Shown here one piece after another: positions 1-64,000 of a stretch of 64,000 bases of DNA. The notes under the pieces were generated by a model, which saw only the letters and a list, made by a program, of their open reading frames with translations, was not told where the DNA came from and made no database searches. Made by a program: the position numbers and the translations under genes. This DNA is from Flavivirga sp. 57AJ16 (GTDB taxonomy: Bacteria > Bacteroidota > Bacteroidia > Flavobacteriales > Flavobacteriaceae). The stretch is from NCBI RefSeq assembly GCF_028736925.1, contig NZ_JAQZAT010000024.1:1-64000 (forward strand), given 5' to 3'. Numbering within the stretch: position 1 is the stretch's first letter; each line of letters opens with the position of its first letter.

Positions 1-263
1 TTTAAAATCCCGTATCAGCCCTGATGGATCTTCATATGCCGACCTAAAGATCAAATGTATATGGCTCGGCATAAAGCAATAGGCATATAGTTCCATACCT
101 TTCTCTTTTCTGCAATAATCTACACTTTTCGACAAAATACCAAAGTAAATTTGCCTGGTAAACAAATCTATCCAATTTACAGTGGCAAAACTTACAAAGC
201 TTGTGCTCAACTCGATTGGGTATATAAACCTGACTTGTTATGAAACTTATAATTTCTACTCAT
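1..263 (-). pseudogene. REP-associated tyrosine transposase (Y1/IS200-like), frameshifted, 3' part outside the window
   Basis: Reading leftward from an ATG at 263, 14 codons give MSRNYKFHNKSGLY. After a 23-nt interruption (221-199) the next frame continues with FVSFATVNWIDLFTRQIYFG, and further on come YCFMPSHIHLIFRS and LIRDFK. This is the N-terminal half of a Y1_Tnp (RAYT-type) transposase, including the HUH metal-binding motif (His-Ile-His). The catalytic tyrosine would lie beyond position 1. The 23-nt interruption changes frame and brings in stops, so the gene looks inactive. REP-like hairpins at 357-387 and 531-555 sit just upstream, as expected for a RAYT locus. A frameshift caused by sequencing error is unlikely because the interruption is 23 nt of extra sequence. 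The family call is from recognised motifs, not a search. Confidence 0.8.
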
Positions 264-356
264 GGTTCTAATGTACGAAAAGCTACATATTTCCAAAAAA
301 GCTTTTATTAAATATTTTATTGCCCCTCATGGTGCTAGTATGCCCCCACAATAGTG

Positions 357-387
357 AACGCTACCGCTAGGTTTTCCTAGTGGCGTT
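357..387 (+). repeat. REP-like hairpin, copy 1
   Basis: The core CCGCTAGG-TTTT-CCTAGTGG forms an 8-bp stem with one G-T pair. It is extended by AACG/CGTT with a 3-nt bulge. The 25 bases 361-385 recur at 531-555 in inverted orientation with a single difference. It lies about 95 bp upstream of the transposase start. Confidence 0.75.
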
Positions 388-530
388 CTGAGTTAGCAGG
401 CAAGAGTAAGGAAAAACAAATAAAAAAACTATTTTAAAAAAGAGCAACTTTTTTACTTATAACTATATTTTTTATTTACAAATAGTTAAATTTTATAGTT
501 AAGATTGATACGGGTTTTTCTTATTCGTAC

Positions 531-555
531 CGCCACTAGGAAATCCTAGCGGTAG
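531..555 (-). repeat. REP-like hairpin, copy 2 (inverted)
   Basis: This is the reverse complement of 361-385 with one base change in the loop. The two copies therefore face each other across about 145 bp, like a BIME pair associated with a RAYT transposase. Confidence 0.75.
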
Positions 556-620
556 CCATTACGGTAAACTAGCACTAGCGGGCACTAAACAGGTTTTACT
601 TCTTAACTTTTAGCCCACAA

Positions 621-650
621 AAAAGCTACCCCATCTCTAAAGTAGCTTTT
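621..650. terminator. probable terminator hairpin
   Basis: AAAAGCTAC and GTAGCTTTT pair with a 12-nt loop. T-rich tracts follow on both strands, so it could act in either direction. It may be a second stop for transcripts leaving the glycoside hydrolase operon. Confidence 0.5.
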
Positions 651-677
651 AACTTTTTATTTTCTTACTCGGTACGG

Positions 678-696
678 CACTAAACGCAGTTTAGCG
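678..696. repeat. small imperfect hairpin resembling the REP units
   Basis: CACTAAAC-GCA-GTTTAGCG pairs at seven of eight positions. It shares the CACTA/AGCGG vocabulary of the two REP-like copies and may be a degenerate member. Confidence 0.4.
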
Positions 697-762
697 GGAG
701 CGGGGGTTTAAAAACAGAGAACTTATCGTGGCAATCACTTTTGGTTAATGGGCAAAAATATA

Positions 763-785
763 AGCCTCCGTTTTTAACGGAGGCT
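763..785 (-). terminator. Rho-independent terminator of the glycoside hydrolase operon
   Basis: AGCCTCCGTT and AACGGAGGCT form a perfect 10-bp stem with a 3-nt loop. On the minus strand it is followed by TTATATTTTT. It lies 73 bp past the stop codon of the last gene of the leftward operon. Confidence 0.75.
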
Positions 786-857
786 CTTTATTGGTTTGAC
801 AAAATATGGAGTTCCAATATTTAAAAATATTTTGAACCCAAGACTATAAAAGTCGAT

Positions 858-3155
858 TTATTTTTCGTTAGAAAGGGAATAGGGGTAATCACTTTTATTG
901 ATACCTCTCTGCTTATTAGGAGTGTCGCTCATATCAAAATCTAAAACAGCACCTTTTACTAATTCTTTAAAGCTCAACCAGTTTTTAGAGTATTTAGTTC
1001 CATTAATTTTCATGCTTTGGATATAACGATTGTCAGCATTATTGTCTTCTGCATTGATAACTATTTTTTTACCGTTATTTAGGTGAACCGTTGTCTTTTT
1101 AAATAAAGGCGCTCCAAGCACATATTGATCTGTGGCTGGTGCTACTGGGTAGAATCCCATAGCTGAAAATACATACCAAGCCGATGTTTGTCCATTGTCT
1201 TCATCACCACAATAACCATCTGGATTAGGGTTGTACATTCTGTTCATGGTTTCACGAACCCAATATTGGGTTTTCCAAGGTTGACCTCCATAATTATATA
1301 AATAAATCATATGTTGAATAGGTTGATTGCCATGAGCATATTGCCCCATATCTGCAATTTGCATCTCACGAATCTCATGAATGACACCACCATAATATTT
1401 ATCGCCAAAAATAGGAGGTAGCGAAAAGACTTTATCTAATTGAGAAACAAATACCTCTTGTCCGCCCATAAGGTCAATTAAACCTTGCATATCGTGAAAA
1501 ACAGACCATGAGTAATGCCAGCTATTCCCTTCTGTAAAATCTCCGCCCCAATCGAAAGGACTAAATGGCGTTCTCCAATTACCGTTACTGTCTTTACCAC
1601 GCATAAGCTTATGTTCTGAATCATATAAATTCTTATAATTTAAGCTACGCTTCTTATATAATTTAATCTCTTTTTTCGGTTTTTTTAGAGCTTTTGCTAA
1701 TTGATAAATTGCAAAGTCATCATAGGCATACTCAAGGGTTCTAGCTGCGGTTTCATTAATTCCTATATCAAAAGGAACATATCCTAATTTATTGTACGAA
1801 GGGGCGCCAGCACGACCTACAGCGGTCATAGGACCTTCATTATTTGCCCCATGAGTTAACGCTTCATATAAATTTTCAATATTGTATTTGTATGATCCAT
1901 CACTTTTTAAATAGGCATCGGATACAACGGATGCGGAGTTGTTACCGACCATAATATTTCTTAAACCTGGGCTGGCCCATTCCGGTAACCATCCACTTTC
2001 ATCATATGCATTAGATAAGCCTTCTTGCATTTGAGCACTTAACTCTGGATACATCAAGTTTAAGAACGGGAAAAGAGAGCGAAATGTGTCCCAAAAACCA
2101 GTATCGGTAAACATATAACCACTTCTAATTTCTCCGTTATATGGGCTGTAATGAACTATTTTTCCATTAACATCATACTCGAAAAACTTTCTTGGAAATA
2201 ATAATGATCTGTATAGGCAAGAATAGAACGTACTTATTTGTGCTGGAGTTGCACCTTCAATTTCAATTTTTTTCAATTCTTTATTCCATATTTCTTTGCC
2301 TTTTTCTTTCAATTGATCAAAATCGTTATCCCCAATTTCTTTAAGGTTTATTTCGGCTTGATCATGGCTTATAAATGATGAGGAAACTTTAGCATTAACT
2401 ATTTGTCCTTTTTTAGTCTTAAAACCAATGACTGCACCTGCATGATTGGATTTTACTTCTAAAGCATCGGAAAGATTTCCATCATTATAAGTTTTTGAGA
2501 TTTCGAAAGGGGTATCAAACTCTATGACAAAATAATTTTTGAAATTTTCAGGAACACCACCGCTGTTACGAGTTGTATAACCAATAATTTTTTGCTGTTC
2601 AGGAATTATTTTCACATAGGAACCTCGATCAAAGGCATCAATAACTATAGAAGCCTCTTCCGTTTCGGGAAACGTAAAACGGAATCTTGATGCTCTTTCG
2701 GTCGGTGTTATTTCAGTTGTTACATTATGGTCTGCTAGATAAACACTGTAATAGTAGGGCGTTGCTATTTCTGCTTTATGGGAAAACCAACTTTCTCTTT
2801 CTTCTTCCTTGAAACGCACTTTACCTGTAACAGGCATAATTGAAAATTGTCCGTAATCATTCATCCAAGGAGATGGCTGATGTGTTTGCTTAAACCCTTT
2901 TATTTTATTAGCATCATAAGTATATGCCCAGCCATGTCCCATTTTGCCTGTCTGTGGCGTCCAAAAGTTCATCCCCCAAGGAAGTGCTATTACCGGATAG
3001 GTGTTTCCTGTAGATAGGCCCGGGCTAGAATCTGTTCCCATTAGCGGATTAACCCAATCTACAGGGCTGTCGACCTTATGTATTTGTTGGGTTTGTGCTA
3101 ATGATAGTTGTATGGACGATACAATTACTATTAAGTTAAAAAATGTTTTTTTCAT
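858..3155 (-). CDS. GH92 alpha-mannosidase, predicted alpha-1,2 type
   Basis: Exported glycoside hydrolase family 92 enzyme of 765 residues, close to the usual length, with a signal peptide ending near LSLAQ. GH92 enzymes are calcium-dependent inverting exo-alpha-mannosidases. Motifs run in family order: GNTYP, HQPSPW, TEGNSWHY with the acid Glu542, IHEIREM (His593-Glu594), HGNQP (Gln611) and GDEDNGQTS (Asp651, Asp653). The 109-residue spacing between Glu542 and Asp651 equals that recalled for Glu533 and Asp642 of BT3990. The His-Glu pair also matches the +1 subsite pair linked to alpha-1,2 specificity in that enzyme. HGNQP replaces the HGNEP I expect for the family. It is the last gene of the leftward operon, 37 bp after the GH43 gene. 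Confidence 0.93.
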   Translation of the reverse strand: MKKTFFNLIVIVSSIQLSLAQTQQIHKVDSPVDWVNPLMGTDSSPGLSTGNTYPVIALPWGMNFWTPQTGKMGHGWAYTYDANKIKGFKQTHQPSPWMNDYGQFSIMPVTGKVRFKEEERESWFSHKAEIATPYYYSVYLADHNVTTEITPTERASRFRFTFPETEEASIVIDAFDRGSYVKIIPEQQKIIGYTTRNSGGVPENFKNYFVIEFDTPFEISKTYNDGNLSDALEVKSNHAGAVIGFKTKKGQIVNAKVSSSFISHDQAEINLKEIGDNDFDQLKEKGKEIWNKELKKIEIEGATPAQISTFYSCLYRSLLFPRKFFEYDVNGKIVHYSPYNGEIRSGYMFTDTGFWDTFRSLFPFLNLMYPELSAQMQEGLSNAYDESGWLPEWASPGLRNIMVGNNSASVVSDAYLKSDGSYKYNIENLYEALTHGANNEGPMTAVGRAGAPSYNKLGYVPFDIGINETAARTLEYAYDDFAIYQLAKALKKPKKEIKLYKKRSLNYKNLYDSEHKLMRGKDSNGNWRTPFSPFDWGGDFTEGNSWHYSWSVFHDMQGLIDLMGGQEVFVSQLDKVFSLPPIFGDKYYGGVIHEIREMQIADMGQYAHGNQPIQHMIYLYNYGGQPWKTQYWVRETMNRMYNPNPDGYCGDEDNGQTSAWYVFSAMGFYPVAPATDQYVLGAPLFKKTTVHLNNGKKIVINAEDNNADNRYIQSMKINGTKYSKNWLSFKELVKGAVLDFDMSDTPNKQRGINKSDYPYSLSNEK

Positions 3156-3192
3156 ATGGATTATTTATTGATAGTTTTACGTTTTTAATAAT

Positions 3193-4176
3193 TTATTTTA
3201 ATCTATTCGTAGCGACACCCTCATTTGTGATTTTTACAGGTAGAATATATCCGTCTTTATCAAACTTCATTTCATCAATACAGACGACTCTGGAGTTTCC
3301 ATCGGTTTCGGTTAATGGTCTTCTATGGTACACTATATAATATTTATCTTGTTTTTTTGAAATTATTACAGAATGGTGACCAGCACCAGTACCAATATTT
3401 TTATCTTGTTCCAATATCTTATCTACTCTTTTAAATGGACCAAAAGGAGAATCTGCAATAGCATAGGCGACACTATAATCAGGGCCGGTCCAACCACCTT
3501 CAGACCACATGAAATAATATTTACCATCTTTTACAAACATAAAGGGACCTTCAACATAACTTTCTGGCGTTATTTCTTTGAATGTTGTTCCGTCATCAAA
3601 CGGAACAAAACCAGTAAAATCTGGGTTAAGTTTAGCTATATTACAGTGTTTCCAACCACCATAAATGAGATAATATTGATTGTCTATATCTTTAAAAACA
3701 AATTGATCTATAGGTTGGGCGCCATTGTGGAATTTATCAATTAATGGTTTCCCTAAATGATCTTTAAAAGGACCTTCTGGAGTTGAAGAAATAGCAACGC
3801 CAATACCTCCTAATTCCTCATTATTTTGAATGTCGTTTGCTCCAAAAAAGAGAAAGTAATTGTCGTCTTTTTTTATTATTGAAGGCGCCCATAAGGCTTT
3901 ATGAGCCCATTTTACAGCACTGGTATCTATAATTTTTTCATGTTTTTTCCAGTTTACAAGATCTTTAGAAGAAAAAGCATCTAAAAACACTTGTTTTTCG
4001 TAAGGTGCAGAAAAAGTGGGGTATACCCAATATTCGTTATCGAAAATAATGCCTTCGGGGTCTGCGTACCATCCAGAAAAAATAGGGTTTCCTGCTAACT
4101 GAGGCTTTTCTTTATTGCTCTTACAGGAGACCGTAATACTTATTCCTAACAATAATAATAATATGTTTTTTTTCAT
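3193..4176 (-). CDS. GH43-family glycosidase lipoprotein
   Basis: A 327-residue five-bladed propeller glycosidase of the GH43/62/32/68 group, most like GH43. A lipobox ending at Cys18 (ITVSC) indicates membrane anchoring. The expected acidic triad is visible: Asp39 in YADPEG as base, Asp157 in PIDQF, and Glu209 in YVEGPF as acid. GH43 enzymes mostly remove arabinofuranosyl, xylosyl or galactosyl units. In this locus it could clip a non-mannose side chain. The substrate cannot be read from the sequence, and I cannot assign a subfamily. It lies between two GH92 genes, with gaps of 44 and 37 bp. Confidence 0.85.
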   Translation of the reverse strand: MKKNILLLLLGISITVSCKSNKEKPQLAGNPIFSGWYADPEGIIFDNEYWVYPTFSAPYEKQVFLDAFSSKDLVNWKKHEKIIDTSAVKWAHKALWAPSIIKKDDNYFLFFGANDIQNNEELGGIGVAISSTPEGPFKDHLGKPLIDKFHNGAQPIDQFVFKDIDNQYYLIYGGWKHCNIAKLNPDFTGFVPFDDGTTFKEITPESYVEGPFMFVKDGKYYFMWSEGGWTGPDYSVAYAIADSPFGPFKRVDKILEQDKNIGTGAGHHSVIISKKQDKYYIVYHRRPLTETDGNSRVVCIDEMKFDKDGYILPVKITNEGVATNRLK

Positions 4177-4220
4177 GATTTATTTTATTTGAGTAAATAT
4201 ACTAATATTCATAAAACGAT

Positions 4221-6518
4221 TTAGTCTGTGATTTGTTTATTATGGGATGATAAAGAGAAAGGCTTGTCAGATTCATCCACACCCCTTAAGACATTTGGTG
4301 ATTTTGCCATTTCAAAATTTAATACACCTCCAGCAACCAAATCCTGATATGTAATATAATTACGGGTATACGTTTTATTATTCAATTTAGCCGATTGGAT
4401 ATACACATTGGTTTTTGAATTTCCATTGGCATTGATCACAAATGTTTTCCCGTTTTCAAGGTGTATCGTCGTTTTTTCAAAAACAGGACTTCCAATAACA
4501 TATTCATTGGTTCCTGGGCATACACTATATAAACCCATAGCACTTAGTACATACCATGACGATGTTTGGCCTTGATCTTCATCACCAGGGTATCCATTTT
4601 CTGTGGAATTATACAATTTTTCCATGATCTCACGGGCTTTTGCCTGCGTTTTCCATGGTTGCCCTGAATAATTATAAAGATAGGGCATATGCTGTATGGG
4701 TTGATTACCATGTGCATATTGTCCCATATTTGCCATTTCCATTTCTGTCATTTCATGTATTCTACCGCCATATGTCCCAACTACAATTTTATTTGAAATA
4801 GAAAAAACCGAATCTAGCTTTTTGTTAAAATTAGCCTCACCACCCATTAAATCAATTAAGCCTTTTGCATCATGAAAAACAGACCATAGATAGTGCCATG
4901 CATTTCCTTCGGTAAAAGGACCTCCCCATTCATAAGGATCGAAATTAGGCACCCATTGACCATTTTTTTGTTTTCCTCTCATAAAACCAATTTTAGGGTC
5001 GAATACATTTTTATAATTATACATTTGTTTAGAGAAAATGTCTTGATAGTATGTGTTGTTGGTCATTTTTGCTAAAGCGTAACCACAAAAATCATCATAA
5101 GCATATTCTAGGGTTTTAGCGGTTGCTTCCCTAACATCTGGATAAGGAACATAACCCAAAGTAAAATAATCCTTCCAATTGCCTCGTCCGTTAGCTGGCC
5201 CCCACGGCCCTTTATTTGTTGCTTCGTGAAAATAAGCCTCTAATGCTTTTTGGGGATCAAATGTTTTTAAGCCTTTCGCCCAGGCATCTGCTAACAGGGA
5301 TATAGCATGATTACCGATCATACTGCCAGCCTCACTGGGGAACGACCATGAAGGTAACCATCCACATTGATCGTAAGCATCTAATAATGCAGCCACATAA
5401 CGACCGTGCATTTCAGGTTCCATTAATGCATTTAACGGGAATTGACCTCTAAAAGTATCCCAAAAGCCAGTGTCGGTGTACATATAGCCTTTGTGAATTT
5501 TACCGTCGTATGGACTATAATAGTACGGTTCTCCTTTTTCATTCAATTCATAGAACTTACGAGAAAATAAACTGGCCCTAAAAAAGCAGGAATAAAAGGT
5601 TTTAAATTGTTCTTGGGTTCCTCCTTCTACAACTATTTTATTAAGTTGTTGATTCCATACATTCTTGGCTATTGCTTTTGTTGTTTCTAACTTTTTATGA
5701 TTTCCTAACTCTGATTTTAGGTTTAGTTCTGCTTGCTCAATACTAATATATGAAGAGGCAATTTTTGCTTGAACTCGTTGCTCTGGATTAAATTTTAAAT
5801 AGGCTCCAATACCTTTTCCTTCGTCAGAAACTTTAGCTTCCCATTTTTTATTGGACTCATTATTCCAAATGCCGTGCGTTGTAAAGGCTTTATCGAATTG
5901 AATTACGAAATAGTTTTTAAAGCCATTTATCCTATCCATACCTCTACCATTTCTAACATAGCCAGTAATTTTTCTGTTTTTTACATCAATGGTTATTGAG
6001 CTCGTTCCCGTGTATCCATCTATAACTAACCAGGCATTTTTTTTCTTTGGAAAGGTAAAACGTATATGCGCGCCGCGTTCTGTCGGAGCTATTTCGGTAT
6101 TTGTACCATTTTCTAATGTTACTTGATAGTAGTATGGTTTTGCTGTTTCATTGTCATGACTGAAACCTGAAGCTCTTTCTTGATCATTCAATTTAAGTGC
6201 TCCAGTGACAGGCATTAATGAAAAAACGGCATAATCATTACTCCAAGAACTGCATTGATGTGCTTGTTGAAAGCCTTTTATTTTGTCTTTGAAGTATTGA
6301 TATTTCCATCCATCACCGTTATTTCCAGTTTGTGGGGTCCAGGTATTCATCCCAAAAGGTAAAGCAGTAGTGGGGTAGGTGTTGCCCCTCGTTAATTCGT
6401 GTTTGGAGTTTGTGCCTTGTAATGTATTGACATAATCTGCCAAGTTTTTGATTTTTTGTTGTGCGATCAAAGAAACTCCAGAAAAGAGTAAAATGGGAAA
6501 TAAAATTTTAAATTTCAT
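4221..6518 (-). CDS. GH92 alpha-mannosidase, predicted alpha-1,2 type
   Basis: Exported GH92 enzyme of 765 residues and a close paralogue of the gene at 858-3155. The open frame extends 32 codons further upstream, but that extension overlaps the esterase gene. The ATG at 6518 starts a clean signal peptide (MKFKILFPILLFSG), so I chose it. Catalytic features are intact: Glu537 in FTEGNAWHY, Asp646 and Asp648 in GDEDQG, 109 residues from acid to first Asp. The RIHEM His-Glu pair that predicts alpha-1,2 specificity is present. HGNQP occurs in place of HGNEP, as in the neighbour. The two genes probably arose by duplication and flank the GH43 gene. Confidence 0.93.
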   Translation of the reverse strand: MKFKILFPILLFSGVSLIAQQKIKNLADYVNTLQGTNSKHELTRGNTYPTTALPFGMNTWTPQTGNNGDGWKYQYFKDKIKGFQQAHQCSSWSNDYAVFSLMPVTGALKLNDQERASGFSHDNETAKPYYYQVTLENGTNTEIAPTERGAHIRFTFPKKKNAWLVIDGYTGTSSITIDVKNRKITGYVRNGRGMDRINGFKNYFVIQFDKAFTTHGIWNNESNKKWEAKVSDEGKGIGAYLKFNPEQRVQAKIASSYISIEQAELNLKSELGNHKKLETTKAIAKNVWNQQLNKIVVEGGTQEQFKTFYSCFFRASLFSRKFYELNEKGEPYYYSPYDGKIHKGYMYTDTGFWDTFRGQFPLNALMEPEMHGRYVAALLDAYDQCGWLPSWSFPSEAGSMIGNHAISLLADAWAKGLKTFDPQKALEAYFHEATNKGPWGPANGRGNWKDYFTLGYVPYPDVREATAKTLEYAYDDFCGYALAKMTNNTYYQDIFSKQMYNYKNVFDPKIGFMRGKQKNGQWVPNFDPYEWGGPFTEGNAWHYLWSVFHDAKGLIDLMGGEANFNKKLDSVFSISNKIVVGTYGGRIHEMTEMEMANMGQYAHGNQPIQHMPYLYNYSGQPWKTQAKAREIMEKLYNSTENGYPGDEDQGQTSSWYVLSAMGLYSVCPGTNEYVIGSPVFEKTTIHLENGKTFVINANGNSKTNVYIQSAKLNNKTYTRNYITYQDLVAGGVLNFEMAKSPNVLRGVDESDKPFSLSSHNKQITD

Positions 6519-6537
6519 GTTATAAATTAATTTGCTG

Positions 6538-8532
6538 TTATTCAGATGTAAAGGTGGAAGCAGGTAAACCTTCTTTGTTAAATAGGGATGCTGTACTCTT
6601 GTCACTCCAAGCATATCTTACATAAACCGGGGTTGAAATGTTAGCGTTATCAACGATCACTTTTTCAGCCACAATTTTGGCGTTGGCAGGTTTATAGTTT
6701 TTATCTGCTCCGGCAATTTCAAAATTTATCAAGCCGTTTTCACCAGCCATTAATCCGCTTCCAATATTATCAAAAGAAATGATTAGCCTATTTTCTTCTA
6801 CGTCTACATTTTTAAATAATGGCCCGGATGCCACTAAATTTTTCTCATACTCATTACTAAGTGCCAAATTAGCCAAACGGTTTCCTACAGTTTCTTTTTC
6901 TGAAGGATGTATTTTAAACTCGTCTCCTATATCTAAAGTAACTACCATTCCTGTCTTTTCCGTTTCCAAAGCTAGTCGTTGTACATTTCGTAATTGTTGT
7001 GATTTATTTTTTTCGTTACCACCATAGGTAAAAGGTGCAATTTGAACAAAATAGAAAGGAAAATCAGATTTCCATTGTTTACGCCAATCTTTGATCATTA
7101 AAGGAAATAAATTTTTGTATTGTTCTGCTCTCCCCACATTAGATTCCCCTTGATACCAAATGGCTCCCTTTATGTTGTAAGGCACTAGTGGATGTATCAT
7201 GGCATTATAAAGTACATTGGGGCTTTGGGAATTTAGGTTTCTTAAATTTGGACGTCCAGACATCTCTGTATTTTCATCATAAGTAATAAATTGACCATTA
7301 AAAATATCGGCTATCAACTTTTTTTTCCACTGTCCTTCTAATGCAATGCCCCATGATTTTGTTTTGGATTTTAATTGGATTGGACCTATTATTTCCCCTG
7401 GTCCACCTGTATCTATCGCTCTAATGGCAATAGTATTTTTACCTTCTTTTAAGATTGCCTTTGAAACAGCAAATTCTCTTAAAGTATGGTGATATCCTAC
7501 GCCTACTAATCCACCAACATATTTTCCGTTAATATATGTTGCATCCATATCGTCCACCCCTCCAATTATTAAGGTATTATCATCTGGGATATCATTTAAG
7601 TTGTCTATAACAAATGTTTTTCGCAACCAAACAGCTCCATCAAATTCCTTGTTATTAATTAAATCGAAACGACTAGGTATTGTCATTGTATGGCTCCAGT
7701 TAGAATCGTCATAATCAAAATTTGCTAAGGATTCATCATTAAAGCTTAAGCTTTTCCATTCTGCTTCGGTTTGTGGTATGGATTGCTTTTTAAAATCTTT
7801 AAACCATGCTTTGGTTTTTGATTCGATGCCTGACATTTCATCCATGATAGTATTAAAATCACCCAATTCCCTTAATCCATTTTTACTTGTCCATGCCTCT
7901 GCGGGAGTGCCATTTACTGCCGATTGGATAATGCCTATAGGGACATTTAATGCTTCTTGGAGTTTCTTTGCAAAGAAATAAGCCGTTGCACTAAAATCTT
8001 CTGCTGTTGTTGGCGATGATACTAGCCATTTTCCAACAATTGAATCTTGCGGAGTCGTTGATAGTCCATAAGGAACTTTAAAAAATCGTATGTTAGGGTT
8101 TTTGGCTTTAGCAATCACATTTTCAGAATTATTAACGCTTTCGTTAGGCCAGCCTTTTAGTGGCATATACATATTTGATTGTCCTGAAGCCAGCCAAACT
8201 TCGCCTATCGCAACATCCTGAATTTCAATCTCACCATCAGAAGATTGTATTTTTATACTGTGAGGACCTCCAGCTTTGGGCGTTTGTAACTTTGTGTGCC
8301 ATTTTCCCAGTGAATCTGCTTTTGTTTCTTGGGTTGCGCCCCAACTCGCCGATATCGTAATTTTTTTATTTGTAGTGTACTCGCCCCAAACGGAAACCAA
8401 ATCTTGTTGTTGCAAAACCATGTGATCTGTAAACAATGAAGATACGGTAAGCTTTTTTACAACCGTTTTGCCATCTTGATTTTTGCAAGCGCATATGGCA
8501 CCTAAAAAAAGCAGAATCATTAATTTTTTCAT
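6538..8532 (-). CDS. SASA-family (sialate O-acetylesterase-like) SGNH esterase lipoprotein
   Basis: A 664-residue exported esterase with a probable lipobox in FLGAICAC. The SASA/SGNH nucleophile motif is GQSNM with Ser119. The second block is AIWYQGESN, and His542 lies in KIHPSEK. Residues of about 290-400 look like the galactose-binding-like insert seen in this family. Members remove O-acetyl groups from sialic acids or from acetylated polysaccharides. Beside four mannosidases, deacetylation of an acetylated mannan is more plausible than sialate work, but that is inference. Many relatives have Asp two residues before the catalytic His, while here it is Lys540. It is 18-19 bp from both neighbours in the operon. 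Confidence 0.85.
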   Translation of the reverse strand: MKKLMILLFLGAICACKNQDGKTVVKKLTVSSLFTDHMVLQQQDLVSVWGEYTTNKKITISASWGATQETKADSLGKWHTKLQTPKAGGPHSIKIQSSDGEIEIQDVAIGEVWLASGQSNMYMPLKGWPNESVNNSENVIAKAKNPNIRFFKVPYGLSTTPQDSIVGKWLVSSPTTAEDFSATAYFFAKKLQEALNVPIGIIQSAVNGTPAEAWTSKNGLRELGDFNTIMDEMSGIESKTKAWFKDFKKQSIPQTEAEWKSLSFNDESLANFDYDDSNWSHTMTIPSRFDLINNKEFDGAVWLRKTFVIDNLNDIPDDNTLIIGGVDDMDATYINGKYVGGLVGVGYHHTLREFAVSKAILKEGKNTIAIRAIDTGGPGEIIGPIQLKSKTKSWGIALEGQWKKKLIADIFNGQFITYDENTEMSGRPNLRNLNSQSPNVLYNAMIHPLVPYNIKGAIWYQGESNVGRAEQYKNLFPLMIKDWRKQWKSDFPFYFVQIAPFTYGGNEKNKSQQLRNVQRLALETEKTGMVVTLDIGDEFKIHPSEKETVGNRLANLALSNEYEKNLVASGPLFKNVDVEENRLIISFDNIGSGLMAGENGLINFEIAGADKNYKPANAKIVAEKVIVDNANISTPVYVRYAWSDKSTASLFNKEGLPASTFTSE

Positions 8533-8550
8533 TTTGAAAGTTTTTCGTTT

Positions 8551-10815
8551 TTAATTTTTATAAATAAAAGAAGGTGGCACATCTTCTTTAGAGCTCCCCC
8601 AATTTTTATTGGCTTTATTATCCATTATTAATTCAAGTGTCCCACCTCCCATGATATCATTATGTGTGAACCATGGCTTGCTCCATGTTTTTCCATTTAG
8701 TTTTGCTGACTGAATATATTTGTTTTCTTTGGATACATTTTTTGCGACTATGGTAAACTGCTTGCCATTTTCTAAATGAATTGTGGATTTTTCAAAAACA
8801 GGACTTCCAATAGTATACATTGGCAATCCAGGAGTTACTGGATAAAACCCTAATTTGGAGAATACCACAAAAGAAGACATGCCACCGCCATCTTCATCAC
8901 CCGGCATACCCATTAAATCATTTCTAAACCAGTCTTTTAACAGTTTTCTAATTCGCTTTTGGGTTTTCCAGGGCTGCCCCGCATAATTATATAAATATGG
9001 GATGTGTAATGAAGGCTCATTAGCCATGGTAAATTGGCCAACGTTACCTGTTTGATCTGGTAGTTGTGTATAAAACTCGCGTTTACCTCTCCCCATAGGT
9101 GTTGAAAATAAATCATTAAGATTTTGAATGAAATTTTGTTCTCCTCCCATGAGTTTTATTAAATCTGCTATATTGTGTTGTATATCCCAACGGTATGTCC
9201 ATCCATTATTTTCACCATAAGAATTACGAGCTCCAATACCTCCAGAAAAGCGATAATCAAAAGGTTCTATAAAAATACCTTCCTTATCCTTAGGATGGAA
9301 GAAATGGGTTTTTGGATTGAATAGATTACGGTAATTGAAAGATTTTTCCCTGAAATAATTTTGTTCATCTTTTTTTCCTAGTTCTGTAGCTATTTCCGAT
9401 AGACACCACTCATCATATGAGGTGCCTAATGTTACAGCGACGGGTTGGCGCTTTTCAAACGAAGAAACTTCAGGTATTGTTTCTTTTTCTCCCTCTTTTA
9501 ATGCAGGAATGTAACCGTTATCTTTATAAAATTGGTCTAATTCGCCAGCAGGTTTTCCCGACCAGGGAGCTAAAGTTTTTTGTGTAATGGCATTTTTTGA
9601 AGCTAGAAAGGCATTGTTTAAGTTAAAGTTTTTTAGTCCTTTTCGATAGGCATCAATAAAAGATGCTACTGCATGGTTTGAATTCATTCTTCTACTGTCT
9701 CCTGTAATTTCAGGAAAAGTAGGCATCCAATAATTATCCATTTGTTCAGCCATTAATAAAAAGGCATGCAAAATATCTTCTTCTTTATCTGGGTCTGTTA
9801 AAATACGTAGCGGGTGGTGTGCGCGATAGGAATCCCAAATCCAATCATCAGTATAAAAATCACGGCCTTTGTCATCATGAACCTTGCCATCAAAAGCACT
9901 AAAATACCTGCCATCTTCAGAAATACAAACGGGTCTTTCGTAACAACGATACAATGACGTATAAAATACTATTTTATCATCGTTACTACCGCCTTCAATA
10001 GTGAATTTCCCTAAGGCTTCATTCCAAATTTTTCTTCCTTCCTTTTGTAAATCCGCTATTGTTTTATTTTGGATTTCACGATCCATATTTCGTTTGGCTT
10101 GTTCCACATCAATAAAAGAAATGCCATAATTAACAGGAATGTTTTGGTTCCCCTTTTCATATTTTAAAATTAAAGAAGCATTATTTCCTCGAGCAACAGT
10201 ATTTTCTGTTAATCCGTTATTTGTATATGTTAGAACGGATTTAGGCTTTACTTGAGGTTCTAAATAGAGATATACTTTAGTATTGTTTGCTAGGTTTTGA
10301 AAGCCAGAAATGGCTTTTCCGTCCCAGAACATGTCCCCATTATGGGAATTTAAGACAAGATAGGATTCTTTATCGTTTTCAAATTGTATTTCGTAACGAG
10401 CCGATTGATGCGATATACCATAGTTTATTGAAATCTGTTGTTCATCTAGATAAACGAAATATGAATAGGGCGTAGATTTCTCTAAATCATAACTATAATC
10501 TATAATTGGTTTTAGGTTGCTTTCAGAACCTTGATAAGGGCTTAAATTAAAGGCGGAATTTCCTCGGTGACTGGTAACAACAAGAGGTAATCCGTGTAAT
10601 AAGTCCCCTGTGTAATCACCACGTTCAGGGTACACCCTTAGCATACTATTTGGTAAATGTATGGTTGGGAAAGTGGGGACTAGAAGGTGGCTTATATTCC
10701 CCATATGCGTGTTTACATAATCTACCGGTTGGGAGGTTTGTGAAAAGGCCAGATTGTTTGGCATTAACAAAACAATCATTAAAGTTGCTTTAAATATACT
10801 TTTAATGGTATTCAT
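8551..10815 (-). CDS. GH92 glycosidase, divergent specificity
   Basis: Exported GH92 enzyme of 754 residues with a signal peptide (MNTIKSIFKATLMIVLLMPNNLAFS). The acid Glu535 lies in YGENNGWTYRW, and Asp640 and Asp642 lie in GDEDGGGMSS. Both are intact, so a classical GH92 mechanism is expected. It keeps the NEP form of the later motif (MANEPSLHIPYLYN), unlike its three paralogues. Where the alpha-1,2 enzymes have a His-Glu pair it has Tyr-Thr (FYTQLPDQTG). A different linkage, such as alpha-1,3, alpha-1,4 or alpha-1,6, is therefore likely. The N-terminal half is also more diverged (PTFPTIHLPNSM). It lies between the phosphatase (39 bp) and the esterase (18 bp). Confidence 0.92.
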   Translation of the reverse strand: MNTIKSIFKATLMIVLLMPNNLAFSQTSQPVDYVNTHMGNISHLLVPTFPTIHLPNSMLRVYPERGDYTGDLLHGLPLVVTSHRGNSAFNLSPYQGSESNLKPIIDYSYDLEKSTPYSYFVYLDEQQISINYGISHQSARYEIQFENDKESYLVLNSHNGDMFWDGKAISGFQNLANNTKVYLYLEPQVKPKSVLTYTNNGLTENTVARGNNASLILKYEKGNQNIPVNYGISFIDVEQAKRNMDREIQNKTIADLQKEGRKIWNEALGKFTIEGGSNDDKIVFYTSLYRCYERPVCISEDGRYFSAFDGKVHDDKGRDFYTDDWIWDSYRAHHPLRILTDPDKEEDILHAFLLMAEQMDNYWMPTFPEITGDSRRMNSNHAVASFIDAYRKGLKNFNLNNAFLASKNAITQKTLAPWSGKPAGELDQFYKDNGYIPALKEGEKETIPEVSSFEKRQPVAVTLGTSYDEWCLSEIATELGKKDEQNYFREKSFNYRNLFNPKTHFFHPKDKEGIFIEPFDYRFSGGIGARNSYGENNGWTYRWDIQHNIADLIKLMGGEQNFIQNLNDLFSTPMGRGKREFYTQLPDQTGNVGQFTMANEPSLHIPYLYNYAGQPWKTQKRIRKLLKDWFRNDLMGMPGDEDGGGMSSFVVFSKLGFYPVTPGLPMYTIGSPVFEKSTIHLENGKQFTIVAKNVSKENKYIQSAKLNGKTWSKPWFTHNDIMGGGTLELIMDNKANKNWGSSKEDVPPSFIYKN

Positions 10816-10854
10816 TTTTATTTATTAGTTATGACTAAAATTTCACAAAAAAGT

Positions 10855-11961
10855 TTATTTATCCCAATTTGTAACATTAAGTATTTTTTCAAAGATTTCG
10901 TTATTCTCATAGACCCCGATAAACTTTTCTGATCCTGGGCCATAAGCAAAAACGGGTATTAAAGTAGCCGAGTGTCCCCCTGTAGAAAAAGTGGGGCCTA
11001 TTTCACTGTAATCACTATATTCACTGCCGTCTTCTCTTTTCTTTTTCTTTGCAGCCAACGTAAATCCTCCTGTTTCATGGTCAGAAGTTACAACTACCAA
11101 TGTGTTGCCGTCTTTTTCGGCAAAGTCTAGAACTTTACCAATAACATTATCAAAATCAATTAATTCAGATATTAAATAGGGGGCATCATTATTGTGTCCT
11201 CCCCAATCGATTTGAGAGCCTTCACTCATTAAGAAAAATCCTGAGTTATCTTTGTTTAGAAACTCAATACCTAGTTCTGTTGCTTTGGAAAGAAAATCCC
11301 CTCTTCCATCTTCTATCTTGGGCATTTCTTTTTCTGCTAATAAGAATGCTACTTTTTGTGTAGATTCAATTTTTGAAAAATCACTTAAGGTATCTGTGTT
11401 GATTGTAAACTGATTATTTTTTAATGTATTTAATAAATTTTGACCATCTTTACGTTGGGTAAAATAGTTTAAACCACCACCCGCAAAAAAGTCTATTTCT
11501 GATTTTGTTAAGTGCAAGGCTATGTCTTCTTCTTGGCCTCTGTTAAATACATGAGCATAAAAACTAGCAGGTGTTGCATGGGTGATAGCACTTGTAGCAA
11601 TGACCCCTGTTTTAATATTTTTAGCAGATACGATTTCAACTATATTTTTTACGTTTTTTTTATTGGCATCCACACCAATTGCGCCATTGTAAGTTTTAAC
11701 TCCACAAGCAAAAGCTGTGGCTCCAGCAGCCGAATCTGTTACATCTTGTTCTGATGACGACGTATTTATTAAGCCGATGTTTTGAAAACGCGTATAGTTT
11801 GGTATGGACTCTTTATAATAAAAAGCAGAAGATATTTGAGATAATCCAGTGCCATCACTTATTAACAGAATAACATTTTTTGGAGCTTTCAGCTCAGCTG
11901 TTGATTTACATGAGATGAATCCAAGTATAATAAAAAACGTAATGATTATTTTAAAATTCAT
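10855..11961 (-). CDS. PhoA-type alkaline phosphatase lipoprotein
   Basis: Phosphomonoesterase of 368 residues. The open frame begins at 12042, but the first 27 codons overlap the upstream GH92 gene. The ATG at 11961 gives a lipoprotein signal (LGFISC, Cys18). Family motifs are complete: SDGTG (Asp36), VTDSAAGAT with the nucleophile Ser77, IDWGGHNNDA, TSDHETGG and TGGHSA, which together supply both zinc sites and the magnesium site. It starts 4 bp after the stop of the Gln-type GH92, so the two are probably translationally coupled. In this locus the likely substrate is phosphate left on mannose after cap removal. General phosphate scavenging is the alternative. Confidence 0.92.
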   Translation of the reverse strand: MNFKIIITFFIILGFISCKSTAELKAPKNVILLISDGTGLSQISSAFYYKESIPNYTRFQNIGLINTSSSEQDVTDSAAGATAFACGVKTYNGAIGVDANKKNVKNIVEIVSAKNIKTGVIATSAITHATPASFYAHVFNRGQEEDIALHLTKSEIDFFAGGGLNYFTQRKDGQNLLNTLKNNQFTINTDTLSDFSKIESTQKVAFLLAEKEMPKIEDGRGDFLSKATELGIEFLNKDNSGFFLMSEGSQIDWGGHNNDAPYLISELIDFDNVIGKVLDFAEKDGNTLVVVTSDHETGGFTLAAKKKKREDGSEYSDYSEIGPTFSTGGHSATLIPVFAYGPGSEKFIGVYENNEIFEKILNVTNWDK

Positions 11962-11965
11962 AATT

Positions 11966-14053
11966 TTATTTGGATGTTTGTGCTTTTGTGACAAATGTGT
12001 TTGTTGTCCCCCAGTTTTTATTAGGCACATTAGATGTTTCAATAACTAATTTACCTCCTTTTATAATATCTTCATGATGTAACCAATTCTGATTAAGGGC
12101 TTTTCCATTTAAAGTGGCAGATTTTATATAAAAATGGTCTTTATGATAGTTTTTAACTTCAATTTCAAATTTTTTACCATTGGAATAATTGATACTTACT
12201 TTTTCAAAAATTGGTGCCGTTAGGTAGTAAACAGGCGTTCCAATATTTACTGCAGATAATCCCATACTACGCATAACAAACCATGACGACATGGTTCCTG
12301 CGTCATCATCCATGGTTTTAAGAAACGCTTTAGGCAAGTTTTTGTAGATACGCCCTACATAAGGGTCTTTACCTTTACCATTGCCATAATGGTATTTTTG
12401 TACAATGGAATCTAACAATAGATTTCGAAATAGTTTTTGCGATTTCCATGGCTGTTTTGTGGCATTATAAAGGCCTGGTACTTGTAAATCTGGTTGATTT
12501 GAGGGGTTGTAGTTATTTTCAGCAAAAAATTGATCTAATTGTTTTATAAATTGTTTTTCACTACCAATTAAATTTTTAAGACCTACTATGTCAAAAGGAA
12601 CAAACCAACGGTATTGCCAAATAGTTCCTTGATATAAACCTCTAGCTTGCATTTCATCAACATCATTTCTGGTAAGGTCTGCAAAATCTTTTTCCCAGTA
12701 TTTTTTATATTCTAAAGATTTAGTATGATAGGTTTTTGCGAGTTCATCATCTTTTAAAATTTTCATTATTTTAGACGCTGCCCAAAAATCATAAGAAGAT
12801 TCCAAGGCTTTATCTGGTGAGCCAAAACTTAATTTATTTACTTCAGCAATGATTGAATCTTTAATAGAAAGAAAGTCTATGGGATAATTTTTTTCATAAG
12901 CATCCAATAAAACCACCATAGCATGTTCTGTACGAACCGTTGGGGAAGGTTCATGTTTTGTTGCCCAATCTTCTTTCCCATATTTATAGAGATTAGCAAT
13001 AGATTTTGAAATGTCTGCGTATTTATCTGGATAAATTAAAGACAACATAGGTAGTTGTTCCCTGTAATTATCCCAAATGGCCCAACCATTGTATACCATA
13101 AAATCAGCTTTTTGAATGGTTCCATTTGTAGCAGCATATGTGCCATCTTTTTCACTAATCTTGTAAGGAGATTGTAAGCCTCTATATAGAAGTGAATAAA
13201 ATAAATCTTCTCGATCTACTTCTCCTTGTACTTTTATATGTGATAGTAATGAATTCCATTCGTTATTTGAAGATTTTTTTACAGTTTCTAAATTGGTTTT
13301 ACCAAGTTTGTTTTTTGCGTATTCAATACTTACAGAAGAAAAACCAATTTGTACCGTTGCTTTTTGTGTATTTTGATTTATTGGGACATAATATTTGTGA
13401 TCACTTAATTTTTCAAATTTGTTTATATTAGAAATTTCTATAGCATAGTAAATTCTATATACGCCTCTATGGCAAGTGGTATACGTATCAATTGAACCTG
13501 AAATGACATTATTATTAATTGTATGTTCTTCAGAAATAAATCGATTAGAAAGCGCAAAAGAAAGGTCGATAAACAATCCATTCTCATCACTATCATTAGG
13601 ATAAGTGTATTGTTCTAATCCAAAATTATGATTTACACTCATGGATGCATTTATGCCATTTTTGAAGGAAACCTCATAATAACCAGGGCTAGCATGTTGC
13701 TCTTTTTTCAGTAATTTGGTATCAATATCTTTATTTAATACAGGTTTTATTAAAATATTTCCTCCACTGCCGGTACAACCTACACCTTCTAAATGGGTAT
13801 GCGTAAACCCTTCATATCTTTCTGCATAATATTCATAGCCAGTATGTATGTGTGGATTTGTTTGTGGACCTATGCTTAGCATGTTAAAAGGAGAAGAGGC
13901 AGATGGAGACATTTGCCCATGATCACCTGAACTGCCCAAAAAAACATTTACTTTTTCTGTAGGAGATGGCGTTTTGGTTTTTATTTGATTTGTTGTGCCA
14001 CAACAAACAAAAAATAGACTTAAAAGGTTAATAAATAATATTTGTTTCATCAT
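11966..14053 (-). CDS. GH92 enzyme with Gln at the acid position; candidate mannose-1-phosphate-6-mannose hydrolase
   Basis: A 695-residue GH92 lipoprotein (lipobox near FFVCC) and the first gene of the leftward operon. The base motif is intact as MDDDAG (Asp582, Asp584). The acid motif reads LYQGTIWQYRW, with Gln475 where the paralogues have Glu (TEGNSW, TEGNAW, GENNGW). From the GH92 literature I recall the same Glu-to-Gln change in the Cellulosimicrobium enzyme that uncaps mannosyl-phosphate-mannose, where phosphate leaves without acid help. The His-Glu pair of alpha-1,2 enzymes is absent because the loop before YNPSNQP is short. The alkaline phosphatase follows after 4 bp. Family membership is firm; the phosphodiester substrate is inference. 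Confidence 0.9.
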   Translation of the reverse strand: MMKQILFINLLSLFFVCCGTTNQIKTKTPSPTEKVNVFLGSSGDHGQMSPSASSPFNMLSIGPQTNPHIHTGYEYYAERYEGFTHTHLEGVGCTGSGGNILIKPVLNKDIDTKLLKKEQHASPGYYEVSFKNGINASMSVNHNFGLEQYTYPNDSDENGLFIDLSFALSNRFISEEHTINNNVISGSIDTYTTCHRGVYRIYYAIEISNINKFEKLSDHKYYVPINQNTQKATVQIGFSSVSIEYAKNKLGKTNLETVKKSSNNEWNSLLSHIKVQGEVDREDLFYSLLYRGLQSPYKISEKDGTYAATNGTIQKADFMVYNGWAIWDNYREQLPMLSLIYPDKYADISKSIANLYKYGKEDWATKHEPSPTVRTEHAMVVLLDAYEKNYPIDFLSIKDSIIAEVNKLSFGSPDKALESSYDFWAASKIMKILKDDELAKTYHTKSLEYKKYWEKDFADLTRNDVDEMQARGLYQGTIWQYRWFVPFDIVGLKNLIGSEKQFIKQLDQFFAENNYNPSNQPDLQVPGLYNATKQPWKSQKLFRNLLLDSIVQKYHYGNGKGKDPYVGRIYKNLPKAFLKTMDDDAGTMSSWFVMRSMGLSAVNIGTPVYYLTAPIFEKVSINYSNGKKFEIEVKNYHKDHFYIKSATLNGKALNQNWLHHEDIIKGGKLVIETSNVPNKNWGTTNTFVTKAQTSK

Positions 14054-14588
14054 TTTATTGGTTCTATATCAAATGGATAGTTTACACCATTATTATAATC
14101 GTAAATATTTATTTTGTAATGTACGAGATTCGCAGGTTTGTTAAGGGTTTATTTTTATTATCTAACAATAAGATGATTTAAAGTTGCTAATATATAAAAA
14201 TTTACTAAAACGATTTACTTATAATACTTGCCTGCTGTTTTAATCGTTAAAGTTTATGGCTTTGGGCCCTGAAATATTTGTTAAGATTGATTATTAACTG
14301 ATTCTGCCAATTTAGTTAAGGTCTATGGTGTTTTTTATATGGGAATTATTTAAGTGTATTAATTTAAGTTTCCCATTTTGGTTACCCTACTATGGAATAA
14401 CTGCATTTGATTATATAATGGGTTGATAGAACCTTGGAATTAGCTATATTCATTGTAAATCGGTAACGTATAGCCGCATTGATTATTAAAAGGTTTGAGC
14501 CCTTTTTTGAGTTGAAATCTAGAGCCTATACATTAACCATATATTGCGTATACGTAAATTTATTATAACTTTACACATATAATATTTT
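14054..14588. other. divergent promoter region of the polysaccharide utilization locus
   Basis: This 535-bp gap separates the leftward hydrolase operon from the rightward sigma/FecR/SusCD genes and must hold both promoters. A good rightward promoter is visible near 14544-14573. I found no clear consensus match for the leftward promoter. A spaced pair AACGATT (14209-14215) and AATCGTT (14242-14248) could be an operator but is short. Confidence 0.5.
14544..14573 (+). promoter_or_regulatory. Bacteroidota-type promoter for the sigma factor gene
   Basis: TTG at 14544-14546 is followed after 19 nt by TAACTTTA (14566-14573), one base from the TAnnTTTG consensus. Initiation would fall near 14580, only about 9-12 nt before the predicted TTG or GTG start codon. 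Confidence 0.5.
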
Positions 14589-15200
14589 TTGGTGAATTTA
14601 AAAGTTGCACATACAAAATCAACTTCTAAACGTGATCTTGAATCGGGCAAAAAAAGTGTTAAACCTCTTTCTTACAAGGAATCACAAAGTTTTGAAGCGT
14701 TCTATGCAGAGGTGTATGAAAATATGTTTCAAAACCTTTTTGCTTATGGTATGCAAATATGTAGAAATAAGGATTTAGTAAAAGATTGTATCCAAGAGCT
14801 CTTTTCTGAACTTTGGAAAAATCAAAAAATACTCGTGAATGTTAAGTCGGTAAAACCATATCTTCTAAAATGTCTTAAACGAAAAATAAAGCGAGAATTG
14901 GGCAAAGAAAAAAAGTCATTTATACAAAGTGAATTTGAATTCGAAATTTCGCACGAACTAAAGTTGATCAACAGCCAACAACAAGCCAACAATCAACATA
15001 TGCTGAGTAAAGCCATTAAGTCTTTGACTGCTCGCCAGAGAGAAGCGATTTATTTAAGGTTTTATGATAACCTTTCCTACGAAGAGACATCAGAAATTTT
15101 AAAAATCAATGCTAAAGCAACTTATAAATTGATATATAGAGCTTTGTCAGCTATAAAAGAATCTATTATTCTACTGTTGTTTTTTTCTTTTTTCACTTAA
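14589..15200 (+). CDS. ECF-type RNA polymerase sigma factor
   Basis: A 203-residue sigma-70 family factor of the ECF class. Region 2 covers roughly residues 25-95 (FAYGMQICRNKDLVKDCIQELF). Region 4 covers roughly 140-195 (LTARQREAIYLRFYDNLSYEETSEIL), with its helix-turn-helix. The frame opens with TTG (14589) directly followed by GTG (14592). No ATG precedes region 2, so one of these unusual starts is probably used. A FecR-type anti-sigma gene follows, then an STN-bearing SusC, giving the classic trans-envelope relay in which substrate binding at the outer membrane frees the sigma factor. The hydrolase and SusCD operons are the likely regulon. Confidence 0.88.
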   Translation: MVNLKVAHTKSTSKRDLESGKKSVKPLSYKESQSFEAFYAEVYENMFQNLFAYGMQICRNKDLVKDCIQELFSELWKNQKILVNVKSVKPYLLKCLKRKIKRELGKEKKSFIQSEFEFEISHELKLINSQQQANNQHMLSKAIKSLTARQREAIYLRFYDNLSYEETSEILKINAKATYKLIYRALSAIKESIILLLFFSFFT

Positions 15201-15279
15201 AAAGAAAAAAAGTTTCTTTTCCATGGGGTAAAAATTAAAAATATTGCCTGTAGTATATAAACAGTTATTGTTTATAGTT

Positions 15280-16461
15280 ATGTCAGTTAAAAATTATTTA
15301 GACTTTACTCCCGAAGAGCTCGCTTCGGATACTTACTTTCAAAATTGGGTATTACAAGATGACCAAATGACCAATTTATTTTGGGAAAAGTGGCTTAGTG
15401 ATAATCCCGAAAAACAAGCTGACGTTGATTTAGCTAGGAAATTGATTCGTCAATTCACCTTTAAGGATTATCAAGCCTCAGAAGAAGATTTTAATGAAGT
15501 ATGGAAAAATCTAAAAGAGAATCAACCAAGGAAGCCTACGTTTATCAAGCCATCTAGAAAAAGAAGGTATGCTGTAACTGCGGCAGCTTCAGTAATACTG
15601 TTAATTTCGGTTTCAGTGTTCTTTAATAAAAAAGAGCCACAATCCAGTGAACCTGTAATAGTAAATAACCATATTAAAGCAGGTACAGATAAAGCTATTT
15701 TAACCCTAGAGAACGGGGCAGATATAAGCTTGGAAAAAGGGCAAAGTTATGTTACGGGCAATATTACAAGTAATGGTGAAGAAATTGTATATGGCACCAA
15801 TAGGGAAAACTCAAAAGAAATAGCATACAATTATTTAACAATTCCTACTGGAGGGCAATTTAAAATGACATTATCAGACGGGACAAAGGTTTGGCTAAAT
15901 TCAGAATCCCAATTAAAATATCCGGTAACATTTGTAGATGGTGAATCCAGACAAGTCGAATTGGTATATGGTGAAGCTTATTTTGACGTGTCTCCAAGTA
16001 CAGAACATAAAGGTTCAAAATTCAAAGTACTAAACCAATCTCAGGAAATTGAAGTTTTGGGTACTGAGTTTAATGTAAAAGCCTATAAAGATGAAACTAA
16101 TATTTACACCACTTTGGTAGAGGGAAAAATAGCTATAAATCTAGAAAGCACTAATCAAGTATTATTTCCCAACCAACAGTCAAACGTAAATTTAAAAGAT
16201 AACAATATTGAGGTTTTATCAGTTGATGTTTACAGAGAAATAGCTTGGAAAGATGGCGTATTTAGTTTTAAAAACAAATCTCTAAAAGATATTATGAAGA
16301 TTTTATCTCGTTGGTATGAAATTGATGTGGTTTTTGAAAATAAGGAACTTGAAGATATTACTTTTAATGGTGCCTTAGAGAAAAAATTAAGCATTACAAA
16401 TATTTTGTCAATCATTGATATTAACTACGACATACATGATAAAACAGTATTGATCAAATAA
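15280..16461 (+). CDS. FecR-family anti-sigma factor
   Basis: A 393-residue inner-membrane anti-sigma protein. The frame opens at a TTG at 15244, but the ATG at 15280 (MSVKNYLDFTPEELA) is the natural start. The cytoplasmic N-terminal part would bind the sigma factor. One membrane helix follows basic residues (KRRYAVTAAASVILLISVSV, around residue 95). The periplasmic FecR domain contains IPTGGQFKMTLSDGTKVWLN, and a C-terminal DUF4974-like domain ends the protein. It lies 79 bp after the sigma gene and should be signalled by the STN domain of the SusC protein encoded next. Confidence 0.9.
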   Translation: MSVKNYLDFTPEELASDTYFQNWVLQDDQMTNLFWEKWLSDNPEKQADVDLARKLIRQFTFKDYQASEEDFNEVWKNLKENQPRKPTFIKPSRKRRYAVTAAASVILLISVSVFFNKKEPQSSEPVIVNNHIKAGTDKAILTLENGADISLEKGQSYVTGNITSNGEEIVYGTNRENSKEIAYNYLTIPTGGQFKMTLSDGTKVWLNSESQLKYPVTFVDGESRQVELVYGEAYFDVSPSTEHKGSKFKVLNQSQEIEVLGTEFNVKAYKDETNIYTTLVEGKIAINLESTNQVLFPNQQSNVNLKDNNIEVLSVDVYREIAWKDGVFSFKNKSLKDIMKILSRWYEIDVVFENKELEDITFNGALEKKLSITNILSIIDINYDIHDKTVLIK

Positions 16462-16677
16462 TAATTTTAACTAAAACATGAAATATATGGTGTGAAATAA
16501 CTAAAGAAAATGCCTATATGGCAAGACAATTTTGCTGTTAATTTATGAATATACGCTATGTTATTCACCAAATTAACATCTAAATTAAAAAGGGAAGAGG
16601 GACCGAATTCTGACATACAACCCATCACTTCCCCTTAGACGTATTAATTAATTTATTAACTAACACAGAACAAATTT
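16462..16677. other. gap between fecR-like gene and susC
   Basis: A 216-bp non-coding stretch that may hold a separate susC promoter. AGGGAAGAGG near 16592 and CACTTCCCCT near 16628 are partly complementary and could form a leader hairpin, but the pairing is imperfect. Confidence 0.35.
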
Positions 16678-19600
16678 ATGGAAATTAAATTTACATATAC
16701 TCTTTTGACTAAACGAAAAAGAGTGTTGACTTTCATTATGAGAACGTTTATATTGTTATTCTGTACATCCGTATTTAGTTTCTCATCAGGGAATCTCCTG
16801 TCGCAGAATACTAAAGTTGTCATTGGTACAGATATGACAGTGACTATAGAAGAAGTTTTCGATATCATTGACCAACAAACTGATTTTTCTTTTATTTATA
16901 GATCAGATTTATTTAAAGACCTACCAAGGGTTGAACTTAAAAAGGGGCGTTTTCGACTTAGCAGACTGTTATTAAAAAGTGTTGATAGTAAGGATTTTAA
17001 TTTTATTCTAACAAAAGATAATAGAGTAATAATTAAAAAGAAAACCCCTGAAGACAAAAAACAACAGATCAAGGTTACGGGTACTGTAACCGATGAAAAA
17101 GGATTGCCACTTTCAGGTGTGACGGTATTAATTAAGGGGACAATCAAGGGTGCCGCTACAAATTTTGATGGCCATTACAGTATTACTGTGCCATTTTCGG
17201 AAAATGTCTTGGTTTTTTCTTTTTTGGGCTATGAAACAAAAGAAATCCTAGTAAAAGACCAAACTGTGATCGATGTTCGGTTAAAAGAACTAATTACAAG
17301 TCTGGATGAAACTGTTATTATTGGTTATGGAAAAGTGAAAAGGGAAAACTTAACAGGTTCAGTAGGTACTATTGATGCTAAAAATATAACCAATCAAGTA
17401 CCAACCATTAATCTTGACTATGCACTACAAGGTCAAGTAGCAGGTGTTAACATTACTAGTTCCTCAGGTCAACCAGGAGGAGCTGCAAGAGTAAGAATAA
17501 GAGGGAATACATCTTTATTAGGATCCAATCAACCTTTGTATGTTATAGATGGTATTCCTCTAGCTCCCAATAGTAATATACCTAATGGTGGACCAGAAGG
17601 AAATAATTTAGGAACAGAACTTAATCAGGAAGGTTTAAGTACACCTATTGGTAATATCAACTCCGCAGATATTGAGTCTATAAGTATTTTAAAAGACGCA
17701 TCAGCTGCAGCTATTTATGGTTCCAGAGCTGCAAATGGTGTTATTATTATTAATACCAAGCAAGGTGTGTATTCAAATGAGACTAAGTTTGATGCTACAG
17801 TATCTATGAGTTTTCAAAATGCGCAAACCCTAGAAGTTTTAAATGCACAACAATTTAGAGAAGTTTGGACGGCAGCTGTAGAAAATGGAACGAGAAACGA
17901 TGCCTTTGCCCAAGCTGTTTTAGATGGTTCTTATTTTGGAGATGCAGATACTAAGTGGGAGGATGAAATTAGCCCAGGCTCACCAATTACAACAAACTAT
18001 TATTTGAATGTGCTTGGCGGGTCGGAAAACACCAGGTATAGTACATCATTGGGTGTTAATACTCAAGATGGGGTTTATAACAAAACAGGTTTCGATCGCT
18101 ATTCTTTCAACCTAAATTTGGACACTAAAATCAGTGAAAATTGGACGTTTGGCTCTAGAATAAATGTTTCATCAACCAAACAAGATGCTAAAGATGGAGG
18201 TCTTACACAGCTTACTTATAGTTTTAGACCAGATCTTCCTGTTTTTGATGAAGAAGGCAATTACTCATTTTCATCACAATATAACTCTGAAAACCCAGTA
18301 GCACGTTCTAAAGCGACCAACACTAACAAAACACTTTTGTTATTAGGTTCTATGTATACCGAATTAAAATTAGCAGAAGGATTAAACCTTAACACACTTT
18401 TTTCTCTTAACTATAATGCAGGTAACCAACAAAGTTTTTACCCACTTTTTACATTTGTAGGAGGTTGGAGTAGATTACAAGGTAATGGTGATGGTTATGC
18501 GCAAGAAAGTAGAAGTCGCAGTACTAATACTTTACTACAAGGTACACTAACTTATGATAAGTTAATTGAAAAGCATAATATTAATGCTGTATTAGGAGCC
18601 TCTTTTGAAAAAAATAAAAGCTCTAATGTAAAAGGATGGGGAGAAGGTTTTTTTAATGATGTATTAACGAATGTTTCAAGTGCCACTGTATTTACAGATG
18701 CATCGTCTTTTGAAACTGGTTCTGGTTTAGCGTCATATTTTGGACGTGTTAATTATGATTTTGATAATAAGTACTTATTAACGTTATCCGCAAGGGTAGA
18801 TGGATCTTCAAAATTTGCTCCAGATAATCAATATGCCTTTTTCCCAGCAGCAGCAGTGGCATGGAGGATATCAAATGAAGATTTTTTGAGTGAAAGCAAT
18901 TTTGTAGACGAATTGAAACTTAGGGCCAGTATGGGAACAACTGGTCAACAGGATTTTGGGGATTATGCATGGCGAACCCTTTTTGAGACTGAAGATTACG
19001 GACCAGATCCGTCTATTATTGCATCTCAGTTAGGCAATGCCAGTTTAAAATGGGAAACGACGGAGCAAGTTGATTTTGGTGTCGATTTTTCTTTTTTTAA
19101 AGGAAGGTTTCGTGGCGGTTTTGGGTATTATTTAAAAGAAACAAAAGATGCTTTGTTTACTGCTATAACCCCAGGAAGTACTGGGTTTAACAGGATAATC
19201 GCTAACATTGGAAATACCAAAAACACTGGTTTAGAGCTAGAATTAAAGGGGGATGTTATAAGATCTCAAAATTTTAGTTGGAATGTATCATTGAATGTAA
19301 GTAAAAATGATAATAAGTTAACTAAAATCTCAGATGACTTTAGGGATGATAATGGATTCTTAACAGGGTTTCCAGGAGGAGGAAGGCTTAAAGAAGGTAG
19401 TCCAATTGGGTTGATTTATGGCTATGTTTCCGAAGGACTTTTTCAAAATCAAGAAGACATAGATGTTTTGAATACAGCATCACCTACAGGAACATATCAA
19501 AATAGTCAAACAGCTCCTGGAGATATAAAGTTTAAAGATTTAACAGGTCCAGATGGTGTTCCCGATGGTGTAATTACAGCTTTAGACCAGCAAGTTATTG

Positions 19601-20124
19601 GAGATACACAACCAGACTTTTATGGAGGTTTTAATAATACATTTCAGTACAAAGGATTTGCTTTGTCTACATTCTTCACTTTCTCTGTAGGCAATGAGGT
19701 AGATTCATTTAGCTTAGCAAGAGATACAAACTTTGCCAGCACTTTTATTGGTGAAAACAAAGTAACAAGTGTTTTAAATGCTTGGACACCAGAAAACACC
19801 AATACTGATATACCAAGATTGGTCTATTTTGATCCAAATAATAATGATAGAATATCTTCCCACTATGTTAATAATGCTTCTTATTTAAGGTTAAAGACAT
19901 TAAATTTTAGCTATACATTTTCAAAACAGTCATTAGAGCAGATTAAATTTTTTGATAACATTTCAATTTATATAACTGCCCAAAATTTATTTACAATAAC
20001 AAATTACCCAGGAGCGGATCCAGAAGCTTCAAATTTGTTTGGCAATGATATTAGTGCAGGAAGGGACAACAATCGCTTTCCTATAGCAAAAGTATTCACT
20101 GCAGGTATAAGAATAGGATTTTAA
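16678..20124 (+). CDS. SusC/RagA-type TonB-linked outer membrane receptor with STN domain
   Basis: An 1148-residue outer-membrane transporter that imports oligosaccharides with its SusD partner. Domains in order: a signal sequence (MRTFILLFCTSVFSFSSG), an STN domain (about 55-110, VTIEEVFDIIDQQTDFSFIY), a carboxypeptidase-regulatory-like domain (about 123-205, GTVTDEKGLPLSGVTVLIKG), a plug domain (about 210-345, with the SusC signature GYGKVKRENLTGSV), then the beta-barrel ending TAGIRIGF. The STN domain touches FecR and carries the signal to the ECF sigma factor. The ATG at 16678 puts 21 residues before the signal core, common in this group; MRTF at 16738 is the alternative. SusD follows after 12 bp. 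Confidence 0.94.
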   Translation: MEIKFTYTLLTKRKRVLTFIMRTFILLFCTSVFSFSSGNLLSQNTKVVIGTDMTVTIEEVFDIIDQQTDFSFIYRSDLFKDLPRVELKKGRFRLSRLLLKSVDSKDFNFILTKDNRVIIKKKTPEDKKQQIKVTGTVTDEKGLPLSGVTVLIKGTIKGAATNFDGHYSITVPFSENVLVFSFLGYETKEILVKDQTVIDVRLKELITSLDETVIIGYGKVKRENLTGSVGTIDAKNITNQVPTINLDYALQGQVAGVNITSSSGQPGGAARVRIRGNTSLLGSNQPLYVIDGIPLAPNSNIPNGGPEGNNLGTELNQEGLSTPIGNINSADIESISILKDASAAAIYGSRAANGVIIINTKQGVYSNETKFDATVSMSFQNAQTLEVLNAQQFREVWTAAVENGTRNDAFAQAVLDGSYFGDADTKWEDEISPGSPITTNYYLNVLGGSENTRYSTSLGVNTQDGVYNKTGFDRYSFNLNLDTKISENWTFGSRINVSSTKQDAKDGGLTQLTYSFRPDLPVFDEEGNYSFSSQYNSENPVARSKATNTNKTLLLLGSMYTELKLAEGLNLNTLFSLNYNAGNQQSFYPLFTFVGGWSRLQGNGDGYAQESRSRSTNTLLQGTLTYDKLIEKHNINAVLGASFEKNKSSNVKGWGEGFFNDVLTNVSSATVFTDASSFETGSGLASYFGRVNYDFDNKYLLTLSARVDGSSKFAPDNQYAFFPAAAVAWRISNEDFLSESNFVDELKLRASMGTTGQQDFGDYAWRTLFETEDYGPDPSIIASQLGNASLKWETTEQVDFGVDFSFFKGRFRGGFGYYLKETKDALFTAITPGSTGFNRIIANIGNTKNTGLELELKGDVIRSQNFSWNVSLNVSKNDNKLTKISDDFRDDNGFLTGFPGGGRLKEGSPIGLIYGYVSEGLFQNQEDIDVLNTASPTGTYQNSQTAPGDIKFKDLTGPDGVPDGVITALDQQVIGDTQPDFYGGFNNTFQYKGFALSTFFTFSVGNEVDSFSLARDTNFASTFIGENKVTSVLNAWTPENTNTDIPRLVYFDPNNNDRISSHYVNNASYLRLKTLNFSYTFSKQSLEQIKFFDNISIYITAQNLFTITNYPGADPEASNLFGNDISAGRDNNRFPIAKVFTAGIRIGF

Positions 20125-20136
20125 AAAATTATAATT

Positions 20137-21489
20137 ATGAAAAACACAACAATATACTTAGTTACATTACTTCTTTTGTACTCATGTGAATTAGTAGATG
20201 TATTAGAAAATGATCCGCCTAACAATTTAGTTGCTGAAAATGTAGTAAAAAATGAAACAGATGCCAGAGCTTTATTAAATGGTGTATACACGACTATTAC
20301 ATCCAGAGTTTCAGCATACTATTACATGTATTCTGAGTTGATACCCAGTGCTATGATAGGTTCCATGAGTGTTTCCGGCGCAGGTTCAATACATGGGCAA
20401 TTTTCAAATAATGAGGTACAGTTTGATAATATTTTTGTAAGAGATTATTGGTTGATTATATATAAGGTTATGGATTTGGCAAATAATTCAATAGTTCAAA
20501 CATCTCAATTATCTGATCAATTGATTTCTGATGAAGTTAGAAAAGAGCTTCTTGGCGAAGCGCACTATTTAAGGGCAATGGCAACTTTTGATGCGTTAAG
20601 GTACTTTGGACAATTTTTTGATGAAACCAGTAACTTAGGTATTATATTGCATACCGAGCCCTCAAACTTTGTTACTAGACACAAAGCCAGAAATACGGTT
20701 GCAGCATGCTATACCCAAATTTTATCGGATTTAGATAAAGCCATTGCAGATGCACCAGATTATACAGTTACATACAGGGCATCTAAAACAGCTGCTAAAG
20801 CGCTAAAATCTAAAGTGTTGCTCTATCAAGGTAAATATGCTGAGGCTGCTGCTTTAGCAGATGAAGTTATTAACGAGGGAACTACGACTCTTGAAGCTGA
20901 CTTTGAAACGGCGTTTAGTAAAGGGTTAAATTCATCAGAAATGATTTTAATGACTTATCGTGATGAAAATTCAGATTCTGAGGATAACAACAGAAAACGT
21001 TTTTACACAGGTAGAACCTCAAATAGTACTTGGTTCGCTACGCTAATGGATAGTGACCCAAGAAGACCATTTACATATAGTGGTACTACGGTTTTGAAAA
21101 CCAATAATGCAGCTGTTTATAGGCCAACTTATTTTTTACGTTTAGCCGAAATGTATTTAATAAAAGCTGAAGGACTGGCGTTTAGTGGAGCTACGTTACT
21201 GGAGGCAAGTGAGCCTTTAAATGTTATACGAAACAGAGCTGGTATTGGAGATTCACCTGCCCTTACCATAGACGAACTTAAAGATGATATTTTTAATGAA
21301 ATTGCTAGAGAACTGGCTTTCGAAAATGGTAGTGAGTGGTTTGCAGCCATTCGCTTTGATAAAGCCATGACATTAAAACCCACAATTACAAGTTCAAACC
21401 AATACATTTTACCAATTCCAGAAGAAGAAATTAATGGAAACGGGTCACTTACTCTCGCAGATCAAAACCCAGGTTACGAAGGTATTTAA
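20137..21489 (+). CDS. SusD/RagB-type glycan-binding outer membrane lipoprotein
   Basis: A 450-residue lipoprotein (LLLYSC, Cys17) of the RagB/SusD family that caps the SusC barrel and binds the glycan at the cell surface. The N-terminal region has the usual NNLVAENVVKNETDARALLNG segment. TPR-like helices follow (LLGEAHYLRAMATFDALRYFG). The C-terminal region has FLRLAEMYLIKAEGLAFSG and RNRAGIG. It is slightly shorter than many SusD proteins. It is cotranscribed with SusC 12 bp upstream, and a strong terminator follows 30 bp after the stop, so the unit ends here. Confidence 0.93.
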   Translation: MKNTTIYLVTLLLLYSCELVDVLENDPPNNLVAENVVKNETDARALLNGVYTTITSRVSAYYYMYSELIPSAMIGSMSVSGAGSIHGQFSNNEVQFDNIFVRDYWLIIYKVMDLANNSIVQTSQLSDQLISDEVRKELLGEAHYLRAMATFDALRYFGQFFDETSNLGIILHTEPSNFVTRHKARNTVAACYTQILSDLDKAIADAPDYTVTYRASKTAAKALKSKVLLYQGKYAEAAALADEVINEGTTTLEADFETAFSKGLNSSEMILMTYRDENSDSEDNNRKRFYTGRTSNSTWFATLMDSDPRRPFTYSGTTVLKTNNAAVYRPTYFLRLAEMYLIKAEGLAFSGATLLEASEPLNVIRNRAGIGDSPALTIDELKDDIFNEIARELAFENGSEWFAAIRFDKAMTLKPTITSSNQYILPIPEEEINGNGSLTLADQNPGYEGI

Positions 21490-21518
21490 AACTATTTGAG
21501 TTAGTCAATTTTTATTCA

Positions 21519-21560
21519 ACAGGGCTTTAGATATTAAAAGTCTAAAGTTCTGTTTTTTTA
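21519..21560 (+). terminator. Rho-independent terminator after susD
   Basis: ACAGGGCTTTAGA pairs with TCTAAAGTTCTGT (two mismatches) and is followed by a run of T residues. It separates the SusCD unit from the receptor/protease pair. Confidence 0.75.
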
Positions 21561-21703
21561 AAACCTCTGAATTAAGAGTTAATAAATGCTAACATTTTTT
21601 CATTTTTATTAATGGAATTAACTACACCATTTTATTCAAATAAATATTAAATGTATGCCTGTTTATCATGTTATTTTTTACAAAAAACAGAAAAAGGGAT
21701 AGA

Positions 21704-21711
21704 TACTTTTG
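21704..21711 (+). promoter_or_regulatory. TAnnTTTG promoter element for the receptor/protease pair
   Basis: TACTTTTG matches the Bacteroidota -7 consensus exactly and lies 16 bp before the ATG at 21728. It rules against the longer open frame starting at 21668, since initiation would occur inside it. Confidence 0.55.
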
Positions 21712-21727
21712 CCGACAAAAAGCTATT

Positions 21728-24469
21728 ATGAAAAAAATATTTTTATTAGTTACTTTTTTATATACAATTAACTTTTATGCGCAATCAGTTTCTTTTAAGA
21801 TTACCGGAATTATTTTGTCAGACCGAAATACTCCTTTAGAATCAGCCACCATTCACTTAGAGAAAATTCAGGATAGCACTGTGGTTTCATATACTATTTC
21901 AGATAAAAAAGGAAGTTTTTTTTTAGAAGGCAGCACTTTTGAAAAAGAATTAAACATGTATGTATCCCATATTGGATTTCAACCGTATTTCATAAAGCTT
22001 GCACTTACAAAAAAAGAGTTTCAATTAGGAACAATCAATCTTAAACCCAATACAAATTTATTAGATGAGGTTGTGATAAAATCACGTTCGCCTATTACCA
22101 TTAAAAAGGATACAATAGAATTTAATGTAAAATCTTTTAAAACTAAAAAAGATGCTACTGTTGAAGATCTATTAAAAGAATTACCCGGTTTTGAAGTTAA
22201 TGATGATGGAGAAATTACAATAAACGGAAAGCTTGTAAATAAAGTTTTGTTAAATGGAAAAACCTTTTTTGGTGATGATCCAACCATTGCAACAAGAAAC
22301 TTGCCTAAAGATATCATTGATAAGGTTCAGGTTAGTGATACTAGAACAAAATCGGAAGCATTTACGGGTGAAAAAGGTGCACAAGAAAACAAAACAGTAA
22401 ACTTAACTACCAATAAGGAAAAGAATAAAGGTTGGTTTGGACGTTCCGTTGCAGGTTTAGGTACCCATGAACGCAATGAATATGCAGCTATTGCAAACCA
22501 TTTCAATAATGATAAACAAATTGGCGCATTAGTTAATGGAAACAATATAAATGCACCAGGATACAATTTTAATGGTGCTCAAAGGAGAAGTGTTAGTTTA
22601 AATAATGTAAGTGATTTTATTCCTGGTGGTAGTAATAAAGGAATTATAAAGTCTAAATCATTTGGGACATCTTATGCTGATGACTTTGGTAAAGATGCTG
22701 AAATGAATACAGACTACTTTTACTCTGGAAGCAATACAGAAAATAAATCAATTAGAAACTCCGAAAATATTTTGCCCGATGGTAAGTTCTTTTCTAATTC
22801 AAGTACGAGTTCAATTAATGATAAAGAGAAACATACTGCAAACTTAAAATTTGATATTGTAATAGACTCAACGTTTCTAATAAACGTTGCACCATCTTTT
22901 ACGTTAGACAAAGGCAATCAGTTCTCTACAAGAGATCAAGAATCATTAGATGAAAATAATGTGTTAATAAATAGGTCAAATAGTATCATTAACAATAAAA
23001 AAACAGATAAAGATTTTAGCAATAGAATTGATTTAACAAAAAGATTTGGAGAAAAAGGGTCTTTCATGAGATTAAGCATGAGCAATCAATTCAATGATTC
23101 AGAAAGTGATGATTATAATATTTCAACAACTGAAATTTTAAATTCAACAACAACAAACCAAAATCAATTTATTGATGGAGATTTAAACTACAATCGTTTG
23201 GAAACTCAACTAACCTATAGGCATTTTATAATTGATAAAAAGCTTTATTTGGATTTTAAATATGATTATCGAAAAGAAAAAAGGGAAAGTATAAAAAGTA
23301 CATTCGATTTTGACAGTATCAATAATCAATATTCAACTTTTAACAGTCGGTTAAGCACAGATTTTATGTATAATAATATCAGAAATAAACCAGCTGTAGC
23401 ACTTAGTTATGTTGGAGGCAAATGGAATACAAGGATTGAAAGTGGCTATGTGTTTCAAACTCTTGAAAATCAAGATAAACTCCGTCCAAATTTAAATTTA
23501 AAAAGAGATTATAATGCTTTAGAGCTATTTGGTTTTTTAAATTATAAGTTTAATCCAAACGAGTACATATATGCACGATACCAATTACAAAACAAACCTC
23601 CAGAAATTAACCAAATACAGCCTTATGAAGATATAACAAATCCGTTAAATATTATTGTGGGTAACCCAGATTTAAAGCCAACTAGCACTCATACTATTGC
23701 TGTAGGCTTTAATAAATTCAATATACAAAAGGGCACTGGTTTTAATACCAGAGCGATATTAAATTTTATGGAAAATCAGGTGATTACTAAAAGTATTGTT
23801 AATGATGACCTTGTTAACAATACAACATTTACAAATATAGATGGAAACTATAATCTTTTTTTGGTGGCTAGTTACAATAAAAAAATACAAATAGACCCTG
23901 TTAGAAGTCTTAAATTAAATATTGGAACTAATTCGATAACAATAAAAAACATTAATTTTTTTAACAATGAAAAATATAAATCTCAAACAACGTCTATTAT
24001 ACCAAGAATAGGGGTCACTTTTGAATGGAAAAATGTTTTTAAAATTGATCCGATGTATAAACTTTCTTTTTCAAAAACCAATTTAAACCTAGACAGTTTT
24101 GAAAAACAAAGTTTTATACAGCATTCACTGGATATAAAAACAATTACGTATGCTCCGAAAAAGTTAGAATGGAGAAACGACATTCGTTATGTCCTTAACC
24201 CTAATGTTCCAGTGGGGTTCCAAAAGAGCTCATGGTTATGGAATTCATCTATAACTTATACTATGTTCCAAGATAAAGGATTCTTAACCTTAAAAGTTTA
24301 TGATTTATTAAATCAAAATACCAATGCACAAAGAATTGCTACTGCCAATTTTATTTTAGATTCTCAAAGTACTGTTTTACAGCAATACTTTATGCTAAAT
24401 TTTAGTTGGAAGTTTGGAAATTTTGGGAGAAGAAAAAAAACAAGTAGAATAAATAAATCCAGATTTTAA
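21728..24469 (+). CDS. TonB-receptor-like outer membrane beta-barrel protein
   Basis: A 913-residue outer-membrane protein. I start it at the ATG at 21728, which begins a signal peptide (MKKIFLLVTFLYTINFYAQ). An N-terminal carboxypeptidase-regulatory-like domain (about 25-105) is followed by a plug-like region (IKKDTIEFNVKSFKTKKDATVEDLLKELPG) and a barrel of the OMP_b-brl_3 type ending in FSWKFGNFGRRKK and a short basic tail. It lacks an STN domain and a SusD partner, so it is not a SusC. It sits 24 bp before an M16 protease gene. The pair suggests uptake of a peptide or protein rather than a glycan, but the ligand is unknown. Confidence 0.87.
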   Translation: MKKIFLLVTFLYTINFYAQSVSFKITGIILSDRNTPLESATIHLEKIQDSTVVSYTISDKKGSFFLEGSTFEKELNMYVSHIGFQPYFIKLALTKKEFQLGTINLKPNTNLLDEVVIKSRSPITIKKDTIEFNVKSFKTKKDATVEDLLKELPGFEVNDDGEITINGKLVNKVLLNGKTFFGDDPTIATRNLPKDIIDKVQVSDTRTKSEAFTGEKGAQENKTVNLTTNKEKNKGWFGRSVAGLGTHERNEYAAIANHFNNDKQIGALVNGNNINAPGYNFNGAQRRSVSLNNVSDFIPGGSNKGIIKSKSFGTSYADDFGKDAEMNTDYFYSGSNTENKSIRNSENILPDGKFFSNSSTSSINDKEKHTANLKFDIVIDSTFLINVAPSFTLDKGNQFSTRDQESLDENNVLINRSNSIINNKKTDKDFSNRIDLTKRFGEKGSFMRLSMSNQFNDSESDDYNISTTEILNSTTTNQNQFIDGDLNYNRLETQLTYRHFIIDKKLYLDFKYDYRKEKRESIKSTFDFDSINNQYSTFNSRLSTDFMYNNIRNKPAVALSYVGGKWNTRIESGYVFQTLENQDKLRPNLNLKRDYNALELFGFLNYKFNPNEYIYARYQLQNKPPEINQIQPYEDITNPLNIIVGNPDLKPTSTHTIAVGFNKFNIQKGTGFNTRAILNFMENQVITKSIVNDDLVNNTTFTNIDGNYNLFLVASYNKKIQIDPVRSLKLNIGTNSITIKNINFFNNEKYKSQTTSIIPRIGVTFEWKNVFKIDPMYKLSFSKTNLNLDSFEKQSFIQHSLDIKTITYAPKKLEWRNDIRYVLNPNVPVGFQKSSWLWNSSITYTMFQDKGFLTLKVYDLLNQNTNAQRIATANFILDSQSTVLQQYFMLNFSWKFGNFGRRKKTSRINKSRF

Positions 24470-24493
24470 AATAAATATTAAAAATCATCAATT

Positions 24494-27307
24494 ATGAAAA
24501 ACATCAAAATTAGTATCATTTTCTTTTTATGGCTTAGCGCTTTTAACATTATTGCACAGTCCCATGAATTTGATTTAGATAAAGAAATCCCTATAGATCC
24601 CACAGTAAAGGTAGGTAAACTTAGTAATGGCCTTACCTACTATATAAAACACAATGCAAAACCAGAAAACAAGGCCGAACTACGTTTAGTATTAAATGCA
24701 GGCTCTATCTTGGAAGGTGAAGACCAACTAGGTCTTGCACATTTTATTGAGCACATGGCATTTAATGGGACTAAAAATTTTGAAAAAAATGAACTTATAG
24801 ATTACCTGCAAAGCATAGGTATAGAATTTGGAGCCGATTTAAATGCCCATACAGGTTTTGATGAAACGGTTTACAAGCTGTCTGTTCCCACTGAAGATAA
24901 AACTATCTTTAATACCAGCTTACAGGTACTTCGTGATTGGGCCGATGGCATCACATTTGACCATGAAGAGATTGATAATGAAAGAGGTGTAGTAGCCGAA
25001 GAATTAAGGGCAAGAAGTGGCGCAAATATGCGTATGTACTACCAATCTATTCCAGTAATTACAAACAATTCCAGATATGCCAAAAGGGCGCCCATAGGGA
25101 CGTTGGATGTTATTATGAATTCAAAATACGGGGCTTTAAAACGTTATTATAAAGATTGGTACCGTCCAGGTTTAATGGCGTTGGTTTTGGTTGGTGATTT
25201 TGATGTTGCTGATACAGAAGCGAAAATAAAAAAAATATTTAGTGGTATAGAACCAGTTAAAAAACCAAAGGAACGGACTTATTACACGATTCCCGAAAAC
25301 ATTGAGCCTACGGTTACCGTAATAACCGATAAAGAAGCCAAAGGTGTTAAGGTTTCTATTTATCATAAACAACAAAAAAGAGAAGTTGTAACGTTAGAAG
25401 ATTACAAGAAAGAAGTTTTACAGAAATTGTATACCGGTATGTTGCGCCAGAGGCTATCTGAAGTTGAGCTGGAACCAGATGCCCCTTTTTTATCGGCTAC
25501 TGCTGGTATAGGTAAATTTTTAGGGAATATGGATAGTTATTATTTGAGAGCCATACTTAAGGAAGATAAAGTTAGCCAAGGTATTGAAGCTTTATTAGAG
25601 GAAAGTGAGCGCGCAAAACGTTATGGCTTTACTGTTTCAGAATTAGAACGCTATAAAGCACTTTTACTAAATAATGCCAATATTTATAGAAAGGAAGAAG
25701 GAAAAATACCAAATACCTATTATGTTGAGCAGTACACAGACCATTTTACAGATAACGACCCGATTCCAGGAGAAGAATTTATCTATAGCTATTATAAAAA
25801 CATATTGCCAAACATGACCGTTGATGAGGTAAACAAAATAAGCAAAGAATGGGTTAAGGATAATAACATAGCAATAGTAATCAATGCCATAGATAAAGAA
25901 GGATTAAAGCTCCCAACCGAAAAAGAGGTGTTAAAAATAGTATCTGAAAGTAAAATTAAAGAAGTTGACTTTTATAAAGACACACTTTCTAGTGCTGAGT
26001 TAATGAATAAAAAACCAGGCCCAGGAAAAATTACCAATACAGCATACAATAAAGAAACAGATGTAACTACATGGACATTTTCAAATGGCGTAACTGTCAT
26101 AGCAAAACCCACACAGTTTCAAAACGATTTAATTTCCATGAGCGGTTTCAGGCCCGGTGGGAGTTCTAAAGCACCAGACTCTTTATATGTATCTGCTAGA
26201 AGTGCAGGAAATATAATAGGAGCTAGCGGGATAAATAATATCTCTGAAATTGATTTAAAAAAATTAAATATGGGTAAAACAGTAAAAGTAACACCTTATA
26301 TTAATTTTTATGACGAGTTGTTTTCAGGAAGCAGTGCATTTGCAGATTTGGAAAGGATGTTGCAAATGGTTCATTTGTATTTTACGAAACCCAATAAAGA
26401 TAAAAATGTTTTTAATGCGTATAAAGAACGTTTAAAATCCACATATAAAGACCAAGATAATAGTCCAGGGGCTTTCTTTGAAAAAAAGAAAAGCGAAGTT
26501 ATGACTCATAATCATTTGAGGGGTATTCCATTAACAGAACAACAAATTGAAAAAGAATTAAAACTAGATGAAGTTTATAATTTTTATAAAAATCGATTTT
26601 CATCTGCAAATGGCTTTACGTTTATTTTTGTAGGAAGTTTTGAGATTCCTGCCTTAAAAAACTTTGCTGCCCAATATTTAGGGAGCCTTCCATCCAATTT
26701 GCAAGAAAAAAGTTCATGGGATGATATTGGGTTAAGAAGACCCAAAGGTGTTATTAAAAAAACATTTAAAAAAGGTATGGATGATAAGAGTAAAGTCGTT
26801 ATGAACTTTACGGGAGAGCTTGACTATTCTCCAGAAAAAAGAAAAGAATTAATGCTACTTGCTAAATTGTTAAAAATTAAATTAACAGAAGAACTGCGTG
26901 AAAAAATGGCAGGCGTTTATGGTGTTCGGGTTTCTGGTTTTGCATCCGATAGACCTTACCATTGGTACCGTATGAGTGTAGAGTTTACCTGTGCTCCAGA
27001 AAACGTTGAAAAATTAATCGAAAAAGTTTTAGAAGAAATTGAAAAGATAAAAGCGAAAGGCGCTTTAAAAGCTGATTTAAATAAAATAAAAGAAGCGGAG
27101 TTGGCCAATACACGGGACCAGTTAAAACTAAATGGATATTGGGTTTCTAAATTAAAAACGGCCCATGAATTTGGTTTGGGTTATGACGCTATTTTAGATT
27201 ACGAAACAGGTATAAATAAAATGACTTCAGAAGATTTTCAAAAGTTTGCCAACACTTATTTTAATATGGATAATTATGTTGAATTGATTTTAATACCAGA
27301 AAATTAA
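24494..27307 (+). CDS. M16-family zinc protease, exported
   Basis: A 937-residue full-length M16 (pitrilysin-like) metalloprotease with a signal peptide (FFLWLSAFNIIAQ), so it acts in the periplasm. The inverted zinc motif HFIEH gives His83, Glu86 and His87, and the distal ligand is Glu163 in DNERG. A second, catalytically inactive M16-like half begins near residue 520 (TTWTFSNGVTVIAKPTQF). Proteases of this family form a closing chamber around peptides and small proteins. It is cotranscribed with the upstream outer-membrane receptor, which suggests it digests what that receptor imports. The transcript ends at a perfect hairpin shared with the convergent LacI-type gene. Confidence 0.93.
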   Translation: MKNIKISIIFFLWLSAFNIIAQSHEFDLDKEIPIDPTVKVGKLSNGLTYYIKHNAKPENKAELRLVLNAGSILEGEDQLGLAHFIEHMAFNGTKNFEKNELIDYLQSIGIEFGADLNAHTGFDETVYKLSVPTEDKTIFNTSLQVLRDWADGITFDHEEIDNERGVVAEELRARSGANMRMYYQSIPVITNNSRYAKRAPIGTLDVIMNSKYGALKRYYKDWYRPGLMALVLVGDFDVADTEAKIKKIFSGIEPVKKPKERTYYTIPENIEPTVTVITDKEAKGVKVSIYHKQQKREVVTLEDYKKEVLQKLYTGMLRQRLSEVELEPDAPFLSATAGIGKFLGNMDSYYLRAILKEDKVSQGIEALLEESERAKRYGFTVSELERYKALLLNNANIYRKEEGKIPNTYYVEQYTDHFTDNDPIPGEEFIYSYYKNILPNMTVDEVNKISKEWVKDNNIAIVINAIDKEGLKLPTEKEVLKIVSESKIKEVDFYKDTLSSAELMNKKPGPGKITNTAYNKETDVTTWTFSNGVTVIAKPTQFQNDLISMSGFRPGGSSKAPDSLYVSARSAGNIIGASGINNISEIDLKKLNMGKTVKVTPYINFYDELFSGSSAFADLERMLQMVHLYFTKPNKDKNVFNAYKERLKSTYKDQDNSPGAFFEKKKSEVMTHNHLRGIPLTEQQIEKELKLDEVYNFYKNRFSSANGFTFIFVGSFEIPALKNFAAQYLGSLPSNLQEKSSWDDIGLRRPKGVIKKTFKKGMDDKSKVVMNFTGELDYSPEKRKELMLLAKLLKIKLTEELREKMAGVYGVRVSGFASDRPYHWYRMSVEFTCAPENVEKLIEKVLEEIEKIKAKGALKADLNKIKEAELANTRDQLKLNGYWVSKLKTAHEFGLGYDAILDYETGINKMTSEDFQKFANTYFNMDNYVELILIPEN

Positions 27308-27359
27308 AACATAGCCCAGACAGTATTATTGGAGCAGCAAGTGATTTATCAACACCATG

Positions 27360-27390
27360 TAAGTTTTTCACTTTTTAAGTGAAAAACTTA
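27360..27390. terminator. bidirectional terminator hairpin between convergent genes
   Basis: A perfect 14-bp inverted repeat with a 3-nt loop (TAAGTTTTTCACTT, TTT, AAGTGAAAAACTTA). Its right arm overlaps the stop codon of the leftward LacI-type gene at 27388-27390. It probably ends both transcripts. Confidence 0.65.
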
Positions 27391-28425
27391 CAAATATTTA
27401 ATATTTTCCTTTGTTAAAAGCTTGATAGGTAAATACTTGTTTTTCTCAGGGACAATATCATTTATAATAAAGTTAAATAGTGTTTTTGTTCCTTCGTAAC
27501 CTTGAAAAAAAGCATTCTGGTCAATAAGAAAATCAATGGTTTCATTTTTAATAAAAACGGCATTTTCCTCATTTAAATCGTAACCAATCAATTTTAGGTG
27601 CTTTAATTTGTGTTTTTCTATGTATTTGGCCATAATACTAACTTTACTGGATGGAACAAACAAACCCTTAATGCGTTGATTGGATAGTGTTTTGTAAATA
27701 AATGTGTCAATAGCTATTTGGTCTTTGGTATTAGGAAGAATCACTTCATGTATTTTAATAGGCAAAGCTTTCGTATTGAAATACGATTTAAAACCTGAAA
27801 TTCTATCTTCAATAGCCGAATGATGAATATTGTCTTTTCTAACTTTTACTATGATAACTTCTTCTTCTCTATGTACTAACAATGACATAAGTTTAGCAGC
27901 AAGTGCCCCGCTATCAAAAGAATGCTGTCCTATGTAGGAAATATTGCTGGCCCCCTGTAATTCAATATTAATAAATACATAAGGGATCTTCCTTTGTTCT
28001 AACTCTATGAGTCGTTTTTGGGTTTCAATTAAAAAAACAGGTGCTAATAATACAGCATCAAAAGAGTTTTCCAATAGCTTATCAAAAGCTTCTTTAAAAG
28101 AATTGGAGTCAAATAGATTAAAGTGAAAGTAGCTTACAGAGGTTTTATAGATTTCATTTTCTTTGGATGCCTTTTCAATACCTTTTTTTGGAAGATACCA
28201 AAAATCGGATGAAGACTCAATAGCAGGAATTAAAACCGCAATATCATATTTTTTATTTAATGCAAGTGTTCTGGCGGTTTTATTTATTTGAAAGTTATGT
28301 TCCTGGATTATTTCTTCAATACGTTCTTTGGTTTTTTTTGAAACGCCAGGTCTATTATGAATAACCCGATCCACGGTTCCAATAGAAACGTTTGCCAAAG
28401 CTGCAATATCTTTAATTGTTTTCAA
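27388..28425 (-). CDS. LacI-family transcriptional regulator
   Basis: A 345-residue DNA-binding regulator. The N-terminal helix-turn-helix is typical (MKTIKDIAALANVSIGTVDRVIHNRPGVSKKT). It is followed by a periplasmic-binding-protein-like sensor domain (KYDIAVLIPA to the C-terminus). The IGTVDRVIHNR recognition helix differs from the usual VSTVSRVLN form and resembles the Bacteroidota sugar-responsive subgroup. It is convergent with the M16 gene, so its targets cannot be read from position alone. The nearby mannan locus is one candidate, a lost sugar transporter (relic at 28814-29051) another. Confidence 0.92.
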   Translation of the reverse strand: MKTIKDIAALANVSIGTVDRVIHNRPGVSKKTKERIEEIIQEHNFQINKTARTLALNKKYDIAVLIPAIESSSDFWYLPKKGIEKASKENEIYKTSVSYFHFNLFDSNSFKEAFDKLLENSFDAVLLAPVFLIETQKRLIELEQRKIPYVFINIELQGASNISYIGQHSFDSGALAAKLMSLLVHREEEVIIVKVRKDNIHHSAIEDRISGFKSYFNTKALPIKIHEVILPNTKDQIAIDTFIYKTLSNQRIKGLFVPSSKVSIMAKYIEKHKLKHLKLIGYDLNEENAVFIKNETIDFLIDQNAFFQGYEGTKTLFNFIINDIVPEKNKYLPIKLLTKENIKYL

Positions 28426-28813
28426 TTCTTGTTTTTAAATGAATCTTTTTTATAAAACACAAAAGCGTTGTTATATAAGCTTTAAAAAGCAATAATAGAC
28501 GAAAATATTAAATACTGGGAGATTTTCTTCTATTTTTCCAAATGAAATTAAATAGTTATTGATTGTACGTAATTTGTTATAAACCTAAAAATATATTGTT
28601 TTTGTCATCCCGAGGCAAAGAGGGATCTCATCGATTATCAACAGATTCTTCACTTCGTTCTGAATGACAAAAATATCATTATGCATGATTACGGACATTC
28701 AGAAATAGTTAAATATATGTACGTACACGTTTTTGTTAAAAAAACATGATTTACAATATGATATATGGAGCCGTACATTATTATACGAAACGCTTTAAAA
28801 TTAGTAACAGAAA
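28426..28813. other. intergenic region upstream of the LacI-type gene
   Basis: No gene is visible. The stretch should hold the leftward promoter of the regulator, though no convincing consensus was found. It contains a terminally inverted repeat element at 28599-28683. Confidence 0.5.
28599..28683. repeat. short intergenic repeat with 10-bp inverted ends
   Basis: The ends TTTTTGTCAT and ATGACAAAAA are perfect inverted repeats. The interior reads like the GTCATCCCGA...GGGATCTC type of dispersed intergenic repeat I have seen in flavobacterial genomes. Confidence 0.5.
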
Positions 28814-29051
28814 TTGGTTCCTATTGATAGCGTATTTAGTGGTTATGTTACGGGAATTTTTACCACTACAGGGGTTTCTGCCATTGCGGTACTTTATACA
28901 TTAGTTCTTGTGTTTTGGTACAAAGAAATTTCAATTCTAAATAACTCCCCAAATATTTTTGGATGCTTGTGGCACTACAGCCATTGTTATGTTGTTAATT
29001 GGAGCATCCATGTTTAATAAGTTATGGGTATTAGTTAGTGTTCATGTATGA
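28814..29051 (+). pseudogene. relic of a TRAP transporter large permease (DctM-like)
   Basis: One frame reads SVFSGYVTGIFTTTGVSAIA and continues VLYTLVLVFWYKEIS up to about 28940. The neighbouring frame from 28962 reads ACGTTAIVMLLIGASMFNKL and stops at 29051. Together they resemble the C-terminal membrane segments of TRAP large permeases (GIFTPTEAAAIAVVYAL, then TTAMVMLLIGAS). Nothing of the remaining gene is visible and the two parts are in different frames, so this is a decayed fragment. It overlaps the 3' end of thiH by 21 bp on the opposite strand. The family call rests on motif memory and needs a search. Confidence 0.6.
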
Positions 29052-30149
29052 TTTGGACCAGTCTTTCCAGACAACCTCATAGCCTTGAGATTGAATCATC
29101 TGTTTAATTTGTTCGGTAGTACGCTCGTCTGAAATTTCAAATTGCTCAAGTGATTCAGGTTCTACACTATAGCCTCCAGGGTTTGTCTTGGATTCTGCGC
29201 TAATGGATGTAATTCCCAAGTGAATACTATGATTTCTAAATGTTTCACTTTCGCGAGTAGACAATGATAATTCAACGTCTTCATCCAATAACCTGTAGGC
29301 ACAAATTAATTGTACCAAATCAGTATCGGTCATCTCTACTTTTGGGTCTAATCCGCCTTGATGGGGTCTAAGCCTTGGAAAAGAGATGGAATATTTGGTT
29401 TTCCAATATGTTTTTTGCAAATATTTTAAATGCAAAGCCGTGTAAAAGCTATCCACTCGCCAATCTTCAAGTCCAAAAAGAGCGCCTAGACCAATTTTGT
29501 GAATTCCCGCTTTACCCAATCGATCGGGTGTATCCAATCGATAATCAAAATTAGATTTTCTACCTTTTGGATGATGTGTTTTATAGGTGGCTTTATGATA
29601 GGTTTCCTGATATACCAAAACAGCATACAAACCTGAGCTAATTAAGGTTTCGTATTCATCTTGATCTAAAGGTTGTACTTCGATACTAATATTTGAGAAT
29701 CGAGAGCGAATCAAATCTATAGCATGTTTTATATAAGAAACTCCAACAGTTTTGCTTGCTTCTCCCGTTACCAGAAGAATATGGTCGTATCCCAATTTTT
29801 TAATGTGTGCCACTTCCTTTAATATTTCAGCATCACTTAAAGTTTTTCTTCTAATACCATTATCCATACTGAACCCACAATAGGTACAGATATTTTGACA
29901 TTCATTGGACAGGTACATAGGGATGTACATTTGAATGGTATTTCCAAAACGTTTTCTGGTAATGGCATTGCTTCGTTGTGCCATTTGCTCTATATAGGGT
30001 TTAGCAGCAGGAGAAATTAGTTTTTTGAAATCTTCTAATTCAATTTTGTCTTTGAGGAGTACTTTTTCAACTTCTTTGGGGGGTACTTTGTAAATTTCTT
30101 TTTCTAAAGTATCCCAATCGTATTTTTCAAATGTATTTTTAAAAGACAT
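29031..30149 (-). CDS. thiH: 2-iminoacetate synthase ThiH
   Basis: A 372-residue radical SAM enzyme that cleaves tyrosine to 2-iminoacetate (dehydroglycine) for the thiazole of thiamine. The iron-sulfur motif is CQNICTYCGF (CxxxCxxC). The downstream HILLVTGEASKTVG, RLRPHQGG and LSTRES segments are typical of ThiH. It is the last gene of the thiamine operon, 8 bp after thiG. Choice of ThiH over ThiO implies an anaerobic-type thiazole route. In many relatives a thiF gene follows, whereas here the DNA runs into a transporter relic. Confidence 0.95.
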   Translation of the reverse strand: MSFKNTFEKYDWDTLEKEIYKVPPKEVEKVLLKDKIELEDFKKLISPAAKPYIEQMAQRSNAITRKRFGNTIQMYIPMYLSNECQNICTYCGFSMDNGIRRKTLSDAEILKEVAHIKKLGYDHILLVTGEASKTVGVSYIKHAIDLIRSRFSNISIEVQPLDQDEYETLISSGLYAVLVYQETYHKATYKTHHPKGRKSNFDYRLDTPDRLGKAGIHKIGLGALFGLEDWRVDSFYTALHLKYLQKTYWKTKYSISFPRLRPHQGGLDPKVEMTDTDLVQLICAYRLLDEDVELSLSTRESETFRNHSIHLGITSISAESKTNPGGYSVEPESLEQFEISDERTTEQIKQMIQSQGYEVVWKDWSKSYMNTN

Positions 30150-30157
30150 GATTTGTG

Positions 30158-30940
30158 TTAATTTAAATCGTTTAGAAAAGAAGTAAGTGGGCTACTGGCT
30201 TCTGCCTGATTTTTAATGGGAGCTAGTTTGGCGTTATAAGCCATCCTACCAGCTTTAACGGCCATTTTAAAAGCCATTCCCATTTCTACTGGGTTCTGGG
30301 ATACGGCAATAGCGGTATTGACCAAAACGGCATCAGCACCCAATTCCATAGCAAATGCAGCGTGGGATGGCGCACCAATACCCGCATCAACTATAACGGG
30401 AACGTTACTTTGTTCGATAATAATTTCTAAAAACTCAAGTGTTTTTATGCCCTTGTTGCTTCCAATAGGGGCGCCTAAGGGCATGACACATGGTACGCCC
30501 ACATCTTCCAGACGTTTGCATAACACAGGGTCTGCATGAATATAAGGCATGACTACAAATCCGAGTCTTACCAATTCCTTAGCGGCTTTTAAGGTTTCAA
30601 TAGGGTCGGGGAGTAGGTATCTGGGATCTGGGTGTATTTCCAGTTTTACCCAATTGGTTTGAAGTGCTTCTCTAGCTAATTCTGCTGCAAATATGGCTTC
30701 CTTAGCGGTTCTTACTCCAGAGGTATTGGGGAGTAAATGGATTTGATTTTTATTTAAATGAACGAGCATATCGTCCGATTCATTTTCTAAATCCACACGT
30801 TTCAATGCGACTGTAACCAACTCGCTTTCTGAGGCTAGGATAGCTTCGCGCATTTTATTTACGCTACTAAACTTACCTGTTCCAGTGAATAACCTCGACT
30901 TAAAAGTTTTGTCGGCTATTTTAAGTGTATCTGTTGTCAT
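30158..30940 (-). CDS. thiG: thiazole synthase ThiG
   Basis: A 260-residue thiazole synthase that joins 1-deoxy-xylulose-5-phosphate, dehydroglycine and sulfur from ThiS thiocarboxylate. Typical segments are [53 protein letters not shown], and [22 protein letters not shown]; the LKRVD lysine is the Schiff-base residue. It lies 1 bp after thiE and 8 bp before thiH. Confidence 0.96.
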
Positions 30941-30941
30941 G

Positions 30942-31592
30942 TTATATTTTTTGATTAGGATTCCAAACCTGTTCCTGCTCTGAAGGATTGTTTAAAAGTT
31001 TGTTGAATTGACTAATTTTATTAAAGTTTTTGGTAATTTCTCCCGAAACGGCCATCCCGTAAACACCTGTTTTTAAAATTTCGGGAACATCTTGTATGGT
31101 AATACCGCCAATAGCGATAATAGGAATGTCCGTTTGTAATGCTTCAAGAATGGTTAGGTAACCGTTTGCTCCTAAAAGGGGACTTAAATTGTTTTTGGTT
31201 GTAGTGAATCGAAAAGGTCCCAAACCTACATAATCTATTTTTTTTTCAATTAATGCTTCACAGTCTTCAAGTGTATTGGCCGTACCTCCAATAATTTGCC
31301 AGGGTTCTAAATGTTTTCTTGCTATGGTTGGACTCGTATCGTTTTTTCCCAAGTGTACGCCGTCTGCCTTTACTTTTTTTGCAATTTTATAATGATCATT
31401 AATAATGAGGCGTGTTTGAAAATGACCTGTAATTTCCCTGGCTTCTTCGGCCATTTTTAAAATCTTTTTTTCGGATAGATTCTTTAAACGCAGCTGTACC
31501 AATTCTATCCCGGAAGTGCAGGCTTTTTGGATGTTTTTAAGATGTTCTTTTGCGGTGTTGCCTTGTGATATGTAATGTAGCTTAGGGAGCAT
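30942..31592 (-). CDS. thiE: thiamine phosphate synthase ThiE
   Basis: A 216-residue TIM-barrel enzyme that couples HMP pyrophosphate with thiazole phosphate. Visible motifs are [39 protein letters not shown], and the C-terminal phosphate-binding IIAIGGIT and [11 protein letters not shown]. It lies 3 bp after thiD. The operon also encodes a second, shorter ThiE/TenI-like protein at 32382-32972; this copy is the better match to canonical ThiE. Confidence 0.92.
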
Positions 31593-31595
31593 ATA

Positions 31596-32381
31596 TTAGG
31601 GATTAGGGATTAGGTGTCGGGTGTCGGTATTCTGTTTGTGCTTACCTAATAGGCCCTTATCGGAATTCAAAAACTGTTCGGTGTATTGTTTTGCATTTTT
31701 TGCGGCATCTTCTAACGCTATTTGCAAAGCAAAATTACTTGCCAGGGAAGCGGATAGCACACAGCCACTACCGTGTTTTTCATAAACTTTATCCGTATTT
31801 GGAGGGATGTTTACCATGACAATTCCATTGTGGTACAAGGTATCCCAACCTTTTTTGTGACTTCGATGTCCGCCTTTTAAATAAACATTGGTGGCCTTGG
31901 AGATATGTTCAATGGTACGTGCAATCGTTAATTTTGGATATAAACGTTGAATTTCATCATAGTTGGGCGTCATGATAAAGCACTGTTTCCATATATTGTC
32001 CAGTAAATCCTGGTTTTCGGTTTCATGGAAATCAAAACCTGCACTTGCTCTGATAATTGGATCCAAAACAATTTTAATATCAATATTTAGCTGATGCAAT
32101 TTGTTTAAAATAAGATCTAACGTTTTCCAGGATTCTACGATCCCTATTTTCACGACATGGATCTCAAAGCGCTCAAAAAGGATGTCTATTTGAGCCATAA
32201 TCACATCAACTTCTGTCCAAATACATTGTTTAAAATCCAAATCATTTTGAACGGTCATTGCTGTACAAACGGATAACCCGTACAAACCATGTGCCTCAAA
32301 CGTTTTGATGTCTGATGTTAATCCGGCACCTCCAGAAGGATCATGACCGGCAATGGTTAATATATATTTGTTTTTGTCCAT
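31596..32381 (-). CDS. thiD: hydroxymethylpyrimidine (phosphate) kinase ThiD
   Basis: A 261-residue ribokinase-fold kinase that phosphorylates HMP and HMP phosphate. It has the opening LTIAGHDPSGGAGLTSDIKTFEAHG, the VLDPIIRASAGF segment, NYDEIQRL, and the anion-hole motif HGSGCVLSASLASN. It starts directly after the upstream ThiE-like gene with no gap. Its last codons coincide with a short direct repeat (TTAGGGA units near 31595-31612). Confidence 0.94.
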   Translation of the reverse strand: MDKNKYILTIAGHDPSGGAGLTSDIKTFEAHGLYGLSVCTAMTVQNDLDFKQCIWTEVDVIMAQIDILFERFEIHVVKIGIVESWKTLDLILNKLHQLNIDIKIVLDPIIRASAGFDFHETENQDLLDNIWKQCFIMTPNYDEIQRLYPKLTIARTIEHISKATNVYLKGGHRSHKKGWDTLYHNGIVMVNIPPNTDKVYEKHGSGCVLSASLASNFALQIALEDAAKNAKQYTEQFLNSDKGLLGKHKQNTDTRHLIPNP

Positions 32382-32972
32382 TTATTGCCCGAAGTGATTT
32401 TGCATCTTTTTAAAAATTTCTATGGGTTCTTTAGTATTCCAAATGCCTCCTAAGACACCAACACCTTTAAACCCTAATTTTTTAAACTCGGTAAGGTTGT
32501 CTGCTGTGACACCACCCATTCCGACAATTCGTTTATCAATATGGTTTACATCAAAACCCCTGCCTTTATAACCTTCTTTGGAAATGGAAGAAAAAACAGG
32601 GCTTAGTAAGTGATAGTCAAATTCAAACTCACAGTTGTCTAAATCCTCAGGCTCGTGAAATGAGCTACTGATTGTTTTGCCAAACATATTTAATCCTTTA
32701 AAATAATGTCCTGGATTATCTATGTGGTCTCTTCTTTTTTGTTCTTGAAAATGAATACCTTTTAGGTTATACGTATTGATTAGCTCGTGAAAATGATGAA
32801 CCACAATTCGATTATGGTATTTAAGATCTATTTGATTTAAATAGTCACAATGTTCTTGATAATTTTTTTCGGGTTTTCTCAAGTGGTAGTATTCCAAACC
32901 AGCTTCGAAGAGCTGGTTTAGAATTAAAATTTCTTTGTGAATATCCTTTTCTGGAGCTATTAATACAATCAT
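32382..32972 (-). CDS. second ThiE/TenI-like protein in the thiamine operon
   Basis: A 196-residue TIM-barrel protein of the ThiE/TenI group. It shows LEYYHLRKPEK, VVHHFHELINTYNLKGIHFQEQKR, YHLLSPVFSSISKEGYKG, and VGMGGVTADNL. It lacks the strict INDH and GTAN pieces seen in the other copy. It may be a thiazole tautomerase (TenI-like) or a diverged thiamine phosphate synthase. It lies 3 bp after thiC and abuts thiD. Confidence 0.82.
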   Translation of the reverse strand: MIVLIAPEKDIHKEILILNQLFEAGLEYYHLRKPEKNYQEHCDYLNQIDLKYHNRIVVHHFHELINTYNLKGIHFQEQKRRDHIDNPGHYFKGLNMFGKTISSSFHEPEDLDNCEFEFDYHLLSPVFSSISKEGYKGRGFDVNHIDKRIVGMGGVTADNLTEFKKLGFKGVGVLGGIWNTKEPIEIFKKMQNHFGQ

Positions 32973-32975
32973 GGA

Positions 32976-34862
<1,887 letters not shown>

Positions 34863-34952
34863 TCATATGTAACATTCATAATAATCATTCCTCTATGTAT
34901 CAGATCTTTATTCATGGATGTTTCATTTTATAAGTTTAATGCTGGAATAGAA

Positions 34953-35156
34953 TTAACCACCTTGAGTTGCTTGAATAATTAAAACCTGATCATTTGAGTT
35001 GAAGTCGTATGCGTCCCATAGTTCTTTTGCTATAATTTTATTGTTAATGGCAAAAGCAATGCCTTCAGATGGCGACTTGATTTTAGTAAGCAGTTTAGAA
35101 ATAGTAGTGCTTTCTTCAATCTCCAATACCGTTTCATTTACCGATATCTTAATCAT
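34953..35156 (-). CDS. thiS: sulfur carrier protein ThiS
   Basis: A 67-residue ubiquitin-like sulfur carrier ending in the required Gly-Gly (IIQATQGG). Its C-terminal glycine is adenylated by ThiF or MoeB and then thiocarboxylated before donating sulfur to ThiG. It is the first gene of the thiamine operon, about 140 bp below the TPP riboswitch. No thiF gene is present in the window. Confidence 0.93.
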   Translation of the reverse strand: MIKISVNETVLEIEESTTISKLLTKIKSPSEGIAFAINNKIIAKELWDAYDFNSNDQVLIIQATQGG

Positions 35157-35297
35157 AAATAATACAATTTTAATAGTTTAAATCACTTCAACTAATAAAG
35201 GCTGGGAGAGATGCTTTGAAATAAAAGTACAGCTCCTAAGAATAGGGTGTATTTAAATAAAAAGAATGGAAATACATAACAGATGTATTTCTTAACT

Positions 35298-35370
35298 TTT
35301 TCCTTCGTTGGTACTAACCACATCAGGTTCAAAGGGTATGTCTCAGTTCCAAAAAGGAACACCCCTAAAG
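35298..35370 (-). ncRNA. TPP riboswitch (THI element)
   Basis: On the minus strand the segment reads AGGGGTGTTCC, then CTGAGACATACCC, TTTGAACCTGATGTGG, TTAGTACCAACGAAGG. These are the conserved blocks of the thiamine pyrophosphate aptamer, including the CTGAGA loop, the ACCTGA core and the GCGAAGG-type end (here ACGAAGG). It sits at the head of the thiS-thiC operon and should repress it when TPP is abundant. Confidence 0.95.
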
Positions 35371-35379
35371 TTTAGTATA

Positions 35380-35387
35380 CAAACTTA
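35380..35387 (-). promoter_or_regulatory. -7 element of the thiamine operon promoter
   Basis: TAAGTTTG on the minus strand matches TAnnTTTG exactly and would start RNA about 7 nt downstream, immediately before the riboswitch. No clear TTG was found at the -33 position. Confidence 0.6.
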
Positions 35388-35762
35388 TTTAAAAATCTGG
35401 ATTTAAACTATATTTTTTCGATAAACATTCATTTTTAAATCGAACTCGGACAATTTATGGGGGTAATACCAATTAACAAATAAAATAAGCCAAATAATTC
35501 GATTAGTTCACTATCTTTCATTTAACAAAGGTTATGCTTTCATACCCAGTCTCCCTGCCTCGCCGGCAGGCAGGAAGCTGAGCACAGTTTTCTATTTCAT
35601 ATAAGCACACTATAATTCAAATTATTTAAGGCTCAAGGCGACAAATCGAATTATTAGCGAATTTATTGTTAAAAACACCCTTGCCTGCCTGTCGGCAGCT
35701 ACGGAGTACCCACATCTTTTTTCAATATAAAGAACAAAAGCTTATTACCCTTTTTACTTACT
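35388..35762. other. gene-free region with inverted repeats
   Basis: AATAATTCGATT (35493-35504) and AATCGAATTATT (35644-35655) are perfect inverted repeats about 140 bp apart, with looser similarity outside them. A CCTGCCT...AGGCAGG palindrome lies at 35554-35574 and a related CTGCCTGTCGGCAG at 35684-35697. No gene was recognised. Confidence 0.5.
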
Positions 35763-36002
35763 TTTAGCTCACTGATCTTATTTGATAAATCGGAGTTCGT
35801 GAATCTTCGATTTAGCTCACAGATCTAATTTGATAAATAGGAGTTCGTGAATCTTCGATTTAGCTCACTGATCTTATTTGATAAATAGGAGTTCGTGAAT
35901 CTTCGATTTAGCTCACTGATCTTATTTGATAAATCGGAGTTCGTGAATCTTCGATTTAGCTCACAGATCTAATTTGATAAATAGGAGTTCGTGAATCTTC
36001 GA
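35763..36002 (+). repeat. five tandem copies of a 48-bp repeat
   Basis: Units start at 35763, 35811, 35859, 35907 and 35955, each TTTAGCTCAC...GAATCTTCGA, exactly 48 bp. Units 1 and 4 are identical and units 2 and 5 are identical. Unit 3 combines the left part of type 1 with the right part of type 2. Stop codons in units 2 and 5 break the only otherwise open rightward frame, so it is not obviously coding. Confidence 0.9.
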
Positions 36003-36460
36003 TTGCTTTGCACGTCCAAAGAAAAGTAACAAACCTGCCTGCCGGCAGGCAGGAGAAAAGACGCCCTTTCGAGAGGTATTTCTTCTCATGCAGTCGCCAG
36101 AGAAGAACCGGGCCCAAAACTTCGCGTCGCCCCCACCGCCATGACCAACGCCAATGCTCCTGTACCTCGAAGCTTTTTAGTCCTTCGCGCAGTCTGGCAC
36201 CTACGCTAAAATAGTCCACTGGACTATTTTTAAACGCTCGTTCCCCTTCCGAAAGGTCGGGGACAGCCCTATGGTATTTTCCCAACAACTAGCAGAGAGA
36301 CCTGAGCGCTCTATAAAAAGTGGTCTGGGAGGCTGGTACGACAAACCTATACAGAAAGCACAGAAGATCATGATGTGGGTACACCGTAGCTGTCGGCAGA
36401 CAGGTTTTAAATCGAACTCACGTTATAATACTATTTTCGGGACGAGACTATGGTGCAATA
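36003..36460. other. GC-rich gene-free segment downstream of the tandem repeats
   Basis: Base composition is clearly richer in G and C than the surrounding DNA. A perfect 20-bp palindrome CCTGCCTGCCGGCAGGCAGG lies at 36034-36053. A leftward open frame (36288-35956) reads SVGARLREGLKSFEVQEHWR and so on, but runs into the tandem repeats and has no recognisable domain. I treat it as non-coding or decayed. Confidence 0.5.
36034..36053. repeat. perfect 20-bp GC-rich palindrome
   Basis: CCTGCCTGCCGGCAGGCAGG is self-complementary over all 20 bases. Related copies occur at 35554-35574, 35681-35700, 36391-36404 (partial) and 40778-40796. Confidence 0.8.
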
Positions 36461-36494
36461 AAAAACGCTCCAAAATATTTTGGAGCGTTTTTTT
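36461..36494 (-). terminator. terminator of purA (probably bidirectional)
   Basis: AAAACGCTCCAAAAT and ATTTTGGAGCGTTTT form a perfect stem. T-runs follow on both strands. On the minus strand it lies 20 bp past the purA stop codon. Confidence 0.8.
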
Positions 36495-36513
36495 ATAATT
36501 TAATTTATAATAT

Positions 36514-37800
36514 TTAGTGAACCAATTGTTTTCTAAAAATAGTTTGCTTTCTATCCGGCCCAACAGAAACTATGGTGATAGGGATTTCCAGTTCTTTTTC
36601 CAAAAAGGTAATATACTCGTTTAGGGCTTGTGGCAATTGAGAAGCTTCAGACATGCTTGTTAAATCTTCTTGCCAACCATTAAACGCGGTATAGATCGGT
36701 TCTACATTCTCTGGTTCAATATTATAAGGGAAATGTTTAATAATGTCTCCTTTATATTTATAAGCGGTGCATACTTTCAAGGTTTTAAAACCAGAAAGCA
36801 CATCGCCTTTCATCATCATTAATTGTGTCACGCCATTTACCTGGCATGCATATTTTAAAGCAATTAAATCCAGCCAGCCACAACGTCTAGGACGCCCCGT
36901 GGTAGCACCAAACTCATTACCAACACGTGCCATGGTTTCTCCATCTTCATCAAAAAGCTCAGTAGGGAAAGGTCCAGAACCTACCCGAGTTGTATAGGCT
37001 TTAAAAATACCAAACACGTCACCAATTTGGTTTGGAGACACCCCTAAGCCGGTACAGGCACCTGCGGCGGTTGTATTGCTTGATGTTACAAAAGGATAGG
37101 TGCCAAAATCAATATCCAGTAACGATCCTTGAGCGCCTTCTGCCAAAATGGTTTGCCCAGATTTTTGTGCTTGGTAAATATATTCTTCAGAATCTATAAA
37201 CTTTAAAGATTTTAATACATCAATAGCTTCAAAAAACGCTGCTTCAAGTTCTTTTAAATCATATTCTATATCTACATTATAAAAAGAAATCATAGATTCG
37301 TGCTTATCGGCCAATGCTCTATAACGTTCTTTCCAATCGCTTAATTCTAAATCGCCAACACGAATGCCGTTCCTACCGGTTTTATCCATGTAAGTTGGGC
37401 CTATGCCTTTAAGGGTTGAGCCTATTTTTGCTTTTCCTTTAGAAGCTTCGCTTGCAGCATCCAATAAACGGTGTGTTGGTAAAATGATATGTGCTTTGCG
37501 AGAAATAACCAAGGATTTTCTGTAATCTACATGTTGTTCTTCTAGTTTGTCCAGTTCTCCTTTAAAAATAACAGGATCTATAACAACACCATTACCTACT
37601 AAATTTGTAGTATCATCGTGGAATATCCCTGAAGGAATGGTATGCAAGACATGTTTTTTGCCGTTAAAAACCAAAGTATGTCCAGCATTGGGACCTCCTT
37701 GAAAACGTGCAATAATATTGTAGTTGGAGGTAAGTACGTCAACAATTTTTCCTTTGCCTTCGTCTCCCCATTGTAATCCTAGTAGTAAATCTACTGCCAT
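36514..37800 (-). CDS. purA: adenylosuccinate synthetase PurA
   Basis: A 428-residue enzyme that makes adenylosuccinate from IMP, GTP and aspartate. It has the GTP-binding start LGLQWGDEGKGKIVD (catalytic Asp13), FQGGPNAGHTLVF (His41), and TTGRPRRCGWLDL. Length is standard. It is the last gene of a leftward rel-fur-purA cluster, 12 bp after the Fur-family gene. Confidence 0.97.
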   Translation of the reverse strand: MAVDLLLGLQWGDEGKGKIVDVLTSNYNIIARFQGGPNAGHTLVFNGKKHVLHTIPSGIFHDDTTNLVGNGVVIDPVIFKGELDKLEEQHVDYRKSLVISRKAHIILPTHRLLDAASEASKGKAKIGSTLKGIGPTYMDKTGRNGIRVGDLELSDWKERYRALADKHESMISFYNVDIEYDLKELEAAFFEAIDVLKSLKFIDSEEYIYQAQKSGQTILAEGAQGSLLDIDFGTYPFVTSSNTTAAGACTGLGVSPNQIGDVFGIFKAYTTRVGSGPFPTELFDEDGETMARVGNEFGATTGRPRRCGWLDLIALKYACQVNGVTQLMMMKGDVLSGFKTLKVCTAYKYKGDIIKHFPYNIEPENVEPIYTAFNGWQEDLTSMSEASQLPQALNEYITFLEKELEIPITIVSVGPDRKQTIFRKQLVH

Positions 37801-37812
37801 TGTAAAAATTCG

Positions 37813-38265
37813 TTAAGTGTTTGATTTTCTATTTCCGTAGAAATAGAGTGAATGGTTATTAATTTCTATATCAAAAATTTCTTCGATTGTTTTTTTTATA
37901 GATTCAATTCTAGGGTCGCAAAACTCTATAACCTCCCCGGTATCTGTAAGTATTACATGATCGTGTTGTCTATCGAAATAGGATTTTTCGTAATGTGCCT
38001 GATTTTTTCCAAACTGATGCTTTCTTACTAAACCACATTCCAGTAGTAGTTCGATGGTGTTATACAATGTGGCCCGAGATACACGATATTTCTTGTTTTT
38101 CATACTAAGATATAAAGACTCTATATCGAAGTGTTCAGTATTATTATAAATTTCTTGAAGTATGGCATAGCGTTCGGGGGTTTTGCGGTGCCCGTTACCT
38201 TCTAAAAAGCTAGTAAATACGCTTTTAACTATGTCCTGATTTTTTGTATCTGCCTTTGCATTCAT
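37813..38265 (-). CDS. Fur-family metal-responsive repressor without the Cys4 zinc site
   Basis: A 150-residue Fur-family regulator. The winged-helix part contains [15 protein letters not shown] and [21 protein letters not shown]. The dimerization part has [21 protein letters not shown], where typical Fur proteins carry HDHLICLDCGKVIEF. Both cysteines of that CxxC and the second CxxC near the C-terminus are missing, so the structural zinc site is absent. The His-rich regulatory site ([12 protein letters not shown]) remains. Iron response is likely but not certain, as Zur or Per roles cannot be excluded. It lies between rel and purA, with gaps of 26 and 12 bp. Confidence 0.9.
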
Positions 38266-38291
38266 AATTTCGTCGCAAATTTACACTTTTT

Positions 38292-40511
38292 TTACACTCT
38301 AGTAACCTTATCTATACCATTAATTTTTTTTAGTTTTTCTAAAAGCTTTTTTATGATGGTATTATTTTTTACAACAACATTGATTTTTCCCGAAAATAAC
38401 CCGTCTTCACTTTCAAAACTTAAGCTTTTCATATTCACATGCATATTATCTGAAATAATGGAAGTAATGTCACTTACCAAGCCTATATGATCTATACCTG
38501 TAACCTTAATTTGAGCTAGAAATTCTTGCTGTGTGGAGTCCACCCATTTAGCCTGCATAATCCTGTAAGCATAATTAGATTGTAGGCTGAGCGCGTTAGG
38601 ACAATTTTTTTTATGAATCTTAATGCCTTCATTAACAGTTAAAAAGCCAAAAACGTCGTCTCCTGGAATAGGATTACAGCAATTTGATATTTTATAATCT
38701 AGTTTTTCTTCTTCTTTACCAAAAACTAAAGAATCGTACTTGGCAGTAACTTCTTCTTTTTCTAAATCTTCTTTTTTAATTGGAGCCTTTCTTGAAATTT
38801 TATTTTTAATAAAACTCATTAAAGCATTGCTTCTGGAAGCAGCGTAATTTTTAAGCATGGTATTGTCAATAGTACCAATACCAACTCTATAAAACAGATC
38901 CAGACTTGTTTTTAATTTAAAATAGTTGACCAGCTCATTCGTGGAAGATTCATTTAGTGTGATCTTTAATTGTTTTAGTTTTCTTCTAAGAATTTCCTTA
39001 CCATCTTCACCTATTCGTTTTTTATCTTCTTTTAAAGCTGATTTTATTTTACTTCTAGCTCTTGCCGTGGTCGCATAATCTAACCAGTTTGCATTGGGTT
39101 TGGCACTTTCTGAGGTTAAGATGTCTACTTGGTCGCCACTTTGTAATTCATGACTTAAAGGTACTAGCTTGCCATTTACTTTGGCACCTCTTGTTCTCAT
39201 GCCAATTTCGGTATGGATATTAAATGCAAAATCTAATGATGTAGCGCCCTTAGGTAATGATTTTAATTCCCCGGTAGGAGTAAATACAAATATTTCTTGC
39301 GAATATAGGTTAAGTTTAAACTGCTCAACAAAATCTACCGCATTGCTATGAGGGTTTTCTAAAGCTTCCTGTAATTTATTGATCCAGCTATCTAAATTAT
39401 CTTCCTTCTCTTTATTCTGCTTGTATTTGTAGTGAGCAGCATAACCTTTCTCTGCAATTTCATTCATACGCTCACTTCGTATTTGAACTTCTACCCAACG
39501 CCCTTTAGGCCCCATAACGGTAATGTGCAAAGCCTCATATCCTGTAGACTTAGGAGAGGAAATCCAATCACGGAGGCGTATTGGATTGGGTCTAAAATGA
39601 TCTGTGACTACAGAGTATATTTTCCAAGCGAAAAACTTTTCATTGGCTTCATCGCTTTTATAAATAATTCTGATAGCAAACTTATCATATACCTCATCAA
39701 AGGATACTCCCTGGTTAAGCATTTTTTTTCTAATCGAAAAAATAGACTTTGGCCGCCCTTTTATAGTGTACTCAAAATTCTCTTTATCTAATGAGTTTCG
39801 TATAACTTCACTAAACGCTTTAATGTATTTATCTTGCTCTTCCTTGCTTTCTTTGATTTTATCATAAAGATCATTGTAAACTTCTGGTTCTGTATATTTT
39901 AAGCTTAAATCTTCAAGTTCGGTTTTAATATTGTACAAACCAATTCTATGGGCTAAAGGCGCATAAATGTATAAGGTTTCGGAGGCTATTTTTTCTTGTT
40001 TATCAGGACGCATAGCTGCCATAGTTTGCATATTATGGAGTCTATCTGCAATCTTTATTATGATAACGCGAACATCATCATTAAGAGTAAGCAGCATTTT
40101 ACGAAAATTTTCTGCTTGTAGAGACACATTCATGTCTTTTTCCTTACTTAAAGAAGATATTTTTGTAAGTCCATCTACAATAGTGGCTATGGTTTTTCCG
40201 AATTGTTTTTCAATGTCTTTTACAGAGTAATTTGGACTGTCTTCAACGACATCGTGAAGTAAGGCAGCAGCAATGGAGGTGGCATCCAATCCAATTTCTT
40301 GAGCCACTATTTTTGCTACGGCTAAAGGATGGAAAATATAGGCTTCCCCAGATTTTCTGCGTTGATCCTTGTGCCCATCTATAGCAACACCAAAAGCTTT
40401 ACGTATTAATTTTTTATCATCATCAGATAGCGTTGTATAGCTAACTTTTAATAATTCTTTGTAGGCTTTTGTAATTGCTGCATTTTCTTTTTCTATAGCT
40501 TCATCTGTCAT
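38292..40511 (-). CDS. bifunctional (p)ppGpp synthetase/hydrolase (RelA/SpoT family)
   Basis: A 739-residue Rel protein. The HD hydrolase domain comes first (His61, then ALLHDVVEDS with His86-Asp87). The synthetase domain follows (GRPKSIFSIRKKM, YDKFAIRIIY, GYEALHITVMGPKGRWVEVQIRS). Then come TGS (VFTPTGELKSLPKGATSLDFAFNIHTEIG), a zinc-finger/conserved cysteine region (CCNPIPGDDVFGF) and a C-terminal ACT domain. Intact HD residues indicate that it can both make and degrade the alarmone. It heads the rel-fur-purA cluster. It is the only such gene in the window. Confidence 0.95.
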   Translation of the reverse strand: MTDEAIEKENAAITKAYKELLKVSYTTLSDDDKKLIRKAFGVAIDGHKDQRRKSGEAYIFHPLAVAKIVAQEIGLDATSIAAALLHDVVEDSPNYSVKDIEKQFGKTIATIVDGLTKISSLSKEKDMNVSLQAENFRKMLLTLNDDVRVIIIKIADRLHNMQTMAAMRPDKQEKIASETLYIYAPLAHRIGLYNIKTELEDLSLKYTEPEVYNDLYDKIKESKEEQDKYIKAFSEVIRNSLDKENFEYTIKGRPKSIFSIRKKMLNQGVSFDEVYDKFAIRIIYKSDEANEKFFAWKIYSVVTDHFRPNPIRLRDWISSPKSTGYEALHITVMGPKGRWVEVQIRSERMNEIAEKGYAAHYKYKQNKEKEDNLDSWINKLQEALENPHSNAVDFVEQFKLNLYSQEIFVFTPTGELKSLPKGATSLDFAFNIHTEIGMRTRGAKVNGKLVPLSHELQSGDQVDILTSESAKPNANWLDYATTARARSKIKSALKEDKKRIGEDGKEILRRKLKQLKITLNESSTNELVNYFKLKTSLDLFYRVGIGTIDNTMLKNYAASRSNALMSFIKNKISRKAPIKKEDLEKEEVTAKYDSLVFGKEEEKLDYKISNCCNPIPGDDVFGFLTVNEGIKIHKKNCPNALSLQSNYAYRIMQAKWVDSTQQEFLAQIKVTGIDHIGLVSDITSIISDNMHVNMKSLSFESEDGLFSGKINVVVKNNTIIKKLLEKLKKINGIDKVTRV

Positions 40512-41000
40512 AAATTAAAAATAACATAAAGAATATTAACTACCAACATGAAATCTGGTTTTTTATACCTGTTTTTTAAGGATTAAGAATCATGAATGTT
40601 CAACTAAAGATACAGGATCGCTTGGCTATGAGGGGCAAGAACAAAAAAAACGATTGTAACTATTTGAAAAACAGTGTTAATTGGTCCAAGTCAGCATTGT
40701 TCAAATAATAGAAGTGGTTTAAACTACCCAGTCAAGCTGAGCACATGTTTTTTGATTGAAGCGAAAAATAGTGATTTCCTGCCTGCCGCAGGCAGGTATT
40801 CCCACATAAAGGCTTTTTTGCACTGCATAGCATCGCTACGGAGTAATAAAAAGATAAAATGTGGGGATAAAAGGGCATTTTGCAGCCAATTATAAAAAGT
40901 TTAAACCACTTCATAATATATTTATAATTGGGAGATGGTATCATATGGCTTTAGCGAGGCTTCAGGCTATATTCGATAATTTTAATCGCACCACAATAAT
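40512..41000. other. intergenic region with an inverted-repeat element
   Basis: A 489-bp gap without a recognisable gene. It contains a 15-bp perfect inverted repeat pair that bounds 40711-40912, and inside it a GC-rich palindrome at 40778-40796. Short leftward and rightward open frames here overlap the repeats and look spurious. Confidence 0.5.
40711..40912. repeat. 202-bp element with 15-bp perfect inverted ends
   Basis: GAAGTGGTTTAAACT at 40711-40725 and AGTTTAAACCACTTC at 40898-40912 are exact reverse complements. The interior carries the CCTGCCTGCCGCAGGCAGG palindrome (40778-40796) and CGCTACGGAGTA (40831-40842), wording shared with the repeats near 35681-36404. Confidence 0.6.
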
Positions 41001-41573
41001 TTAAGATTTTAAAAAATCAACTAGCTGGCGTATGGCCTTTCCACGGTGTCCAATACTGTTTTTTAAACTTAAATCCATTTCAGCAAAGGTTTGTTGGAAT
41101 CCTTTAGGTTTAAAAATAGGATCGTAACCAAAACCAAAGGGGCCGTTTTTAGTATTCGTTATTTCGCCTTCACATATACCGGTAAAAGTATATTGTTTGC
41201 CATTAAGCTGAAGTGTAATAACCGTTTTAAATTGGGCATTTCTGTTAGTTTTAGCCCTTAATTCGGTTAGTAATTTATCCATATTATCATCGGCATTGCG
41301 CTGCTCTCCGGCATAACGGGCCGAATAAACGCCTGGGGCACCATTTAAAACAGCTACTTCTAATCCTGTATCATCGGCAAAACAATCATATCCATAATGT
41401 GTTTTTACATATTTTGCCTTCTGGATACTATTACCTTCAATGGTGTTTTGAGTTTCTGGAATTTCTTCAAAACAACCAATATCATTTAAGCTTAACAACG
41501 TAATATGGTCAGGCATCAAAACCTGCACTTCTTTTATTTTGTTAAGATTGTTGGTAGCGAAAACAAGTTGCAT
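41001..41573 (-). CDS. rdgB: XTP/dITP diphosphatase (RdgB/HAM1)
   Basis: A 190-residue house-cleaning pyrophosphatase that removes non-canonical purine nucleotides. It has FATNNLNKIKEV at the N-terminus, ETQNTIEGNSIQKAKY, FADDTGLEV, GAPGVYSARYAG, GPFGFGYDPIF and the C-terminal NSIGHRGKAIRQL. Length is typical. It stands alone, divergent from the hibernation factor gene. Confidence 0.95.
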   Translation of the reverse strand: MQLVFATNNLNKIKEVQVLMPDHITLLSLNDIGCFEEIPETQNTIEGNSIQKAKYVKTHYGYDCFADDTGLEVAVLNGAPGVYSARYAGEQRNADDNMDKLLTELRAKTNRNAQFKTVITLQLNGKQYTFTGICEGEITNTKNGPFGFGYDPIFKPKGFQQTFAEMDLSLKNSIGHRGKAIRQLVDFLKS

Positions 41574-41720
41574 ACGTTAAATGGATTTAAGGTTTCAAAA
41601 ATACCATTATAATGATTTATAAGTAAAAATATTTTATGATTTTTTATGACTTTTGTTACTATAAATTATTCTAAAAACGCGTATCTTAGATTAAAGTTAA
41701 AACAAAAAAAAGTAAAAGAT

Positions 41721-42020
41721 ATGACAGTAAATATTCAATATGTAGGCGTAGATGTAAGTGAAACACTTTCAAGCTTCACTGAAGAAAAATTAAAAAAAAT
41801 ATTTAATCGTTATGAGTTTTTAATAAGTGCACAAGTGCATTTTAAACAAGAGGAAAACCAACACGATACAGGCAAAATTTGCAATATAGAACTAAGTTTA
41901 CCAGGACCTCGGATTTTTGCAACCTCAAATGAGCATAATTTTGAAGTATCTGTAAGAGAAACTATCAAAGATCTGGAGCGTCAGTTGGAAAAACGAAAAG
42001 AAGTTTATAAAACGTATTAG
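41721..42020 (+). CDS. hpf: ribosome hibernation-promoting factor (short HPF/RaiA)
   Basis: A 99-residue protein of the HPF/YfiA family that binds the 30S decoding region in resting cells. I start it at the ATG at 41721 (MTVNIQYVGVDVSETLSSFTEEKL) because the extra 25 codons upstream lack family similarity and a ribosome-binding context. It keeps the beta-alpha-beta-beta-beta-alpha pattern and the C-terminal basic helix (DLERQLEKRKEVYKTY), and lacks the long C-terminal dimerization domain. Confidence 0.87.
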   Translation: MTVNIQYVGVDVSETLSSFTEEKLKKIFNRYEFLISAQVHFKQEENQHDTGKICNIELSLPGPRIFATSNEHNFEVSVRETIKDLERQLEKRKEVYKTY

Positions 42021-42182
42021 CCGTTTGGAATTGGAGAAGGGGTGAAGCTAAAGCTGAAGTCGAAAATGAAGTTGAAATAGAAGTAGGGTTATGCTTTACA
42101 GTTTTTTATAGAGTTACTAACTTTGAGACTGCGATTGAAAACTGATGACTGAAAACTGCGACCAATTATACCCAAAATGGGG

Positions 42183-42656
42183 TTATCTGTGATGATACGG
42201 TTCGTTCTTTAAAATAGTAAATCCTCTATAGAGTTGTTCGATAATAAATAAACGTACCATCTGATGGGAAAATGTCATTTTTGATAATGATATTTTTCCA
42301 TTTGATTTATTATAAACATCTTGTGAAAACCCATAAGGGCCGCCAATTACAAAAACTAACTGTTTAATACCAGAGTTCATGTGTTTCTGTAAGTAAGCAG
42401 AAAACCCAACAGAATCTAATTGTTTACCGCTTTCATCTAATAAAATTAAAATATCGGTAGCATTAAGTTTACTTATAATAAGTTCACCCTCTTTTTGTTT
42501 TTGTTGTGCTTCGCTTAGATTTTTAACATTTTTTATATCTGGAATAATTTCCAGTGAAAACTTAATATAAAAGCCCAAACGCTTTGTATATTCATTAATA
42601 AGCGATTGAAGCTCCTTATTATCGGTCTTGCCAATGGCGAGAAGTTTTATGGTCAT
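42183..42656 (-). CDS. rlmH: 23S rRNA (pseudouridine-1915-N3) methyltransferase RlmH
   Basis: A 157-residue SPOUT-class methyltransferase acting on 70S ribosomes. It has the start IKLLAIGKT, the SAM-binding FVIGGPYGFSQDV and the C-terminal knot segment LSKMTFSHQMVRLFIIEQLY with ENEPYHHR-like KNEPYHHR. Length is standard. It is divergent from nadC. Confidence 0.97.
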   Translation of the reverse strand: MTIKLLAIGKTDNKELQSLINEYTKRLGFYIKFSLEIIPDIKNVKNLSEAQQKQKEGELIISKLNATDILILLDESGKQLDSVGFSAYLQKHMNSGIKQLVFVIGGPYGFSQDVYNKSNGKISLSKMTFSHQMVRLFIIEQLYRGFTILKNEPYHHR

Positions 42657-42755
42657 AGTAGCAAAATTACTATTTAGCGCTTATGAAAAGCATATTTTAA
42701 GATGAAAAAATAAAAATTTCATAAATGTAAAATTTAATTTAGTAAATCAATTTCT

Positions 42756-42763
42756 TATTTTTG
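42756..42763 (+). promoter_or_regulatory. -7 element for nadC
   Basis: TATTTTTG matches TAnnTTTG exactly, 20 bp upstream of the nadC ATG. The -33 TTG is not obvious. Confidence 0.5.
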
Positions 42764-42783
42764 CTGTAAACCAACTAAATTTT

Positions 42784-43644
42784 ATGATAACACAAGAGCA
42801 ATTTGATACAGAAGTTAAAATGATAATTTCGAATGCCATACGGGAAGATGTGGGAGATGGTGATCATAGTTCTTTAGCGTGTATTCCGGAGAATGCTAAA
42901 GGTAGGGCAAAACTTTTAGTTAAAGATAAAGGGGTTATTGGAGGCGTTAATTTTGCTAAAAAAGTATTTGCTTACGTTGATAAAAACTTAAGATTGGATG
43001 TCAGGATTGAAGATGGTACAGAAGTCACTTATGGTGATGTTGTTATGTATATAGAAGGATCTTCGCAATCTATTTTAAAAGCAGAAAGAACAGTGCTTAA
43101 TGCCATGCAGCGCATGAGTGCTATTGCCACCAAGACAAGAATGTTTGTTGATTTATTGAAAGGTACTAAAACTAGGATTCTCGATACGCGTAAAACAACA
43201 CCGGGCATTCGTGTATTAGAAAAATGGGCAGTAGTTATTGGAGGTGGGGAAAATCACAGATTTGCTTTGTATGATATGATTATGCTAAAAGATAATCATA
43301 TTGATTTTGCAGGCGGTATTACGAAAGCTATTGAAATGACAAAATCGTACCTACGGGAGACTAATAAGGATTTAAAAATTATGGTTGAGGCCAGAAATTT
43401 AGTAGAGGTTGAAGAAATATTAAAAAATGATGGTATATATAGAATATTACTTGATAACTTTGATTATGAAGATACAAGGAAAGCGGTAAAAATAATAGGA
43501 GATAAGTGCCTTATTGAATCCTCAGGTAACATAAATGAAACCACTATTAGGCACTATGCAGAATGTGGTGTAAATTATATTTCGTCTGGTGCCTTAACGC
43601 ATTCTGTCCATAACATGGATTTGAGTTTAAAAGCTATAAAATAG
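42784..43644 (+). CDS. nadC: nicotinate-nucleotide pyrophosphorylase (carboxylating) NadC
   Basis: A 286-residue quinolinate phosphoribosyltransferase of the NAD pathway. Conserved pieces include REDVGDGDHSS, the ERTVLNAMQRMSAIAT helix, ILDTRKTTPGIRVLEKWAVVIGGGENHRFALYDMIMLKDNHI, IMVEARNLVE, and IESSGNINETTIRHYAECGVNYISSGALTHSV. It is complete and stands alone ahead of the YihY-type gene. Confidence 0.97.
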   Translation: MITQEQFDTEVKMIISNAIREDVGDGDHSSLACIPENAKGRAKLLVKDKGVIGGVNFAKKVFAYVDKNLRLDVRIEDGTEVTYGDVVMYIEGSSQSILKAERTVLNAMQRMSAIATKTRMFVDLLKGTKTRILDTRKTTPGIRVLEKWAVVIGGGENHRFALYDMIMLKDNHIDFAGGITKAIEMTKSYLRETNKDLKIMVEARNLVEVEEILKNDGIYRILLDNFDYEDTRKAVKIIGDKCLIESSGNINETTIRHYAECGVNYISSGALTHSVHNMDLSLKAIK

Positions 43645-43870
43645 TTTTTTATCACGCTTATTAATTATTAGTTTAGGTTTTTAACAGAACAAGAATTAAA
43701 ACGGGGTCTTCTCGAGCGCAGTCGAGAGGTTGTTTTGTTACAAAGTCAAAGCCATTCATAAAAAAGTCCCGACTGTGATCGACCAGACATTTAAGAACTT
43801 ATATTCATTTTTGTTACACACTAAAACTTTTTGTACTAAACAAGGAATTTTAAACTTTTAAGCTAGATTA
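43645..43870. other. intergenic gap with a small palindromic repeat
   Basis: CTTCTCGAGCGCAGTCGAGAGG near 43709-43730 is a hairpin of the CTTGAGCGCAGTCGAAAG type that recurs in this window (55434-55475 and inside 57328-57491). No gene is seen. Confidence 0.5.
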
Positions 43871-44812
43871 ATGACCAAACCCATTGAGGACAAACTTGAT
43901 AAGATTCCAGTAATAAATGTCTTGGTGAGCGTTTTTAAACAAATAAAACTACCAGGTCTCGAGGGGTTGTCGTTTTATGATTTATTAGAGCTTTATGCTA
44001 TAGGCATTGTAAGGGGGGCCTTAACGACGCGTGCAAGCGCTATTGCCTTTAGTTTTTTTATGGCACTATTTCCTTTTTTATTATTCGTGCTCATTATTAT
44101 TCCGTATATCCCGATCGATGATTTTAAAATGGAATTTCTAACTTTTTTAGAATCCTTTCTACCACCAAATACGTCCGATTTTTTCTTTGAAAATATATTT
44201 GAAAATATTGATAAAACACAACGAGGAGGCTTATTGTCATCTGTTTTTGTATTGTCAATAGCTTTAATGGCAAATGGTGTGAATGCTGTATTTTCTGGTT
44301 TTGAAAACTCATATCACGAACAATTAACCCGCAGCGTTTTTAAACAATACTTGTATGCATTGGGTATTGCATTGATACTGGCTTTTTTACTTATTGTTAC
44401 CATTGCTGTTTTAGGGTATTTTCAAATATATGTCGTACAGGAATTCTTTGAAGCTCTGGAAAAAAAAGGCTATCATGTTGATAGTCAAAATGTATTTTGG
44501 GCAGATATTGCTAAGTATACATTCTTTGTTGTGATGGTATATTTAGCTACGGCAACCTTATACTATTTTGGCACCCAAGAGGGGAAACATTCCAAATTCT
44601 TTTCTGTAGGCGCATTATTTACAACCCTGCTTATTATTTTATCATCGTATCTATTTGGCCTTTACATTGAAAATTTTGGACAGTACAATAAACTTTACGG
44701 TTCTATTGGAGCGTTGCTAATTCTTTTGTTTTATTTGTGGCTCAATTCCAATATTTTATTGCTAGGTTACGAATTAAATGCCTCTTTGAATAAACTACGT
44801 AAAGGTTATTGA
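43871..44812 (+). CDS. YihY/virulence factor BrkB-type inner membrane protein
   Basis: A 313-residue polytopic membrane protein of the YihY (UPF0761) family. About six hydrophobic segments are visible (for example AIAFSFFMALFPFLLFVLII, LLSSVFVLSIALMANGVNAV and LILLFYLWLNSNILLLGYE). The conserved TRASAIAFSFF and the ending LGYELNASL are typical. The molecular role of the family is not established; some members were once misread as RNase BN. Confidence 0.9.
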   Translation: MTKPIEDKLDKIPVINVLVSVFKQIKLPGLEGLSFYDLLELYAIGIVRGALTTRASAIAFSFFMALFPFLLFVLIIIPYIPIDDFKMEFLTFLESFLPPNTSDFFFENIFENIDKTQRGGLLSSVFVLSIALMANGVNAVFSGFENSYHEQLTRSVFKQYLYALGIALILAFLLIVTIAVLGYFQIYVVQEFFEALEKKGYHVDSQNVFWADIAKYTFFVVMVYLATATLYYFGTQEGKHSKFFSVGALFTTLLIILSSYLFGLYIENFGQYNKLYGSIGALLILLFYLWLNSNILLLGYELNASLNKLRKGY

Positions 44813-44988
44813 TTTTGCTGTTGTTAAACTTATGCTTTTAAAAGAAATAAACTAAGTTAAGGATTCATTAAGAGTTTATTAATTGTTTTTTTATATAAAG
44901 TGCTAGAAAAAATCGTTAAACGGTATAGGCTTGATAATTAAAAAGAACTAGTTTTACCGAGCTATTAACTAACCATTTATCCCTCTAT

Positions 44989-46275
44989 ATGAAGTTATTA
45001 AAAAAGGTAACAATACTTTTTGTTGCTATTTTGTGTTTTAAATCTTATTCACAAGAAACACCTCTTGATATTAAGTACAAAAGAAGTTCACTATATACAC
45101 TCATATTAGGTGACGAGAGTATAGAATACAGTGAAAATATACAAACATCTTTTATTAATACACCTATTCCAGAAAAGTTTAATAATCATATTGTTAATAC
45201 TAGGATTATTCCTAAAGCAGATTTGGTATATGTAGTAGATTCAATAGTAGATAGTAAACCTAAGAAAAAAGGGTTGCTTTCTAAAATACCCGTAAAGCTT
45301 GGTAATGACAATAAGAAAATTCAAGAAGACGATCAAAAAGCTATTCATAAGTATTTAGATTCACTAGGTGTGGCTAAATCTATGTTGGCCAAATGGTTTC
45401 ACAGAAGTGAAAAAGGAGGCTTTGATATGAGTTTAGTTGCAGAAAGAGGATTGTATAATGCCTCAGACTTAGATATTAAAATTGCTAACCAAAATGAACG
45501 GGGTAAAGCACTATTAGCAGATGCAGGAGAGCAATTAATTAAAAATACATTTATAATAGTAAATGATTATAAATACACCAATAAAGAAGACGTAGCAGCG
45601 AAAGCAAAATCCATCCTTTCAACAGTAGGCGCGTATGCAGGCAAAGATGCTGCTTTAGTTACTGCTGCTGCCTCAGAAGGAGCAGATGTTTTTGGTAAAG
45701 GTTATATTGTGAGAACTAGGGCTTATTTGTACAAACTAGTATGGAATGAAGAAGTAGCAGCCATTTTTTATAATGATTTCTGGACAGATGATGATTCGTT
45801 GGATTTAGAAAGAAAAAAAGCTTTTGATGAAACTTCCATTTTTAAATTAGAATTTGTTGGTGTTGAAACAGGGTGGGCAGATATACAAAGTACTACTTTA
45901 ACTAAAAAGACCAATGAAGAATTAATTGAAATTGCTACAATAAGAGCGGCCGATAATGTGATCGCTAAATTGCAAAGGGAATACGAAGTCTTTAGAACTA
46001 AAACACCATTATTAAGCGGCGACCCATTGTCAGCAAAAATCGGACTTAAAGAAGGTTTAAAAAAGGGTAGCAAGTACGAAGTTTTAGAACAGGTTATAAA
46101 TAAAGAAGGCATTATAGAATATAAGCGTATAGGAGTCATTACTGTTGATAAAGACAAGATTTGGGATAATACATATCTAGCAGACGAAGAAAACCCTTCT
46201 GATATAAAATACACAACATTTAAAGGTTCAAAAAACAAGTATTACTCAGGGATGCTTATAAGACAAATAAATTAA
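44989..46275 (+). CDS. exported protein of unknown function, first gene of a five-gene operon
   Basis: A 428-residue protein with a signal peptide (FVAILCFKSYSQ). I do not recognise a family. The middle part (residues about 130-250) contains a mixed helix region (SMLAKWFHRSEKGGFDMSL, LLADAGEQLIKNTFIIVNDY) and ends in beta-rich sequence with EGLKKGSKYEVLEQ and YKRIGVITVDKD. That last piece resembles the CsgG/FlgT-like ends of exported proteins where a short beta domain follows. It starts an operon of five exported proteins with gaps of 17-31 bp. Confidence 0.85.
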   Translation: MKLLKKVTILFVAILCFKSYSQETPLDIKYKRSSLYTLILGDESIEYSENIQTSFINTPIPEKFNNHIVNTRIIPKADLVYVVDSIVDSKPKKKGLLSKIPVKLGNDNKKIQEDDQKAIHKYLDSLGVAKSMLAKWFHRSEKGGFDMSLVAERGLYNASDLDIKIANQNERGKALLADAGEQLIKNTFIIVNDYKYTNKEDVAAKAKSILSTVGAYAGKDAALVTAAASEGADVFGKGYIVRTRAYLYKLVWNEEVAAIFYNDFWTDDDSLDLERKKAFDETSIFKLEFVGVETGWADIQSTTLTKKTNEELIEIATIRAADNVIAKLQREYEVFRTKTPLLSGDPLSAKIGLKEGLKKGSKYEVLEQVINKEGIIEYKRIGVITVDKDKIWDNTYLADEENPSDIKYTTFKGSKNKYYSGMLIRQIN

Positions 46276-46297
46276 CTTTCTTAAATAGATTTAAAAT

Positions 46298-46819
46298 ATG
46301 AAATTAAAAAACAGTTTAGTGATAATAATTTTGTTGGTTTTTGCAGGTAATGCACATGCCCAATGGAAAAACGAAAAAGCCAATAAAGACACAAAAATAT
46401 GGCGTTACGATATAGAGTGCGAAGGCATTGCAAAACAAGGCTCTAAACTCGTAAAAGTTTGGTCTTATTCTAAAAACCCAAAACATGCTATTTCTCATGC
46501 TATGAAAAATGCTATCCACGGTATTATTTTCAAAGGTTATGCTGGAGGTGGTCAAGGCTGTACTTCGTTAAAACCTTTGGTGAAGTCTGCGGAAACCGAA
46601 GAAAAATTTATGGCGTTTTTCGATACATTTTTTATGGATGGTGGTGAATATCTAAAATATGTATCTGCAGCTACAGATGGTAACATTGCTGCTGGAGATC
46701 GCTTAAAAATAAGTAGAAGAGAGTATAAGATTGGAGCCGTTGTGAATGTACAATTCGATCAATTGAGAAAAAGACTTGAAAGCGAAGGTATTATTAGAGG
46801 TTTAACTTCTGGATTTTAA
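46298..46819 (+). CDS. exported protein of unknown function, operon gene 2
   Basis: A 173-residue secreted protein with a signal peptide (IIILLVFAGNAHA). Features are KLVKVWSYSKNPKHAISHAMKNAIHGIIFKG, GGGQGC, KFMAFFDTFFMDGGEYLKYV and RREYKIGAVVNVQFDQLRKRLESEGII. The alternating amphipathic strands and the repeated alanine- and histidine-containing helix recall LPP20- and CsgG-related small periplasmic domains, but I cannot assign a family. It lies 22 bp after gene 1 and 17 bp before gene 3. Confidence 0.83.
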   Translation: MKLKNSLVIIILLVFAGNAHAQWKNEKANKDTKIWRYDIECEGIAKQGSKLVKVWSYSKNPKHAISHAMKNAIHGIIFKGYAGGGQGCTSLKPLVKSAETEEKFMAFFDTFFMDGGEYLKYVSAATDGNIAAGDRLKISRREYKIGAVVNVQFDQLRKRLESEGIIRGLTSGF

Positions 46820-46836
46820 TTTTTAAAAACAATCAA

Positions 46837-47793
46837 ATGAAAAGATTTTTGCATTTAGGAGCTATATGCTCTTTATTACTTATAAACACTTTAGTATTTA
46901 GCCAAGCTAAGAAACCTACACTTATGGTGGTTCCTAGTGATGTTTGGTGTTTCCAAAATGGCTATGTACTTAATTTTGATGATCAAGGCACGCCAGTTAA
47001 AGTACCAGACTATAAAAGAGCATTTCAAGAAAATGCAGAAGTGCTTCAAGTTATAAGTCAAATAAACGGTATGATGGCAGATAGAGGCTTCCCTCTTAAA
47101 AACATGGAATCGGTTATTAAAACTTTAAACTCAAATGCAGGAGAAGATAATTTGAGAAGCTCTAAAGGTTCTGGTAGTGGTATAAGTGAAAGCCCGATCG
47201 ATGCCTTTAAAAAGGTAGCCAAAGCAGATATTATTATGCAATTAACTTGGACCGTTAATAAAACGGGACCTAAAAAATCTATAACATTCAATCTTCAAGG
47301 CTTAGATGCCTATACAGATAAACAAGTAGCTACAGCAGTTGGTACGGGGGCTCCTTCTTTTTCGGCAGAATTACCCGTTTTGCTATCAGAAGCCGTATTG
47401 GCACATATGGATAATTTTTCTGAATCATTGCAAACACATTTTGATGATATGTTTGAAAATGGTAGAGAAATAATTGTTCGCGTTCAAAAATGGGATGATT
47501 GGGATGGTGATTTAGAAACAGAATTTGATGGTGATGAATTAGGCTTTAAAATAGAAGATTGGTTAGCAGATCATACTGTTAAGGGGAGATTTAGTACTAC
47601 AGATATGACTGAAACTATGGCATTGTTTGAGCAAGTTAGAATTCCGCTTTATAACGAAGCCGGTCGCGCTATTGATGCAAGGCGTTTTGTTAATGAATTG
47701 AGTAAACTCTTAAAGGGAGCTCCTTATAATATACCAAATAAATTGGTAATGAAAGGTTTAGGAAGGGCTACCATTATTTTAGGAGGTAAATAA
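46837..47793 (+). CDS. exported protein, probable DUF6175 family, operon gene 3
   Basis: A 318-residue secreted protein with a signal peptide (ICSLLLINTLVFSQ). The N-terminal piece PTLMVVPSDVWCFQNGYVLNFDDQG and ADRGFPLKNMESVIKTL fit my memory of the DUF6175 family of Bacteroidota. A domain like LpoB/CsgG (KADIIMQLTWTVN, LDAYTDKQVATAVGTG) follows, then a C-terminal part with MKGLGRATIILGGK. Function is unknown. The family name needs a profile search. Confidence 0.82.
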   Translation: MKRFLHLGAICSLLLINTLVFSQAKKPTLMVVPSDVWCFQNGYVLNFDDQGTPVKVPDYKRAFQENAEVLQVISQINGMMADRGFPLKNMESVIKTLNSNAGEDNLRSSKGSGSGISESPIDAFKKVAKADIIMQLTWTVNKTGPKKSITFNLQGLDAYTDKQVATAVGTGAPSFSAELPVLLSEAVLAHMDNFSESLQTHFDDMFENGREIIVRVQKWDDWDGDLETEFDGDELGFKIEDWLADHTVKGRFSTTDMTETMALFEQVRIPLYNEAGRAIDARRFVNELSKLLKGAPYNIPNKLVMKGLGRATIILGGK

Positions 47794-47824
47794 CGAATTA
47801 AAGACATTCAATAAAATAATCAAG

Positions 47825-48757
47825 ATGAAAAAAATCATATACATAGCACTGTTTTTAGTTTCAAGCTTCATGGTAGCTCAGCAAAACGATAATGGCATTA
47901 CATTAGGCGCTTACATCCCAGAACAAGCAGAGGGAATTCCATCTTATGCGCAAAGTATGCTTAAGAATAAATTAGGACGTATTATAACCGAAAACGGTAT
48001 CAGCGATAATGTCTACAACTCTAGATTTATAATAACACCAAATATAACGGTATTAAGTAAAAACATAACAGGAACTGCACCTACCATGGTAGCGTTAACT
48101 TTAGATTTAACACTTTATATTGGAGACGGTGTTGCAGGGAATTTATTTTCAAGCCAGTCATTACAGTTAAAAGGTGTTGGAACGAATGAGACTAAAGCAT
48201 ATATGTCTGCTTTAAAAATGGTAAAACCAAAAAATCCACAAATACAAAGCTTTATTTCGAAAGGAAAAGCTAAAATTATTGATTATTATAATACAAACTG
48301 TGGTCTTATGGTAAACAAATCTCAAACATTAGAAGCGCAAAATCAATTTGAAGAAGCATTATTTGTACTCACAAGTGTGCCAGAAGCAAGCACTTGTTTT
48401 AATACTGTTAAATCTAAAATCAGGTCTCTTTATACGAAAGCCATTAACAGGGATTGTACTATTAAATTAAATGAAGCTTCAGCAATTTGGGCAGCGAACC
48501 AGGATATTAATGCCGCAAATGAGGCAGGTCTCTTATTGTCTTCTATAGAACCTAGCGCTTCGTGTTTTGGACAAGTAAAAACATTATATTCTAAAATAGC
48601 AGTTCGTGTAAAGGAATTGGGCGATAGAGATTGGAACTATGCTTTAAAGGTTTTAGAAGTCAAAGCAGATACTATTCAAGCAGCTAGAGATGTTGGTATT
48701 GCTTATGGTGAAAATCAACCAGAAAGTATGACTTATAATGTAAGAGGGTGGTATTAA
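47825..48757 (+). CDS. exported protein of unknown function, operon gene 4
   Basis: A 310-residue protein with a signal peptide (ALFLVSSFMVAQ). The first half has a CsgG-like pattern (GAYIPEQAEGIPSYAQSMLKNKLGRIITENGI, then FIITPNITVLSKNITGTAP). The second half contains repeated helical units with a conserved cysteine (NTNCGLM, EASTCFNTVKSKI, RDCTIKLNEA, SASCFGQVKTLY), reminiscent of TPR-like repeats. I recognise no named family. It follows gene 3 by 31 bp. Confidence 0.82.
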   Translation: MKKIIYIALFLVSSFMVAQQNDNGITLGAYIPEQAEGIPSYAQSMLKNKLGRIITENGISDNVYNSRFIITPNITVLSKNITGTAPTMVALTLDLTLYIGDGVAGNLFSSQSLQLKGVGTNETKAYMSALKMVKPKNPQIQSFISKGKAKIIDYYNTNCGLMVNKSQTLEAQNQFEEALFVLTSVPEASTCFNTVKSKIRSLYTKAINRDCTIKLNEASAIWAANQDINAANEAGLLLSSIEPSASCFGQVKTLYSKIAVRVKELGDRDWNYALKVLEVKADTIQAARDVGIAYGENQPESMTYNVRGWY

Positions 48758-48774
48758 AGCTTAAAAAAATAAAC

Positions 48775-49308
48775 ATGAAAAAAATTAATTTAGTAATAAT
48801 AGTATTAAGTATTTTATGCCTGTCTGCTTGTTCTAAGGATAATGACAATAACCCTGAAAATAACGCTGTTTCTGGAACCATACAATTATCAGGAACAGAC
48901 ACCGATTTATTAGGCACTTCACTAAAAGTTGGCAATATAGATGTTGATGGATTAGATACTACAGGAACGATAAAATCTGTAACACTATTGGATGAAAACA
49001 CAACTATTGAGGACGGTGAACTTATGCCTACAAATTTTTCAAATGCGTTTGTAATTGTAGCTGCTCAGTTTGATGTAGAAGATAACGCAGATGTCGAAAA
49101 AGCAATTTCTATGATTATACTAAAAAACGGTGAGGAATATCGTTATGTGTGCACATCTCCATCTGATAATTCTTCTGAGGATACGGATTGCGGATCGGGT
49201 TTTAGTGTGGATAAAACAAAAAAGCAAGTTGTATTTAAAAACACGACTGTAATTAATGTTGACTCTGAAACTATTCTAACAATGAACGGGACTATTACTT
49301 GGAAATAA
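48775..49308 (+). CDS. small lipoprotein of unknown function, operon gene 5
   Basis: A 177-residue lipoprotein. The ATG at 48775 gives a signal with a lipobox LCLSAC followed by SKDNDNNPENN, a typical flexible acidic linker. An upstream start at 48748 would add nine residues that overlap the preceding gene's end. The mature part is beta-rich (GTIQLSGTDTDLLGTSLKVG, TKKQVVFKNTTVINVDSE). It ends the operon and a strong terminator follows. Confidence 0.8.
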   Translation: MKKINLVIIVLSILCLSACSKDNDNNPENNAVSGTIQLSGTDTDLLGTSLKVGNIDVDGLDTTGTIKSVTLLDENTTIEDGELMPTNFSNAFVIVAAQFDVEDNADVEKAISMIILKNGEEYRYVCTSPSDNSSEDTDCGSGFSVDKTKKQVVFKNTTVINVDSETILTMNGTITWK

Positions 49309-49385
49309 TAACAAAAGAATGGCTAATCATAGTAAAGTATTTTACTATTGGTTAAAAATAAAACTTTATAGAATAAATCACTTTT

Positions 49386-49417
49386 AAAGACTGTCTTTTC
49401 GAGACAGTCTTTTTTTA
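49386..49417 (+). terminator. Rho-independent terminator of the five-gene exported-protein operon
   Basis: AAAGACTGTCT and AGACAGTCTTT form a perfect 11-bp stem with a TTTCG loop, followed by seven or more T residues. Confidence 0.85.
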
Positions 49418-49500
49418 TTAATAATTTGGTGAAGAATGATTTTAAGGGTTTCTGTTTTTAATTTATATTCGTATTTAACTCAAGAAATCGAAACTTAATT

Positions 49501-51954
49501 TTGAACCACTTTATAGATGTTATAATCCCCGTACCTCTTAAAAAGCTATTTACTTATGGTATAACAGCGTCTGAGGCTGATTTTTTAAAAGCAGGCATGC
49601 GCGTTGCTGTACCTTTTGGAAAGTCGAAAATATATACAGGTATTGTTTATAGAGTCCATAATGAGCCACCAACGGCTTATGATGCCAAGGATATTCAGCA
49701 AATTTTAGACGATGCTCCTATTGTAAATCAAAAACAATTACAATTGTGGCAATGGATAGCTAACTATTATATGTGTACGTTGGGGGATGTCATGCGGGCA
49801 GCTTTACCTAGTGCTTTTATTTTAGAAAGTGAAACTGTGGTCATAAAAAATAAGACGAAGACCATTGATGAAACGGTATTAAAGGATGATGAGTTTTTAG
49901 TTTACGAGACATTGCACCATCAATCATCCTTAAAAATCCATGATATTTCCAATATCCTTGATAAAAAGAATGTCTTACCGGTTATTAAGCGATTGATTGA
50001 AAAGGAGGCTATTTTTGTGGAAGAAGAAGTATACGAAAAATACAAACCTAAATTGGTTCGTTATGCAAAATTACATAGCAACTTTTCTTCAGAAACGGCA
50101 CTTCAAAAGTTATTGGATGATTTAAATAGAGCGCCAAAGCAGCGACAGGTCATTATGACCCTGTTTTCTGTTTCTGCAACGACTAAAAAACCTGTAAAGG
50201 TTTCCGATTTAGCTACAGAAAGTGGGACGTCAACTGCTATTATAAAATCATTAATAGATAAAGGGATTCTTGAGGAGTATTATATTCAAACAGATCGTGT
50301 TCAATACTCTGGAGGTGAGAATGAGGCTACTAAAAACCTTAATGAATATCAGGAAGTAGCCCTAAAAGAAATAAAGAACGCTTTTAACAAACATGCGGTA
50401 ACATTGCTTCACGGGGTCACTTCTTCTGGTAAAACAGAAGTCTATGTAAAGTTAATTGAAGATACTTTAAATAAAGGAAAACAAGTACTTTATTTACTGC
50501 CGGAAATAGCGTTGACCGCACAGTTAATTACACGATTGCAGGAGTATTTCGGAGAACAGGTGGCTGTTTTTCATTCTAAGTACTCATCGCAAGAACGGGT
50601 AGAGGTTTGGAACCATGTTTTAAATAATTCTGGGAAGGCAAAAATAGTTTTGGGCGCGCGCTCTTCCATATTTTTACCGTTTGATGATTTAGGGCTCATA
50701 GTTGTGGATGAAGAGCACGAGCAATCTTTTAAACAGTTTGATCCAGCACCACGTTATCATGCCAGGGATACGGCTGTTGTATTGGCAAACATGCACGAAG
50801 CAAAAATACTTTTGGGATCTGCTACACCAAGTTTGGAAAGTTACTTTAATGCCAAACAAAATAAGTATGGTTTTGTCGAAATAACAAAGCGCTACAATGA
50901 CGTTTTGATGCCAGATATGGAGTTGGTCGATATTAAGGACAAGTTCAAGAAGAAGCTAATGAAGGGGCATTTTAGCGATAGGCTTATTGAAGAGATGACC
51001 GAAACTTTAAGGGAAGGGCATCAAATTATATTGTTTCAAAACCGACGCGGATTTTCTCCAATAGTGGAGTGCAATACCTGTGGTAATTCGCCTCAATGCC
51101 CTAATTGCGATGTGAGTTTAACCTACCATCAATATAGAAATCAATTGCGTTGTCATTATTGTGGTTATAACTCGGTGATGATAAAAGATTGTAAAGCTTG
51201 TGGAAGTGCCGAATTGGATAGTAAAGGATTTGGTACCGAACAAATTGAGGAAGAAGTGAAAACATTGTTCCCGGATTATAAGGTAGCTAGAATGGATTTA
51301 GATACAACAAGAGGGAAATTTGGATATGAAAAAATAATTACAGCCTTAGAGCAACAAGAAATAGATATTTTAGTGGGCACACAAATGCTAACCAAGGGCT
51401 TGGATTTTAGAAATGTCAAGTTGGTCGGTATCATGAATGCCGACAATATGCTCAATTTTCCAGATTTTAGAGCACATGAGCGTAGCTTTCAACTCATGTT
51501 ACAAGTTTCTGGTAGGGCAGGGCGTACTCAAGAAAGAGGTAAAGTATTGATACAGACATATAATCCATACCATAATATTTTGCAGCAAGTCTCTACTAAT
51601 AACTATGTTGCCATGTACAACGAGCAAATGAATGACCGCTATAATTATAAATACCCGCCTATTTATAAACAAATAAAGATCACTTTAAAACATAAGGATT
51701 ATCATAAGGTAGATGTAGCTTCAGCTTGGTTGGCAAAGTCTTTAAAGCAGCTTTTTAAAGATCATGTACTAGGGCCAGAATCACCACCTATTTCTAGAAT
51801 AAGAAATCAATTTCATAAAAATATCCTCATAAAGATCCCTAAACAACAATCATTATCAAAAACAAAAAAAGCTATCATTAAAATAAATAATAGCTTTTTC
51901 AATATAAAAGATTTTCGGTCGGTTAAAATAATTTTAAATGTCGATAACTTTTAA
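49501..51954 (+). CDS. priA: primosomal protein N' (PriA helicase)
   Basis: An 817-residue replication restart helicase. The start is a TTG at 49501 (NHFIDVIIPVPLKKLFTYGI), which matches the usual N-terminal DNA-binding domain, so the unusual codon is accepted. Walker A is GVTSSGKT (305-312), Walker B is VVDEEHE. Two zinc-binding groups are present (CNTCGNSPQCPNCDVSL, CHYCG, CKACGS). Helicase motifs V and VI are LVGTQMLTKGLDF and QVSGRAGRT. It is complete. Confidence 0.96.
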   Translation: MNHFIDVIIPVPLKKLFTYGITASEADFLKAGMRVAVPFGKSKIYTGIVYRVHNEPPTAYDAKDIQQILDDAPIVNQKQLQLWQWIANYYMCTLGDVMRAALPSAFILESETVVIKNKTKTIDETVLKDDEFLVYETLHHQSSLKIHDISNILDKKNVLPVIKRLIEKEAIFVEEEVYEKYKPKLVRYAKLHSNFSSETALQKLLDDLNRAPKQRQVIMTLFSVSATTKKPVKVSDLATESGTSTAIIKSLIDKGILEEYYIQTDRVQYSGGENEATKNLNEYQEVALKEIKNAFNKHAVTLLHGVTSSGKTEVYVKLIEDTLNKGKQVLYLLPEIALTAQLITRLQEYFGEQVAVFHSKYSSQERVEVWNHVLNNSGKAKIVLGARSSIFLPFDDLGLIVVDEEHEQSFKQFDPAPRYHARDTAVVLANMHEAKILLGSATPSLESYFNAKQNKYGFVEITKRYNDVLMPDMELVDIKDKFKKKLMKGHFSDRLIEEMTETLREGHQIILFQNRRGFSPIVECNTCGNSPQCPNCDVSLTYHQYRNQLRCHYCGYNSVMIKDCKACGSAELDSKGFGTEQIEEEVKTLFPDYKVARMDLDTTRGKFGYEKIITALEQQEIDILVGTQMLTKGLDFRNVKLVGIMNADNMLNFPDFRAHERSFQLMLQVSGRAGRTQERGKVLIQTYNPYHNILQQVSTNNYVAMYNEQMNDRYNYKYPPIYKQIKITLKHKDYHKVDVASAWLAKSLKQLFKDHVLGPESPPISRIRNQFHKNILIKIPKQQSLSKTKKAIIKINNSFFNIKDFRSVKIILNVDNF

Positions 51955-51996
51955 TTTAGCTTGGGTTTGCCAGTTTAGCTTAGTATCGGTTAGTCT

Positions 51997-52692
51997 CTAA
52001 ATATTGTTTAAAGCATCAACCAATTGAGTCTTTTTATTTCTGCTTAATGGAATCTCATAAGCTCCTACTTCAACATTTTTACTGTTAAATCTGTCAATTT
52101 TATCAAGATTAACAATGTATGATTTATGAATTCTTAAAAACTTACCTTCTGGTAATTCAGCTTCGAAAGATTTCATTGTAGATAATACGACTAGGCTGGT
52201 TTCTTCTGTTACTAGCTTTACGTAATCACCAAGTGCTTCGATCCATTTAATATCTTTAATATAAACTTTACGTTTTTTAAGATTGCTTTTTACAAAAATA
52301 TGCTCACCTTCTTCTTCGTTAAAGTCTAAAGTCAATCTATGTTGCTCTAAAGCCTTATCTACAGAGGTGTTAAAACGTTCTCTTGTAATTGGTTTATGTA
52401 AATAATCGGTAGCGTCATAATTAAATGCTTTAAAAGCATATTCGGTTTTACCGGTTACAAAAATAATTTGTGGTTTGTTGTTTAATACGTCTAAAAGTTC
52501 AAATCCATTTAGCACCGGCATTTCAATGTCTAAAAAAATTAAATCTACTTGATGCGTATTTAAACCATTTTTGGTTTCTAAGGCACTGCTGTACTCTGCA
52601 ATCAAGTTAAGAGAAGGGTGATTCTCCACTAACTTAACGATCGAGAGACGCTGTATTGCCGAATCGTCTACTACTACACAGTTTAATGTCAT
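51997..52692 (-). CDS. LytTR-type response regulator
   Basis: A 231-residue two-component regulator. The receiver domain has the acidic start VVDDSAIQR, phospho-acceptor Asp55 in LIFLDIEMP, and VTGKTEYAFKAFNYDATDYLHKP. The LytTR DNA-binding domain follows (about 135-231; IFVKSNLKKRKVYIKDIKWIEALGDYVKLVTEE, FLRIHKSYIVNLDKI). No histidine kinase is adjacent, so the partner is elsewhere. It is convergent with priA and divergent from the ribosomal operon. Confidence 0.93.
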   Translation of the reverse strand: MTLNCVVVDDSAIQRLSIVKLVENHPSLNLIAEYSSALETKNGLNTHQVDLIFLDIEMPVLNGFELLDVLNNKPQIIFVTGKTEYAFKAFNYDATDYLHKPITRERFNTSVDKALEQHRLTLDFNEEEGEHIFVKSNLKKRKVYIKDIKWIEALGDYVKLVTEETSLVVLSTMKSFEAELPEGKFLRIHKSYIVNLDKIDRFNSKNVEVGAYEIPLSRNKKTQLVDALNNI

Positions 52693-52830
52693 AACATTTT
52701 ATATTATTTCGGTTAAGATATCGACAATAGTACAAAAAATTCGGCTAAAAACCAAAAATCATCGTTAAAGCGTTTGTTTTAACATAATTTTAACACAATT
52801 AAGTAAGTGCATATTATACTAAAATAATTG

Positions 52831-52861
52831 TTGCTTTATATGTATATATTAACTATTTTTG
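52831..52861 (+). promoter_or_regulatory. Bacteroidota promoter of the rpsF-rpsR-rplI operon
   Basis: TTG (52831-52833), 20 nt, then TATTTTTG (52854-52861), an exact TAnnTTTG. It is 31 bp before the rpsF ATG and is the best promoter match in the window. Confidence 0.75.
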
Positions 52862-52892
52862 CACCCAATTTTTAACAATAAAATAGATTTTT

Positions 52893-53231
52893 ATGAATCA
52901 TTATGAAACTGTTTTCATCTTAAATCCCGTTTTATCTGAAGACCAGATAAAGGAAACAGTAAAGAAATACGAAGATTTTCTTGTTTCTAACGGCGCTAAG
53001 ATGATAGCTAAAGAAGATTGGGGGCTTAAAAAATTAGCTTATCCAATACAAAACAAGAAAAGTGGTTTCTATCACTTATTTGAGTACACTGTACCAGGCG
53101 AAGTAATTAATGCTTTAGAAGTAGAGTTTAGACGTGATGAGCGTTTTATGCGCTATTTAACTGTAGCGTTGGATAAACATGCTATTTCATGGGCAGAGAG
53201 AAGAAGAGTTAAACTTAAACAAAAAGCTTAA
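52893..53231 (+). CDS. rpsF: 30S ribosomal protein S6
   Basis: A 112-residue S6 with the family opening [25 protein letters not shown] and the later [24 protein letters not shown] and [12 protein letters not shown]. First gene of the rpsF-rpsR-rplI operon, 2 bp before rpsR. Confidence 0.97.
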
Positions 53232-53233
53232 TT

Positions 53234-53530
53234 ATGTCATCGATAGAACAACAATCAAAAGGAAAAAAAGACGGAGAAATTAGATATTTAACACCGTTGA
53301 ATATTGAGACAAACAAACAAAAGAAATATTGTCGTTTCAAAAAATCTGGTATTAAATACATAGATTATAAAGATCCGGATTTCTTATTAAAGTTTGTAAA
53401 CGAGCAAGGTAAAATTTTACCAAGACGTTTAACAGGAACTTCATTAAAATATCAAAGAAAAGTCTCTGTAGCTGTAAAAAGAGCACGTCACTTGGCTTTA
53501 ATGCCATACGTAGCAGATTTATTAAAATAA
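53234..53530 (+). CDS. rpsR: 30S ribosomal protein S18
   Basis: A 98-residue S18 with a longer N-terminal extension. Family features are [50 protein letters not shown]. It lies 2 bp after rpsF and 13 bp before rplI, as in most bacteria. Confidence 0.97.
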
Positions 53531-53543
53531 AATACCGATAACA

Positions 53544-53990
53544 ATGGAACTTATATTAAAACAAGACGTTGAAAATTTAGGATTTAAAGACGATGTTGTA
53601 ACAGTTAAGAACGGTTATGGTAGAAATTTTTTAATTCCTCAAGGACAAGCTATTCTTGCTACTTCTTCTGCAAAGAAAGTATTAGCAGAGAATTTAAAGC
53701 AAAGAGCTTTTAAAGAGAAGAAAATAATCGATGATGCTAATAAAATTGCTGAAGCTTTAAAAGCCTTGGAAATTAAAATAGCTGCAAAAGCTGGTGCTGG
53801 AGATAAATTATTTGGTTCTGTGAATAATATTAATGTTGCTGAAGCTCTAGAAAAAGAAGGACAGTCCATTGATAAAAAATTCATTACAGTTGCGACGATT
53901 AAACGTACAGGAAAATATAACGCTGTTGTACGTTTACACAGAGAAGTGTCTGTTGATTTACCTTTTGAAGTTATTGCACAAGCAAACTAA
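53544..53990 (+). CDS. rplI: 50S ribosomal protein L9
   Basis: A 148-residue L9 with the family start MELILKQDVENLGFKDDVVTVKNGYGRNFLIPQG, and the later AGAGDKLFGSVN and RTGKYNAVVRLHREVSVDL. It ends the operon, with a strong hairpin terminator after it. Confidence 0.97.
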   Translation: MELILKQDVENLGFKDDVVTVKNGYGRNFLIPQGQAILATSSAKKVLAENLKQRAFKEKKIIDDANKIAEALKALEIKIAAKAGAGDKLFGSVNNINVAEALEKEGQSIDKKFITVATIKRTGKYNAVVRLHREVSVDLPFEVIAQAN

Positions 53991-54027
53991 AATATTGACA
54001 ATTAGTCAATGAACTCTTAAATATTGT

Positions 54028-54057
54028 AAAGCCATTCATATGAATGGCTTTTTTTTG
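54028..54057 (+). terminator. terminator of the rpsF operon
   Basis: AAAGCCATTC-ATAT-GAATGGCTTT, a stem with a tight ATAT loop, then a run of T residues. Confidence 0.85.
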
Positions 54058-54113
54058 TTAGAATAAAATACTATGTATGCATAGTAGACTAACTCAAATT
54101 AAACGACAACTAA

Positions 54114-54424
54114 ATGAAAAAACAACCCTTACCTTTTTTTCTTGTTTTTTGGATTTCTTGCACTTATACCAATTATGAATTAAAATACGCTATTCAAACT
54201 CATTCATTAATCGTTTTTATCTCTTTACTCATCATTTCCATAGCTTAGGCTATGCAAATAACTCGCAGCAGGCTAAAACAAATAAGCAATGTCGTTTTCT
54301 GTAGCTCATTTTAATTCATAATTGGTATTATACTTTTAATACAAACCAAACGGAAACTTTTGGTTACGATTCTAGCTTAGTGTCCAAACGGCAAGCACAA
54401 TTTGGATTACGTTACATTTTCTAA
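54114..54424 (+). pseudogene. relic of an exported/outer-membrane beta-barrel gene next to a small inserted element
   Basis: An ATG at 54114 opens MKKQPLPFFLVFWISCT, like the start of an exported protein. After the repeat element (54166-54328) a different reading frame gives FGYDSSLVSKRQAQFGLRYI and then Phe and a stop at 54422-54424. That ending (RQAQFGLRYIF) is typical of an outer-membrane barrel. A full barrel would need hundreds of residues more, so most of the gene is missing. Whether the two parts come from one gene is inference. A terminator at 54454-54481 still follows it. Confidence 0.5.
54166..54328. mobile_element. 163-bp MITE-like element with 21-bp perfect inverted ends
   Basis: ATACCAATTATGAATTAAAA and its reverse complement close both ends exactly (21 bp each; 54166-54186, 54308-54328). 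The interior has no open frame and no transposase. The size and inverted ends suit a miniature transposable element. No clear target duplication was identified. Confidence 0.65.
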
Positions 54425-54617
54425 AAATAATAACAGATATATTGTTAAATTTGCGCTCCTAATAAAGGGGCGTATTTTTTTAGTGAGATTCAATCTTGTA
54501 AAGTCGACATCGACTTTACAAGATTGAAAATCGAACTAATCCCGCTGAAAAGCGGGATCTTAAGTTTAATACCCTTTATTTGAAATTACTGCAAAATAAA
54601 AATAACAAAAAACGCAG
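54425..54617. other. gap with two perfect hairpins before the DUF6495-like gene
   Basis: CAATCTTGTAAAGTCGA (54491-54507) and its reverse complement (54510-54526) form a 17-bp stem with a 2-nt loop. ATCCCGCT-GAAA-AGCGGGAT (54539-54558) is an 8-bp stem with a GNRA-type tetraloop. Both stems lie within 70 bp. No gene is visible. Confidence 0.6.
54454..54481 (+). terminator. terminator after the barrel relic
   Basis: CGCTCC and GGGGCG pair (6 bp, one G-T) with a TAATAAA loop and are followed by TATTTTTTT. Confidence 0.6.
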
Positions 54618-55085
54618 ATGAAATACTCAAGACTTACCAAAGAACAATTTGAAGAACTACACCAGGAGTTTATTAACTTTTTGGCAACACAATCTATTAC
54701 TGCAGATGAGTGGGCCAATCTTAAGGCCAATAAACCGGAATTGGCAGAAATGGAGCTAGATGTATTTAGCGATCTCATTTGGGAAGGCGTTTTAAATAAG
54801 GCAGAATATTTGGAACATATATCTCCACAACATATGTATTTGTTTCGTTTAGCTGAAGAAAAAATGTATGTTATAGCGCTTACTCTAAAAAACGATATAG
54901 ATATAACCACTAAAGAAGGATATAACTGGCTACGTGAAAATTTAATGGATGAAAACGTTGAGTTTTTACAAGCGGATAAAGAGTATACGGATGATAAAAA
55001 CTTAGATAAATTTAAAATGATCGAGCAGGGAGCAGTAATTACCAAAGGCGATTTATTTAAGTATTTTGATGAGTTGATAAATTGA
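54618..55085 (+). CDS. conserved hypothetical protein, DUF6495-like
   Basis: A 155-residue cytoplasmic acidic protein with no signal or membrane segment. Landmarks are YSRLTKEQFEELHQEFINFLATQSITADEWANLK, DVFSDLIWEGVLNKAEYLEHISPQHMYLF and KFKMIEQGAVITKGDLFKYFDELIN. I recall this as the DUF6495 family, found across Flavobacteriia. Function unknown. It stands alone after the hairpin-rich gap. A long opposite-strand frame covers it but is a shadow. Confidence 0.8.
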   Translation: MKYSRLTKEQFEELHQEFINFLATQSITADEWANLKANKPELAEMELDVFSDLIWEGVLNKAEYLEHISPQHMYLFRLAEEKMYVIALTLKNDIDITTKEGYNWLRENLMDENVEFLQADKEYTDDKNLDKFKMIEQGAVITKGDLFKYFDELIN

Positions 55086-55481
55086 TTTTAGTGTTCAGTG
55101 TTCAGTATGTAGTGTTCAGTCTCTGTATTCTTATCCTGAGCAAAGTTGAAGCGTTTAATCTCAAGACAAAATGAATATAGTCAAACCAAGATAAAATGTC
55201 ATTCGAAGATATTTTTTTAAATCAAAAATAATATCATCTTATCAATTGTATTTCAATTGTTTAGACCTGACAGGTCTGGGCTGTAAATAAAAATGACTTT
55301 TTATAATGATCTAGCTATATATTAAAATGGAAGAGAATTTTTCTATTGAAAAGCCTCGCAAAGCCATTTTCATTAATTATTTTTGTCGTTCCATAATTCA
55401 ATATGGCTTCTAATTCAATAATCATTTAAAAGATTCCTGCTGGAGTTTATCTTGAGCGGAGTCGAAAGGCAGGAAATTATT
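55086..55481. other. intergenic region with short repeats
   Basis: A TAGTGTTCAGT motif repeats near 55090-55120. AGACCTG-A-CAGGTCT (55263-55277) is a small palindrome. A hairpin of the TTGAGCGGAGTCGAAAG type ends 6 bp before the hisS start. No gene is seen. Confidence 0.5.
55434..55475. repeat. dispersed hairpin repeat immediately before hisS
   Basis: TTCCTGC (55434-55440) and GCAGGAA (55469-55475) enclose CTTGAGCGGAGTCGAAAGG. Relatives occur near 43709-43730, near 55132 and within 57328-57491. Confidence 0.55.
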
Positions 55482-56858
55482 ATGGCTCAAAAACCAAGTA
55501 TACCAAAAGGCACAAGGGATTTTAACCCAGAACAAGTGGCCAAGCGCAATTATATTTTTAATACCATTCGCGGTGCATTTGAAACGTTTGGTTTTCAAGC
55601 TATTGAAACACCTAGTTTTGAAAACTCCGATACCTTAATGGGGAAATATGGTGAAGAAGGGGATCGTTTGATTTTTAAGATCTTAAATTCTGGGGATTAT
55701 TTATCTAAGGCTAATGAGGAAGCTTACGATACAAAAAACTCTAATAAATTAACATCAAGTATATCGGAAAAAGCACTCCGGTACGATCTAACAGTTCCAT
55801 TTGCACGTTATGTAGTGCAGCACCAAAACGAGATTGAGTTTCCGTTTAAACGCTACCAAATACAGCCAGTTTGGAGAGCTGATAGACCACAAAAAGGACG
55901 TTTTAGAGAGTTTTATCAATGTGATGCAGATGTTGTTGGATCCAAATCTTTATGGCAAGAGGTTGAATTTATTCAATTATACGATACTGTTTTTTCAGCT
56001 TTAAAACTTGGGGGTATTACGATTAAAATAAATAATAGAAAAATACTTTCTGGAATAGCCGAAGTTATTGGTGCGTCAGATAAGTTAATAGATTTTACCG
56101 TAGCGCTGGACAAATTAGATAAAATAGGAGAGGAGAAAGTAAAAGCGGAAATGCTTAATAAAGGAATTCCAGAAGAAAGTATTACTAAACTTCAACCGCT
56201 ATTCACTTTATCGGGTTCTTTTGAGTCTCAAATAGATGGCTTAAAAAGTATTCTTAGTACTTCTGAAGTAGGAAAAAAGGGTATTGAAGAATTGGCATTT
56301 ATAAATGCGGCGATTTCAGAATTAGGGCTATCTACAGCAACTTTAGAATTGGATGTAACGCTTGCTCGTGGGTTAAATTATTATACAGGTGCTATTTTTG
56401 AAGTATCGGCACCACCAAATGTACAAATGGGTTCTATTGGTGGCGGTGGCCGCTATGACGACCTAACAGGTATTTTTGGGATGAAGGATGTGAGTGGTGT
56501 AGGCATCAGTTTTGGTTTAGATAGAATTTATTTAGTTCTTGAAGAATTGGATTTATTCCCAGAAGCCGTCAATAAAAATGTTGAGGTGCTTTTTATAAAC
56601 TTTGGTGATAAAGAAGCCTTATTTAGTTTAAAGGCTATTAATGAATTAAGATGGCAAGGTATAAATTCAGAATTATATCCTGATGCTACTAAAATGAAAA
56701 AACAAATGAACCATGCTAATAAGCGTGCTATTCCTTTTGTCGTTTTAGTAGGAGAGGAGGAAGTAAGCTCAAATACTTATACATTGAAAAATATGATTTC
56801 TGGAGAGCAGCATAAAGGGTCTCTGGAAGCATTAATCTCCCTTGTAAAAGCCAAATGA
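55482..56858 (+). CDS. hisS: histidine-tRNA ligase
   Basis: A 458-residue class II synthetase. I start it at the ATG at 55482 ([16 protein letters not shown]); the frame also opens at 55452, but that extension is made of the dispersed hairpin repeat. Motif 2 is [21 protein letters not shown] with QCDADVVG. The HisA motif is [14 protein letters not shown]. Motif 3 is [12 protein letters not shown]. The C-terminal anticodon-binding domain is present. Alone on this strand here. Confidence 0.96.
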
Positions 56859-56912
56859 ATTTCCAAGAGACGGTTTCGAAAATAGAAACGATCATTTGAT
56901 ATAAAACAAAAA

Positions 56913-56938
56913 GAGTCCTAAAAATTAATTTAGGACTC
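56913..56938 (-). terminator. terminator hairpin, minus strand
   Basis: GAGTCCTAAA and TTTAGGACTC form a perfect 10-bp stem with a 6-nt loop. Only the minus strand has a T-run (CTCTTTTTG), so it fits leftward transcripts from the T9SS protein gene, although 580 bp past its stop. Confidence 0.6.
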
Positions 56939-57327
56939 AAAGCATAGTTAAGTAAATAGCAGATTTTTGGTTTAAGCGACTAACTCAAATAAACTAACTC
57001 AACTAACTTGTTTTATCAATGAAGTGGTTTCATAATTGATTTATATTTTCAAAATATAATTTACTGTTTTTATTTAACAGGCATGAGGCTAATATACATT
57101 TTATTTTCAATAAAACACGATTAAATGCATAAAAATACGATGAAATACGTTTTTTAACATTTATTACCATGAAAGGCGTAGAATTATTGATACGAAAAAC
57201 AACTATTAATTCGTTGTTCTACTCGTAATTTTCACGCTGAAGGTACGCGCGTTCAAAAATTTTAAATGAGTTCATAGCCTTGGTTATACCACTTTATAGG
57301 TAAAGACTTTTTTAGTAGTATAGTATC

Positions 57328-57491
57328 GCTCAATGTCATTAAGTTAAGGCAGTAATGTCAGTCTGAGCCTTTCGGCTCCGCTCAAGACAGGCTAAAGTCG
57401 AAGACCAATTGGAGTTCTAGTTTTATTAGCATTTCGACTGCGCTCAATGTGACAAAAAGGGGCAAATTTCCTTAACTTAATGACATTGAGC
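57328..57491. mobile_element. 164-bp MITE-like element with 22-bp perfect inverted ends
   Basis: GCTCAATGTCATTAAGTTAA and its continuation GG (57328-57349) match the reverse complement at 57470-57491 exactly. The interior carries CTGAGCCTTTCGGCTCCGCT and TTTCGACTGCGCTCAATGTG, the same repeat vocabulary seen elsewhere. No transposase is encoded. Confidence 0.65.
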
Positions 57492-57516
57492 ATCGCTAAG
57501 GAATTCAAAAAGTTTA

Positions 57517-60500
57517 TTATCTAATTAATACTTTTTTGGATACTTTTCCGTCTTTAGTTTCTATTTTCAATATATAGCTTCCTGTTTTAATTTGGTTTGC
57601 GCTATATTCTATATAATTGACATTGGTTTTAGGTTCAAATTGCCATAAAGATTGACCAAGTATATTAAACATTTCAACAGATTCTATGCTTTTTAATGTT
57701 GGGTTGTGAACGATAATGCTTTCTTTTTCATTAGAAAAATATACTTGAAGTGTGGTATCGTTAATATTATCAACATCTAAAGCGTTTGATAATGTCCCAT
57801 TGGAAAAAGTGATTTCGAAACGATCTAAATGATTTCCAACAGCCAAGTATACTTCATAATGCCCATCTCTTAGGTTGTGATATATATTTAGCGCTTTATC
57901 ATTTAAATAGATATCTAAATCATGATCTATGTTTTCTAGGTCATCTATTTTAATAGAAGCAATACCTGCATCATTAATTCTAACGCCCACTGGTAATCTC
58001 TGCTCTAAATCAAAATTATTTACAGCCTGAATAATATATGCACTATCTGAAAAGATCCAGAACATATCTTCTTTATTATCTTCAATTAATGGCGCGTCAT
58101 AACCAATATCGAATTCATTTGATGTATGCTCGTCAATTCCAACTAATAATTGACGATGGTAACCATCTGGGGAATCAAACATTAACTTGATTTTTTGCCT
58201 GTTATCCGTTTTTTCATTTTGATTCTCGCTTTCTCCTTTTTTTGTATGGCCTATTTTAAGGAAAGGCGCTTCAGGTGCTTCCTTTACGAAAGTACGTTGG
58301 CTATTTTTGAATGTTAAGGTACCACCAGCATCCGCAACAACAAAGAAACCTTGTCCTACAGGGACATAGCGCCCCAATGTTTTAGTATCTATGGTACCCG
58401 TATTATTAATTTTGGCCTCATTAAATATGGCCGCTGTGTATCCTAAAAGGGTATATGTGGCATAGCCTCCTTGATATTCCCCTAAAATATGTGAGTTAGC
58501 AGTAAAATGATCCCAAAAATAAAGAGTACCATTAATAATGTTGGTTGCTGCTCTACCAGAACCATCATTAATATTATCTAGTATAAATTCATTAGCATCA
58601 ATGGCAGAAGGATATGGGTTGCCGATTAGGTAATCATTATTAGCAGATAAGCTTAAAGTAATATCCCCATTATTTGGTTTGCCATGAAATACATAGTTTT
58701 GTGTTTGAGTGATATCGCCTTCTGTATCTTCAACACCTTTCATAGTAAAACCTTCTCCAATATTGAGTAAACCATGACTTCTAATATGCTGCCATGAGGA
58801 ATAAGTATTAGCCGGTCTATTAATATATTTCCATATCCAATAATCTGCAACTCCAATGGGGGTTGTTCCTATTGTGCCTGGTGTACCATTGTACCCAGAT
58901 GTTAAAAAATTAATAGTTAGAGGATTAGTGGGGTCTGAACCGTCACTTAGTATTTCAGGAAGCGTATAGTTTACATTATTGCTAGAAATATTAGTTCTTC
59001 CAACGGGAGACGACCAATAATTATAGGTGTATAAATTCCGTGCGCCTTGTTGGTCGCGTTCTAAGGATCCCGAACTGCTAGTGTCTAAGTCGCTATCTGT
59101 AGTCTGTATTAACTGTGATTCGCCTTCTAAATCAATGGTTCCATCAAGTTTTAGATAATGGGAAATGGTTAATGCGTTACCGGTATTTGTTGCATTACTG
59201 CCATCAATTTTTAATTCCCCACTATTAATAATTAAACCTAATAGTGTTCTGTTACCATTTTTGGATACAGGGATAAACAGGTTATCGGAATTATCCATCG
59301 TTACATTATGATCGATTTGAACAATATTATAATCAATTGTTTCAAGGGCATTTAAATAAGAATTAACGCCTGGCAAATATTGTACGGCTCCATTTTCCCA
59401 AGTGGTCGAATCATCCCAGTCGCCATTTTGAATTGTTTTGTAAGGCAGCGGAGCGGTTTGCTTATCAATACCATCATAATTTATCATGGATGCATCATGA
59501 CCACTGTTGGATGCGTCTTTGATACTACCAAAAACGATGGTGTTCATAGGGTAATAAGCAATTAAGTTGTTCCAGGGAATAGAACCTATTTCATTTTTTG
59601 TAGTAGATGATGGTAAAATTTTTCCATGGACATTCAGCGACCCATTTTCCTCAATTTCTTGATTCATAATATATCGAATCTGATTTTCAGCAAGGGGAAC
59701 ATCCCAAATACGTACTTCATCTACATGGCCTTTAGCTCTTAGTTGTCTTTTTATGTAATGAGCAGCTCCTATTATAAAATGGGCATCAGAGGGGGTATTC
59801 ATGGGGTTTAGTGTATCATTGGAATTTTCCAAATAACCATCCATATACAGCCTCGTCATATTGGTGCTAGAATGGTATGTTACTGCTATATGATGCCATT
59901 CTTTAAAGGGTATAGCCGCAGATGTTTGCATGATATTGTTATTAAGATCTTCAGGGTCTCTCCATACCATTCTAAATTTACCATCTGTATCTATGGTTAA
60001 CGAATAACCATGTGTATAAGTTTCAGCAGGGGAGTTAGAGGCTTCGTGATAATAGTTTCGTTTTGAAACGATATCAAATTTAAGGGAATCACGTTTTACC
60101 CATGCGCTAATGGTAAAATCGATATTCGCTAGGTCATTGACATCGCCAGCAGTTAGGTACGAATCCGAACCATCAAAAAATAAGGAACGGCCCTCTAAGT
60201 CAACTTCTGGGGTAGAACCAAATGTGATATATTTAGTACCTTCAAAATAAAAATCAACTTCTAATGCTGTTCCAATATCTTTCATGGTCGCAGAGGTTAC
60301 ATTTGTTGTAAATGAAGCATCATCTGCAACAATCATAACATATCTTTCATTAACAGAATTGGTAGCAGAAACCATAGATTGGGGAATAGAAAGTTTTATA
60401 GTAGGCACAGAATCTGTAACGACCATTTTCCATTTTCTTGCTATGGGAGTCACACTTACGTTGGTTGTAATACCAGTACCAGCACCAAAATCCTTATTAA

Positions 60501-61086
60501 TATCTGTAGTAGCTGTTGTTGCTCCGTTGTTATGCCCCCACATTAAGAAGGTTTTATCTGCAAAAAAAGAATTTGTATTGGCACTGTTGTTAATCGCAAT
60601 ATCTTTAATGCCAATAGTTATGTCATCAGTTGTATTTATGGGGTTTGATTGCTTTTGGTTTAATCCTGTTGCATCGTCTTGTCCTATACCAGTAACATTA
60701 TAGTTAAAACCAGCATTGGTTAATTGATTCCAGATAATCCTTCCATCGGAGTCTACATAATTTTGAGATGTACCATCTAAGCCTAAGGATACACTATGTT
60801 TTATAGCTAAAGCGGCCTTTAGCTGATCTTTTTTTTTAGAGGTGAAAGCTTCATTGAATGTGGTCATTTCATTTGATCCAGCATGAGATTTAAAGTGGTT
60901 GTTTGCTAGAGCTACTGTATTGCTTAATAAAGAAACCGCAGTAAAACTTGGGTTATTGGAGTTTGAGGAATTACCTATACTTGCTTGTATATAAGGTGTC
61001 TTAATGTCTTGAGAAGTAACCCTGAAACTATAACCCATACATATTCCTAAAAGGACATACCTAAAGAGTGAAGGAAAATTTGCCAT
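57517..61086 (-). CDS. large secreted LamG-domain protein with type IX secretion tail
   Basis: An 1189-residue surface or secreted protein. A signal sequence is near residues 1-25. An N-terminal region of about 35-190 (GLDGTSQNYVDSDGRIIWNQL, NYNVTGIGQDD) resembles repeats of the DUF8202 kind. A LamG/concanavalin-like domain follows (about 295-480; LFFDGSDSYLTAG, TISAWVKRD, WHHIAVTYHSS, LYMDG, VDEVRIWDVPL). The C-terminal part ends with a type A T9SS sorting domain (EMFNILGQSLW to GSYILKIETKDGKVSKKVLI). The family suggests adhesion or glycan binding. No enzymatic domain was recognised. It stands alone on this strand. Confidence 0.88.
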   Translation of the reverse strand: MANFPSLFRYVLLGICMGYSFRVTSQDIKTPYIQASIGNSSNSNNPSFTAVSLLSNTVALANNHFKSHAGSNEMTTFNEAFTSKKKDQLKAALAIKHSVSLGLDGTSQNYVDSDGRIIWNQLTNAGFNYNVTGIGQDDATGLNQKQSNPINTTDDITIGIKDIAINNSANTNSFFADKTFLMWGHNNGATTATTDINKDFGAGTGITTNVSVTPIARKWKMVVTDSVPTIKLSIPQSMVSATNSVNERYVMIVADDASFTTNVTSATMKDIGTALEVDFYFEGTKYITFGSTPEVDLEGRSLFFDGSDSYLTAGDVNDLANIDFTISAWVKRDSLKFDIVSKRNYYHEASNSPAETYTHGYSLTIDTDGKFRMVWRDPEDLNNNIMQTSAAIPFKEWHHIAVTYHSSTNMTRLYMDGYLENSNDTLNPMNTPSDAHFIIGAAHYIKRQLRAKGHVDEVRIWDVPLAENQIRYIMNQEIEENGSLNVHGKILPSSTTKNEIGSIPWNNLIAYYPMNTIVFGSIKDASNSGHDASMINYDGIDKQTAPLPYKTIQNGDWDDSTTWENGAVQYLPGVNSYLNALETIDYNIVQIDHNVTMDNSDNLFIPVSKNGNRTLLGLIINSGELKIDGSNATNTGNALTISHYLKLDGTIDLEGESQLIQTTDSDLDTSSSGSLERDQQGARNLYTYNYWSSPVGRTNISSNNVNYTLPEILSDGSDPTNPLTINFLTSGYNGTPGTIGTTPIGVADYWIWKYINRPANTYSSWQHIRSHGLLNIGEGFTMKGVEDTEGDITQTQNYVFHGKPNNGDITLSLSANNDYLIGNPYPSAIDANEFILDNINDGSGRAATNIINGTLYFWDHFTANSHILGEYQGGYATYTLLGYTAAIFNEAKINNTGTIDTKTLGRYVPVGQGFFVVADAGGTLTFKNSQRTFVKEAPEAPFLKIGHTKKGESENQNEKTDNRQKIKLMFDSPDGYHRQLLVGIDEHTSNEFDIGYDAPLIEDNKEDMFWIFSDSAYIIQAVNNFDLEQRLPVGVRINDAGIASIKIDDLENIDHDLDIYLNDKALNIYHNLRDGHYEVYLAVGNHLDRFEITFSNGTLSNALDVDNINDTTLQVYFSNEKESIIVHNPTLKSIESVEMFNILGQSLWQFEPKTNVNYIEYSANQIKTGSYILKIETKDGKVSKKVLIR

Positions 61087-61440
61087 AAGCGGTTGGAATT
61101 AGTTTGGGGCTAATTATTCAGGGTAAATGTAGTATAAAATTCCATGAAACGCAAAAAAATACGATAAAACGTATTTATTAAAGTGTATTTTCTTACTTTT
61201 CATAATAAGGTTGTTTGGTTTTATGCTTTAAACCAACGAAAACAGGTAAATGTTGTATCCATCCAGAGAATCATTTTTATATACATATTGCGTAGAAGAT
61301 CTGGGACATTTGATAACCGAATTAAGTCGGTTTTAAAAACATACTTTTCCAGCTCATTGCTATTTTTTGATGATTATATTTTCTGTGATATATAATCCTA
61401 ATTTTAGGAAGTAAAATGTGGTTTTGCCTCAATCTCTTCT
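61087..61440. other. intergenic region upstream of the T9SS protein gene
   Basis: A minus-strand TACATTTA at 61131-61124 is one base off TAnnTTTG and could be the promoter of the large secreted protein. A short rightward frame (61183-61395) has no recognisable features and is probably spurious. Confidence 0.4.
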
Positions 61441-62340
61441 TTACCCGGCACTGCTCAAAAAATTACAAATAAAAGTTTCCTCCAGGTATTGTTTCACAGT
61501 TAGGGGCTTTCGACCCAACAACTTTTCCATTTGCAAACCGTTACTTTCCAATTCCCCCTGTCTTGTAGCTGCTGCAAACCCACCAATCATTTTAGCACAT
61601 TTTTTAGACATTCCTTGATCAATCACGGTATTGAGAAAAGCATCTAGACCAGGGCTTAAATAAGTGATGTTTTTACCTGTGATTTGAGAAATATACTCTG
61701 CAATTTCTGAAAACGAATAACTATCTCCAGAGACACTATAGGTCTTATTTTTATGCCCCGTTGAGATTAAAATCTTGGCTGCCGTTTCGGCCATTTCACT
61801 TCGTAATGCAAATCCTATTTTCCCATTACCTGCTGGCAGGTAAATACCATATTTAAAAATGTTCTTACCCAAAAATGAAGGCAGTATGTCCATATATAGT
61901 CCATTTCGCAATATGGTATAATTAATCCCACTTCCTTTAATGGCATTTTCTGTTGCTAAATGGGAACTTATTATAGACTCAATAAGGGAAAAATTAACTT
62001 CTTTATGCTCCTGGCTTGTGTAAAGAATATCCTTGATTCCAGATTTTACAGCCGCATTCACAACTTGAATATGCTGCTCACTACGGTTTTCCAGTTCGTC
62101 ACTTGAAACAAAAAGGAGCTTGTCAATGCCAGAAAAAACCTTTAACATGGAGCCGTAGTTGTTATAATCGCCGAATGCAATATTTACATTCAAAGATTTT
62201 AATTTCTCTACTTTTGTATGATCCCTGGCCAGGGCATAAATCGAACTTTCATTCACCCCATTTTCGATCAATGATTCAATCACTGCATACCCGTAATGAC
62301 CAGTAGCTCCCGTTACTAATATTTTATCTTTTCTTGTCAT
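61441..62340 (-). CDS. NmrA-like NAD(P)-binding oxidoreductase
   Basis: A 299-residue atypical short-chain dehydrogenase of the NmrA/YtfG (quinone oxidoreductase 2) type. The dinucleotide motif is VTGATGHYGYAVIESL. YTSQEHK and ENAIKGSGINYTILRNGLYMD are typical of this group, and a catalytic Tyr/Lys pair of classical SDRs is not evident. Substrate unknown; quinone or stress-related reduction is common in the family. It lies 27 bp after the stop of the receptor gene on the same strand and may be cotranscribed. Confidence 0.88.
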   Translation of the reverse strand: MTRKDKILVTGATGHYGYAVIESLIENGVNESSIYALARDHTKVEKLKSLNVNIAFGDYNNYGSMLKVFSGIDKLLFVSSDELENRSEQHIQVVNAAVKSGIKDILYTSQEHKEVNFSLIESIISSHLATENAIKGSGINYTILRNGLYMDILPSFLGKNIFKYGIYLPAGNGKIGFALRSEMAETAAKILISTGHKNKTYSVSGDSYSFSEIAEYISQITGKNITYLSPGLDAFLNTVIDQGMSKKCAKMIGGFAAATRQGELESNGLQMEKLLGRKPLTVKQYLEETFICNFLSSAG

Positions 62341-62367
62341 TTGTCATTTTTTTATAATCCGATATGA

Positions 62368-64000
62368 TTAGTCATAATCTTCATCGTCATCGTCATCACC
62401 ATCATCACGATGTTCTATGGTATTTTTAAATCTATAAGTAAACGTTAGGTTGATTTGACGCTCAAAATATTGGTGTTTAGAATTGGACAGGAAACTTGTA
62501 TTTGAGGCTTTCCGGCGACTAGTTCTTGAGTTGAATAGATCGGAAATAGTAAGGTTGATGGCTCCCCTTCCCTTAAATAACTCTTTGTTCGCCGATACAT
62601 TTGCCACAAGAATATCGCGTCTTGTGGTGTTGGCTTCTTTAAACGGGGCATCGTATTGAATGCCTATTTGCAAATCGACATCCTTGGGCAGGGTAACCTT
62701 TGGCGATAATCGCGCAAACCAACTGGCTGAGGTGGTATTTAGGGATTGCCTTTGCTTAATAAGGTTGCTGCTGTCATTGGGGTCTGGTATAGTATTGTTA
62801 AAGCTGGCGTTTTGTTCAAAACGATACCAGTTTACAGTACCATTCACCCGTAACCAATTTGCTGGGCTGTAAATGGATGATACTTCAATGCCATATCTGT
62901 TTTCTGTACCTACATTTAATGGTCTGGTAATCAAAATGGGGATGTTTTCTTCATTTACCATGCCTGAATTGGTGGTTATGAGTTGAACAATATCTTCGGA
63001 ATATTGAAAATACCCTATGGTTTCCACCGATACTTCATCCCAGTTTTTAGCATATCCCAATTCAAAGGAATTTGTAAAGACAGGGTCTAAATCCGGGTTT
63101 CCAGAAAGAAAGTTCAAATCGTTGGAATACCCTGAAAACGGATTTAATTCACGAAAGCTAGGACGACTAATACGTCTGCCATAGCTCGTTTTGAGTTCAC
63201 TGGTTTCCGTAAGTTGATAGCCCAAATGGAAGGATGGAAACAGGTTGCTGTAGTTTTTACCAAAGCTTACATCGGACGTAAATTGCGTAACATCGATATT
63301 GGTAATTTCAAGACGCAGCCCGGCAAGTATAGTAAACTTACCAAAGGCATTGGCGTATTGCGAATACGCGGCGTAAATATCTTCGCCATAATCCATGCGG
63401 TTGCTTAAGTTGGTGTCAAGTTCCCATATACCGGTGTTAGTATTAAAATTTTCAACTATTGAGTTGAATTTTATGGTACGCATGGTACTACGGTAACCTG
63501 CTTCAAAACTACCGGTTTCAGAAAACGGAAACACATAATCTGCTTGTATCAATAAATTGCGTTGACGTTCGTCGGATGCGGTGCGGTCTTGGGCATTTTC
63601 AAAATTTCCTAAGCTATAGGTATCGTGAAAAATTGCCGATTCTATTTCTGTATTGCTGTCATATTTGGATTCAATAACCAACAAATGTTCTTCAGCTTCA
63701 TCAAAGATGGATTTATAGGTTAGCGTGTACTCGTCACTGGCATCTTTTTCCAATTCTCTCTCGTCTCGTAACCTTGTACTTATCAATGTTCCATCAACAT
63801 CAAAGGTATTAAACGTGGAAAGCCCGTTGTTGTCATTATCTTCGTTGGCATATAAGCCCATAAAAGTGAGTGTGTTTTTTTCGTTGAAATAGTAATCGAC
63901 CCCCAGGGCCATTGTATATTCCGATCCGCCACGGGTGATGTCCTGACTTTGGGTCAACAATCCTGTTGCTGTTCCTGTGGTTTCGTCAAAAAATGTCGTG
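62368..64000 (-). CDS. TonB-receptor-like outer membrane beta-barrel protein, 5' end outside the window
   Basis: The 3' part (544 codons inside the window) of a receptor of the OMP_b-brl_3 type. The frame stays open to position 64000, so the true start lies beyond the window. Typical pieces are SYGRRISRPSFRELNPFSGY, NFLSGNPDLDPVFTNSFELGY, and the closing INLTFTYRF. After the last strand the protein has an unusual acidic tail, HRDDGDDDDDEDYD, which would point into the periplasm. No SusD partner is seen downstream; an NmrA-like gene follows after 27 bp. Confidence 0.9.
   Translation of the reverse strand, partial: TTFFDETTGTATGLLTQSQDITRGGSEYTMALGVDYYFNEKNTLTFMGLYANEDNDNNGLSTFNTFDVDGTLISTRLRDERELEKDASDEYTLTYKSIFDEAEEHLLVIESKYDSNTEIESAIFHDTYSLGNFENAQDRTASDERQRNLLIQADYVFPFSETGSFEAGYRSTMRTIKFNSIVENFNTNTGIWELDTNLSNRMDYGEDIYAAYSQYANAFGKFTILAGLRLEITNIDVTQFTSDVSFGKNYSNLFPSFHLGYQLTETSELKTSYGRRISRPSFRELNPFSGYSNDLNFLSGNPDLDPVFTNSFELGYAKNWDEVSVETIGYFQYSEDIVQLITTNSGMVNEENIPILITRPLNVGTENRYGIEVSSIYSPANWLRVNGTVNWYRFEQNASFNNTIPDPNDSSNLIKQRQSLNTTSASWFARLSPKVTLPKDVDLQIGIQYDAPFKEANTTRRDILVANVSANKELFKGRGAINLTISDLFNSRTSRRKASNTSFLSNSKHQYFERQINLTFTYRFKNTIEHRDDGDDDDDEDYD

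Follow-up and report, generated by a model that had tools for sequence, protein, structure and literature searches.

A Gln-type GH92 encoded directly ahead of a PhoA-type phosphatase in Flavivirga: a predicted mannose-1-phosphodiester decapping enzyme in a rare pairing

What is to be made of a GH92 protein that carries Gln where ordinary members of the family carry their general-acid Glu, and whose gene is followed at once by that of a PhoA-type alkaline phosphatase? The question is raised by an operon-like run of genes in Flavivirga sp. 57AJ16, analysed here in a window of 64,000 nucleotides (the whole stretch of DNA studied, positions 1 to 64,000 of contig NZ_JAQZAT010000024.1). The original prediction likened the Gln-type protein, hereafter GH92-Q, to an enzyme that cleaves mannose-alpha-1-phosphate-6-mannose, and proposed that it uncaps phosphomannan for the phosphatase and for ordinary GH92s. 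We know of mannosylphosphate decapping from one enzyme only. PMC5930347, in the part available, also speaks of one enzyme, and names Man-PO4-Man phosphodiesters as the target of CcMan5. It is a well-supported prediction that the GH92-Q of the window is a mannose-1-phosphodiester decapping enzyme; its pairing with PhoA is an uncommon form of a broader pattern that is less well understood, and the enzyme type is already known.

Table 1. Genes and codons of the operon-like run and its surroundings in the window.
Feature	Positions	Strand	Evidence
Gln-type GH92 (GH92-Q), 695 aa, first gene of run	11966..14053	-	PF07971 2.3e-84, PF17678 3.5e-34
Arg374-Glu376 codons (in PTVRTE), candidate phosphate site	12926..12934	-	alignment, tree rows
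Gln475 codon CAA, general-acid position (Glu in ordinary GH92)	12629..12631	-	alignments
Gln524 codon (DLQVP); His in 35/36 other Glu-type rows	12482..12484	-	alignment
Asp582-Asp584 (DDD) codons, base motif	12302..12310	-	Asp584 in 98/98 rows, Asp582 in 94/98
PhoA-type alkaline phosphatase, 368 aa, likely lipoprotein	10855..11961	-	PF00245 1.1e-75; 2IUC match
Glu-type GH92, third gene	8551..10815	-	alignment, Pfam
SASA-type carbohydrate esterase	6538..8532	-	PF03629 2.7e-17; GH2 sugar-binding PF02837 6.6e-05, weak and below cut-off
Glu-type GH92	4221..6614	-	alignment, Pfam
GH43-like glycosidase	3193..4176	-	PF04616 2.6e-48
Glu-type GH92, last gene of run in window	858..3155	-	alignment, Pfam
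Sigma-factor and FecR anti-sigma genes, divergent	14589..16461	+	PF08281, PF04773, PF16344
SusC and SusD pair adjoining operon	16678..21489	+	TIGR04056 1e-258; PF07980 2e-20

Both the N-terminal and the catalytic GH92 domain are present in GH92-Q, each with its profile over the cut-off. The codon and the alignment agree that Gln475, in the context GLYQGTIWQYRW, stands at the acid position, and that the three paralogues of the window have Glu there; two of these lie at residues 542 and 535, as originally given, and the third, placed at 537, is residue 569 when counted from the first ATG, 537 fitting a start placed 32 codons later. The DDD base motif (residues 582-584) was found intact, giving the CcMan5-type pattern in which the acid position has Gln and the base Asp residues are kept. 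The general-acid Glu of ordinary GH92, Glu533 in BT3990, is absent from the window protein as it is from CcMan5, itself filed in GH92. Gln occupies the position in all 82 rows of the Gln clade, one per locus, these loci being the best 80 of 183 relatives, plus G025, plus the window; Glu occupies it in 16 of 16 other GH92s from the same loci, the window included. The patterns of the locus scan (YNGWAIW and TIWQYRW) leave residue 475 outside, though close by. No other Glu fills the acid position in the alignment, and Glu376 was rejected as a simple replacement acid, since a sister clade has Glu376 and the acid Glu together.

The likeness to the enzyme that cleaves Man-P-Man is borne out by sequence, fold and tree. 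The closest PDB sequence is CcMan5 (4AQ0/2XSG, 2e-62), with LYQGTIWQYRW of the window aligned with LYQGTLWQYHW; the predicted model (pLDDT 88.7) is likewise closest to 2XSG (TMq 0.87, other GH92 chains listed at 0.77-0.82), and ranks 1-39 of the fold search are all GH92 structures. Gln-type GH92s and CcMan5 form one clade apart from the Glu-type enzymes, with bootstrap 100 in two trees of hand-picked rows (26 Gln rows and CcMan5 among 63 rows, 428 columns; 28 and CcMan5 among 72, 426 columns), the columns being limited to the stretches of CcMan5 covered by the PDB sequence alignment.

Four further residues, Arg374, Glu376, Thr477 and Gln524, are common to GH92-Q and CcMan5. Arg374 and Glu376 occur in CcMan5 and the sister clade and are missing in 36 of 36 other Glu-type rows, and Thr372, which precedes them, falls where BT3130 has its subsite-boundary Cys. 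The available part of PMC5930347 describes Cys399/392/393 as the boundary residue in GH92s, and His584 and Glu585 of BT3990 as +1 contacts. Residue counting in the alignment places these two contacts in the loop before the Gln524 position, a loop of 8 residues in 28/28 Gln-type rows and of 16 in CcMan5; across 36 Glu-type rows its median length is 24 and its range 8-32. Gln524 was rejected as a substitute for His584 of BT3990, because His584 and Glu585 sit in the preceding, shortened loop. Arg374, Glu376 and Gln524 were also rejected as markers confined to the Gln type: they are found in 0/36 Glu-type rows of the 63-row tree, but the sister clade has all three together with Glu at position 475. 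Arg374 and the shortened loop, the place at which ordinary enzymes grip the leaving sugar, probably make room for and hold a phosphate, although neither these residues nor the loop proves phosphodiester cleavage, as both are found in the sister clade beside the acid Glu and the 8-residue loop also in some Glu-type rows. The same combination in the sister clade implies that the Arg/Glu/Gln changes preceded the change from Glu to Gln.

The phosphatase starts where it was said to start, its ATG at 11961 lying 4 bases past the GH92-Q stop codon TAA (11968-11966), and it has the nucleophile Ser and metal-binding motifs of its family in full: SDG, TDSAAG, THATPASFYAH, EGSQIDWGGHNND, SDHETGG and GGHSA, at residues 35, 75, 127, 247, 293 and 328. 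The proposal that both proteins are lipoproteins is likely to hold for PhoA, whose GFISCKS is good by eye, and is weaker and uncertain for GH92-Q (FFVCCG); a crude lipobox pattern that misses some forms matches 18 of the 82 Gln-type GH92s. Promoter and terminator scans of 11800-14650 returned signals at or below chance. Pfam searches of the window genes identified no GH76 in the operon; in the genome as a whole 4 GH76 matches exceed the cut-off, a number that fits use of alpha-mannan.

The picture for recurrence of the pair in related genomes is mixed. A tight GH92-Q/PhoA pair is found at 3 of the 82 loci, window included, in three genera, with gaps of 5 and 10 bp in Confluentibacter sediminis and Maribacter polysiphoniae; both species fall outside the genus of the window, as their RelA/SpoT are 84% and 75% identical to its own, against 92-96% in 11 congeners. 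The order GH92-Q, PhoA, Glu-type GH92 is retained in two other genera (L033 and L060). A general module is not supported, and PhoA was rejected as the partner that defines Gln-type GH92s: besides the rarity of the pair, PF00245 within 10 kb shows no enrichment (2/39 Gln-type against 2/144 Glu-type GH92s, p = 0.20). The Glu-type control, which covers DUF218, GDPD and PF00245 only, was drawn from 39 genomes as the best 150 of their 333 GH92 matches, a few of these being pieces of one gene, with 144 lying more than 15 kb from any Gln-type gene; the genomes come from 40 of the 80 loci, hand-picked, 39 being used, and the relatives are non-independent, which makes p values rough. With all 150 listed matches, GDPD is counted once and PF00245 four times. 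The family search gave 11 more stretches, of which 7 belong to the Glu sister clade and 2 repeat known loci; none of the 11 has a TAB5-like PhoA hit. The coupling is real yet rare, and a literature search, with few subscription papers within reach, returned no account of it.

The usual partner is instead a secreted-looking DUF218 protein, present at 46 of the 82 loci (best 80 of 183 relatives, G025 and the window), and near 21/39 Gln-type against 0/144 Glu-type GH92s; for GDPD within 10 kb the comparison is 5/39 against 0/144. The remaining partner counts are for Gln-type loci and rest on neighbour clusters from blastp single linkage with Pfam run on representatives. Among the 82 operon-like runs, SusD is found in 50, SusC, SusD, DUF218 and GH92 together in 33, named phosphoesterases in 21, and GDPD clusters in 13; a PI-PLC-C1 cluster occurs in two runs, both from Hymenobacter, Exo_endo_phos likewise in two and purple acid phosphatase-like genes in a few. 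Six runs have a sulfatase-family gene and six a 3-keto-disaccharide hydrolase cluster, the latter mostly alongside Gfo/Idh/MocA genes; 31 lack both DUF218 and any phosphoesterase cluster named by Pfam. DUF218 is the SanA/ElyC/YdcF family, for which we know of no established reaction. The DUF218 profile had no match among PDB sequences at 0.01, and its model had 0 fold matches at E 0.001, the sensible one being YdcF 3CA8 (E 0.036, probability 0.99). A tentative and bold reading, less likely than not, is that Gln-type GH92s mark out a widespread Bacteroidota mannose-1-phosphodiester system with a second, phosphate-handling slot for the decapped product. DUF218 would usually fill that slot, PhoA doing so in the window and in two relatives, and DUF218 would act on a phosphoester or sugar-phosphate. 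Such an activity, if true, would also bear on the role of DUF218 in envelope glycan synthesis.

From the computed gene order, catalytic positions, clade, fold and conservation we infer an activity, phosphate contacts, a substrate, an order of steps and a cellular site. The reading preferred here, to which we give a probability of roughly two in three, takes the locus as an operon, linked to SusC/SusD, that serves a mannose-rich glycan capped by mannose-1-phosphodiesters. GH92-Q, of the CcMan5 clade, would hydrolyse Man-1-P-R with inversion, an Asp serving as base, and so release its terminal alpha-mannose; as phosphate leaves readily, a protonating Glu would be dispensable. PhoA would then hydrolyse the phosphomonoester laid bare in this way, and trimming of the freed alpha-mannosides would fall to the Glu-type GH92s. 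A fungal-type phosphomannan is the first candidate substrate. Against this reading count the rarity and lack of enrichment of the PhoA pairing, the 31 runs with neither kind of partner, the runs with sulfatase-family or 3-keto-disaccharide hydrolase genes, the lack of an identified GH76 in the operon and the 24% identity to CcMan5 over the fold alignment. A literature search found no measured activity for any Bacteroidota Gln-type GH92.

It is rather unlikely, though worth weighing, that GH92-Q is a mannose-1-phosphodiesterase for Man-1-P on glycerol, inositol or another alcohol, drawn from protist, algal or bacterial phosphoglycans, with PhoA, GDPD or PI-PLC-like partners processing the other side of the phosphate. 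The GDPD, PI-PLC-C1 and Exo_endo_phos runs would suit such a target, as would the SusC/SusD/DUF218 runs, many of which have no visible second glycosidase cluster, part of the neighbours being annotated; against it, the gene of the window and those of its two nearest relatives lie among Glu-type GH92s, a setting that suits a larger mannan or an N- or O-glycan. About equally improbable is that decapping is real and PhoA acts on unrelated phosphomonoesters, another enzyme taking the downstream phosphate step. Other Gln-type loci do without PhoA and have DUF218 as their usual partner, which agrees with this, but gaps of 4, 5 and 10 bp across three genera argue against it, as do two more PhoA homologues (46% and 44%) at other places in the genome, which could cover general needs. 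The least probable alternative, which we regard as quite improbable, makes GH92-Q a slow ordinary alpha-mannosidase or an acid-less binding protein, and PhoA a phosphate scavenger in the operon by chance. The lack of PhoA enrichment speaks for it; conservation, throughout the 82 loci, of the Gln, the base Asp and the residues typical of the group, the clade shared with CcMan5, and PhoA directly downstream in three genera speak against it.

Under the preferred reading of a decapping operon, a predicted route emerges for dismantling phosphorylated mannans. The CcMan5 active-site type is now a well-defined clade, often within SusC/SusD operons, whose members are candidate enzymes for making mannose-6-phosphate glycans; its acid-Glu sister clade is a ready-made counterpart for studying the acid residue, and through the strong link to DUF218 the function of that family can be put to the test on a defined substrate.

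Among known systems, the phosphatase is closest to alkaline phosphatase 2IUC, presumably the TAB5 enzyme, with 262 of 365 aligned positions identical and all motifs shared; in the window it is encoded directly behind GH92-Q. The Glu-type alpha-mannosidases BT3990, BT3130 and BT3965 share the fold and base Asp motif of GH92-Q, whereas Glu-type GH92s have the acid Glu, His at the Gln524 position (35/36), neither Arg374 nor Glu376 (36/36) and mostly a longer +1 loop. The sister clade (L126-L132), at 37-41% identity, has Arg374, Glu376, Thr477, Gln524 and the 8-residue loop in 7/7 but reads GLYEGTLWQYRW, retaining the acid Glu, and in its loci Pfam identifies GH28-like and PI-PLC-C1 genes at L127 and a GH125 gene at L129. 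CcMan5 of Cellulosimicrobium cellulans (2XSG, 4AQ0), from another phylum than the window organism, has the same acid-position Gln in LYQGTxWQY, belongs to the same clade, is the best match by sequence and fold, and has equivalents of Arg374, Glu376, Thr477, Gln524 and Asp582/584; it is 24% identical over the fold alignment, its +1 loop has 16 residues rather than 8, and its activity is measured where that of the window enzyme is predicted. CcMan5 also differs from the window GH92-Q in carrying a CBM32, according to the available part of PMC10167667.

The association of a Gln-type GH92 (Gln at the general-acid position) with a PhoA alkaline phosphatase is confirmed, and the earlier interpretation of the enzyme, as a predicted decapping GH92, is good; the reading of the pair is over-general. 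Gln475, the DDD at 582-584, the Glu in all three window paralogues and the PhoA ATG 4 bases past the stop of the Gln-type gene (GH92-Q) were all borne out on re-reading the sequence. That Gln475 occupies the acid position follows from phmmer alignments, a MAFFT alignment, a predicted model and the motif of a sister clade. In the phmmer alignments, which carry out the check suggested by the original prediction, Gln475 pairs with the Gln of CcMan5 (PDB 2XSG), the characterised Man-P-Man decapping GH92, and with the acid Glu of the EGN motifs in 7ZGM, BT3130 and BT3990, the catalytic acid being reported as Glu533 in BT3990 and Glu535 in BT3130 (PMC5930347). MAFFT, run on 98 GH92s taken from the window and the retrieved loci, places Gln there in 82, one per locus (80 loci that are the best 80 of 183 relatives, G025 and the window), and Glu in 16. 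The predicted model of GH92-Q (pLDDT 88.7) has 2XSG as its top fold match (TMq 0.87), and the sister clade carries GLYEGTLWQYRW, the Gln-type motif but with Glu, in 7/7 members.

In a tree built on CcMan5, 36 Glu-type rows and 26 Gln-type rows chosen by hand, the Gln type and CcMan5 fell in a single clade (bootstrap 100). With the sister clade and two further Gln-type rows added, bootstraps were 100 for Gln-type plus CcMan5 (29 rows), 100 for the sister clade (7) and 95 for all 36 jointly. Arg374, Glu376, Thr477 and Gln524 are common to Gln-type, CcMan5 and sister rows and occur in 0/36 other Glu-type rows. Thr372 of GH92-Q aligns with the Cys of CMIGN in BT3130, by counting Cys399, which is described as marking the -1/+1 subsite border (PMC5930347); Arg374 and Glu376 therefore lie just past that border in sequence. 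The loop bearing the +1 contacts His584 and Glu585 of BT3990 (PMC5930347) has 8 residues in 28/28 Gln-type and 7/7 sister rows, 16 in CcMan5 and 8-32 (median 24) in Glu-type rows. The simplest history would be that the +1 site changed first and the acid was lost later, on the branch to CcMan5 and the Gln-type genes, a sequence of events that would fit a charged leaving group. The sister clade (L126-L132) has Glu at the acid position, yet the Arg, Glu and Gln residues of the Gln type. Its loci hold SusC/SusD with GH28-like and second GH92 genes, and Pfam searches of single members gave PI-PLC-C1 (L127) and GH125 (L129); this GH92 clade may target phosphoinositol-type or GPI-like glycans.

Features of the window and of related loci
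Feature	Coordinates	Strand or orientation	Content
Seven consecutive genes	14053-858	-	Gln-type GH92 / PhoA / Glu-type GH92 / SASA-type esterase / Glu-type GH92 / GH43-like / Glu-type GH92
Gln-type GH92	11966-14053	-	GH92-Q
PhoA	10855-11961	-	262/365 identical to solved alkaline phosphatase 2IUC
Regulatory and uptake genes	14589-21489	divergent from the seven-gene row	sigma/anti-sigma pair + SusC/SusD
Downstream genes	21668-27307	same strand as SusD	outer-membrane beta-barrel protein with CarboxypepD_reg domain, then M16 peptidase
Further PhoA homologues, same genome	G000 contig C3:44788-52693 (in L032)		two, 46% and 44% identical, ~6 kb apart
DUF218 protein, example	L031:8948-10315		from one of the 46 loci with a DUF218 neighbour
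Gln-type GH92 locus	L104:5530-15602		flanked by sodium symporter/GH130/GlcNAc 2-epimerase-like and ATP-grasp/Alpha-E/transglutaminase sets

Five junctions of the seven-gene row measure 4, 39, 18, 44 and 37 bp, and at the sixth the ORFs as called overlap. GH92-Q is predicted to hydrolyse Man-1-P-R with inversion and without acid help; PhoA would then take off the phosphate left behind, and the Glu-type GH92s would act last. Since GH76 genes are also present in the genome, on other contigs, a reasonable first candidate for the substrate of this locus is fungal-type alpha-mannan; mannose-1-phosphate-6-mannose is reported on yeast glycans (PMC5992200). In other loci the phosphate may link mannose to glycerol or inositol, as GDPD and PI-PLC-like partners are found there.

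PhoA adjoins the Gln-type gene in three of the 82 loci (80 being the best of 183 relatives), namely the window, L060 and L033; the latter two match the window at 77% (GH92) and 76% (PhoA), and their next gene is a Glu-type GH92. These belong to three genera, as judged by RelA/SpoT identity to the window (92-96% in 11 congeners, 84% in Confluentibacter sediminis, 75% in Maribacter polysiphoniae). Within 10 kb, across 39 genomes, PF00245 accompanies 2/39 Gln-type against 2/144 Glu-type GH92s and GDPD 5/39 against 0/144, the 144 coming from the best 150 of 333 matches. With operon-like runs defined by a shared strand and gaps of at most 300 bp, and neighbour clusters named by the Pfam of their tested member, phosphoesterase clusters occur in 21 of the 82 runs (80 the best of 183): GDPD 13, PhoA 3, PI-PLC-C1 2, Exo_endo_phos 2 and purple acid phosphatase-like 1. 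DUF218 or a named phosphoesterase is found in 51 of these 82 best-match runs and neither in 31. Counter to a phosphate theme, the same set (80 the best of 183) includes sulfatase-family (6 runs), 3-keto-disaccharide hydrolase (6) and Gfo/Idh/MocA (7) clusters, and a GH130 gene in two loci. Four Leeuwenhoekiella loci (L044, L047, L048, L055) combine the Gln-type GH92 with sulfatase, esterase, MFS transporter, 3-keto-disaccharide hydrolase and Gfo/Idh/MocA oxidoreductases, gene sets that do not obviously fit a phosphatase route.

The loci kept from the genome-contig scan, the best 80 of 183 relatives, bear names including Maribacter, Zunongwangia, Flavobacterium, Leeuwenhoekiella, Mucilaginibacter, Pedobacter, Hymenobacter, Chitinophaga and Labilibaculum, and one record is labelled Thalassovita. 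Of 397 genomes in the window's family, to which Leeuwenhoekiella and Zunongwangia also belong, 14 have a GH92-Q match at 1e-140, the window's own genome being one of them; by identity eight are Gln-type (62-65%, or the window itself), several being the same loci as in the 80-locus set, and seven have a sister-clade gene (37-41%), one genome holding both. No Gln-type match was found in 11 other genomes of the window's genus, and the gene is therefore patchy.

The main neighbour of Gln-type GH92s is a DUF218 protein of ~420 aa, often in a SusC/SusD/DUF218/GH92 run. It is present in 46 of the 82 loci (80 the best of 183), lying inside an operon-like run in 35 and together with SusC and SusD in 33; within 10 kb it accompanies 21/39 Gln-type against 0/144 Glu-type GH92s (39 genomes; the 144 from the best 150 of 333). 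Our literature search returned no report tying DUF218 to polysaccharide utilization, and this wider pattern is more interesting than the GH92/PhoA pair. The N-termini of the DUF218 proteins beside Gln-type GH92s look signal-like by eye, and the L040 model (pLDDT 89.2) has a helical front and an alpha/beta back with a weak likeness to YdcF. His302, Glu310, Glu313, Arg336, His337, Thr338-340 and Arg343 are invariant in 31/31 rows; in E. coli SanA, a DUF218 relative, a Thr/His/Glu triad is reported to be required for function (PMC12176290).
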